Shown here in pieces: positions 1-34,692 of a stretch of 34,692 nucleotides of DNA. Within the stretch, counting starts at the first letter, position 1, and each line of letters starts with the position of its first letter. Source of the stretch: an uncultured Oscillospiraceae bacterium. GTDB lineage: Bacteria; Bacillota; Clostridia; Oscillospirales; Oscillospiraceae. The stretch lies in assembly GCA_947589545.1 (NCBI GenBank), contig CANQBA010000043.1, positions 1 to 34,692 of the forward strand, read 5' to 3'. The notes under the pieces are model-generated. The model was not told where the DNA came from and did not search any database. It saw only the letters and a program-made list of their open reading frames with translations. The position numbers and the translations under genes are program-made.

Positions 1-1018
1 TGATTATGATATGGTATATCGCATCTATAGATTCCTGTGGCAATATGCCTGCAAGCTGTACTACGAAATCGGCATTTTGTTCGGTGCTGTACTCAAGCCG
101 GAAGACGTTGATCCCGTCAGGGACTTTTGTAACGATGTGCTTGAAATGTTCCCGAAGGAATACCATCTGGAGTCCTATGTGGATGAGATGAAAAGCATCC
201 ATGCGGCTCAACAGGCGGTCATAGCAGACGAAGCGGACACAAGCCTCCTTGCTCCGCTGTATTCGTGTAAACACGCTTCTTTGTCGTCCCTCAAACCCAC
301 AATTTCCCTCGTGGAAGACAGCTTGTACAGCAGCGCCATAGACGATGAGGATTATTCGTTCAAGAGTATCAAAGACAGGATAAGCGACGAAATCATAGCA
401 TTGTCGGATGGCAGGGAAATACTCCGTTATGTCGAAAGCGAGATTGGAACATTGACGGATCTGGGCATCTCGGGCAAATCCACTGATTCAGTGGCGTCCC
501 AGGTTTTGGCGTTCCTGAAGGAGCAGAAAGAGATATACAAGCAGAACATCAGCCAGTCCTTCGCGCCCATTTCATCGCCTCTTTCCCGTAGCGCCGGAAA
601 GACAATACCTGTGAAGCTGACCAAGTCGGACATGAATAAGAACAAGCAGAAAGCCCGAAAACGTTTCCTTCACTTCTCCGGGTACAATTTGCAAGACGAG
701 AAGATAATGAGTGACGAGAATTTCACCCGGCTGATGACGTACATAGAGTATCTCGTTGAGCATAACGCTACGCCTCCCAATGTTCAACAGATTCCAACGA
801 TAAACCTATCCAACGAACACATAGAGCATACCTTTTACCTGACGCACAAAGAGCTGTACACGATGCGTCCGACCCGAGACGAGTGGATAACCTTCATCAA
901 GGATGTGTTCTTCCAATTCCGAGACCGTGAATTTAGGACGATAAAATGTAAATGGCAAAAACCATCCACGTACGACAGGGACGTTCAGCAGATGGTGGCC
1001 CTGAGCAAAAAGAAGTAG
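1..1018 (+). CDS. unknown protein, possibly incomplete at the left edge
   Basis: I do not recognise this protein. The first ATG in the window is at 11 and gives 335 residues. The frame is also open back to base 1 (it reads D-Y-D before that Met), so the true start may lie outside the window. The product is soluble, mixed alpha/beta in look, with no signal peptide or membrane segment. Its C-terminal third has a run of basic and aromatic residues (around residues 205-235 and 280-330) and ends in Lys-Lys-Lys, which could suit nucleic-acid contact. It lies on the same strand as the excisionase-like genes but is separated from them by about 230 bases containing two strong hairpins, so it probably belongs to a separate transcript. 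Confidence 0.6.
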   Translation, partial: DYDMVYRIYRFLWQYACKLYYEIGILFGAVLKPEDVDPVRDFCNDVLEMFPKEYHLESYVDEMKSIHAAQQAVIADEADTSLLAPLYSCKHASLSSLKPTISLVEDSLYSSAIDDEDYSFKSIKDRISDEIIALSDGREILRYVESEIGTLTDLGISGKSTDSVASQVLAFLKEQKEIYKQNISQSFAPISSPLSRSAGKTIPVKLTKSDMNKNKQKARKRFLHFSGYNLQDEKIMSDENFTRLMTYIEYLVEHNATPPNVQQIPTINLSNEHIEHTFYLTHKELYTMRPTRDEWITFIKDVFFQFRDREFRTIKCKWQKPSTYDRDVQQMVALSKKK

Positions 1019-1098
1019 GTTACGGCGGTTATTATTTCTGTCACTGGCAGATTTTGAATATAAAAATATCTCCTGTAAATCAGTCAATTAGACGAGGT

Positions 1099-1136
1099 GA
1101 AAACGGTTATTTCGGTTACAAGAAATAACCGTTTTC
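1099..1136. terminator. 15-bp perfect inverted repeat, probable (bidirectional) terminator
   Basis: Arms 1099-1113 and 1122-1136 are exact reverse complements (GAAAACGGTTATTTC and its complement) around an 8-base loop. The + strand arm ends in TTTTC and the opposite strand ends likewise, so it could stop transcription in both directions after the first gene. Confidence 0.5.
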
Positions 1137-1165
1137 TCACTGTTTAGTAACGTCTGATTATTGTG

Positions 1166-1190
1166 CCACTATTCGAGGTTCGAGTAGTGG
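1166..1190. other. 11-bp hairpin upstream of the excisionase-like gene
   Basis: CCACTATTCGA (1166-1176) pairs with TCGAGTAGTGG (1180-1190) over a 3-base loop with one T-G wobble. It is followed by CTTTCTCGTT. It lies 60 bases before the start at 1251 and could be a terminator, an attenuator or an operator for the HTH proteins encoded next. Between 1191 and 1250 I see only a weak GCGGC/GCCGC pairing and no recognisable promoter. Confidence 0.4.
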
Positions 1191-1250
1191 CTTTCTCGTT
1201 CTGCGGCAAACCTGGAAGTCTTAGTACAAACGCCGCTAAAACGAGCAATT

Positions 1251-1619
1251 ATGGCAGCGAGTTTTAACACGAACGAACTTTCGTTCAACGATATGCCAAA
1301 AGCCTTGGCATATCTCGTCGACAAGGTCGACCGCCTCGAGTCGCTACTCGAAAAACAACAGCAGGCACCCGCGCCTGAACCCACCAGCAAGTGGATGGAC
1401 GTCAAGGAACTTCAGGCTTTCTTGCCAGACCATCCCGCCGCACCAACCGTTTATGGCTGGATTCGGAACGGTCTCATCCCCTATTACAAGAAAGGCAAGA
1501 AGCTCAGCTTCAAGCGTTCCGAAATTGAGGAATGGATGAATTCCGGTCGCCAGGACACTGATGCCGAGATGGCAGCAGCAGCCGAGGATTACGTCAACCG
1601 CAAACGTCTGGGAAAATGA
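1251..1619 (+). CDS. excisionase-type helix-turn-helix protein (HTH_17)
   Basis: This is a 122-residue protein. Residues 20-40 form a short charged, coiled-coil-like segment. A winged-HTH/MerR-like DNA-binding domain of the excisionase type follows at about 45-105: a WMDVKELQAFL first helix, then TVYGWIRNGLIPYYKKGKKLSFKRSEIEEWM, the usual 'turn into wing' sequence of Bacteroidota Xis-like HTH_17 proteins. Such proteins bend DNA for recombinases or control mobile-element genes. Its stop overlaps the start of the next gene by 4 bases (ATGA), so the two are translationally coupled. No integrase is seen in the window, so any partner recombinase must lie outside it. The family call is by motif; the specific role is inferred. 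Confidence 0.75.
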   Translation: MAASFNTNELSFNDMPKALAYLVDKVDRLESLLEKQQQAPAPEPTSKWMDVKELQAFLPDHPAAPTVYGWIRNGLIPYYKKGKKLSFKRSEIEEWMNSGRQDTDAEMAAAAEDYVNRKRLGK

Positions 1620-1996
1620 GCGAGCCCAAGAAGATTGGGGACATCATGGTTGCGATAGCAGCCGACCCCACAGACGATTTCGCTAAGGTGTTACGCCAGT
1701 GCCCCTTCATCCAGGAAGAACTGCTCAAGCGCAAGATCATCAGCATTAATGACCTGACCGACGAGCAACTCGATATCCTCTACGACCGGGCCTTTCTCGA
1801 GGATTGGATCGATGGCCAGATGGTGATGCAGAAACTGCACATCAGCGCCCGTACCCTCCAGACACTTAGGTCCAACGGCACCATCCCCTACACCAAGATT
1901 GGTCACAAAATCTGGTATCTCAAGCGCGACCTGGAGCGTGTTCTCCGCAACAACTATGTAATGTTTAACATACGCGAGCGTTATGGAGAACAGTAA
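1616..1996 (+). CDS. second small HTH (excisionase-like) protein
   Basis: This is a 126-residue protein. The N-terminal half (1-60) is helical and acidic and I do not recognise it. The C-terminal half (about 65-115) has the same HTH/wing layout as the preceding gene: a Met-Gln-Lys-Leu-His-Ile-Ser turn, RTLQTLRSNGTIPYTKIG as recognition helix plus wing, then WYLKRDLERVL. It therefore looks like a MerR/Xis-type DNA-binding protein. It starts inside the stop of the upstream gene (ATGA) and overlaps the next gene by 14 bases, so genes 1251-4717 form one operon. It may be a regulator or directionality factor of the mobile element. Confidence 0.7.
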   Translation: MSEPKKIGDIMVAIAADPTDDFAKVLRQCPFIQEELLKRKIISINDLTDEQLDILYDRAFLEDWIDGQMVMQKLHISARTLQTLRSNGTIPYTKIGHKIWYLKRDLERVLRNNYVMFNIRERYGEQ

Positions 1997-2957
1997 ACTG
2001 ACACGCGAGGCTGTCCTCGCCAAAACCCACTACGGGCTGGGTATCTACGCTCACATCCTCCGGATTTACTATCCCGGAGAAGTCGTTCTCAAAGTCGTCG
2101 GACGTGATTGCGGGCTTACCCGCAATCCGTTCAACGGCGACAAGCCTACACTCCACGTATGGCTACACAAGGAAGTTCCCGGCAAAGCGATGTCTGCCGA
2201 ATGGGCCTTGCATAAAGACCTTGACGGTGCCATTCCTGAAGGCAACGCATTTGATTTCGCCGAGTTGCACTACCATCAGACCGGTAACGAACTGCTGGAT
2301 ACGCTCAACCAGGAGATGTTCTTGCATATCGGCGAGGAACGCAGTTTCTACTCCGTCCGGAAATATGCACAGCTGAAAGATCTGCCCACGGAGGTGCCTA
2401 AGGAAGAGACCATATCCATCCGGCCTTTCTCCTTCTTCCGTGCGCCCATACAGAATCTCAAGCCGTGTCGTACCGCCAACGTGGTGGACAGCTACAAGTA
2501 CATCACCAGCGATTACGCCAGGGATCGAACCGAACGGCTCCGCGCCATGACTGACAAGAAGGCCGCTAAGCGCTTCAAGTCAACAGCATTCGACTATGCC
2601 ACCTTCTCCGGCACGTTTGCTACCCGCAACGACAGGGATCTGGTAGCGCACTCCGGGTTGATATGCATCGACTTTGATCACGTGACTGACCTTGAGGGAT
2701 TGTTCCAGCGTTTGCTGCAGGACGAGTACTTTGAGACCCAATTATTGTTCCGTAGCCCTTCCGGAGACGGCTTGAAGTGGGTGATACCCATTGACATTAC
2801 GGAAGGCACCCATAAGAGCTTCTACGAGTCAATAGCGGCCTATGTCGCCTACACTTACCGGATTGACGTGGACATCAACTGCAGCAACGTATCACGTGCC
2901 TGCTATCTTCCGTTCGATCCCGACGCGTACATCTATCCAAAACTCCTTAAAAAATGA
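1983..2957 (+). CDS. VirE_N / BT4734-type primase-like protein
   Basis: This is a 324-residue protein. Residues 1-120 are a domain I cannot name. Residues about 145-320 match the VirE N-terminal / BT4734-like family found with DUF3987 proteins in Bacteroidota mobile elements. Three signatures are visible: the paired acids of I-D230-F-D232 after a hydrophobic strand, a SPSGDGLKWVIPI segment, and NVSRACYLPFDPD near the end. These correspond to the DxD, sxH-like and final-acid positions of primase-polymerase (AEP) folds, so a role in replication priming of the element is likely. The gene overlaps its upstream neighbour by 14 bases and the downstream DUF3987 gene by 4 bases. Together with that gene it probably forms a primase-helicase pair. 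No polymerase activity can be proved from sequence alone. Confidence 0.8.
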   Translation: MENSKLTREAVLAKTHYGLGIYAHILRIYYPGEVVLKVVGRDCGLTRNPFNGDKPTLHVWLHKEVPGKAMSAEWALHKDLDGAIPEGNAFDFAELHYHQTGNELLDTLNQEMFLHIGEERSFYSVRKYAQLKDLPTEVPKEETISIRPFSFFRAPIQNLKPCRTANVVDSYKYITSDYARDRTERLRAMTDKKAAKRFKSTAFDYATFSGTFATRNDRDLVAHSGLICIDFDHVTDLEGLFQRLLQDEYFETQLLFRSPSGDGLKWVIPIDITEGTHKSFYESIAAYVAYTYRIDVDINCSNVSRACYLPFDPDAYIYPKLLKK

Positions 2958-4717
2958 CCAAGAAGAAATTCAACTTAACTGAGTGGACTCCCCAGCCTCA
3001 GCAGAGGGAGTCCGCTCCTTCAGTACCGGTCGCTGTTCCGCAGAACCTTCAGGATAGCGACATTGAAATCGTCACCCAGCGCATCGAGGCGGCTTGCATC
3101 GATATTACCGCCAACTACCAGGACTGGCTGGATCTCGGCTTCGCCCTTGCCGGAGAGTTGGGCGAGGCTGGACGTTCCTATTTCCAGCGCCTTAGCCGCT
3201 TCTATCCCGGTTATGACGAGCATGAAGCCGATAAAAAGTTCTCCTCCTGCATGGCTACAGGAAGCGGAAAGGTAAACATCAGCACTTTCTTCCACCTGGC
3301 TCAACAGGCTGGTGTATCCGTATCAATCAAGCGCCAATCCGTCACACCTCCGCCAACTCCGCCAGTGGCGAAAATGGCGGTTGCGGCAGAAGACCCGCCA
3401 GAGCCAATGCCCACATTCTCCGATCTTGTGAAAGGTGACCTCCCGGATTTCCTTCAGCGCATCGTATCCTTCTCCAACTCGGCAATGGATGCAGACCTGT
3501 TGATTCTGGGCACTGTCACGGCAATATCGGCGTGCCTGCCGAACTTCTCTGGTGTATATGATCGCAGGCGCGTGTACGCGAACCTTTATTTATTCGTGAC
3601 AGCTCAGGCGTCTGCTGGTAAAGGTCGCCTCTCCCTCTGCAAAAACATCATAATGCCCATTCACGAGAAACTCCGTGAGGAATACTCTCGGCTCAAGGCA
3701 ACCTACGACGAGGAGATGACAGCGTTTCTCAAGAGCAGCCGCAAGGAGGGGTTGTCCCGTCCCAAGGAAGTTGCGATGAAGACGCTCATCATGCCGGCGA
3801 ATAGCAGTGCCACAGCCATGTGCCAGACGCTTGACGATAACGACGGTGTGGGCCTGATGTTTGAAACCGAGGGCGACACGCTCGCAACCACGTTCAAGTC
3901 AGAGCACGGCAACTATTCTGATACGCTTCGCAAAGCGTTCCACCACGAATCCATCAGCTACAACCGGCGCAAGGACCGGGAGTTCGTCGAGCTGAAGATA
4001 CCCCGCCTTTCCGCTGTTCTGTCCGGCACTCCGCGTCAGGTGCTGAGCCTGATCCCGGATGCCGAAAACGGTCTTTTCAGCAGGTTTATCTTCTATTCCA
4101 TCGACGTAGCCCTGGTATGGAACGATGTCTTCGCCAGTTCTTCTGACAAGACGATGGAGGAATGTTTTGACGAGCTGGGCAAACGGTTCGACTACCTCTA
4201 TACACAGATGCAGGCAGCCGAGCCTATGACCTTCCGCTTCACAACGCCTCAGGAGCAAGAATTCAATGATTTCTTCCGCTCCGTCCAGACGGAGTACGCC
4301 CAGCTCTACGGCCTTGACATTGTCGGTTCTATCCGCCGTCTCGGGTTGATCACCTACCGTATCGCGATGGTCATGACGGCGCTGCGCTTCATGGAGAACG
4401 TGCCCATGCAGCAGATTGTCTTCTGCTCCGAGACCGACTTCCAGAACGCATTGTCGATGGTTCAGGTCCTTCTCAGACATACGGCGAAAGTATTCGAGTC
4501 CCTGCCTACCTCGGCGGCGGTATCCGCTCTCTCGGAAAAGACGGAAGCTAAGCAGGCATTCTACGACCAGTTGCCGCCAGATTTCAGTCGGGAGACCTAC
4601 CTCTCCCTGGCACAGAAACTCAATATCCCTCAGCGATCAGCCGAACGATACATACAGACCTTTTGTAAAGAAGGAAAACTGGTCCGAGCGTTCCACGGTC
4701 AGTATCGCAAGCCCTGA
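2954..4717 (+). CDS. PriCT-2 / DUF3987 primase-helicase-like ATPase
   Basis: This is a 587-residue protein. Residues about 35-125 fit the primase C-terminal helper domain PriCT-2 (DWLDLGFALAGELGEAGRSYF...). A Pro/Ala-rich linker follows at about 130-160. A DUF3987 ATPase module then begins: Walker-A-like ASAGKGR near residue 220, followed by the family's SATAMCQTLDDN and MFETEGDT segments. The extreme C-terminus (about 550-585) looks like a small winged helix (SLAQKLNIPQRSAERYIQTF). The family is typical of Bacteroidota integrative elements and is thought to be a replicative helicase/primase partner. The linker DNA carries a 20-base motif (3351-3370) seen again after the Piwi gene. The gene ends in a hairpin terminator, separating it from the defence operon. 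Confidence 0.82.
   Translation: MTKKKFNLTEWTPQPQQRESAPSVPVAVPQNLQDSDIEIVTQRIEAACIDITANYQDWLDLGFALAGELGEAGRSYFQRLSRFYPGYDEHEADKKFSSCMATGSGKVNISTFFHLAQQAGVSVSIKRQSVTPPPTPPVAKMAVAAEDPPEPMPTFSDLVKGDLPDFLQRIVSFSNSAMDADLLILGTVTAISACLPNFSGVYDRRRVYANLYLFVTAQASAGKGRLSLCKNIIMPIHEKLREEYSRLKATYDEEMTAFLKSSRKEGLSRPKEVAMKTLIMPANSSATAMCQTLDDNDGVGLMFETEGDTLATTFKSEHGNYSDTLRKAFHHESISYNRRKDREFVELKIPRLSAVLSGTPRQVLSLIPDAENGLFSRFIFYSIDVALVWNDVFASSSDKTMEECFDELGKRFDYLYTQMQAAEPMTFRFTTPQEQEFNDFFRSVQTEYAQLYGLDIVGSIRRLGLITYRIAMVMTALRFMENVPMQQIVFCSETDFQNALSMVQVLLRHTAKVFESLPTSAAVSALSEKTEAKQAFYDQLPPDFSRETYLSLAQKLNIPQRSAERYIQTFCKEGKLVRAFHGQYRKP
3351..3370. repeat. 20-nt palindrome-containing motif, copy 1
   Basis: CGCCAACTCCGCCAGTGGCG matches 19 of 20 bases of 19814-19833 (T instead of C at position 7). 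In both places another CGCCAAT lies just upstream. This copy is inside the Pro-rich linker of the DUF3987 gene; the other follows the Piwi gene. It may be a small dispersed palindromic repeat or a recombination scar. Confidence 0.5.
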
Positions 4718-4723
4718 TGATAG

Positions 4724-4755
4724 GCGCCGCCACTCCGGCGGGGCTTATTTTTTAC
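4724..4755 (+). terminator. intrinsic terminator after the DUF3987 gene
   Basis: CCGCC (4727-4731) pairs with GGCGG (4737-4741), with an extra GC pair outside a G-G mismatch. A TTATTTTTT tract follows. It lies 6 bases after the DUF3987 stop and closes the replication operon. The AT-rich bases 4756-4798 hold nothing else I can name. Confidence 0.75.
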
Positions 4756-4798
4756 AAATAAATAAACTCGTAATTTCTATAAAAATAAAATCACAGAA

Positions 4799-4829
4799 TT
4801 TGTAAAATCAAAATATTTACCTATATTTG
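4799..4829 (+). promoter_or_regulatory. Bacteroidota sigma-70-type promoter of the BREX-Piwi operon
   Basis: TTTG at 4799-4802 and TATATTTG at 4822-4829 are separated by exactly 19 bases, an exact fit to the Bacteroidota -33/-7 consensus (TTTG, 19-21 bases, TAnnTTTG). Transcription would begin near 4836, leaving a short leader of about 17 bases before the ATG at 4853. This and the unit at 29050-29080 are the only exact matches I found. Confidence 0.78.
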
Positions 4830-4852
4830 TCATCAGTTATAAATGGATTTTT

Positions 4853-7405
4853 ATGTTCAAGATTGTCTGGGATAGACCACATAATGGAGTGATACTCACG
4901 ATGTCATCGGCAGGAGACGCCCTCGGTATTGCACCAAGGCCAGTTTTTTACGAAGAGCTGGATCTTCTTGGGTTAAATCATATGGGCTGGGTCTATCCCC
5001 ACTCTGATGCTCCCCTTCTCTGGGCTTGTGATAGGCGTTACTTCTATTGTGGCGTGCTCGTGATGGAAGTGAAAGGCGGTAATTTGTTTGACGCCCCTGA
5101 AGTTGTTATTACGCCAGAGGGGAAGAATATCATATTAACACCTATCGACGTATACTCTCTATGCGATAAGAACTCGGATACCATGTTTCTTATCGAGCAC
5201 GAGGCAATGGAGTTCATTAATGGGACATTCAGGCAATATAAAGGAATTACGAAGGCCTCACAAATTAATCCCGATATAGATTTCCAAGCCCTCGCAGCTC
5301 GATTAGAAAAGAAAACTGGAGAGAAACAAGTAGTTGTAAAGGAGTCATGTGACAGTTTTGACATAATGCCCGAAAGTGAAGCGAATGCTCAAGGGAAAGG
5401 AGCAGTTCTAACCAACAGAATCGATTTGGTTATTGCTTCTTTCTCTGGCGGAAAAGATTCACAAGTAGTATTGGATCTTGTTAGTCGCGTCATTCCCAGC
5501 ACAGAGTTTAAGGTAATTTACTCTGATACGGGATACGAGCTTCCCTCTTCGTTGGAGCTATATGATCGCGTTAAAGATTATTACTCTGCTATCTACCCTG
5601 CGCTCGCTTTTCATAAAGCTCAGAATCACCAGCCAGTCCTCTATTATTGGGATGAAATGGATTCACCGAGCAAGATTCATCGTTGGTGTTGCTCGGTCAT
5701 GAAGACAGCTCCTTTGTATAGGCTTCTTAAGGATCTAAACGGGACTGGTCGCCAGCCTCACGTTTTAGCTTTTGAGGGTGTCCGTGCGGAAGAGAGTTCC
5801 ACTCGTTCACAGTATGCACGTATTGGTAAAGGTGTAAAGCATTCTAATGTAGTCAATGCAAGGCCCATCTTTGAATGGAATGTCACAGAAGTATGGTTAT
5901 ACATATTGTCTCATCAACTACCATTGAATGCTGCATATCGTAAGGGACTGTGTCGAGTGGGTTGTGTCATTTGTCCTCTAAGTTCAGAACTCGGAGACTG
6001 CCTTGACTATCGTCTATTCAAAGATACTGCACAGCCGTTTGTTGATAAGCTCCGTGAGAATGCAAAGAAATCGGGAATTCGGAATATTGATGAATACTTG
6101 AAGCTTCGGAAGTGGAAGGTCCGCGCCGGAGGAAATAGACACGACAATTCTTCTATGGTTCAGTATTCCAATCAAGCAACGGACTTTAGGGCTCGCATTT
6201 ACGATCCGCGCGAGAACATTCTTGAATGGCTTAAGGTGTTGGGCCCTTTCCGATACTCAAAAATTGAGAATGAGATAAAAGGTGATATCAAGTATGGCAA
6301 TCAGATATATAAGCTACAACTCACCTTCCTCACAAATGACAACAATGACGAGATTATCGACATTATTTCCTTCAACGCAGTGACTGATGTCTTTTTTGTT
6401 GGCCATTTAAAGCGTGTTCTTAACAAGGTAACATATTGTGTTCACTGCGAAGTGTGTGAAGTAGAGTGTCGTGCAGGCGCTCTTTGTGTTGTTCCCATCG
6501 TCAAAATTGATGAGAAAAAGTGTGTTCATTGTCATATGTGTCTTGATTTTAAAGATAATGGTTGCGTTACAGCAAACTCCCTTAAGCAAACAGAAGGTAG
6601 TAAAGTATACACAAATATGGAAAACAAGAAGTATCCTATCAACCGTTACAATACGTTCGGTCTGAGGGAAATGTGGCTCAAGTACTATTTCGCCAACTAT
6701 GAAACGTATTTCGAGAATGATGACCATCAGCTGAATGTTAAGAAGCAACTTCCAATTTTCAAAAAATGGATTATTGATGCCGGTGTTCTTCAATCAGGGA
6801 AAGATCTGCCGACTGAGTCGGGAAGGATGATGGCTGATAGGTATGTTGATTTCAGGCTTCCCGTCTGGGAAATACTTTGGATTAATCTCTGCAACGATAC
6901 CGATTTATGCTCTTGGTATATCTCTAACATAGACTTCATCAGGCCTTACTCTCGAGATGAAATTGATATTCTTCTTGGAGAGGCGTTCCCTCAATATACT
7001 TCAACAGTTCGAGAGAATACGATGAAAGCATTTCAAAACACACTAAAAGAGAGTCCCATCGGCAATGAGCTCCAACAAGGCGTTATTATGAAGACCGGGA
7101 ACAAAGTGTCGATTGCAAGGCATGAATATGCGGATTTATCTCTTGTTGCTGCCGCTTATTCACTCTTTAGATATGCCGAATCCAAGGAGACGAAGTCTCT
7201 AACGGTCTCCGAGTTCTATGCAGAAGGTCAAGAAGAGGGTATTTACCGCCAATTTGGCATTGAACGTCCTGTTCTTGAGCGACTCCTTCGCACATTACAA
7301 GAAGAAAGGAATCATGTCCTTAACGTACAACTCAATTTGGGCCTCGACAACATTAATTTACGTGAGGACATCTCTTCTGCCGATATTATTAAGATGATGC
7401 TTTAA
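4853..7405 (+). CDS. brxP: BrxP: PAPS-reductase-like (PP-loop) protein of type 4 BREX
   Basis: This is an 850-residue protein. Residues 1-185 are an N-terminal domain of unknown function. A PP-loop ATP pyrophosphatase/PAPS-reductase domain follows: SGGKDS at 198-203, the YSDTGYELP strand, RWCCSVMK near 277-284 and GCVICPL near 370-376. A ferredoxin-like insert has C529-x2-C532-x2-C535-x3-C539 and C557-x2-C560-x2-C563...C571, enough for two 4Fe-4S clusters. The C-terminal region (about 610-850) resembles DUF4007 proteins (LPTESGRMMADR followed by an aromatic-rich WEILWINL helix); this last match is tentative. BrxP defines type 4 BREX, which has no methyltransferase. A sulfur-transfer (phosphorothioate-like) DNA mark is inferred from similarity to DndC-type proteins. 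The gene is visibly more AT-rich than brxC-brxL, although it is first in the same operon. Confidence 0.88.
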   Translation: MFKIVWDRPHNGVILTMSSAGDALGIAPRPVFYEELDLLGLNHMGWVYPHSDAPLLWACDRRYFYCGVLVMEVKGGNLFDAPEVVITPEGKNIILTPIDVYSLCDKNSDTMFLIEHEAMEFINGTFRQYKGITKASQINPDIDFQALAARLEKKTGEKQVVVKESCDSFDIMPESEANAQGKGAVLTNRIDLVIASFSGGKDSQVVLDLVSRVIPSTEFKVIYSDTGYELPSSLELYDRVKDYYSAIYPALAFHKAQNHQPVLYYWDEMDSPSKIHRWCCSVMKTAPLYRLLKDLNGTGRQPHVLAFEGVRAEESSTRSQYARIGKGVKHSNVVNARPIFEWNVTEVWLYILSHQLPLNAAYRKGLCRVGCVICPLSSELGDCLDYRLFKDTAQPFVDKLRENAKKSGIRNIDEYLKLRKWKVRAGGNRHDNSSMVQYSNQATDFRARIYDPRENILEWLKVLGPFRYSKIENEIKGDIKYGNQIYKLQLTFLTNDNNDEIIDIISFNAVTDVFFVGHLKRVLNKVTYCVHCEVCEVECRAGALCVVPIVKIDEKKCVHCHMCLDFKDNGCVTANSLKQTEGSKVYTNMENKKYPINRYNTFGLREMWLKYYFANYETYFENDDHQLNVKKQLPIFKKWIIDAGVLQSGKDLPTESGRMMADRYVDFRLPVWEILWINLCNDTDLCSWYISNIDFIRPYSRDEIDILLGEAFPQYTSTVRENTMKAFQNTLKESPIGNELQQGVIMKTGNKVSIARHEYADLSLVAAAYSLFRYAESKETKSLTVSEFYAEGQEEGIYRQFGIERPVLERLLRTLQEERNHVLNVQLNLGLDNINLREDISSADIIKMML

Positions 7406-7425
7406 TCACCCAGATACACGAAACT

Positions 7426-10400
7426 ATGGCACGTTATTCAGATTATATCCAAATGCAGGATTACCTGCCGGTATATGACATTACCGCAGATTCCAGCAAC
7501 AATCTCTGGGCATCCTTCATACCCACACACCAATTTTGCGACCTGCTTCAGCGTACGCTTACGGCAGTCTCCTCCGCCGACAAATCCAAGCGCAAAAGCA
7601 TTTGGGTTCAGGGCACCTTCGGAACCGGTAAATCCCACGCCAGTTCCGTCGTCCGGCATCTGCTCTGCGACAGTTTCGGTGACATTGAGTTCTATACCAA
7701 GAAGATCGAGGACGCCAGTCTGCGCAACCAGCTCGTCAACTACCGCAAGAACAAGCATTTCTTCTCTGTGGTCATCAAGGGTATCGAGAGCGCATACGAT
7801 CTGCGCCGCTTCTCCCTCTCTCTCCAGCGAGAAGTAAAGAACGCCCTGGTGGCAGCCGGTCATGGTAATATCGTGGTGAAGTCTGATTTTGAAAGTGCCA
7901 TTCAGTATGTCAAGGACCACGACAGTTACACCCAGGACGCCATCAATAAGCACGATGAACTGCATGACATCGCCCCTACTCCGGAGAGGGTAATCGCTCG
8001 TCTTGAAGCCAACGACATCCAGACCTATATGGAGCTGGAGGAAGCGCTCTACAACACCGTGGGCGTCACCCTCACATCGAAGAGCGTCAGCGAGTGGCTT
8101 GCCGAGGTTGAAAAGGCCATCGAGGACGAAGGAATTGCTGACGGTCTCATTATCTTCTGGGATGAGTTTACCTCCATCATGGAGGCCATCGGCAGTGATC
8201 GTATCAACGTCCTGCAGAACATCGCCGAGAAGGCACAGAGCTGCAATCTCTTCCTGTTCCTGATTTCTCACCGCGTAGAAGACCAGGTGGCCAGCGGTAG
8301 CAAGAAAGACGATGTTCGCACGATGAATGACCGCTTCGACACCATTCGCTATATGATGGACGAAGTTTCCACTTATCGTGTGATGCGCCATACGTTCGAA
8401 ATCAAGTCCGATAAGGTGGGTTATGACCAGCTTCGTTACAATCGTACCGTCCGTCTCAACGAACTCATCGATTATCTTTGCGAGGGCGGCGTTGAAGAAG
8501 AACGTTCAGGCATCTCTAACCTATTCCCAATGCATCCGTACAGCGCATTCCTGTGCTCCAAACTGTCTGATTACGTCGGCTCTGCGAACCGTTCTGTCGT
8601 CAACTTTATGAATGACGAGAAGAAAGGTTTCCGCAAATTCATTGCAGACGAGTATGTGTACGAACAGCGCTCACTACTTACAGCGGAATGGCTCTGGGAC
8701 TTCTTCTTCGAGAGTTTCCTCGCAAATCCCCAGTGTGGAGCGTTCACATCTAACTTCCAGAATCATATCCACCGGGTAGAGGAAGCCGGAGACGACTATG
8801 TGCGCGTATATAAAGGAATCCTCCTGCTCAATACCCTATCCACTCAGTTCGCAACTAAAAGCACTGATGTGATTGCTCGCATCTCTCCTAACGAGAAGAG
8901 CATTCGTGGACTATTCGCTGATGACCGCCTGGAGCCCAAGATGGATGACATCCTGCGCTTCTTGGACACCAACCAGATCATTGCCCGCGATGTCTTTGGC
9001 GAGTTTAAGATTTCTGTCAGCTCCCTCAATCCGGCAGAACTGCGAAAGGAAGAGGAAAAAGTTGCGGCTCAGTTCAAGTCGGCTCTTGATTTCCTCAACT
9101 ATAACTTTGCAGTTAAGGCGAATCTCACCAAATTGTTCGTGGTCGGAGACTACCTGATTCGCAAGTGCGAGCCACAGCTCTTCTCCTGCTCCGACCCGGA
9201 GCCGGTGCTGCGTAGCCGTCTGAACAAATACACCAATGAAAAGCCGAATACGCTCCATGTTGCCATTTACCTGGCTGTGACAGAGGAAGAACGCCGGGCT
9301 GTCGAGAATCGAGTAAAGGACTTCTCCTCCGAATTCCTGAACTCCATCCATATCATCCCGACGGAGGTGTTTACCAACGAATCACGATCGAAGTTTATCA
9401 GTCTGCTCGCGAGCCATAATGTCGCCAAGAGCCATTATCAGGAGTCCATTGAAAAGGAGAGTGACCTGGCTGCCAAACAGTTGGTGAATAAGTGGGGCAA
9501 TCGCCTTATCAATGGTTCTTTCACTCTTTATTTCAATGGAGAGCAGACCAGCGAGGGCATCATCGGAAACATATACTCGCTTATCAATAAGAAATTCAGC
9601 CACAGGGTATTCACCAAGGGTATGGAGTCGGTCAAGGCATACCGAGGTATAACTAACACATTCCTCGCTAACAAGAACTTCCCTGCCCTGGTACTCCAGA
9701 TGCTCCAGTCTCAGACCCGCGACAAACTTACCAAGTTCAGTGGCTCTGATATGCCGGCAAAATACATCTTCGAGGAAAACGACAATCACCTCATTGATGA
9801 AGAATGCCGTCTGACCCCTGCTGCCATTGCTAATGGCTCGTGGATTGCCCAGGTATGCAACGAGGTTGACGAGTGCATCGAGGCCGCCAAGAAAAAATAT
9901 GTGGACAAGTTCTCGCTCTCCGAGGTGTTTGCTCCACTGATGCGCCCTCCGTTCGGATTCTTCCCTAGCCGCGCCAACTGGGTAGCCTTCTCCTATGCAA
10001 TGCGCAAGCACAAGGCAGACCTATTTGTCACGACCATTTCACAGCCGATTTCGGACGAGAAGCTGGCCGATATGATTAAGGACCTCTTCGTAATGTGGAA
10101 CGACGGTCATTCTGAGTCCAACAACAAACTGATGCTCCGTTTCGGTTCCAAAGAGGAGAGCGAACTGACGCAGTTACTGTACGAGGTCTTCCAGCTGCAG
10201 TTTATCAAGGATATTCCGGAGGTAAAGAGCCTTAGCAACGTCCGCTGGGGTATCAACGAGTTCTGTATGCAGAAGTCCCGTTACCCGCTTTGGGTACTCA
10301 CCTACTGCGACAATATTAATGAAAAGCGAGCAGAAATCATCAAACTTCTTATCGAAGTGCTGGAGGCGGATCAAAATCCCGATATTGCCAAGATTAAGAA

Positions 10401-10899
10401 TCTCTACCGCCTTGTCAACAGCGAGAAGGTCGACATAGCCCAGTTAGTCTCGAGCCCGAAGAACTACGAAAACGGTTTTATGAACTTCATCAGCTCCATC
10501 AAGACCGTGAAAATTCAGCGAGACTGGTGGGACGAGCTGCTTGAAGAGATTTCGCACCTTCAGTCCGAGGTTGCTTTCCGCAAGGAATCCGATGTGCGTG
10601 AATGCGTGCTCAACTTCTACATTATGAAGCGGGATCAAATGAATCCGGCTCCTGCACCGCAGCAGTCTCCGTCATCTCCTTCAGGAACTTCGACACAGCC
10701 TGCCAACACGCCTACTTCGACGTTCTTTACGCCTTCTGCACCTGCTGCGCCAAAGCCTGTCAGCCCGGATGCAGTTAAGAAGGCCAAGACACTTGTCAAA
10801 GAAGCCAATATGCCCGGCGTTCTCTGGCAGAAAGTTGTCCTTGATATCATCGATAATAACCCGGAAGTGGCCGAATTCATTTCCAACTATCTATCGTAA
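7426..10899 (+). CDS. brxC: BrxC/PglY-type BREX ATPase
   Basis: This is a 1157-residue protein, close to the usual length of about 1200 for BrxC. The N-terminal P-loop is G63-TFGTGKS-70, with a Walker-B-like LIIFWDEFTS near residues 241-250, giving a STAND/AAA-like NTPase module. Long helical regions follow. A Pro/Ser/Thr-rich linker at about 1072-1115 leads to a small C-terminal helical domain of about 45 residues. BrxC is a core component of all BREX types, works with PglZ, and is required for phage exclusion. The gene begins 20 bases after brxP and ends 3 bases before pglZ, so it is translated within the same operon. The family call is strong from the P-loop, the size and the gene order brxP-brxC-pglZ-brxL. 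Confidence 0.88.
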   Translation: MARYSDYIQMQDYLPVYDITADSSNNLWASFIPTHQFCDLLQRTLTAVSSADKSKRKSIWVQGTFGTGKSHASSVVRHLLCDSFGDIEFYTKKIEDASLRNQLVNYRKNKHFFSVVIKGIESAYDLRRFSLSLQREVKNALVAAGHGNIVVKSDFESAIQYVKDHDSYTQDAINKHDELHDIAPTPERVIARLEANDIQTYMELEEALYNTVGVTLTSKSVSEWLAEVEKAIEDEGIADGLIIFWDEFTSIMEAIGSDRINVLQNIAEKAQSCNLFLFLISHRVEDQVASGSKKDDVRTMNDRFDTIRYMMDEVSTYRVMRHTFEIKSDKVGYDQLRYNRTVRLNELIDYLCEGGVEEERSGISNLFPMHPYSAFLCSKLSDYVGSANRSVVNFMNDEKKGFRKFIADEYVYEQRSLLTAEWLWDFFFESFLANPQCGAFTSNFQNHIHRVEEAGDDYVRVYKGILLLNTLSTQFATKSTDVIARISPNEKSIRGLFADDRLEPKMDDILRFLDTNQIIARDVFGEFKISVSSLNPAELRKEEEKVAAQFKSALDFLNYNFAVKANLTKLFVVGDYLIRKCEPQLFSCSDPEPVLRSRLNKYTNEKPNTLHVAIYLAVTEEERRAVENRVKDFSSEFLNSIHIIPTEVFTNESRSKFISLLASHNVAKSHYQESIEKESDLAAKQLVNKWGNRLINGSFTLYFNGEQTSEGIIGNIYSLINKKFSHRVFTKGMESVKAYRGITNTFLANKNFPALVLQMLQSQTRDKLTKFSGSDMPAKYIFEENDNHLIDEECRLTPAAIANGSWIAQVCNEVDECIEAAKKKYVDKFSLSEVFAPLMRPPFGFFPSRANWVAFSYAMRKHKADLFVTTISQPISDEKLADMIKDLFVMWNDGHSESNNKLMLRFGSKEESELTQLLYEVFQLQFIKDIPEVKSLSNVRWGINEFCMQKSRYPLWVLTYCDNINEKRAEIIKLLIEVLEADQNPDIAKIKNLYRLVNSEKVDIAQLVSSPKNYENGFMNFISSIKTVKIQRDWWDELLEEISHLQSEVAFRKESDVRECVLNFYIMKRDQMNPAPAPQQSPSSPSGTSTQPANTPTSTFFTPSAPAAPKPVSPDAVKKAKTLVKEANMPGVLWQKVVLDIIDNNPEVAEFISNYLS

Positions 10900-10902
10900 G
10901 CT

Positions 10903-13335
10903 ATGGATGCAACAGAGAAAATCATTCAGTTTGAGTCCTATGATGACCTACTGACGGAGATTAAGCGGGACATGGAGGATGGTGACCCCCTCCGTTGCCG
11001 CTACCCCGTCCGCTTCATCATGCTCAACAACTTCAACGTCTTCACGCGCTTTGCCCAGGACCTTGCGTTCCTTGGCGTTCAAGCGCTGAATCTGGAAGAG
11101 TTGTTACCCGCTGACTATCCCGATGGATGGCTTACAACAGACGACCTTAAGACGGCCTTCAAATCGTGCAAAGACCTCACGCTTGTTACCCCCTTCTCGG
11201 AGTTGGTCCGTTTCTACAGTGATTCGGACTTTAGAGGTTTCTTCAATGATATTATGCTCATTGAAGATATTGATCATCCTCATAAGCGTATTTATGTGCC
11301 CTTAATCGGCCTTCAAAACCGTTTCAGCAACTATTTGAATGGCTTTGCTCGCATCGAAGAAAGCGCTCCTGTATGGGCCTATCTGGAGGAAGAGCACAAG
11401 ACCGAAGTGTTCCTTACCCAAATCAAGAATGCAACCAACGCATTCGCCCAAAAGAGCAAAATCGTATGTCTGAACACTGTCTATGATTGGCTTCGCTTCT
11501 GGAAGAATCAAGCCCCTCAGACGCAGATCATCTGTTCTTCCAGTCCGATATATCGCCGAAATAAGTATTCCGTTCCTGACAACATTTTCACCTTCAAGTA
11601 TGTAGAGAATGCGCACGAATACATCGAGTCGTTCTTAGGAATCACTATCCCCTTCCCCTACGAGAAACAGGAGGAGAAATACTGGTCCCAGCTGTTGCAA
11701 GACATTCTCAAGACTGGCCTCGCAGCCTTCGGTTTCAATTCGTTCGTGTGCAGCCGTTTTAACTTTGTCCATCTGGAACCGAGAGACATCTTTATCCAGT
11801 GGGTGCAGACGGAAACGACGGAATATGACCGTTGGTTGATGAAGAATTATTTCCTCTCCTGCGACTCCGCAGAGAAGTACCCTTACCTCAAGGTTTGCTT
11901 CAATGAGGTTTCCGAGTATGGAATGCTTCGCGAGCTTCCCACGAAGGTTGCCGAACGTATTTTCTACTTCAGCGAGCCTTCGACACAGATGGGTTACGCT
12001 GCTGAGCGTGAACACCTCATTAAGAATTCCCTGAATGTCATCTGCGAATTTGTTGCTCCGGAGACAAGGGACTATATTAAGAATCGTATTGCTGAGATTG
12101 AGCAAAACAATACTCAGCTTGCGATTGCACTCTGCACGGGAGCCTTTGATTTCGAGAAGGTACTCATCACCGCTTGGTATGCCGACAAGGATCGCACGGG
12201 TCTTACATTGGAGAAGGCGGCCGAGAAATACCCTGCTCTGGGTATGTTTCTTGCCGATCCCAACACTACGGTCAAAGCCGAGGACAACTGGCACATCGAG
12301 TACTTGAAGGAGTACCGCAATGCTAAACTCGCTGATGAATACACAGAGGGTATCAAGGCCTTCATTAGCGAAAAGAACCACGACGGAGATTCCTTCTACG
12401 GATGGTATCACTCGTTTGAGGAATCACACAACCGCCTCGCTCAGCATCTGTCTTCCGATGAATACCGACCAGATAAGATCTATTGGATAGACGCCCTGGG
12501 GTACGAGTTCCTCCCCTACATCCTTTCATTGATTGAAGATAGTGGTGTTAACTACCGGGTTCTCCATTCGGAGGTTACACGCTGCACGATTCCTTCAGCG
12601 ACCGCTCAGAACCGCTTCGACGATGTCATCAAATTCGGCGAGTTAGATGCTCTGGCCCACGACAGCGTTGGCTATAAGAAGAATGCAACGCTGGTCAAGG
12701 AACTCCAGGTCCTTCAGTCGAAGATAATGGACATTATCACCAGCAATGCTTACGGTGAGCACACCATTGCCATTGTTTCTGACCACGGCTTGAGCTGCCT
12801 TTCTCGCAAGCTCGATTCTTTGAAATATGATGCGAAGGTGAAGCACGATGGACGCTACATCAAAGTCGCAACAGATGGTAAACTATACCATGATGCCGAT
12901 TATGTCGTTCACACCAACGAGAACGATGGAGAACGTTATAAAGTCGCCCTTAGCCACGCTTCATTGGGTCGCAAGCCGGTCCACGAGGTACACGGTGGTT
13001 GTACGCCCGAAGAGGTGCTGGTTCCGTATATCATTATCACGAACAAGAAACAGAATCTTGTCCGCTACAATTACACGCTGCTCACCAAGGAAATCGAAGT
13101 TTCCAACCCGACCATCACTGTCAATGTGATGCCGCAGCCATCGACAGTCAGGCTGCACATCAATGGTCAGGACTTCAAGATGATCCGTGCTGGCAGTAAA
13201 TGGAGTGCTCTTGTCAATGGCCTGGACGAGGGAGAATACAAGGCCGAATTCACCATACCTGGTGGAACATCATTCAATGCAACAATCAAGGTTATCGGCA
13301 CCGGTTTCGGTGGGAATGACTTCTTAGACTTTTAG
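10903..13335 (+). CDS. pglZ: PglZ, alkaline-phosphatase-superfamily BREX protein
   Basis: This is an 810-residue protein. The N-terminal 500 residues are mostly helical. The PglZ domain shows metal-binding landmarks of the alkaline phosphatase superfamily: Y-W-I-D530-A-L-G, then SEVTRCTIPSAT (threonine/serine nucleophile region), then V-S-D627-H628-G629. The family hallmark VHEVHGGCTPEEVLVPY follows near residues 692-706. The last 90 residues look like a beta-sandwich (Ig-like) tail. PglZ is the BREX signature protein; a phosphodiesterase or phosphatase activity on DNA or a partner is assumed from the fold. It lies 3 bases after brxC and 3 bases before brxL. All metal-ligand regions appear intact, so the protein should be functional. 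Confidence 0.92.
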   Translation: MDATEKIIQFESYDDLLTEIKRDMEDGDPLRCRYPVRFIMLNNFNVFTRFAQDLAFLGVQALNLEELLPADYPDGWLTTDDLKTAFKSCKDLTLVTPFSELVRFYSDSDFRGFFNDIMLIEDIDHPHKRIYVPLIGLQNRFSNYLNGFARIEESAPVWAYLEEEHKTEVFLTQIKNATNAFAQKSKIVCLNTVYDWLRFWKNQAPQTQIICSSSPIYRRNKYSVPDNIFTFKYVENAHEYIESFLGITIPFPYEKQEEKYWSQLLQDILKTGLAAFGFNSFVCSRFNFVHLEPRDIFIQWVQTETTEYDRWLMKNYFLSCDSAEKYPYLKVCFNEVSEYGMLRELPTKVAERIFYFSEPSTQMGYAAEREHLIKNSLNVICEFVAPETRDYIKNRIAEIEQNNTQLAIALCTGAFDFEKVLITAWYADKDRTGLTLEKAAEKYPALGMFLADPNTTVKAEDNWHIEYLKEYRNAKLADEYTEGIKAFISEKNHDGDSFYGWYHSFEESHNRLAQHLSSDEYRPDKIYWIDALGYEFLPYILSLIEDSGVNYRVLHSEVTRCTIPSATAQNRFDDVIKFGELDALAHDSVGYKKNATLVKELQVLQSKIMDIITSNAYGEHTIAIVSDHGLSCLSRKLDSLKYDAKVKHDGRYIKVATDGKLYHDADYVVHTNENDGERYKVALSHASLGRKPVHEVHGGCTPEEVLVPYIIITNKKQNLVRYNYTLLTKEIEVSNPTITVNVMPQPSTVRLHINGQDFKMIRAGSKWSALVNGLDEGEYKAEFTIPGGTSFNATIKVIGTGFGGNDFLDF

Positions 13336-13338
13336 CAC

Positions 13339-14772
13339 ATGAGCGAATTAGGACAAAAAATCAGAACAGTATTCGGCTCTGCGGCCATACTGAAGAACCC
13401 CCAGAATTACGACGTCTTCCTGGGTCGGAACCTCCCCTCCTTTGTGAAGGACTTCCTGATCTCGCAATACGCCAAGCCGGATGGAACGCTTCGCAAGCAG
13501 GACCTTGCCCGTTATCTGGACGAGCATATACCCAGCAACAACAACGCTGTAAAGGCGCGTCTGCGCAACGGAGAGACGCTTACGTTGCTGACCCGATTCA
13601 TCGTTACTACGAACCTTATCGCCAATAAGGTACAGTTCCAGATTCCCGACATGGGCATCAAGCAGAACGAGACGCTCATCCCGCCGTACCTTGTGGAGAA
13701 ATACCCTGCCGACCTGATTGATGGCGAGAAATGGGGCCTTCTGAAGGTGGTTTATATGCCGCCGGATGAAGATGGCCCCGGCCACGTAGAGCTCGTCGAT
13801 TTCAAGCCATTCAAGCCTCTCCAGAAGCTTGATTTGAACCTGTATCGCAAGTTCCGCACAGAGTTCTCGACCGAAGAATGGATTGACGTTATCATTTCGG
13901 CGATGGAGTATAATCCTGCATCCTTCGTCAGCATGACGCAGAAGCTTGAGTTTATTTCCCGTCTCCTCCCCTTCATCGAGCCCCGTCTCAATATGGTCGA
14001 GTTAGCTCCTAAGGGAACCGGTAAGTCATACGTCTTCGGCAATCTCAGCAAGTACTCCTGGCTGGTCAGTGGCGGTGCCGTCTCTCGCGCCAAACTCTTC
14101 TTCGACAAAGCACGGCGCACTCCTGGTATTATGCACGACCACGACCTGGTGTCCTTCGATGAGATTCAGAGTATCACTTTTACCGATCCGCTGGAAATGC
14201 GGGCCATCCTGAAGGGCTACCTCGAGTACGGGAAGGCCACCGTGGACAACTATGAGTTTATGTCCGAGTGCGGTCTTATGCTCCTGGGTAACATCGAGCT
14301 GACCTCCGAGGGTTTCCCTCGCAGTGACCGCTACTTTGATGAACTCCCTGGCGTCTTCCACGAATCTGCTCTCCTCGACCGTTTCCACGGCTTCATCGAG
14401 GGCTGGCTCCTCCCGCGTATGAACAACGATATGATTCTGCGCGACTGGACCATCAACGTGGAATTCTTCTCTGAGGTGATGCATAAACTCCGTGTTGCCC
14501 CGGAATACGCCGAGCTGGTAAACAATGCCATCCAGGTGCCCGCAAAGGCCGATACGCGCCATTTGAACGCTGTCAAGCGTATTGCTACCGCATACTGCAA
14601 ACTCCTTTTCCCGCATCTGACTAGCGCAGACCAAATCGACAAGGCAGAGTTCGATAGATTCTGCTTACAGCCTGCAATCCATCGTCGTGACCAGGTCCGT
14701 CAGCAGTGCGCAAACATCGATAACGAGAGTTCCTTCTCGAAGCCGATGCCCGACATTCGCGTAAAGTTATAG
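13339..14772 (+). CDS. brxL: BrxL-type AAA+ ATPase, short form lacking a Lon-like domain
   Basis: This is a 477-residue protein. An N-terminal DNA-binding-like region (1-200) precedes an AAA+ core: ELAPKG226-TGKS230 Walker A, VSFDEIQ Walker B at about 271-277, GGAVSRAKLFFD between them, and sensor/arginine-finger-like LLDRFHGFIEGW. This is the characteristic BrxL core. Longer BrxL proteins (about 680 residues in type 1) carry an additional C-terminal Lon-protease-like part. Here the protein ends soon after the AAA+ lid (about residue 470) with no Ser-Lys dyad region visible. A DNA-translocating or helicase-like ring role remains plausible. It starts 3 bases after pglZ; the next start is 4 bases after its stop. 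Confidence 0.85.
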   Translation: MSELGQKIRTVFGSAAILKNPQNYDVFLGRNLPSFVKDFLISQYAKPDGTLRKQDLARYLDEHIPSNNNAVKARLRNGETLTLLTRFIVTTNLIANKVQFQIPDMGIKQNETLIPPYLVEKYPADLIDGEKWGLLKVVYMPPDEDGPGHVELVDFKPFKPLQKLDLNLYRKFRTEFSTEEWIDVIISAMEYNPASFVSMTQKLEFISRLLPFIEPRLNMVELAPKGTGKSYVFGNLSKYSWLVSGGAVSRAKLFFDKARRTPGIMHDHDLVSFDEIQSITFTDPLEMRAILKGYLEYGKATVDNYEFMSECGLMLLGNIELTSEGFPRSDRYFDELPGVFHESALLDRFHGFIEGWLLPRMNNDMILRDWTINVEFFSEVMHKLRVAPEYAELVNNAIQVPAKADTRHLNAVKRIATAYCKLLFPHLTSADQIDKAEFDRFCLQPAIHRRDQVRQQCANIDNESSFSKPMPDIRVKL

Positions 14773-14776
14773 AGTT

Positions 14777-17626
14777 ATGGAAAGAGCAGAGGAATACAGT
14801 TTTCGTAACGACGTATACACGACCCTAATCAGGTTTTCGAATTACAAGGCCTCCGGTTTTCTCGCCGGAGAACGTAAGTCATGCCCGAGCGACAGTGTAT
14901 TCTTCTATATGCTCTTGACATCCAGTGACGAGCTACTGGGTAAGGCATACCGTAAAGGAAAGATGATTGCGCTCTATACGGAGCAGTTCCTGAATGCATA
15001 CAAGAAGGTTGTCAACGACGAACTCGCCTACTATGTATACCGGCACCAGGACGAGTTGTCTACTCTTACAGATCCACTCTTTAAGGATATGGGGTCTATT
15101 GGCACTCGCTTTACCAACGTCTTCAATAAGTATTGGCGGGATAAATGCTCACGCTCGGTGAGAATCCTCTATTACCGGACACTGATCACTGACCCCTCAG
15201 CTCCAAAATTCGACGGGATTGGATTGGAGCCATCTCGTTTGATGTACGAGAAGATACTATCCTTCAAGGCTTCTGTTGACGACTATCTTAAGCAATACAC
15301 AGAAGATAATGTTTCTGAGCCAGTGGTCGTCGAAGCAGAACCGGGAATAGCCACTCCGGAGCCCATTGCCGAACCGGTTATTACTACGGAGCCGGAGTCC
15401 ACAGTTGAAATACAGAATGAGGTAGAAGCGCCATCTAAACCCGATGGATTTGACACCACTCAGCCCGGTAATGTCCCCTTCTTGAACTATATCTACGACA
15501 ATATCGTAACGAAGGAGTATCCAGCCTCGGCCATCCTCCTCAGCGTTCTTCGTAGTAGAACGGAATACGCGGGCATCTTCTACGAGAAGGTACTGGATAT
15601 GGACCTGCCTAAGGCCCGGAAGGAACTGGGAATAGGCGAAGTATCCGCCAAGGAAGTGAAGAAATTGTGCGATATGATGCGCACCATCGTTCAGCATCCC
15701 GGCTCAAAGCATGTCTTTGAAGAAAGTGAGAAGGCGGCCCTCTTCGCTCCACGCATTGAGAAACTGATGGCCACGGAACATATCCGGACATACCATTCTT
15801 ACAAGAAGTTTATGGAGTCCTGCAATAACTCGGTCCTTGACTTCTACTTGAAGATCGTTGGTATGCCTCATACAGCCGTAAAATTCCCCGGGTTGAATCC
15901 TTCTAAGTCGCAGGCTCTTCTCAACGTATTCTTAAACGTCCTTCCGCAGATTGACGCCTTCCTCGCTGGAGCAAAAACTGCCCCGGCGGTGATGTACAAC
16001 AGTCAGCTCCACAAACTCAATCTGACTGATGTGCAGCGTGACGACATTGTAAACCGCACAGAGCGATGCGGCCACTTCCCGCTGTTCACAGCCATATATT
16101 ATTTGATGTCTCAGATGGACGAGCGGAAGCTGAAGATTGCAAGAAAGGGACTCAATACAGTTTACGGACAATCCGTCCAGGACCTCAACGAATTAGCCCA
16201 ATCGCTGGGGATCTCACGCGAAAGAGTTCGGCAACTGCGCGATGACTGCCTGGACGACCTTCTTTCTTATCCGAAGAAGATATTCCGCGCCGGTCTCCTG
16301 GATGAGTATATGTATGCCGTCCAGTCAGAATACGATTTCAAGCATATCCGCACCGAGGAGGGTGTCGAATTCAGCAACGAATACATCACCGTTTGCATTG
16401 CCATTTCCAATCCGGATTTACACCTAATTGGGGACTACAGGAAGTCGCTTCTTAAGACATCTGGAGCGGTACGCCGTCTATACCTTGTCCCTTCCAAGCT
16501 TCACAACATATTTGATTTCAATAAGTTTATCGTCTCGGTAGAAGACATGCTGAACGAAAAGCGGTTCTATCCATACCGTGACGATCTTGAGACCTTCGTC
16601 CGTGGCCAGATCAAGAAGTCTATCACGGAGGAAGATTTCTACGACATCATCAAAGAGTGTAGGCAGATCCTCCAGAAAGGCTATCCCGACAACATCATCA
16701 ACAGCCAGATATACTTCCCGGCTAACGCTCGAAAGACAATCCCCAATCTCATTGAAGACATCCTTCGAGAGTTCAATCGTCCGATGACCGCTGAAGAAAT
16801 CTGCGCACAGTTGAATGAGCGCTATCCCGACCTCGAGCAGATACCTTCCAAGATTGGCCCCAACGCACTTCGCAACAGCAATATCGTTGCCGTTAGCCGA
16901 AGCAGCACGTATGCCCTGGCGGAATGGAATTTCACCGAGAAACGTGGTGGCACCATCCGTGACATCGTGGAAGAATACCTCAATAGCCTGATTGAACCTA
17001 TCGCCACCCTCTCCGATATTTGCGAACACGTCGCAAAGTTCCGCGACAATGTTAAGGAGAGCAGCATCAAATCCAATCTCCTTGCAGAGTCATCCAACAA
17101 GTTCAGGCTATACTACAAGAACGGAGAGATGTACATCGGCTACTCCGATTACACCTTCGATGAATCATTTGAGGTACAGGAAAAACGTCAGGGTCGCCGC
17201 AGCTTCAAAGATAGCGTTGCCCTCCTGGAGAAGTTCATTCAGGAGAACCAACGCTTCCCCTACACTTCCGGAGTTACCCCGGAGGAAATACGCCTGAGCC
17301 GATTCCTGGCCGTCTGCAAGTCCAACATCCGTAAAGGCCTGCTCGAACCAGATGAACAAGCCGCTATCGAAAGAATCGAAACAGAATACGAGCAATACAA
17401 GGGCAAGAAAGAACGTGTTGCAAAGGAAGACGCTGTCCCGTGGATGGATCGCCTGGAGAGTTTCGCAACATACATCACCATCAATGAGGATCTCCCTCCG
17501 GACGCTTCCGAAGAATCCCTCTGGTACAAAGAGAACAAGGCCCTGTACGACAGTGGCCAGCTACCCACCGACAAGCGTATCGCCTTTACGACCCTTGTCA
17601 AAATAGTTGACCGAATGACGAAATAA
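14777..17626 (+). CDS. 949-aa multi-domain predicted DNA-binding protein in the BREX-Piwi operon
   Basis: I do not recognise the whole protein. Residues 1-170 are a unique helical region. A Pro/Glu/Val-rich linker follows at about 180-235 and a helical region at 235-450. Residues about 470-492 are a textbook sigma-70 region-4-type HTH (LNELAQSLGISRERVRQLR). At about 650-720 and 725-790 there are two winged-helix-like blocks (one with MTAEEICAQLN, the other TLSDICEHV). At about 800-945 there are two repeats resembling the helicase-associated (HA) DNA-binding domain. No catalytic motif is seen. It starts 4 bases after brxL and ends 10 bases before the Piwi gene, so it is co-translated with both. 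Because type 4 BREX lacks PglX, it could be the DNA-recognition component; that is inference. A dedicated transcription factor is the main alternative. Confidence 0.75.
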   Translation: MERAEEYSFRNDVYTTLIRFSNYKASGFLAGERKSCPSDSVFFYMLLTSSDELLGKAYRKGKMIALYTEQFLNAYKKVVNDELAYYVYRHQDELSTLTDPLFKDMGSIGTRFTNVFNKYWRDKCSRSVRILYYRTLITDPSAPKFDGIGLEPSRLMYEKILSFKASVDDYLKQYTEDNVSEPVVVEAEPGIATPEPIAEPVITTEPESTVEIQNEVEAPSKPDGFDTTQPGNVPFLNYIYDNIVTKEYPASAILLSVLRSRTEYAGIFYEKVLDMDLPKARKELGIGEVSAKEVKKLCDMMRTIVQHPGSKHVFEESEKAALFAPRIEKLMATEHIRTYHSYKKFMESCNNSVLDFYLKIVGMPHTAVKFPGLNPSKSQALLNVFLNVLPQIDAFLAGAKTAPAVMYNSQLHKLNLTDVQRDDIVNRTERCGHFPLFTAIYYLMSQMDERKLKIARKGLNTVYGQSVQDLNELAQSLGISRERVRQLRDDCLDDLLSYPKKIFRAGLLDEYMYAVQSEYDFKHIRTEEGVEFSNEYITVCIAISNPDLHLIGDYRKSLLKTSGAVRRLYLVPSKLHNIFDFNKFIVSVEDMLNEKRFYPYRDDLETFVRGQIKKSITEEDFYDIIKECRQILQKGYPDNIINSQIYFPANARKTIPNLIEDILREFNRPMTAEEICAQLNERYPDLEQIPSKIGPNALRNSNIVAVSRSSTYALAEWNFTEKRGGTIRDIVEEYLNSLIEPIATLSDICEHVAKFRDNVKESSIKSNLLAESSNKFRLYYKNGEMYIGYSDYTFDESFEVQEKRQGRRSFKDSVALLEKFIQENQRFPYTSGVTPEEIRLSRFLAVCKSNIRKGLLEPDEQAAIERIETEYEQYKGKKERVAKEDAVPWMDRLESFATYITINEDLPPDASEESLWYKENKALYDSGQLPTDKRIAFTTLVKIVDRMTK

Positions 17627-17636
17627 CCCCCAGTCG

Positions 17637-19805
17637 ATGATTGAAACTAACCTCATACCCTTCACCTTCGCCAAAGACGAACTTGAACTCAGCCTGGTCG
17701 TTCATACCGATAAACGTCCGGGCAAGGAGCACTATAAGCCTTTGATGAAAGAGGAGTTCCCCGAAACATTATTGAAGGGTAATGAGAAGCGTCTCAAGAA
17801 GATTGAGCGGTTGTACACCAATTTTGGCGAACCTGACAAGGTCGATTTCAAAACAACTATCAAGCTGTCTGAGCAGCCGATGTTTTCGCTGCATTATGCA
17901 CGCCACATTCTTCGCCACTATTTTGAGACCATCCCCAATGCCATAGTTTCCAGCGACTTTGTTCGTGACATTTCTGTATGGCTTCCGGCAAAAGATCAGA
18001 ACGATTCTCGTTTCAAGGTTTATTTTGACTTCAAGGTCAAGGTACAGTATGGCCACATGACGGAAGGTCCCGAGCTGATTGTTACCTACAACGGCATATC
18101 GCGTGTGCTGAGTCAGTCTGTTTCAAGCTTGATTAGTATCGACCCTTCACATTTCTCGTCGGTGGTCTATGAGGGGCATACATATCGTTATGATGATAAG
18201 GAAGCACCATTCCAAAACAATCCCGCTGAAGCATATCCGGTCGTTAACAAAGACCTTGAAGATGACTTTGAATTGCCCTTGACGGAGCGCCCTCAGGATA
18301 ATAAGTATGCCCGAGTCGACAAGATGGTATCTGGATTCTGTAAGAGGTATCTCTTCGGAGGGAAGCTGGACAATTCCATCATCATTAAGCGAGGGAACGG
18401 ATTCTATACACTACCCGACGACAAGGTCAAGATGCTCCCAAAAGGGGCATCAGACCTCCTTTTTACCGACAAAAATGGCAATATCAAAGTAGAGCAGGAT
18501 ATTGTTCAGGGATTCAAGAACATCGGTCCCTATGCCAAGGCCGATATTGAGGGCCTAAAGATTTTCTTCATCTACCAGAAGGATTCCGGAGAAGCGGCAA
18601 GAGATTTCCTGCTCAATGCTCTGCAGAATGGAGCGATAGACGCTTCTTTTGTCAATCAATTTGGGAAGACGGTAAACTATACCAAGATACGCTCACTCGC
18701 AAGAGCCATAAAGCATACCTTCACGTATGATACCGATGGAGACGTGGAGTTTACAAGTTTGGAAACTGCGATTTCAGAAGTCGAAGCCAAACTGATGCAA
18801 AAGACAATAGATCCTCATTTCACTTACCTGGCCTTCTACGTCAGCCCTATCAGCAAGGAGAGCTGGAGTAGCCAATACCGGCAGGTAGTTTATGCGGGTA
18901 TCAAAGAACAGTGCATCCGACATTTCGTGACCGTGCAGGGGTTCTTCCAAGACCGTATCAACGATGGAGATGGTCTCGCCTATTCCTTCACTAATATCCA
19001 TACTGCTATCCTGGGCAAAATCGGCGGTATTCCCTGGAAGATTAAGACCGAAACGCCCGAGGACCTGATCATAGGCGTGGGCGCATTCTACTCAAGGAAG
19101 AAAGACAAACGGTACCTTGGCAGCGCTTTTTGCTTCGACGGAACAGGCATTATGAAGGAGTTCTCCTGTATACAGGAAAAAGACCGTGACGACCTTGTAG
19201 CCAAGATCAAAAAGGCCCTTGAAGGCTTCCTTGAGAATATGGGCGGCGTCCTTCCCCGTCGCATCATCATCCACTTCTACAAGGAGATGAGCAAACGAGA
19301 CTGGGAACCTATCTTTGATATGCTGACTAACTTTGGCGTTGAAGAAATACCAGTTATCGTTGTCACTATCGGCAAGAACGAATCAAAGGACATCCTCGGC
19401 ATCAAGCGTGACTGTAACGACCTGATGCCCCTTGCCGGCACATACTTCAAAGTCGGCGGACAAACATGGCTTCTTTACAACAACTCGAAAACCAATCAGA
19501 AAGCGTGGGACGAGATGGTAGCAAGGAAGACGAAAAGCCACTCTGAAGCAAAAATTCCATACCATTTTCCTATCAAGGTTAGATTCGATTGCCGCAATGC
19601 TGATGTCCTTAATGATGAAGCAACAATCGAGGACCTTCTTAAGCATATCTTTCAGCTCTCTCGTATGTACTGGAAGTCGGTTGACCAGCAGAATATCCCA
19701 ATCACCATCAGGTACCCCTCGCTATTAACCGAGTTTTTGCCCTACTTCCGTTACGAAGAAATTCCGAATCCTGAGTTTGGTTGCAAAACCCTCTGGTTCC
19801 TATAA
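17637..19805 (+). CDS. prokaryotic Argonaute (Piwi-domain protein), predicted catalytically dead
   Basis: This is a 722-residue protein. Residues 1-320 would cover N/linker (and perhaps reduced PAZ) regions. The MID domain at about 330-460 keeps the guide 5'-phosphate set Y419-x3-K423-x10-Q434 and K461, the last within KIGGIPWK. The 4- and 11-residue steps match those of known long Argonautes. The PIWI domain follows: LIIGVG482 where active enzymes have an Asp (IGxD), RRIIIHFYKEM where the second Asp would lie (usual RDG), and a C-terminal IRYPSLLTEFLPYF. At least two of the four catalytic positions are therefore lost, giving a guide-binding, non-slicing protein. Length suits a long-B-type pAgo. 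It lies 10 bases after the 949-aa gene in the BREX operon, which is unusual. Confidence 0.88.
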   Translation: MIETNLIPFTFAKDELELSLVVHTDKRPGKEHYKPLMKEEFPETLLKGNEKRLKKIERLYTNFGEPDKVDFKTTIKLSEQPMFSLHYARHILRHYFETIPNAIVSSDFVRDISVWLPAKDQNDSRFKVYFDFKVKVQYGHMTEGPELIVTYNGISRVLSQSVSSLISIDPSHFSSVVYEGHTYRYDDKEAPFQNNPAEAYPVVNKDLEDDFELPLTERPQDNKYARVDKMVSGFCKRYLFGGKLDNSIIIKRGNGFYTLPDDKVKMLPKGASDLLFTDKNGNIKVEQDIVQGFKNIGPYAKADIEGLKIFFIYQKDSGEAARDFLLNALQNGAIDASFVNQFGKTVNYTKIRSLARAIKHTFTYDTDGDVEFTSLETAISEVEAKLMQKTIDPHFTYLAFYVSPISKESWSSQYRQVVYAGIKEQCIRHFVTVQGFFQDRINDGDGLAYSFTNIHTAILGKIGGIPWKIKTETPEDLIIGVGAFYSRKKDKRYLGSAFCFDGTGIMKEFSCIQEKDRDDLVAKIKKALEGFLENMGGVLPRRIIIHFYKEMSKRDWEPIFDMLTNFGVEEIPVIVVTIGKNESKDILGIKRDCNDLMPLAGTYFKVGGQTWLLYNNSKTNQKAWDEMVARKTKSHSEAKIPYHFPIKVRFDCRNADVLNDEATIEDLLKHIFQLSRMYWKSVDQQNIPITIRYPSLLTEFLPYFRYEEIPNPEFGCKTLWFL

Positions 19806-19813
19806 CGCCAATT

Positions 19814-19841
19814 CGCCAATTCCGCCAGTGGCGGTTTTGGC
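19814..19841. repeat. hairpin leader and motif copy 2
   Basis: GCCAA-TT-CCGCC-AGT-GGCGG-TT-TTGGC (19815-19841) folds into a two-part stem with symmetrical TT/TT internal loop. AAAAAAG follows, not a T-run, so it is not a standard + strand terminator. It fills the 53-base gap between the Piwi stop and the next start. Bases 19814-19833 match 3351-3370 at 19 of 20 positions. It may reduce expression of the downstream gene, protect mRNA, or mark an insertion edge. Confidence 0.55.
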
Positions 19842-19858
19842 AAAAAAGATAATCAGCA

Positions 19859-21067
19859 ATGACGAAACTCAACGACATACTCTACGCTAGAGATAGATTG
19901 GCTCTGGAAGATCCTTATGCAGAAGCCTTCCGCTTCATTCGTGATAAAATTCTGCTTGGTGCGACGAATGAGGAGATAATGGACGACTTCCGTGTTCTCC
20001 ATTGTACAATTCCAGAAGTATATAGTGTTTCGCGAGGTTGTGGATTGACATTCGAAGTGCTTGAACGGTTTCGGTCTGGCATTGAGTTGGATTCGGTGTT
20101 CACTGTTACAATGGAAGGTGAGAGTACATCACAGAAACCGTACACGGCACAGTTCGTTACTGTAAAGAAGACTCCAGATGCACATAGCACGGTGCCCTCG
20201 GCATCTACACCAGCTCCCTTGCAGAAGAGCAAAAAAGATATATTGCCCGCTTTTCGACTCGTTAGACAGCGCCTTTCTGAGGGCTGGTCATATGATCAGA
20301 TAATCGACGAATTCGTGCAGCTCGAAGCATCAGGCCATAAAGAGTATCGGAGTAAACAAGGCAGGCCAATCACAAAGGCCATTTTGAGTCATTGGGCAAA
20401 AGAACTCGGGTACGACGTAAGGCCAGGCGGCAAAGCCAAGGACAACCTTGATAAGTGGAAAGATACTAGCGAAGGTTATCAGTGGTTTAAGGCCCAGGTC
20501 CTTGCTGGCGTTGCTCCGGAGGCAATCATAGAGGAGTTTAACAAACGTCACGTCACTAATCCGCAGTCATATTCAACCCCGCTGGGTGCTGGCATGACCG
20601 TCTCCACTTATAACCGCTGGCGCAAAGAAATCGTAACCGCGCACGATGATGTTGGAGCCTCCAAGCCAATCTCATTGACAGGTACGCCCTCTACTAAAAC
20701 CCCAGTCACAATATCGTCATCGCCAATCACCACAACGATGGACGACTTCTACCGCCAAAGAGGGATGTTCAGGGTTTTGGAATGGGCTCGCCTTCAAGGC
20801 TGGTGGAATGCGTGGAAGAAGAACTTCAAATCTTCATCAGATGTGCCTGTTAACGAATTTATCGATGGCCTGAAATCACCGGCAAATCTCATCGCCAGTG
20901 CGTTCCATTGGAGTCTAACTGAAGAAGGCCGCAATTACTGGACAGACGCGGAAGAAAGCCTGAAGAATCATATTAAGTCCGATGTCCGAGCTGTTATATA
21001 CGCCATCAAGCGACAAGTCACAAGAGACACGCCATATACTATAACAAAAGAACATTTTTCCTACTGA
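19859..21067 (+). CDS. 402-aa unknown protein with three HTH-like repeats
   Basis: I do not recognise the family. The N-terminal two-thirds contain three divergent copies of a unit of about 55-60 residues. They lie at about 18-75 (FRFIRDKILLGATNEEIMDDF), 128-188 (FRLVRQRLSEGWSYDQIIDEF) and 198-258 (WFKAQVLAGVAPEAIIEEF). Each continues into a Y-S or Y-R-x3-G-x-x-[IL]-T turn and a second helix, ending W-[AR]-K-E in copies 2 and 3. The pattern (helix, 'G-x-S/T-x-x-x-I', acidic-aromatic, helix) resembles repeated HTH modules. A Ser/Thr/Pro linker (about 265-290) leads to a C-terminal helical domain with paired Trp residues. It lies 53 bases after the Piwi gene, separated by a hairpin. A DNA-binding accessory role is inferred. 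Confidence 0.7.
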   Translation: MTKLNDILYARDRLALEDPYAEAFRFIRDKILLGATNEEIMDDFRVLHCTIPEVYSVSRGCGLTFEVLERFRSGIELDSVFTVTMEGESTSQKPYTAQFVTVKKTPDAHSTVPSASTPAPLQKSKKDILPAFRLVRQRLSEGWSYDQIIDEFVQLEASGHKEYRSKQGRPITKAILSHWAKELGYDVRPGGKAKDNLDKWKDTSEGYQWFKAQVLAGVAPEAIIEEFNKRHVTNPQSYSTPLGAGMTVSTYNRWRKEIVTAHDDVGASKPISLTGTPSTKTPVTISSSPITTTMDDFYRQRGMFRVLEWARLQGWWNAWKKNFKSSSDVPVNEFIDGLKSPANLIASAFHWSLTEEGRNYWTDAEESLKNHIKSDVRAVIYAIKRQVTRDTPYTITKEHFSY

Positions 21068-21288
21068 CTGGTTACGGTCAAGACATTTATGACGATGACA
21101 TCTCTCTCGACATCCTATGCGACGAGATGGGGCTCAAAGTATCAACAGAAGCCCAAAAGAATAGTTTCAAATTCAGTTTATCACCTATTCGCCCTTGAAC
21201 AGGCCAGAAAACGCAAAAAAAGCCGCACTGGTCGGAGCAGAAATAAATGAGCAATTCAATATACCGGTCAAGATAAAACGTATGTCAT
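21068..21288 (+). pseudogene. possible frameshifted remnant of a small gene
   Basis: Two protein-like stretches lie in different frames. Bases 21067-21197 read TGYGQDIYDDDISLDILCDE and continue to a stop at 21195-21197. Bases 21195-21302 read LNRPENAKKAALVGAEINEQ and continue to a stop at 21300-21302, overlapping the SIR2 start. A single frameshift near 21190 would join them into one polypeptide of about 80 residues or more ending just inside the next gene, a normal operon spacing. There is no good start codon, and I recognise no family. The alternative is plain non-coding spacer. Confidence 0.3.
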
Positions 21289-22197
21289 ATGAAGGAGAAT
21301 GATGACTATATCGATATTCCGGCTTTTTGTTCCCGTCCTCATCTTGTAATCCTCGGTGCGGGAGCAACTGTTGACGCAATTCCGAACGGAGACAAAAACG
21401 GCAAGAAGAGTTCGGTGATGAAGGGGTTTGTAGAAAAACTCGGTTTTTCTGATATGCTTGCCACTACAAACATAAATTTCACGAGTGACAATCTCGAAGA
21501 CATCTACTCCACTCTCGCAGAAAGAAAAGAATGCGAAGGTGTCAGGCTACAACTGGAAACAGCTATTTACAAGTACTTCTCATCGTTCGAACTTCCTGAC
21601 GCTATTACAAAGTATGACCTTTTGATACTTTCACTCACAAAAAAAGATTGCATTGCAACATTCAATTGGGATGGACTGATGGTAGATGCATATCGTCGAA
21701 TGATGCGTATAACCCAAGACCTTCCGGAAATGTTATTTCTTCACGGCAATGTCAAAGTTGGTTACTGTCCAGAATGCGGCAGCTTTGGATATTACAATTA
21801 TCATTGCCCAAATTGTCATACAACATTCTCCCCTTCCAAACTGCTCTATCCGGTACGTCAAAAAAATTACAACAAGGACAATTTCATCAAAGATCAGTGG
21901 GACCTATTTGAAGACTATCTGTCTTGTGCTTCAATTGTCACAATATATGGATATAGCGCACCCAAAACAGATGCAGATGCAATCGAGAAACTGAAGAACG
22001 CCTTCACAAGAATTGCAAAGATGAGATATCTTGATCAAATTCAAATCATCGAACGTCCTGGTTTCAACCACAATGAAATCAGCGATGCTTGGGAGGATTT
22101 GTCTGAGTATGTCCACGGGCACCTTAAAATTGAAGAGTCTTTCTTTGACACATATCTTGCCGAGTTCCCGCGCCGCAGTGTCGAAGGATATGTCTAG
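21289..22197 (+). CDS. SIR2-like (sirtuin-fold) protein, probably truncated by an in-frame TAG
   Basis: This is a 302-residue protein as read. SIR2 landmarks in order: LVILG23-AGAT27 (NAD-binding loop), ATFNWDG at about 123-130 (the TxNxD position), LH152-G153 (catalytic-histidine position), a zinc ribbon C160-x2-C163...C173-x2-C176, and VTIYGYSAPKTDADAIE (second nucleotide-binding strand). SIR2-like proteins in bacterial defence usually deplete NAD+ on infection. No transmembrane segment is seen. The frame stays open for 48 more codons after the TAG at 22195-22197, up to a TAG at 22342-22344, only 2 bases before abiH. The family length and spacing suggest the original gene was 351 residues. 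Composition is AT-richer than the BREX genes, suggesting separate acquisition. Confidence 0.82.
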   Translation: MKENDDYIDIPAFCSRPHLVILGAGATVDAIPNGDKNGKKSSVMKGFVEKLGFSDMLATTNINFTSDNLEDIYSTLAERKECEGVRLQLETAIYKYFSSFELPDAITKYDLLILSLTKKDCIATFNWDGLMVDAYRRMMRITQDLPEMLFLHGNVKVGYCPECGSFGYYNYHCPNCHTTFSPSKLLYPVRQKNYNKDNFIKDQWDLFEDYLSCASIVTIYGYSAPKTDADAIEKLKNAFTRIAKMRYLDQIQIIERPGFNHNEISDAWEDLSEYVHGHLKIEESFFDTYLAEFPRRSVEGYV

Positions 22198-22344
22198 AGA
22201 AATATTACTGGATGGTGGGGCCCCTCAAACAAATCATTTGACAAAGAAAAGGGTGTTAATTACACGTTCGACGAACTTGAGACATTCATTTCTCCTTTGC
22301 TCTATGTAGATCCTTTCGAAAGCCTTTCGATGAAAACACTATAG
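22198..22344 (+). pseudogene. in-frame 48-codon tail of the SIR2-like gene beyond a TAG
   Basis: Directly after the TAG at 22195-22197 the same frame reads RNITGWWGPSNKSFDKEKGV and on through an acidic/aromatic YTFDELETFISPLLYVDPF segment to TAG at 22342-22344. The composition is protein-like. Including the tail reduces the gap to abiH from 149 to 2 bases. Either a recent nonsense mutation removed the C-terminus, the TAG is read through, or the base call is wrong. Confidence 0.5.
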
Positions 22345-22346
22345 TC

Positions 22347-23201
22347 ATGGATTTATTCGGCAATACATTCAAACACTCATTATTCATCATCGGAAATGGA
22401 TTTGATCTCGCCCATAGTATGGAAACATCATGGGGCGATTTTTACAAATGGCTGAAGACTACCAAACATTTCAACCTATTTAACTTCTTAGAAACGAATG
22501 TAGGTATGAAGACAGACTTATGGAAGGATTTTGAGAAAGCTCTCGGAGAATACAGTATAAATGACATTTATGATCAATGCACAGAATTTATTGAGATAGA
22601 CTATGACCATATGATGCGTTCTGCATTCGCCATAGAGGATTCACCGGACATTGAGTTATTGCCTCGCAAAGAAGAATTGGTCAGATGTTTCTCGGAATGG
22701 GTGGAAGGTCTTTGGATTTCAAATGAGCCTCTATCTATTGAAATTCCTACGGATGCAAGATACTTGACATTTAATTACACCGAAACTTTAGAGATATTAT
22801 ACGGAATCCCAACTGAGAATATCCTTCATATCCACGGCACACTTTTCAATCCAATCTTTGGACACGGGAATTACTGCGGCAGTTATGATAATGAATCAGA
22901 TACGGAATATCAGATTGCGGCAAAAGAAAAAATCATCGGTGTTATGAATGATTTGCACAAGGATGTAAATGGGATTATTGCAGAACACAAAGAATACTTT
23001 GAATCATTGTACGATGTAGACCAGATCATCGTTCGTGGAATCTCCTATGGCGAAATTGATTACCCATATTTTGTGAGGATAAATGAAGTGGTGTCAGAAG
23101 ATTGTACATGGGAATTGGGGTGGCATACGGAAAACGACAAGAATGCCGCTTCTTCCATCGCAAATACGCTCGGTATCAAATCAGAACTTTTCTGCTTTTA
23201 A
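22347..23201 (+). CDS. abiH: AbiH-family phage abortive-infection protein
   Basis: This is a 284-residue protein. The N-terminus has the family hallmark FIIG16-NGFDLAH23 with T/S-W-GDFYKWLK after it. The middle has YLTFNYTETLEILYG (about 137-151) and ENILHIHGTL, which match both AbiH and the SIR2-like nucleotide-binding fold. The C-terminal half has IIVRGISYGEIDYPYF. AbiH proteins confer abortive phage resistance; the molecular mechanism is not settled, though the fold suggests nucleotide binding. The gene is next to the SIR2-like gene (2 bases from the end of its tail), so the pair may be a two-gene module or two Abi systems cloned together. The stop is followed by 73 bases of AT-rich spacer and then the first 210-bp repeat. 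Confidence 0.82.
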   Translation: MDLFGNTFKHSLFIIGNGFDLAHSMETSWGDFYKWLKTTKHFNLFNFLETNVGMKTDLWKDFEKALGEYSINDIYDQCTEFIEIDYDHMMRSAFAIEDSPDIELLPRKEELVRCFSEWVEGLWISNEPLSIEIPTDARYLTFNYTETLEILYGIPTENILHIHGTLFNPIFGHGNYCGSYDNESDTEYQIAAKEKIIGVMNDLHKDVNGIIAEHKEYFESLYDVDQIIVRGISYGEIDYPYFVRINEVVSEDCTWELGWHTENDKNAASSIANTLGIKSELFCF

Positions 23202-23274
23202 CAATTGACCAAACTGCATAGAATATCGTACTTCAAAGAATTAGGATTAATAATAGAACAAGAATACACAATGC

Positions 23275-23484
23275 GGTCAAGCCCTTCTTCCTCCGCTAAA
23301 GCTCCGTCAGAAAGGCTTGGTTCCAGCCACTGCGGCACTTCGCGCCTTCGTGACTTCCACTTCATCGAGTTATGCCCGGCAGACATTCCCGTCTGGCTGA
23401 ACGCCAGCCGTGAAAGACTGCTTCGGGCTCCACGGCCACTCCGCCTTCGCCTACGTTGCCAACAAGGAAATAGGTGTCGGTCAG
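23275..23484. repeat. 210-bp direct repeat, copy A (truncated piece of the 2.2-kb structured region)
   Basis: It aligns with 24951-25160 over exactly 210 bases without gaps; by eye I count 18 differences (about 91% identity). It begins GGTCAAGCCC and ends GTCGGTCAG. In copy B the GTCGGT at the end pairs with ACCGAC at 25188-25193; in copy A that partner is absent and amidase coding sequence begins instead. Copy A is thus a broken-off 5' part of the longer element. It also loses the GCC/GGC hairpin around CTTCG that copy B keeps (23452 region). Confidence 0.85.
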
Positions 23485-23860
23485 GGCTTCAAATGTATTG
23501 CTTGTCAGCATCCACGTCAATGCTTCTGGATCTGACGGGAAATGGCATTCAGCTTCGGGCTGGTCTGCATTCACAACTCCTGGAATCACTCGAGCTGATA
23601 TGCTTGCCTATGACTTGTATGAGGCGGCGAAGAAGTATCTGGCTGGTCAGAAGATACGCTTGTTCAATGGACCAAAAGAGCCGGATTTCGAGAAAAACTT
23701 CTATATCCTACGCCATACCAAGTGTGCGGCTGTGCTTACCGAGAATATGTTCCAGGATTGCCGGAAAGATGTGGAATTCCTTCAGAGCCATGCAGGGATG
23801 GAAGCAATCACGATGCTTCACATCGAAGGAATTGAATATTTGTGCAATTATGATGAATAA
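23474..23860 (+). pseudogene. N-acetylmuramoyl-L-alanine amidase (Amidase_3), N-terminus missing
   Basis: From about 23489 the frame encodes the C-terminal two-thirds of a zinc amidase of the Amidase_3 family: NVLLVSIHVNASGSDGKW (zinc-ligand His), SGWSAFTT, ITRADMLAYDLYEAAKKYL, NFYILRHTKCAAVLTENMF (catalytic Glu), and a closing DCRKDVEFLQS block. The usual first 60-70 residues, with the first zinc His and Glu ligands, are missing. The frame has a TAG at 23471-23473 and upstream sequence is the 210-bp repeat. A GTG at 23474 could start a 128-residue peptide, but this would lack two zinc ligands. Amidases of this type usually lie next to the VirE/DUF3987 genes in Bacteroidales, so this is probably the element's original amidase, cut by insertion. 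Confidence 0.8.
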
Positions 23861-23874
23861 TGGCTTTTTTAATG

Positions 23875-23882
23875 TAAATTTG
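23875..23882 (+). promoter_or_regulatory. -7 box upstream of the YfbU gene
   Basis: TAAATTTG fits TAnnTTTG exactly and lies 24 bases before the ATG at 23907. No TTTG is present at the correct -33 spacing, so this is weaker than the promoters at 4799 and 29050. Confidence 0.4.
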
Positions 23883-23906
23883 CTATCATCTTAAACGTAT
23901 CATCTT

Positions 23907-24482
23907 ATGGCAGACCGCATTACACTTGACAAAAAAGAACGATTGTTTTTGTCGAATCAGTTGGAGATTCTGAAGAATCAACAAATTATTATTAATTCAA
24001 TATCAAGTGGGGAAGAATCCGAAGTTGACACTTCTTACTATGACAATCAGATTAAAGCACTAAGAGAGGGATTTGAACTTCACTACGAAGATGCATTCGA
24101 GGGCATATATGATGGGTTATCCATTGAAGATTGCAAATTCGTTCTGGATGTTCTTGAGATGTACCGCGGTATTACATACTCATATATGGCGTTAAAAAGA
24201 GATAGCAAACTTAACAAATTAGGTGATAGTGATATAGCGTTCCCGGGATTTGATTTAAATACTGAAACGGAATACTATTCGTATTGTAAGTACTTTATAT
24301 TAGATCTTGATAGATATTCCGAGATACAAGAATACGCAGGAAAGTATTTCGATTATAATAGCCATACAAGCACGACAATACCAAAATATAGGCGACAATT
24401 AATGATATGGCAGGAGTATGAGTCTTTAGAAAATCGATATTTAATGACAGAGGATCAACTTATTAATCTTCTTAAGGCATGA
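23907..24482 (+). CDS. YfbU-family protein
   Basis: This is a 191-residue protein. It follows the YfbU domain along its whole length: an N-terminal ERLFLSNQLEILK helix, then an insert of about 20 residues, the FELHYEDAFEGI...LSIEDCKFVLDVLEMYRGITYSY core, the PGFDLNTETEYYSYCKYFILDLDRYSE block, and YRRQLMIWQEYESLENRYLMTEDQLINLL at the end. E. coli YfbU is an uncharacterised, mostly helical protein of about 164 residues. Here it is strongly AT-rich relative to the surrounding element and its stop overlaps the next gene by 4 bases (ATGA). The pair lies between the two 210-bp repeats. A defence or toxin-antitoxin-like role is only inferred from context. Confidence 0.85.
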   Translation: MADRITLDKKERLFLSNQLEILKNQQIIINSISSGEESEVDTSYYDNQIKALREGFELHYEDAFEGIYDGLSIEDCKFVLDVLEMYRGITYSYMALKRDSKLNKLGDSDIAFPGFDLNTETEYYSYCKYFILDLDRYSEIQEYAGKYFDYNSHTSTTIPKYRRQLMIWQEYESLENRYLMTEDQLINLLKA

Positions 24483-24934
24483 TGGATACTTGGACAATAA
24501 TAGGCGCCGTGGCATCACTAGTCGGTGCTGCAATAGCAATATGGCAAGCCTGTGTGGCAAAGAAGAATGCTAAGATAGTATTAAAAGTTAAGGAAGATAT
24601 CAGAAATAAGAATAAATCTCTGGTCCTTACAAAACTTAACGGCAGCACTAAGGAATTGATAGATAAATTAATCAGGACTAGAGGAAAAGAGAAAAAACCT
24701 TCTGATATTAAGAAGCTCTTAGAAAGTTACTCACCTGACTTATCGGAAGCTGTTGGTGTGCTAAAGGAAGAAGAAAAAGATGCCTTGTCAAAACATAAGG
24801 AACAAATAAAGAACTATATAGGGGACTTAACCGAAGACTGTTCAATAGAGAATGTTCTTGACAAAATAAGTGCGGAACTAAATGATATCATAAGCGACTT
24901 GTCTTCAATTATATCAGAACAAACATTTGGTTGA
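24479..24934 (+). CDS. small membrane-anchored helical protein coupled to YfbU
   Basis: This is a 151-residue protein (or 150 if the second Met at 24482 is used). Residues 5-25 form one hydrophobic transmembrane segment (TIIGAVASLVGAAIAIWQA) followed by a Lys-rich stretch, so the remainder is expected in the cytoplasm. The body (30-151) is helical and strongly charged with heptad-like spacing, ending in ISAELNDIISDLSSIIS. I recognise no named family. It overlaps the YfbU gene by ATGA, implying translational coupling and probably physical partnership. Such TM plus coiled-coil proteins often serve as membrane-disrupting effectors in defence pairs, but no direct evidence is seen here. Confidence 0.7.
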   Translation: MMDTWTIIGAVASLVGAAIAIWQACVAKKNAKIVLKVKEDIRNKNKSLVLTKLNGSTKELIDKLIRTRGKEKKPSDIKKLLESYSPDLSEAVGVLKEEEKDALSKHKEQIKNYIGDLTEDCSIENVLDKISAELNDIISDLSSIISEQTFG

Positions 24935-24950
24935 TTTGTGTAATTGAAAT

Positions 24951-25160
24951 GGTCAAGCCCTTCTTCCTCCGCTGATGCTCCGTCAGAAAGGCTTGGTTCC
25001 AGCCACTTCGGCACTTCGCGCCTGCGCGTCTTCCACTCCATCAAGTTCCGCCCGGCAGACATTCCCGTCTGGCATATCGCCAGCCGTGAAAGACTGCTTC
25101 GGGCTCCACGGCCACTCCGCCTTCGGCTACGTTGCCAAAAGACAAATAGGTGTCGGTCAG
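24951..25160. repeat. 210-bp direct repeat, copy B (5' end of the structured region)
   Basis: It is gap-free with 23275-23484. Several hairpins are readable: CAAGCC...GGCTTG near its start, CAGAC...GTCTG around the ATTCCC loop, GCCGTG (25083-25088) with CACGGC (25107-25112), and GCC-TTC-GGC. The end, GTCGGT (25152-25157), pairs with ACCGAC (25188-25193) outside the repeat and encloses CAGCAG-TCC-CTGCTG. Recombination between copies A and B would remove or circularise 1676 bases carrying the amidase fragment and YfbU pair. Confidence 0.85.
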
Positions 25161-26158
25161 CAGTCCCTGCTGCCGCAGGTCCAGTTCACCGACCCTTTCC
25201 ATTGGCTCCAGGCGGGCAAGACTGTTGACATCCTCCGCTGCGCTGCGGAGTCCACAGACTTGCTTCCGCCTTCCGCACTGCCTCGGTCGCTTCGCTCCCT
25301 GCGGCTATCCCCGCCCTCCCGCCCTGCGGCGGGCCAACTAGCGGCTGCCGCCGCTCATTGTGCTGCCGGTAGTGATTGAGATGATAGTGCTGGTGGTGGT
25401 TGCCGGTTGCGAGCGTTCTGCCAGCACGGGTGCCGCTGTGCGGTTGCTGCCGGTGTCGGTGTTTCTCTTATACCATATCAGAAGACAAGCCATCTCCTAT
25501 CCTACCTCTGCATCAGTGTTAGTGCTATTGGGGATTTTGAGACTTTTGATGATTCCCACCTTCGGCGAAATTTTGCGTCGGTGATATGCGGATGTCAGTG
25601 CAAGGCCTCCGTTGTCGGGCACTCACTACGGCCTACAGCGGCGTCAAGGTGCGAGGGTGGCAAATCGGTCAGCTGCGGTCGGTAAGTCGGCCTACGGCCT
25701 CGTTACCCACCTTGCTGGGTCCATTATGCTCCTCTATGTCGGCGGTGCCGCCATCGAAGAGCCCACAGCTACTGCCGCAGCTGGACAAACGCCCGGAAAG
25801 ACAGTGGCCATTGCCGCTGACGCGTCAACGTCCACAGACTTTCCTTATGGGCAGAGCGGAACCGGAAGATTGTCATTCCGCCTCCGCAGGCTCCAGCGGA
25901 AAGCCAAACATCCGGCCTTCTATGACTCGCTTCGCTCGGTTAAAGGGAAAGCGGTGTCGAGACTCGGCGCCTCCTCCGGAAAAATTGTCGGGAACTGCGC
26001 CATTCTTCCGCTGCGCTCCAGGATGGCTACGTTCTGATCCGAAAATTTTTCCTACGAATCACCGAGACTCGACCCTGTTATGCCCCCAACCCCACAGGGG
26101 AGATTATCGACTCCGCTACCTTCAGTGAGATGCGAAGGAAGTACCTCTGAATCCGCGA

Positions 26159-26184
26159 GTTAACATAATCTAGATTGTGTTAAC
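26159..26184. repeat. 26-bp near-perfect palindrome centred on CTAG
   Basis: GTTAACA at 26159-26165 mirrors TGTTAAC at 26178-26184, and the inner AATCTAGATT (26167-26176) is itself a perfect palindrome; the only departure is T opposite G (a wobble in RNA). It is an AT-rich island within GC-rich sequence and could be a helix of the RNA or a binding site for a dimeric protein. Confidence 0.6.
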
Positions 26185-26239
26185 TGGCTCTGGCAGTGAG
26201 GATTACAGCCTTTATCCGTTGTGCCCGCGGAGTCGAGGC

Positions 26240-26408
26240 GGCTGGCAACAGTGGGCGGTCTTCAGGGACTAACGGCCTCCAAGTCCGTCAGACCGCCCAG
26301 GACTTTTGGCAAGCAGTGCGACCTTTGGTCGCCTCGATTGACCGCAGGTGATTATCAGACCGTCAGAAGCCCGTATCAGGGCCAAAAGTCCGGAGGGAGT
26401 TGCCAGCC
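26240..26408 (+). other. nested three-way-junction fold inside the structured region
   Basis: The outer helix GGCTGGCAAC (26240-26249) pairs with GTTGCCAGCC (26399-26408), 10 of 10. It encloses two abutting arms. Arm 1 is TGGGCGGTCT (26252-26261) with AGACCGCCCA (26290-26299), 10 of 10, containing GGACT/AGTCC (26266/26282). Arm 2 is GGACTTTTGGC (26300-26310) with GCCAAAAGTCC (26381-26391), 11 of 11, containing GCGACC-TTT-GGTCGC (26318-26332). All arms nest without conflict, which is very unlikely by chance and argues for a folded RNA. Confidence 0.75.
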
Positions 26409-26535
26409 TTAGCAGCGAAGCTGCGGGCCTTCTCCGTGTCTTTCTTCAAGCAGTCGTCGGGGCCGCCAGCTTCAAGAAAGCCACTGCGCAGGCAAGGTAA
26501 GGCTTCGCCTTGAGTTTAATGACTGGCCGCTTTCT

Positions 26536-26582
26536 CCGTCTTTGAAAGGATGTGGAGCAAGTCCCCATCCTTTCAAAGACGG
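26536..26582. repeat. 17-bp perfect hairpin
   Basis: CCGTCTTTGAAAGGATG (26536-26552) is exactly complementary to 26566-26582, with a 13-base loop. It is the longest perfect stem in the window. No T-run follows, so it is not a terminator. Confidence 0.8.
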
Positions 26583-27336
26583 GCGTCCAGGAACGCGAGA
26601 CAGTGTCAGTCGGTGTTCCGCTTCGCTCCACACCGCCAGCCACAGACTCGCAGAGCGGAATCGCTACGTTGCACTTCGCTCCCTGTTTATGTCGGGCCTA
26701 GACGCTCCGGTCAGTCCCTGCCTCCAGTTCCGTCTACGCAGTTTTCCGCCGAGTCTGCCGAGCCCTTCGGTCTCGTCATCCTTGCCGGCTCCAACCTGCT
26801 CCGCCTACACTTCCGGCAGCGACTGCCCTCCGCCGGCCCGACTCACCCGTGCGAAGGTCAGAGCAACTGTGCATTATTCTCAGGACAGTGCCAGAGCCGG
26901 AAGGACCCTCATCCATCGCATCTGCGTCCGTGCGTCCGGCTCCTGCCGCGGCCTACCGCCTTGCCTCCTATGCTATTTGTGTCCGGCTACAGCCACGGCT
27001 GGCGCCGTCGCTGCATCCGGCCCCAAACAGCACAGGCCATCTGATGAACGCCCGCTTCAGCCTCGGTGCGAAGTTTAACGTCATCACCCGCGAGAACAGC
27101 GGTGCCTTCGACGAAATATTTACATATCATTGAGAGACGGCCTACCGCCCGTTTTTAATTATATTGTATTACTTCAATTATAACCTGATAAATAGTTGAT
27201 AATCCGCTATTTTTTAAGTATTTTTACATTGTTTTTTGAAGGAAGATAGAGAGTTTTCGTACTCAAAGCAGCATCCTTCAAAATACCTCTGAGTTACCTA
27301 TGTGCTTAAGACTTGTAGCCCCAAGATCCTCCAGAT

Positions 27337-28038
27337 ATGCCAAAGTATATTCCAAATACACAGTTCTCCGATTGCTGGTCTTCGGTCGGCAATGTGACCT
27401 TCTATCACCGAAATGGCATCTGCTATTTCCGGAGCAAGGCATATTCAGATTTTGCCGGGACTGCAGAACAACTGGAGCAGGCGGAACTGCATAAACGTGC
27501 AATCAAGGCCTGGCAGGGACTTTCTCACAAGACTCAGATGATCTGGAGACTGATGGCTAGTGGGGTTGCTTCTCATCGTCCTCCGTTCGGGCAGAAGAAC
27601 AGCATCAGCGGCTACAATCTCTTTGTATCGGCTTATCACGGTTTTGCTCAGCTGGGCAATGAGCATATTCCTGAGCCGAAGATGTTCGAGCCATTTCCGA
27701 TATTCAGTTTGGACTATCTGGTGTGTTCAGTTGCTGGTGATGGACTTCTAAGGATTCGTTTCCGGCTGACTCTTTGTGGAGCTGATGACTCTGGTCGATA
27801 TAGGGTGCTGGGCAAATACCAACTTGGAGAGCCCGGATGTGGTCGAAACCCCGGATTGATGAGGAATTGTCTGTCTATGTCAGTCCCTGCCGGAGAGTGC
27901 TCGGTGATTGAGTTCACGGTCCCGGATTCAGTGCAGGCATTGGAGATGAAACAGCTGCATCTGAGGTATCTGCTGCTAGACACGAAGACCGGATACAGAT
28001 CGCAGTATCATTCGCTGGCTGCAATAATGACTCTATAA
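27337..28038 (+). CDS. conserved Bacteroidales unknown protein, paralogue 1 of 3
   Basis: This is a 233-residue protein. The start MPKYIPNTQFSD aligns with MKALPSIAFNDFSG (29272) and MKYIPSIAFEEMSG (32719). The shared pattern continues: a short N-terminal strand region, a helix with W-x-x-L-[ST]-x-x-[QT] (here AIKAWQGLSHKTQMIWRLMA), an ISGYNLFV/ISGANLYS motif, and a C-terminal beta-rich half ending with a 'T-K-T-G' turn (LLLDTKTGYRSQYHS). It resembles the DUF6266-type proteins of Bacteroidota, but I am not certain of that family name. Function is unknown. About 200 AT-rich bases (27151-27336) precede it; these hold no clear promoter. It is separated from its paralogues by the Abi_2-sRNA insert. 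Confidence 0.65.
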   Translation: MPKYIPNTQFSDCWSSVGNVTFYHRNGICYFRSKAYSDFAGTAEQLEQAELHKRAIKAWQGLSHKTQMIWRLMASGVASHRPPFGQKNSISGYNLFVSAYHGFAQLGNEHIPEPKMFEPFPIFSLDYLVCSVAGDGLLRIRFRLTLCGADDSGRYRVLGKYQLGEPGCGRNPGLMRNCLSMSVPAGECSVIEFTVPDSVQALEMKQLHLRYLLLDTKTGYRSQYHSLAAIMTL

Positions 28039-28063
28039 CTGTGTTACTATCCTCAGAAATCAC

Positions 28064-28071
28064 TAACTTTA
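28064..28071 (+). promoter_or_regulatory. probable promoter of the Abi_2 gene
   Basis: TAACTTTA matches 7 of 8 of TAnnTTTG. TGTG at 28040-28043, 20 bases upstream, is 3 of 4 of the -33 box. The ATG follows 18 bases later (28090). The gap between the upstream gene and Abi_2 is only 51 bases. Confidence 0.4.
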
Positions 28072-28089
28072 CAAAAATTATTGTAAATA

Positions 28090-29010
28090 ATGGCTAGAAC
28101 CAAGATACCATATACTAAACAGGCGAAATCACTGGATGAACAGATTACAATTCTGAGAAGCAGAAACGTAATAATTAAGGACGAGGAGAAGGCAAAAGAG
28201 TATCTATCTGATATAGGATATTACCGTCTTGGTTTCTACTCTTTCCCTTTTGAACTTACATACCCTTTTTTAGATAGCAGAAGGCGTCACGAGGTAAAGC
28301 CCAATACCACAATCGAGGAGATTGTCGCACTGTATTATTACGATTTTGATCTTAGGAGCATTCTAAACAAATATCTTTCAAGAATTGAAGTATCTATCAG
28401 GACAACAATGATTTACAAGTTGTCTCTAAAGTACTCGTCCAATCCAACATGGTTTGCGGATAACACAGTCGTTAACAATGACTTCGTGAAAGATTTCTAC
28501 CGTGAGGTATACTGCCACCTAAGAAACAAACCTACAATTTCGAGGCATCATAATAAGTACTACGGACAATATGCTCCTGCTTGGAAAACTATGGAGTTTA
28601 TGACTATGGGAAATCTTGAGACCCTATATGACAATCTCATACTTGACAAAGACAAGAGACTGATATCCGCAACATATGGTGAGCATTCAACTGCAGCATT
28701 CAAAACATATCTGTCTGCGATAAGAGAGGTTAGAAATGCATGCGCCCACGGTAATGTCATGTTTGGGTTAAGGCTTTCTTTTGGTATAAGTACAGGTATT
28801 GCATGCCCGTCATTAAAACCGGGAACCAATCAGTCTCTTAATGGTGCATTGCGTGTTATCAACCACATGATACGACAGATTTCGGTGAATCGTGCAAATG
28901 ATATGTGGGATGAATTGTATAAGGCAACTGCACGACTCTACTCTAAGGTCCCATACCTACGCACGATGATCGAAAAAGAAACGGGTATCATTGTTCCGGC
29001 CTCAATTTGA
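28090..29010 (+). CDS. Abi_2 family (AbiD/AbiF-like) HEPN abortive-infection protein
   Basis: This is a 306-residue protein. The family's N-terminal signature is present (YTKQAKSLDEQITILRSRNVIIKDEEKA, then YLSDIGYYRLGFYSFPFE). IEEIVALYYYDFDLRSILNKYLSRIEVSIRTTMIYKL follows and is characteristic of Abi_2. Near residues 212-222 EVR215-NACAH220 gives the R-x4-H motif of HEPN ribonucleases. It is therefore a predicted RNase toxin of an abortive-infection system, acting in the cytoplasm. It is more AT-rich than the flanking late-type genes and is followed at 63 bases by a complete promoter-sRNA-terminator unit. That suggests an Abi_2 protein paired with a small RNA (antitoxin or guide). The protein call is firm; the pairing is inference. 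Confidence 0.85.
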   Translation: MARTKIPYTKQAKSLDEQITILRSRNVIIKDEEKAKEYLSDIGYYRLGFYSFPFELTYPFLDSRRRHEVKPNTTIEEIVALYYYDFDLRSILNKYLSRIEVSIRTTMIYKLSLKYSSNPTWFADNTVVNNDFVKDFYREVYCHLRNKPTISRHHNKYYGQYAPAWKTMEFMTMGNLETLYDNLILDKDKRLISATYGEHSTAAFKTYLSAIREVRNACAHGNVMFGLRLSFGISTGIACPSLKPGTNQSLNGALRVINHMIRQISVNRANDMWDELYKATARLYSKVPYLRTMIEKETGIIVPASI

Positions 29011-29049
29011 AGAATAAGACAGGATAAATGGGAAAAAGTATCAATTTGT

Positions 29050-29080
29050 TTTGAATGGAATAAAAATTGAAGTATATTTG
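29050..29080 (+). promoter_or_regulatory. Bacteroidota promoter of a small RNA
   Basis: TTTG (29050-29053), 19 bases, TATATTTG (29073-29080): an exact consensus promoter, identical in its -7 box to the one in front of brxP. Expected start is near 29087. No gene follows until after a terminator at 29140-29170. Confidence 0.8.
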
Positions 29081-29086
29081 CAACAT

Positions 29087-29168
29087 CATAGTGTATTTGG
29101 ATCGCCCGGTTGCGGCCACATGCACTCTAAAAAAGATTTAGCCTTCGGTTCTCCGAAGGCTTTTTCTT
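29087..29168 (+). ncRNA. about 80-nt small RNA downstream of the Abi_2 gene
   Basis: The predicted transcript runs from the promoter at 29050-29080 to the terminator at 29140-29170. Its 5' part folds as a hairpin: GTGTAT (29091-29096) with ATGCAC (29120-29125) including one G-U, then TGG/CCA, then CGC/GCG around a CCGGTT loop. A single-stranded A-rich linker leads to the terminator stem. It is not a tRNA (no T-loop, no CCA, arms do not fit). It lies 77 bases after the Abi_2 stop, on the same strand. The best reading is an Abi-associated regulatory RNA; an unrelated sRNA or leader for the next gene is possible. Confidence 0.65.
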
Positions 29169-29170
29169 TT
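29140..29170 (+). terminator. strong intrinsic terminator of the small RNA
   Basis: AGCCTTCGG (29140-29148) pairs perfectly with CCGAAGGCT (29153-29161) over TTCT, followed by TTTTTCTTTT. The remaining 100 bases before 29272 contain only a weak promoter-like CATCTTTG near 29246-29253. Confidence 0.88.
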
Positions 29171-29271
29171 CCACAAAACCGCAACTTGACGCAAGATAAA
29201 GCAGCAGAAACCATCTATGTTTCAATAGATTAGATATTGAACATCTTTGCTTTCAGAAATCGTAGAGAATA

Positions 29272-30324
29272 ATGAAAGCACTGCCATCAATTGCATTCAA
29301 TGACTTTTCAGGTTCCGCAAAGGATGTCACCGCCCGAAGCACATCGGGCGGTACTATCCTTTCTGTTCGTTCGTACCCATCTAAAGTCTATTCCCCAAAT
29401 CAGAAAATTCAAAGAAATAATTTATCCAAGATTTCTCGGGCGTACAAGCAGCTCACCGATTCACAAATGAAATCATGGGAGGTTTTGGCAAAACATCTTA
29501 AAGCCACTTCCTATCTAGGTTCTTCAGCTGAGATGACTGCGCACAACGCCTTCGTCCGCATTAATATCAACCGTAGTCTGGCTGGTGAGCATCTTCTAAC
29601 AGATGCCCCTTCCCATATCGTCTTAATCCCAGACGTAGCCTATTCGTCTGTCGTGATGACACCACAGATGATTATGTTCAGCGGCATCAAGCACGAGTCC
29701 GCTCCTTACAAACTGGTCGTAAAGATGTCAGCCTCGCAGAGTGCGGGCATCTCAAACGGCTGGAGCAAAACTGTCCTGCTTGCAAGTGACATCGAGGATG
29801 ATTGGGGCGAGGCTGATGTTACCAGGCTGTATCTCAAGGCAATCGGAGTTGAACCTGTTCCAGGCCAGAAAGTCTTCATCAAGGCATATTGGATGAACAC
29901 TCAAACCGGAATTGGAGGACAGGTGTTCAAGGATTCGGTACTCGTCACCGGAGAGTCAATCTATCAGCAGCGTATGCGCGTGACTGAGGCAAATCTCGAC
30001 CCGGCACAGGAACAGTCGGTTTCCGCAATAGATGTGGACTACTCCACCAATGCACCTGTAGTCAACTTCAATGCAGTCTGCCTCGGTTACAGCAACGTGG
30101 CGGCATCAAAAGCATATCTTGAAGAGAACCTCCCTTCCGAACTCCTCGGAATCTCATACGCACTGGGACGAGGTATGGGTGAGGACGGCTCAATTCATCC
30201 GCAGTCATATGAGATCCAGTCAACCAATTTCAGCAGGAAGACCAGCATCAACTTCAACCACAGAGGCGGAGCCTACATCAAGCCAACCGAAGTCTTCGGA
30301 CCTGGCATTTTCTATCAACAGTAA
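29272..30324 (+). CDS. conserved Bacteroidales unknown protein, paralogue 2 of 3
   Basis: This is a 350-residue protein. The N-terminal 110 residues repeat the shared family layout (IAFNDFSGSAKDVTA, LTDSQMKSWEVLAKHLK, SSAEMTAHNAFVRININR). The middle (130-225) matches the C-terminal half of paralogue 3: KLVVKMSASQSAGISNGWSKTVLL here against KLVIMASAPQSNGVTKAYSKAVMI there, and YWMNTQTGIGGQ against FFVNTKTGEKSG. An extra C-terminal 120 residues are unique, ending with a predicted beta-rich region. There is no signal peptide. It probably heads the operon 29272-34473, with gaps of 12 bases or less to the next two genes. Function is unknown; surface or phage-tail-like structural roles are conceivable but not supported by any motif. 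Confidence 0.65.
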   Translation: MKALPSIAFNDFSGSAKDVTARSTSGGTILSVRSYPSKVYSPNQKIQRNNLSKISRAYKQLTDSQMKSWEVLAKHLKATSYLGSSAEMTAHNAFVRININRSLAGEHLLTDAPSHIVLIPDVAYSSVVMTPQMIMFSGIKHESAPYKLVVKMSASQSAGISNGWSKTVLLASDIEDDWGEADVTRLYLKAIGVEPVPGQKVFIKAYWMNTQTGIGGQVFKDSVLVTGESIYQQRMRVTEANLDPAQEQSVSAIDVDYSTNAPVVNFNAVCLGYSNVAASKAYLEENLPSELLGISYALGRGMGEDGSIHPQSYEIQSTNFSRKTSINFNHRGGAYIKPTEVFGPGIFYQQ

Positions 30325-30336
30325 ACCAGCAGTACT

Positions 30337-31449
30337 ATGTTCAACTCAATATCAAACAATTTCGGAGCAGGGATTATCCAGTTCAAGGATGTACAGGAGA
30401 GCAACTATATCGTGCTAAATGCCAAGTTCACCTGCAGTCCTCAGGACGATGCCTACAAAGCGGCTGAAGTTCTGGAAATCACCGTTCCTGCGCTTACAAT
30501 CGGAAGAAGTACTGAAGCTGGCGTGATTGTCAGTTTCACAGACCGCCGTGAATACTACGGCCGCATCGAAAACTATGACGCTTGCACCGTGGCAAAGTCC
30601 TGGGTGAAGGATGCCAACACCCTTTGCATCGAGAAGCTCTCAGTCTTCGATGAGCAGCCTGAACTGATCTTCCACGTCCAGACGCTTTACTGTCAGCTCG
30701 CCCAGGGCGGCAATGTCATCGTTGGCAAAAAGAAAGACCTTTCCTGCGTAAGCGAGGATGACTTTCTCTCAATAAGAACCAGCGACTCGCTCTGCGTCGT
30801 ATTCAAGAAGTGGGCATTCTACCACTGGATGTACGATTATTGTTCGACCGCAAAGAGCAACGCCGACTGGGAGGCGTTTTTCAAGAATCTCCCGGAGGAC
30901 ATCAATGCCGATGTTCCGGTGTTGTCGGCCACAAACTATCAGCACAAGCAACTTGGCAGTATAGGAATGTCACATCTTGAAGAAGGCTATTTCACAATGC
31001 CTGCATCAGAGCGCAGCAGCGGGTTCAACAACACGGCAAACTATGTGTTCTCCTTCGCATTCCTCGTCCGCGACTATGACACGACCCCGGAGGTTGAAGG
31101 CAGGCTGCATTACGAGAACGAAATGCTCCGTGCAGGTCAGTACGACGCCTTTTCCGATGTCAATCTGGAGCTCATTCCAGCTCCATCAGTTGTTGCCTTC
31201 TCTGGCTCTATGGGCATATACAAAGCCGGACCGGTAACATTCCCTGCTCCGGATTTCCCTGAAGAGGTTCCTGCTTTTGGCGCATTCTTCCTGGCTGCTC
31301 ACTACCACAGCAAAGGTCTGACCGTACAGCTGCTGGAGATTCAGGTCACAAAGACAGGCAGCAACACCAACGTCCAGGTCATTGACCAGTCCGGAGACAA
31401 GAACCTTGCATTCAAGATGTTTGACACCACAGTTCCAACGACAATCTAA
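30337..31449 (+). CDS. unknown late-cluster protein, paralogous to the next gene
   Basis: This is a 370-residue protein that I cannot name. The N-terminal 110 residues align with the N-terminus of the protein at 31458: FNSISNNFGAGIIQFKDVQESNYIVLNAKF with VNATNFGLAPSDIQIKEYRSSNLLVLDGEF, and CTVAKSWVKDANTLCIEKLSVF with ATITKVWVKDKNTVCIDKIHPY. It is beta-rich with few charged runs, which suits an adhesion or structural domain. The C-terminal 160 residues (PALSATNYQH region onward, ending GDKNLAFKMFDTTVPTTI) look like a further beta domain. The gene is 12 bases after its upstream neighbour and 8 before the next. Confidence 0.6.
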   Translation: MFNSISNNFGAGIIQFKDVQESNYIVLNAKFTCSPQDDAYKAAEVLEITVPALTIGRSTEAGVIVSFTDRREYYGRIENYDACTVAKSWVKDANTLCIEKLSVFDEQPELIFHVQTLYCQLAQGGNVIVGKKKDLSCVSEDDFLSIRTSDSLCVVFKKWAFYHWMYDYCSTAKSNADWEAFFKNLPEDINADVPVLSATNYQHKQLGSIGMSHLEEGYFTMPASERSSGFNNTANYVFSFAFLVRDYDTTPEVEGRLHYENEMLRAGQYDAFSDVNLELIPAPSVVAFSGSMGIYKAGPVTFPAPDFPEEVPAFGAFFLAAHYHSKGLTVQLLEIQVTKTGSNTNVQVIDQSGDKNLAFKMFDTTVPTTI

Positions 31450-31457
31450 TAAAGACT

Positions 31458-32168
31458 ATGCTTACCGTTAACGCAACCAATTTCGGACTCGCTCCGAGCG
31501 ACATACAGATTAAGGAGTACCGCAGTTCAAATCTGCTGGTGCTTGACGGAGAGTTTATCGTAGATACCTCCGCAGAGGAGTATTCCGGTATCCGTCCTAT
31601 GCAACTTTCGGTGGCCAACCTTCCGTTCAGCAAAAGCCGCCCCGGTACCGCCCTGGTGACCGTCTTGTCTGAAGGAGTCAAGTACGCCACCATCACGAAG
31701 GTATGGGTCAAGGACAAGAACACAGTCTGCATAGACAAGATTCACCCGTACAAGAGTGCCGGCTCCTATAAGGTCAAGCTCAACACAATGCTCATCCCGG
31801 AGAGGATTACGGGCGAGGTCGCTCTCCATCAGAGAACCGGCCACACACCAAGTGTTATCAAAGGCGAAGCTGCAGGACTTGAAATCTTCACTATCCAATC
31901 AGATGATTGGTTGATACTGACACTCAAGGCCACCTCGCTCACATTCGACACCGACTCACAGACTGTTGAAATCTCTGTGCCGGATTTGGCGGAGAATGCC
32001 TCAAGTTCCTTCCCTGTCCTTTACAACGAATGTCTCTGGATAGCCCTCGGAAGCAAATACTATCCTGCAACCCTTGAGAACGGGACCATTGTCATCTCAA
32101 AGGACGGCAATGCAGACGAAGCATCAAACACCGGAAACAAGTTTTCCAGAATCGTCATAGTCCGTTAA
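31458..32168 (+). CDS. unknown late-cluster protein, short paralogue of 30337-31449
   Basis: This is a 236-residue protein. The first 110 residues correspond to those of the preceding protein, including the shared W-V-K-D-x-N-T-[VL]-C-I-[DE]-K core. The rest (120-236) is a different beta-rich segment ending SNTGNKFSRIVIVR. There is no signal peptide or membrane segment. The two adjacent paralogues with different C-terminal halves suggest duplication followed by domain replacement. It sits in the same operon, 28 bases before the lipoprotein-like gene. No function can be assigned from the sequence. Confidence 0.6.
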   Translation: MLTVNATNFGLAPSDIQIKEYRSSNLLVLDGEFIVDTSAEEYSGIRPMQLSVANLPFSKSRPGTALVTVLSEGVKYATITKVWVKDKNTVCIDKIHPYKSAGSYKVKLNTMLIPERITGEVALHQRTGHTPSVIKGEAAGLEIFTIQSDDWLILTLKATSLTFDTDSQTVEISVPDLAENASSSFPVLYNECLWIALGSKYYPATLENGTIVISKDGNADEASNTGNKFSRIVIVR

Positions 32169-32196
32169 GCAATGGACAATAAATTGATTACTACCT

Positions 32197-32664
32197 ATGA
32201 AAAACTTCACCATTTTCCTTGTTTCTCTCCTGTGTGTGGCCTGCGCATCCGCAAGGCAGGTCACACCTTCAGAGAACACCCGCGTGGAAGTGCGCACGGA
32301 AACAGTCTTCCAGAAGGATACCGTCTATCTTGAACTGCCGATCCTTGTGGAGAAAGTCCAGACTCTTGATACGATGTCCGTATTGGAGAACAGATACGCC
32401 AAATCCGAAGCTATTGTCGCTGATGGGGTTCTGGTCCACTCACTCGCTACAAAGCCTGTCAAAGAGCCCATAGAGGTCGAAACGAAGGTTGTTTACCGCG
32501 ACTCTCTCGTCTATGTGGACAAGATTGTCAAGGAGACCGTGGAAGTTGCAAAACCTCTTTCCGGACCGAACAGATTCTTCCTCGCATTCGGCAAATGGGC
32601 CTTCGTGATCCTGCTCGGATTCGACTTCTGGAAGTTGCTCAAACTCACTCACTTATCAAAATGA
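32197..32664 (+). CDS. candidate unimolecular spanin (lipoprotein with C-terminal membrane anchor)
   Basis: This is a 155-residue protein. The N-terminus MKNFTIFLVSLLCVAC-AS is a lipoprotein-type signal, with the modified Cys likely at residue 16 (the -3 position is Cys rather than Leu, so the lipobox is imperfect). The periplasmic middle is rich in E/V/K/T, with repeated 'V-E-x-x-T-x-V-[YF]-x-x-D-[TS]-[VL]-Y' segments. A single transmembrane helix lies at about 128-150 (FFLAFGKWAFVILLGFDFW) with basic residues after it. Outer-membrane lipid at one end and inner-membrane helix at the other is the plan of u-spanins, which fuse the two membranes at phage lysis. It is 791 bases upstream of a GH24 endolysin, with one gene between. 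Experimentally unproven. Confidence 0.55.
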   Translation: MKNFTIFLVSLLCVACASARQVTPSENTRVEVRTETVFQKDTVYLELPILVEKVQTLDTMSVLENRYAKSEAIVADGVLVHSLATKPVKEPIEVETKVVYRDSLVYVDKIVKETVEVAKPLSGPNRFFLAFGKWAFVILLGFDFWKLLKLTHLSK

Positions 32665-32718
32665 AAATAGCAACAGCTATCATATAACTCATTGTTTCAC
32701 ACCTAAAATCTTCAAGCT

Positions 32719-33399
32719 ATGAAGTACATTCCATCAATCGCCTTTGAGGAGATGTCAGGCTCCGCCAAAGGAGTGACCGCAGCCAAGGTGCGCGGTCGCA
32801 AGTACATCCGTAACCGTGGCTACGGCGGCGGATTCAAGTCCAGCGCCCAGGGTGCAGTCAAAGCCATCTTCAAGCAGCTCAGCCAGAGCTGGAGGTCTCT
32901 CACCAACGCCCAGATCCTCGCCTGGAATGCCCTCGCAGGCACCCAGAAGGGAAAGAGCGTGCTCGGGACGTCTTCCAAGATTTCCGGAGCGAACCTCTAT
33001 TCGAGGCTGAACTACTGGATCGTGAAATGCGGTGGAGCCGCACTCAGTGCTCCTCCTACCCTTGTCGGAGTGGAAGCTCCGTGCGAGGCGGAGCTAGCAC
33101 TCTCCTCTGACAGTTTCACCTTCCAGCTGCCTGATCCTCCGGCAGAGACTGCAGACCTCAAGCTCGTCATTATGGCATCCGCTCCACAGAGCAACGGTGT
33201 CACCAAGGCCTACTCGAAGGCCGTGATGATTGGCTCGCCACGGGCTATCGTGGAAGAGGCCATCGATATCAAGGCCGACTATGAGGCAGTCCACGGTGCA
33301 GTCACCACCGCCGCTCCAAAGGTGTTCCTCCGCTACTTCTTCGTCAACACGAAGACCGGCGAGAAATCCGGAGAGATGCTCGGACAAATCAGCCTGTAG
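32719..33399 (+). CDS. conserved Bacteroidales unknown protein, paralogue 3 of 3
   Basis: This is a 226-residue protein. It carries the cleanest form of the family: MKYIPSIAFEEMSGSAKGVTAAKVRGRKYIRNR (residues 1-32, Gly/Arg-rich), FKQLSQSWRSLTNAQILAWNALA (about 52-74), GTSSKISGANLYSRLNYW (about 82-99), then a beta-rich C-terminal half with KLVIMASAPQSNGV and the FFVNTKTGEKSG turn. The basic N-terminus is notable. No catalytic motif is visible. Its relatives at 27337 and 29272 lie in the same cluster. It is followed by a hairpin (33413-33439) before the endolysin gene. Confidence 0.65.
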   Translation: MKYIPSIAFEEMSGSAKGVTAAKVRGRKYIRNRGYGGGFKSSAQGAVKAIFKQLSQSWRSLTNAQILAWNALAGTQKGKSVLGTSSKISGANLYSRLNYWIVKCGGAALSAPPTLVGVEAPCEAELALSSDSFTFQLPDPPAETADLKLVIMASAPQSNGVTKAYSKAVMIGSPRAIVEEAIDIKADYEAVHGAVTTAAPKVFLRYFFVNTKTGEKSGEMLGQISL

Positions 33400-33412
33400 G
33401 CAATGTTTCATC

Positions 33413-33445
33413 TCCCCGCCGGCTAAGAGCTGACGGGGATTTGTT
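33413..33445 (+). terminator. weak terminator or attenuator before the endolysin gene
   Basis: TCCCCG (33413-33418) pairs with CGGGGA (33434-33439), followed by TTTGTTTC. The loop is 15 bases. The endolysin ATG is 10 bases further on, so this may set the ratio between structural and lysis genes instead of ending transcription fully. Confidence 0.45.
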
Positions 33446-33454
33446 TCAATAATT

Positions 33455-33892
33455 ATGAAAGCATCAGTAGACGCATACGAACTCATCAAACAGTTCGAAG
33501 GACTTCGACTTAAAGCATACCTCTGTCCTGCTGGAATCTGGACAATTGGATACGGGCATACTTCCGGTGTATCACCTAATTCCTTCATTACAATTCAAGA
33601 AGCAGATGAATACTTACATAGAGATGTAGCGACCATTGAAATGCAACTGAATAAGTTGAATCTCATCCTCAGACAATGCCAGTGGGACGCTATTGTTTCA
33701 TTCGTCTTTAATGTAGGAATAGGCAATTTCAAGTCCTCCACTTTACTTGCAAAGATTCGCACTAACCCTGATGACAATTCAATAATGGATGAATTCCTCA
33801 GATGGGTTTATGCTAACGGCAAAGTGATGAAGGGGCTGCAAAAACGCAGACTGGCAGAAATGAAACTATATTTCTCAGACAAGCTAAAGTAA
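33455..33892 (+). CDS. GH24 phage-type lysozyme (endolysin)
   Basis: This is a 145-residue protein, the usual size for T4/P21-type endolysins. Residues 10-33 give the catalytic signature E15-x8-C24-x5-T30 in QFEGLRLKAYLCPAGIWTIGYGHT, the E-C/D-T triad of GH24 muramidases. The remaining helical lobe (QWDAIVSFVFNVGIGNFKSSTLL, RWVYANGKVMKGLQKRRLAEMKLY) is also standard. It cleaves the beta-1,4 bond between MurNAc and GlcNAc. No N-terminal signal or SAR anchor is present, so a holin or other route is needed for export, in keeping with the small membrane proteins that follow. The stop overlaps the next start by one base (TAATG). Confidence 0.9.
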   Translation: MKASVDAYELIKQFEGLRLKAYLCPAGIWTIGYGHTSGVSPNSFITIQEADEYLHRDVATIEMQLNKLNLILRQCQWDAIVSFVFNVGIGNFKSSTLLAKIRTNPDDNSIMDEFLRWVYANGKVMKGLQKRRLAEMKLYFSDKLK

Positions 33893-34239
33893 TGCTATTA
33901 AATGATGAGTTCAAACAAATAAATATCAGGCATATGGAAACCAATGAAATCATCACTAATATAGGAACACTTGTTCTTCCACTTGTCACAGCAGCTGCTG
34001 GTTGGCTCGCAGGACGGCGTAAACAAAAGAACGACTTCCTGCAAGACTTGCAATCTTCTATAAACCTGCTCTCTTCAGAGAACAAGAGGTTGCTTGAAGA
34101 AATCACTTCAGCAAACAATGAAATAATCGCCCTGAGGAAGGAGAACGAAGAACTTAAAGCCTCCGTGGATCATCTCTGCAGCGAAAACACTGTACTCAAA
34201 GATGAAATCAGACAATTGAAAATTTCTCTCAAACATTAA
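33892..34239 (+). CDS. small membrane protein with coiled coil (holin-associated?)
   Basis: The frame gives 115 residues from 33892 (TAATG overlap with the endolysin). A second in-frame Met at 33934 (METNEIITNIG) gives 101 residues and puts the membrane segment near the N-terminus, which I find more natural. One transmembrane helix (TLVLPLVTAAAGWLAG) is followed by RRKQK and a long coiled coil (about 45-112) with clear heptads of Leu/Ile/Asn. Function is unknown. The position right after the endolysin and before a second two-helix membrane protein suggests a lysis role, but a single-helix coiled-coil protein of this kind is common next to many phage genes. Confidence 0.6.
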   Translation: MLLNDEFKQINIRHMETNEIITNIGTLVLPLVTAAAGWLAGRRKQKNDFLQDLQSSINLLSSENKRLLEEITSANNEIIALRKENEELKASVDHLCSENTVLKDEIRQLKISLKH

Positions 34240-34245
34240 AAGACT

Positions 34246-34473
34246 ATGGACACAAAAATCAAGAAAGCCCTGATTGTTTCAGGCATCACATTAGGCTGTA
34301 TTGCCGTTTCCTTTTGCACACCATTCGGCAGAGAAATGCTGAGCGTCGCAGCCACAATTATTGCAGCAGTTACTTTCCCAATTATGATGATAGCTGGAAT
34401 CATAGGAGGTTTAATTGCCAACTTCTGGTTATGGCGCAAGTTCGCAGAATGGCTTGACAAAATATTCAACTGA
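34246..34473 (+). CDS. two-helix small membrane protein, candidate holin
   Basis: This is a 75-residue protein. The first hydrophobic helix is at about 8-24 (ALIVSGITLGCIAVSFC), then a short polar turn (TPFGREM), then a long second hydrophobic region at about 32-60 (VAATIIAAVTFPIMMIAGIIGGLIANFWLW), ending in charged RKFAEWLDKIFN. Size and topology suit a class II holin, and it lies 6 bases after the coiled-coil gene downstream of the endolysin. No family match is claimed. Confidence 0.55.
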   Translation: MDTKIKKALIVSGITLGCIAVSFCTPFGREMLSVAATIIAAVTFPIMMIAGIIGGLIANFWLWRKFAEWLDKIFN

Positions 34474-34692
34474 TTTCTCAGAACATCACATCCGCTATAT
34501 TCTCTTTTTCGAGGATAGCGGGCAAAAATACAATAAATGAAATCTTGAGTAAAATATTCATTACACTCCAGAAGTAAACTACTGAAGTGATAGCAGCGGA
34601 ATAAATGTACCCCCTGTATCACTTTCAAATGTACCACCTGTAGCGGAAACAAATGTACCACCTGCCGATGTTAACCGGTGCCAGCAGAGGCA
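34474..34692. repeat. right-end spacer with three 24-bp-spaced repeats
   Basis: No gene is seen. CCGCTAT/ATAGCGG (about 34490-34525) forms a possible terminator for the cluster. Three copies of AAATGTACC[AC]CCTG start at 34603, 34627 and 34651, exactly 24 bases apart, all in the same direction. Regularly repeated ends like these are known in IS21-family elements and in iteron or recombinase-arm sites; the sequence runs off the window shortly after, so the choice cannot be made here. Confidence 0.55.

Follow-up and report, generated by a model that had tools for sequence, protein, structure and literature searches.

An Argonaute lacking catalytic residues behind a type 4 BREX operon and beside other defence systems in related loci

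Introduction

Is an Argonaute encoded directly behind the genes of a type 4 BREX system a dedicated part of that system, or a component that can accompany other defence systems as well? The question is posed by a 34.7 kb contig, analysed here over its whole length and referred to as the window, which belongs to a 3.8 Mb assembly classified as Oscillospiraceae. A first-pass annotation of this DNA proposed guided or guide-assisted recognition coupled to BREX exclusion and considered the combination undescribed. That novelty still stands in the literature searched, a range with most subscription journals and all preprints outside it: no report of this type of element was found, and the main text of a 2026 NAR survey of BREX (PMC12839542) contains neither ‘argonaute’ nor ‘piwi’. 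In its available text the survey describes type 4 BREX as a phosphorothioate system. Argonautes have long been known near nuclease and defence genes (PMC2743648, PMC6299218, both in their available text), where inactive members are tied to nucleases in operons (Makarova 2009, PMC2743648; Ryazansky 2018, PMC6299218). According to the available text of PMC10620215, inactive long Argonautes work through dedicated effectors, and one inactive long-B Argonaute system responds to a plasmid origin.

Results

An apparent operon of six genes

Six open reading frames, each running from ATG to a stop codon on the plus strand, are arranged in the order brxP–brxC–pglZ–brxL–949-aa gene–Argonaute (Piwi) gene with intergenic gaps of 20, 3, 3, 4 and 10 bases, confirming the coordinates and spacing given by the first-pass annotation. 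The features of the window that enter the argument are as follows.

11..1018, plus strand: 335-aa element-core protein, of a family encoded next after the integrase at related loci (locus L096 has a 520-aa relative; cluster c3)
1251..1619, plus strand: HTH_17 protein (Pfam PF12728, 41.4 bits) with relatives in Argonaute loci
1616..1996, plus strand: HTH_17 protein (Pfam PF12728, 32.9 bits)
1983..2957, plus strand: PrimPol / BT4734-like N-terminal domain protein, element core (PF08800, 69.9 bits; PADLOC PrimPol, 79.8 bits)
2954..4717, plus strand: PriCT_2 and DUF3987 protein, element core (PF13148, 192 bits; PF08707, 55 bits)
4799..4829, plus strand: Bacteroidota-type promoter match before brxP (consensus scan)
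4853..7405, plus strand: brxP, 850 aa (PADLOC BrxP, 822 bits)
7426..10899, plus strand: brxC, 1157 aa, with the P-loop GTFGTGKS in its sequence (PADLOC BrxC, 459 bits)
10903..13335, plus strand: type 4 pglZ, 810 aa (NF033445, 585.8 bits, cut-off 140; PADLOC PglZ, 268 bits)
13339..14772, plus strand: brxL, 477 aa (PADLOC BrxL, 658 bits; PF13337 and PF20442)
14777..17626, plus strand: DNA-binding-type protein, 949 aa (from domain segments in its L155 relative)
17637..19805, plus strand: long prokaryotic Argonaute without catalytic residues, 722 aa, MID-PIWI at about 417–722 (PADLOC pAgo PDLC02385, 592 bits; PF02171, 39.2 bits; family alignment)
19815..19841, plus strand: predicted stable hairpin directly 3' of the Argonaute gene (−18.2 kcal/mol, z −3.24)
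19859..21067, plus strand: 402-aa protein that closes the conserved stretch (90% identical in the assembly RUG13332)

AbiH and Abi_2 genes lie further downstream in the window. The 335-aa protein, whose family (cluster c3) occurs in nine loci, had no Pfam match above the cut-off, and since the contig starts at its gene any integrase would fall outside.

The earlier assignment of one consensus promoter ahead of brxP is retained in a different form. A scan for E. coli-type (sigma-70) promoters between 4000 and 20500 returned 21 sites compared with 18 ± 4 in shuffled sequences, close to chance, so the nine-of-twelve match at 4800 has little meaning. By contrast, TTTG-N(17-21)-TANNTTTG, which we take to be the Bacteroidota promoter consensus, is matched exactly at 4799–4829, one of two matches in the window against 0.38 expected. 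At the other end of the operon the hairpin at 19815–19841 is followed by A's, with no U tract; RUG13332 has a sequence resembling it, and it is a possible transcript end. The layout suggests that the six genes form one transcript with the Argonaute last.

A type 4 BREX gene set

The identification of brxP–brxC–pglZ–brxL as type 4 BREX without PglX is borne out by PADLOC and NCBIfam profiles, the latter including the BREX-4 PglZ model NF033445. BrxP contains a PAPS-reductase domain (PF01507, 116.9 bits) with the sequence SFSGGKDS, a cysteine-rich ferredoxin-like stretch and a DUF4007-like C-terminus (PF13182, 22.9 bits, below the cut-off of 27). Of ten proteins scanned within and beside the operon, none gave a PADLOC match to PglX, an absence that is expected because the survey has type 4 as a phosphorothioate system in its available text (PMC12839542). 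In line with the same text, the BREX genes probably phosphorothioate host DNA and exclude unmodified phage.

An Argonaute family that has lost its catalytic residues

In an 18-row alignment of the Argonaute family, 17 rows display G-V/I-G-A and H-F/Y/L-Y-K in place of what we take to be the catalytic motifs, while the remaining row, L110, has other non-acidic residues there; catalytic loss was judged at two of the four catalytic positions. The positions that presumably form a YK-type pocket for the guide 5'-phosphate in the MID domain are kept: Y419 is Tyr in 16 rows and Phe in two, K423 and Q434 are each conserved in 17, and K461 in all 18. The pattern fits an Argonaute that would bind a guide without cleavage. 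Among solved chains the family profile matched AfAgo best (1.9e-33), followed by EcAgo (2e-26) and chains that are presumably RsAgo (8e-22 to 9e-22); no solved chain matched the first 180–270 positions of the profile at 0.01. Most family members end in NLWFL or a sequence near it. Structures predicted for the Argonaute and for the 949-aa protein both had a mean pLDDT of 32, too low to be of use. By PADLOC no effector of the BPAN, BPAS or BPAM type adjoins the Argonaute, its 949-aa and 402-aa neighbours having no match.

The contig probably derives from Bacteroidales

The G+C content of the window is 48%, compared with 59–65% at the rpoB loci of the assembly. For the RpoB of the assembly, the PDB entries that match best are 7l7b and 8i23, which we take to be clostridial RNA polymerases; the assembly yielded no 16S. 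By eye, the gene starts of the window lack obvious Shine-Dalgarno sequences. In a search of the genome collection the sole relative was in RUG13332, a Bacteroidia metagenome assembly. The window is thus probably a mis-binned Bacteroidales contig, the alternative being a recent transfer. Given the clostridial-looking RpoB and the contrast in G+C, the window's own order and phylum were dropped as a comparison set: with the contig probably mis-binned, searches centred on the Oscillospiraceae assembly would have sampled the wrong phylum, and they were re-centred on RUG13332. Searches of the Bacillota sample (phylum name inferred) are used below solely for the comparison of type 4 BREX.

RUG13332 has the same genes in the same order as the window, with protein identities of 98% (DUF3987), 99% (BrxC), 98% (PglZ), 100% (BrxL), 98% (949-aa protein), 94% (Argonaute) and 90% (402-aa protein), but only 58% for BrxP, and the match stops at 21140. 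Type 4 BREX with this Argonaute is a single lineage seen twice, in the window and in RUG13332.

The Argonaute accompanies many different systems

Among 393 genomes of RUG13332's order, 34 contain a match to the Argonaute model with E ≤ 1e-10, of which 20 exceed 500 bits; of these 20, two (G1068 and G987) are truncated by contig ends and one (G1049) has an internal stop. Removal of L091 and L106, which have too little flank, leaves 18 assessable loci, the shorter or more distant matches (L110–L121, L123 and L124) being left out of the counts. Seventeen of the 18 have a defence system nearby, of the restriction-modification, BREX or Druantia-like kind, with labels assigned by PADLOC for representatives and by sequence clusters for the remaining loci. 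The system is upstream on the same strand in 13 loci, downstream within 1 kb in three (L103, L104 and L108) and on the opposite strand in one (L102). None was seen in L100, where 168 bases separate the end of the Argonaute from the edge of the contig. Upstream systems are of type I in seven loci (L092, L093, L095, L096, L099, L105 and L109) and type III in three (L094, L097 and L101); L098 has a Druantia-like helicase and methyltransferase, and L107 another BREX (PglZ, BrxL) with an opposite-strand gene intervening. In L092, L096 and L105 the Argonaute follows a type I restriction gene at a distance of only 4–29 bases, and the upstream cargo of L103 is a prokaryotic viperin. No gene cluster besides the Argonaute itself is present in all loci. 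Type 4 BREX occurs in RUG13332 only, and 16 of the 18 loci have other systems, so by the standard that the first-pass annotation itself had set, the proposed tie between the Piwi gene and type 4 BREX was for the most part not upheld. As its relatives accompany many different defence systems, the Argonaute looks like a portable add-on rather than a dedicated part of type 4 BREX.

The background frequency of such systems was assessed in 18 control windows (19.9 kb; 11 of the same contigs). A marker scan detected 0 systems; its markers were drawn from the Argonaute loci and it was insensitive, missing the restriction genes of L189 (below) and the control type III enzyme. Because of the origin of these markers, a PADLOC scan of control reading frames was added, which at 1e-20 identified one type III restriction enzyme among 100 reading frames of at least 380 aa. 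The remaining control matches were of ten kinds (mad3 in four proteins; PbeA, DolB, CARF, PDC and others singly) and are taken as generic or other defence folds; counting them as defence would weaken the contrast, and the alignment mode gives no window assignment. The resulting comparison is 17 of 18 Argonaute loci versus one of 18 control windows (Fisher p 7e-8, with windows that share a contig not independent), and the contrast remains with a hypothetical six of 18 controls (p 3e-4).

Outside the count, this Argonaute also lies on the IMG/VR contig L189, where it is preceded by the end of a type III restriction enzyme, a helicase and, nearest to it, a small gene. Scans of viral contigs with the single Argonaute or the 949-aa protein found no relative. 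A plasmid search with the window Argonaute gave three weak matches of 19–22% identity, and the same search with the L097 Argonaute gave none at 1e-20.

Type 4 BREX occurs without the Argonaute

A count of type 4 BREX neighbourhoods, which the first-pass annotation had put forward as a check, likewise went against a fixed association. Type 4 PglZ was found in five of 247 genomes of the order, RUG13332 included; the other four were within the 393-genome Argonaute search (by handle number), none was among its matches, and their fetched loci contain neither a relative of the 949-aa protein nor an Argonaute, one of them ending directly after brxL. From the Bacillota sample, 16 BrxP loci in 15 genomes were fetched (14 above 600 bits plus the frame-split G577). 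The Argonaute model matched none of these 15 genomes at 1e-20, the threshold at which it matched two genomes of the sample besides the window's assembly. By tblastn neither the Argonaute nor the 949-aa protein was detected in the 16 loci. Among the loci compared, the flanks of L153 (fewer than 300 bases past brxL) and L040 (about 370) say little, and no brxL was seen in L050, L051 and L056. A BREX-4 locus on a Methanosphaera plasmid has no Argonaute annotated alongside.

The 949-aa protein belongs to a wider family

The 949-aa protein had no PADLOC match at 0.01, and searches of plasmids and phages returned no relative. Relatives were found in 21 of 247 genomes of the order (E ≤ 1e-15). Besides L114 and RUG13332, 16 were fetched, of which at least nine (about 490–520 aa) adjoin ribosomal, epimerase or redox genes by eye. 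The longer relatives have other surroundings. The one in L114 has an Argonaute fragment a few kilobases away. The closest after L114, in L155 (760 aa, 183 bits), contains RNA_pol_A_CTD, Sigma70_r4 and helicase-associated (HA)-like segments and its gene opens a run of same-strand genes that includes those for a DndD/PbeC-like ATPase and a DndH/HerA-like protein. In L156, SoFic- and PDC-S15-like genes are some kilobases off; its genome, G785, also encodes a type 4 PglZ, on a different contig. Six genomes (G687, G713, G761, G845, G903 and G904) have both a relative of the 949-aa protein and a match to the Argonaute model, mostly on different contigs. We read the protein as DNA-binding and co-opted from a family that is mostly chromosomal. 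Its suggested tie to type 4 BREX is at odds with the housekeeping surroundings of at least nine of 16 relatives and finds support in one close relative with DndD and DndH/HerA-like genes; because that relative heads such an operon, the protein is possibly connected with phosphorothioate systems.

A recurrent core with apparently exchangeable cargo

The PrimPol/DUF3987 core genes are present in 12 of the 18 Argonaute loci and were not seen in six, some of which are cut by the fetched stretch. HTH genes often accompany them, as does an integrase family that occurs in eight loci and was assigned by Pfam from a single representative, and the window displays before brxP the same HTH, HTH, PrimPol, DUF3987 order as the related loci. 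In L093 and L097 the set comes after an mnmE gene (assigned by Pfam and by cluster, respectively). L097 and L099 are 85% identical in core DNA and 87% in Argonaute DNA, with Argonaute proteins 93% identical; the type III cargo of the former and the type I cargo of the latter gave no same-strand blastn match. With similar cores and near-identical Argonautes beside unrelated cargo, the Argonaute and core look fixed and the defence cassette exchangeable. A search for exact direct repeats of at least 12 bases at the element ends, in limited stretches of eight loci, yielded one low-complexity 12-mer only and located no element ends.

Discussion

The anatomy of the window and the recurrence of its Argonaute and core with different cargo are observed. 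We give about an even chance to the explanation that the locus represents an integrative defence element of Bacteroidales, in which core and Argonaute are constant, the cassette is exchangeable and the Argonaute serves as a second layer. The constant part would consist of the HTH/PrimPol/DUF3987 core and the long Argonaute, devoid of catalytic residues, with a swappable cassette between or beside them, here type 4 BREX and the 949-aa protein. The Argonaute may hold a 5'-phosphorylated guide and the complementary invader strand without cutting, and would supply the docked cassette with a second recognition or back-up layer independent of BREX chemistry. A dependence on BREX chemistry is unlikely because the relatives of the Argonaute accompany other systems; an independent guide-based layer is our best guess. 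The three loci with the system after the Argonaute, L100 with none and L103 with viperin are points against this explanation, as are the six loci in which no core was seen, the near-empty result of the repeat search and the single lineage behind both cases of type 4 BREX with the Argonaute. A more sweeping version, in which the dead Argonaute would be a universal plug-in providing guide recognition for any docked restriction-modification or BREX cassette, the cassettes being exchanged alongside, we consider doubtful.

The original proposal of guide-assisted BREX survives in that type 4 BREX and the Argonaute share one apparent operon; a dedicated unit, in which the Argonaute, loaded with a guide and possibly joined by the 949-aa protein, would direct or assist BREX, is unsupported. 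The tight same-strand spacing and the 94–100% identity of five of the six genes in RUG13332 are what such a unit would display, and the DndD and DndH/HerA-like neighbours of the L155 relative offer a hint for the 949-aa protein, not for the Argonaute. However, the Argonaute family is mostly beside other systems, and type 4 BREX occurs without it in four other genomes of the order and in the Bacillota sample; we regard a dedicated unit as very improbable. L100, in which core and Argonaute but no cargo were seen, and the swapping of cargo while core and Argonaute stay fixed are also consistent with a role in element maintenance, in which the Argonaute would keep out rival copies or plasmids, with the defence cassette riding along as separate cargo, and the published response of an inactive long-B Argonaute system to a plasmid origin points the same way (PMC10620215, available text). 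We think this unlikely in view of the 4–29 bases that separate the Argonaute from a type I restriction gene in three loci and of the six loci in which no core was seen.

A general adaptor that tags or retains unmodified or restricted DNA on behalf of a docked nuclease would explain why 17 of 18 loci are near a modification-based system and why an Argonaute devoid of catalytic residues has no constant partner gene. The neighbouring systems, however, have no protein in common and the upstream cargo of L103 is viperin, making such an adaptor quite unlikely. Very little weight is given to the view that the Argonaute hitchhikes in an ordinary defence island, functionally unconnected with its neighbours: the AbiH and Abi_2 genes downstream in the window and the long-known proximity of Argonautes to nuclease and defence genes (PMC2743648, PMC6299218, available text) are what it predicts, but the excess over control windows, the short gaps and the retention of the Argonaute with cargo swapped argue against it.

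Inactive long Argonautes have so far mostly been described with one dedicated effector gene. If the present family travels with many restriction-modification and BREX cassettes, this would be a new pairing of sequence-guided and modification-based immunity. The idea of an element with exchangeable cargo is directly testable, as natural pairs share a near-identical Argonaute and differ in cargo.

Comparison with known systems

The locus resembles type 4 BREX, as presented in the available text of the survey (PMC12839542), in its four core genes, their order on one strand, a PAPS-reductase BrxP with a DUF4007-like end and no match to PglX. It differs in that the 949-aa protein and the Argonaute come after brxL, and in that no cysteine desulfurase was matched among the scanned proteins, whereas the same text gives one in 56% of taxa. 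The best solved relative of the Argonaute family profile, AfAgo of Archaeoglobus fulgidus, has G-x-G-A at the same aligned place; its chain comprises 427 residues, whereas the present family has an additional N-terminal part.

Inactive long-B Argonautes, from the available text of PMC6299218 and PMC10620215, share with this family a long protein, lost catalytic residues and a kept MID pocket, a likeness that rests on MID-PIWI profiles, the 722-aa length and the aligned motif residues. In contrast to them, no nuclease, Sir2 or membrane partner adjoins the Argonaute here by PADLOC, and what recurs beside it is an entire restriction-modification or BREX system. HsdS is listed among Argonaute-operon proteins in the available text of PMC6299218, which is consistent with the type I neighbours described above. 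That text gives no defined operon composition for each Argonaute group, one CRISPR-linked group excepted, whereas here one Argonaute family has a recurrent element context.

BrxP is a mosaic between related operons

The brxP gene of the window was compared with its counterpart in RUG13332, a Bacteroidia metagenome assembly that carries the same operon (locus L122).

4853-7405, + strand: brxP

Sequence comparison of the two BrxP proteins revealed a mosaic in which both ends display 93-100% identity, while the middle is mostly 25-65% identical. The flanking proteins, DUF3987 and BrxC, are 98-99% identical between the window and RUG13332. In several segments of the BrxP middle a third locus, L152, is nearer to the window than to RUG13332. 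This pattern resembles the outcome of allele exchange and points to the middle of BrxP as the part that carries specificity.

In RUG13332 pglZ (L007, 3227-5699) is divided between two overlapping frames, owing either to an error in sequencing or to disruption of the gene. Elsewhere, a type 4 BREX operon in L151 is followed by a PrimPol/VirE-like gene and a UG39-type reverse transcriptase gene (L151:12076-14941).

Genomic context and relatives

The window contig (1-34692) was probably mis-binned into the clostridial assembly. Further downstream it encodes AbiH and Abi_2, which continue the defence island.

22347-23201 and 28090-29010: AbiH and Abi_2 genes

Short C-terminal pieces of the Argonaute are present in other genomes (L121, L123 and L124), as if they were right ends left behind by lost elements; an mnmE-like gene adjoins the piece in L121. 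Among Argonaute loci with other defence cassettes, three (type III, L097 and L101; Druantia-like, L098) encode a ∼500-aa protein one or two genes 5' of the Argonaute, the L097 copy containing deaminase-like and HATPase_c_4 domains. A prokaryotic viperin is encoded 5' of the Argonaute in L103.

Locus L155 (2791-9891) encodes a 760-aa protein related to the 949-aa protein in a same-strand row with DndD/PbeC-like, DndH/HerA-like and one further protein, possibly a phosphorothioate-linked system.
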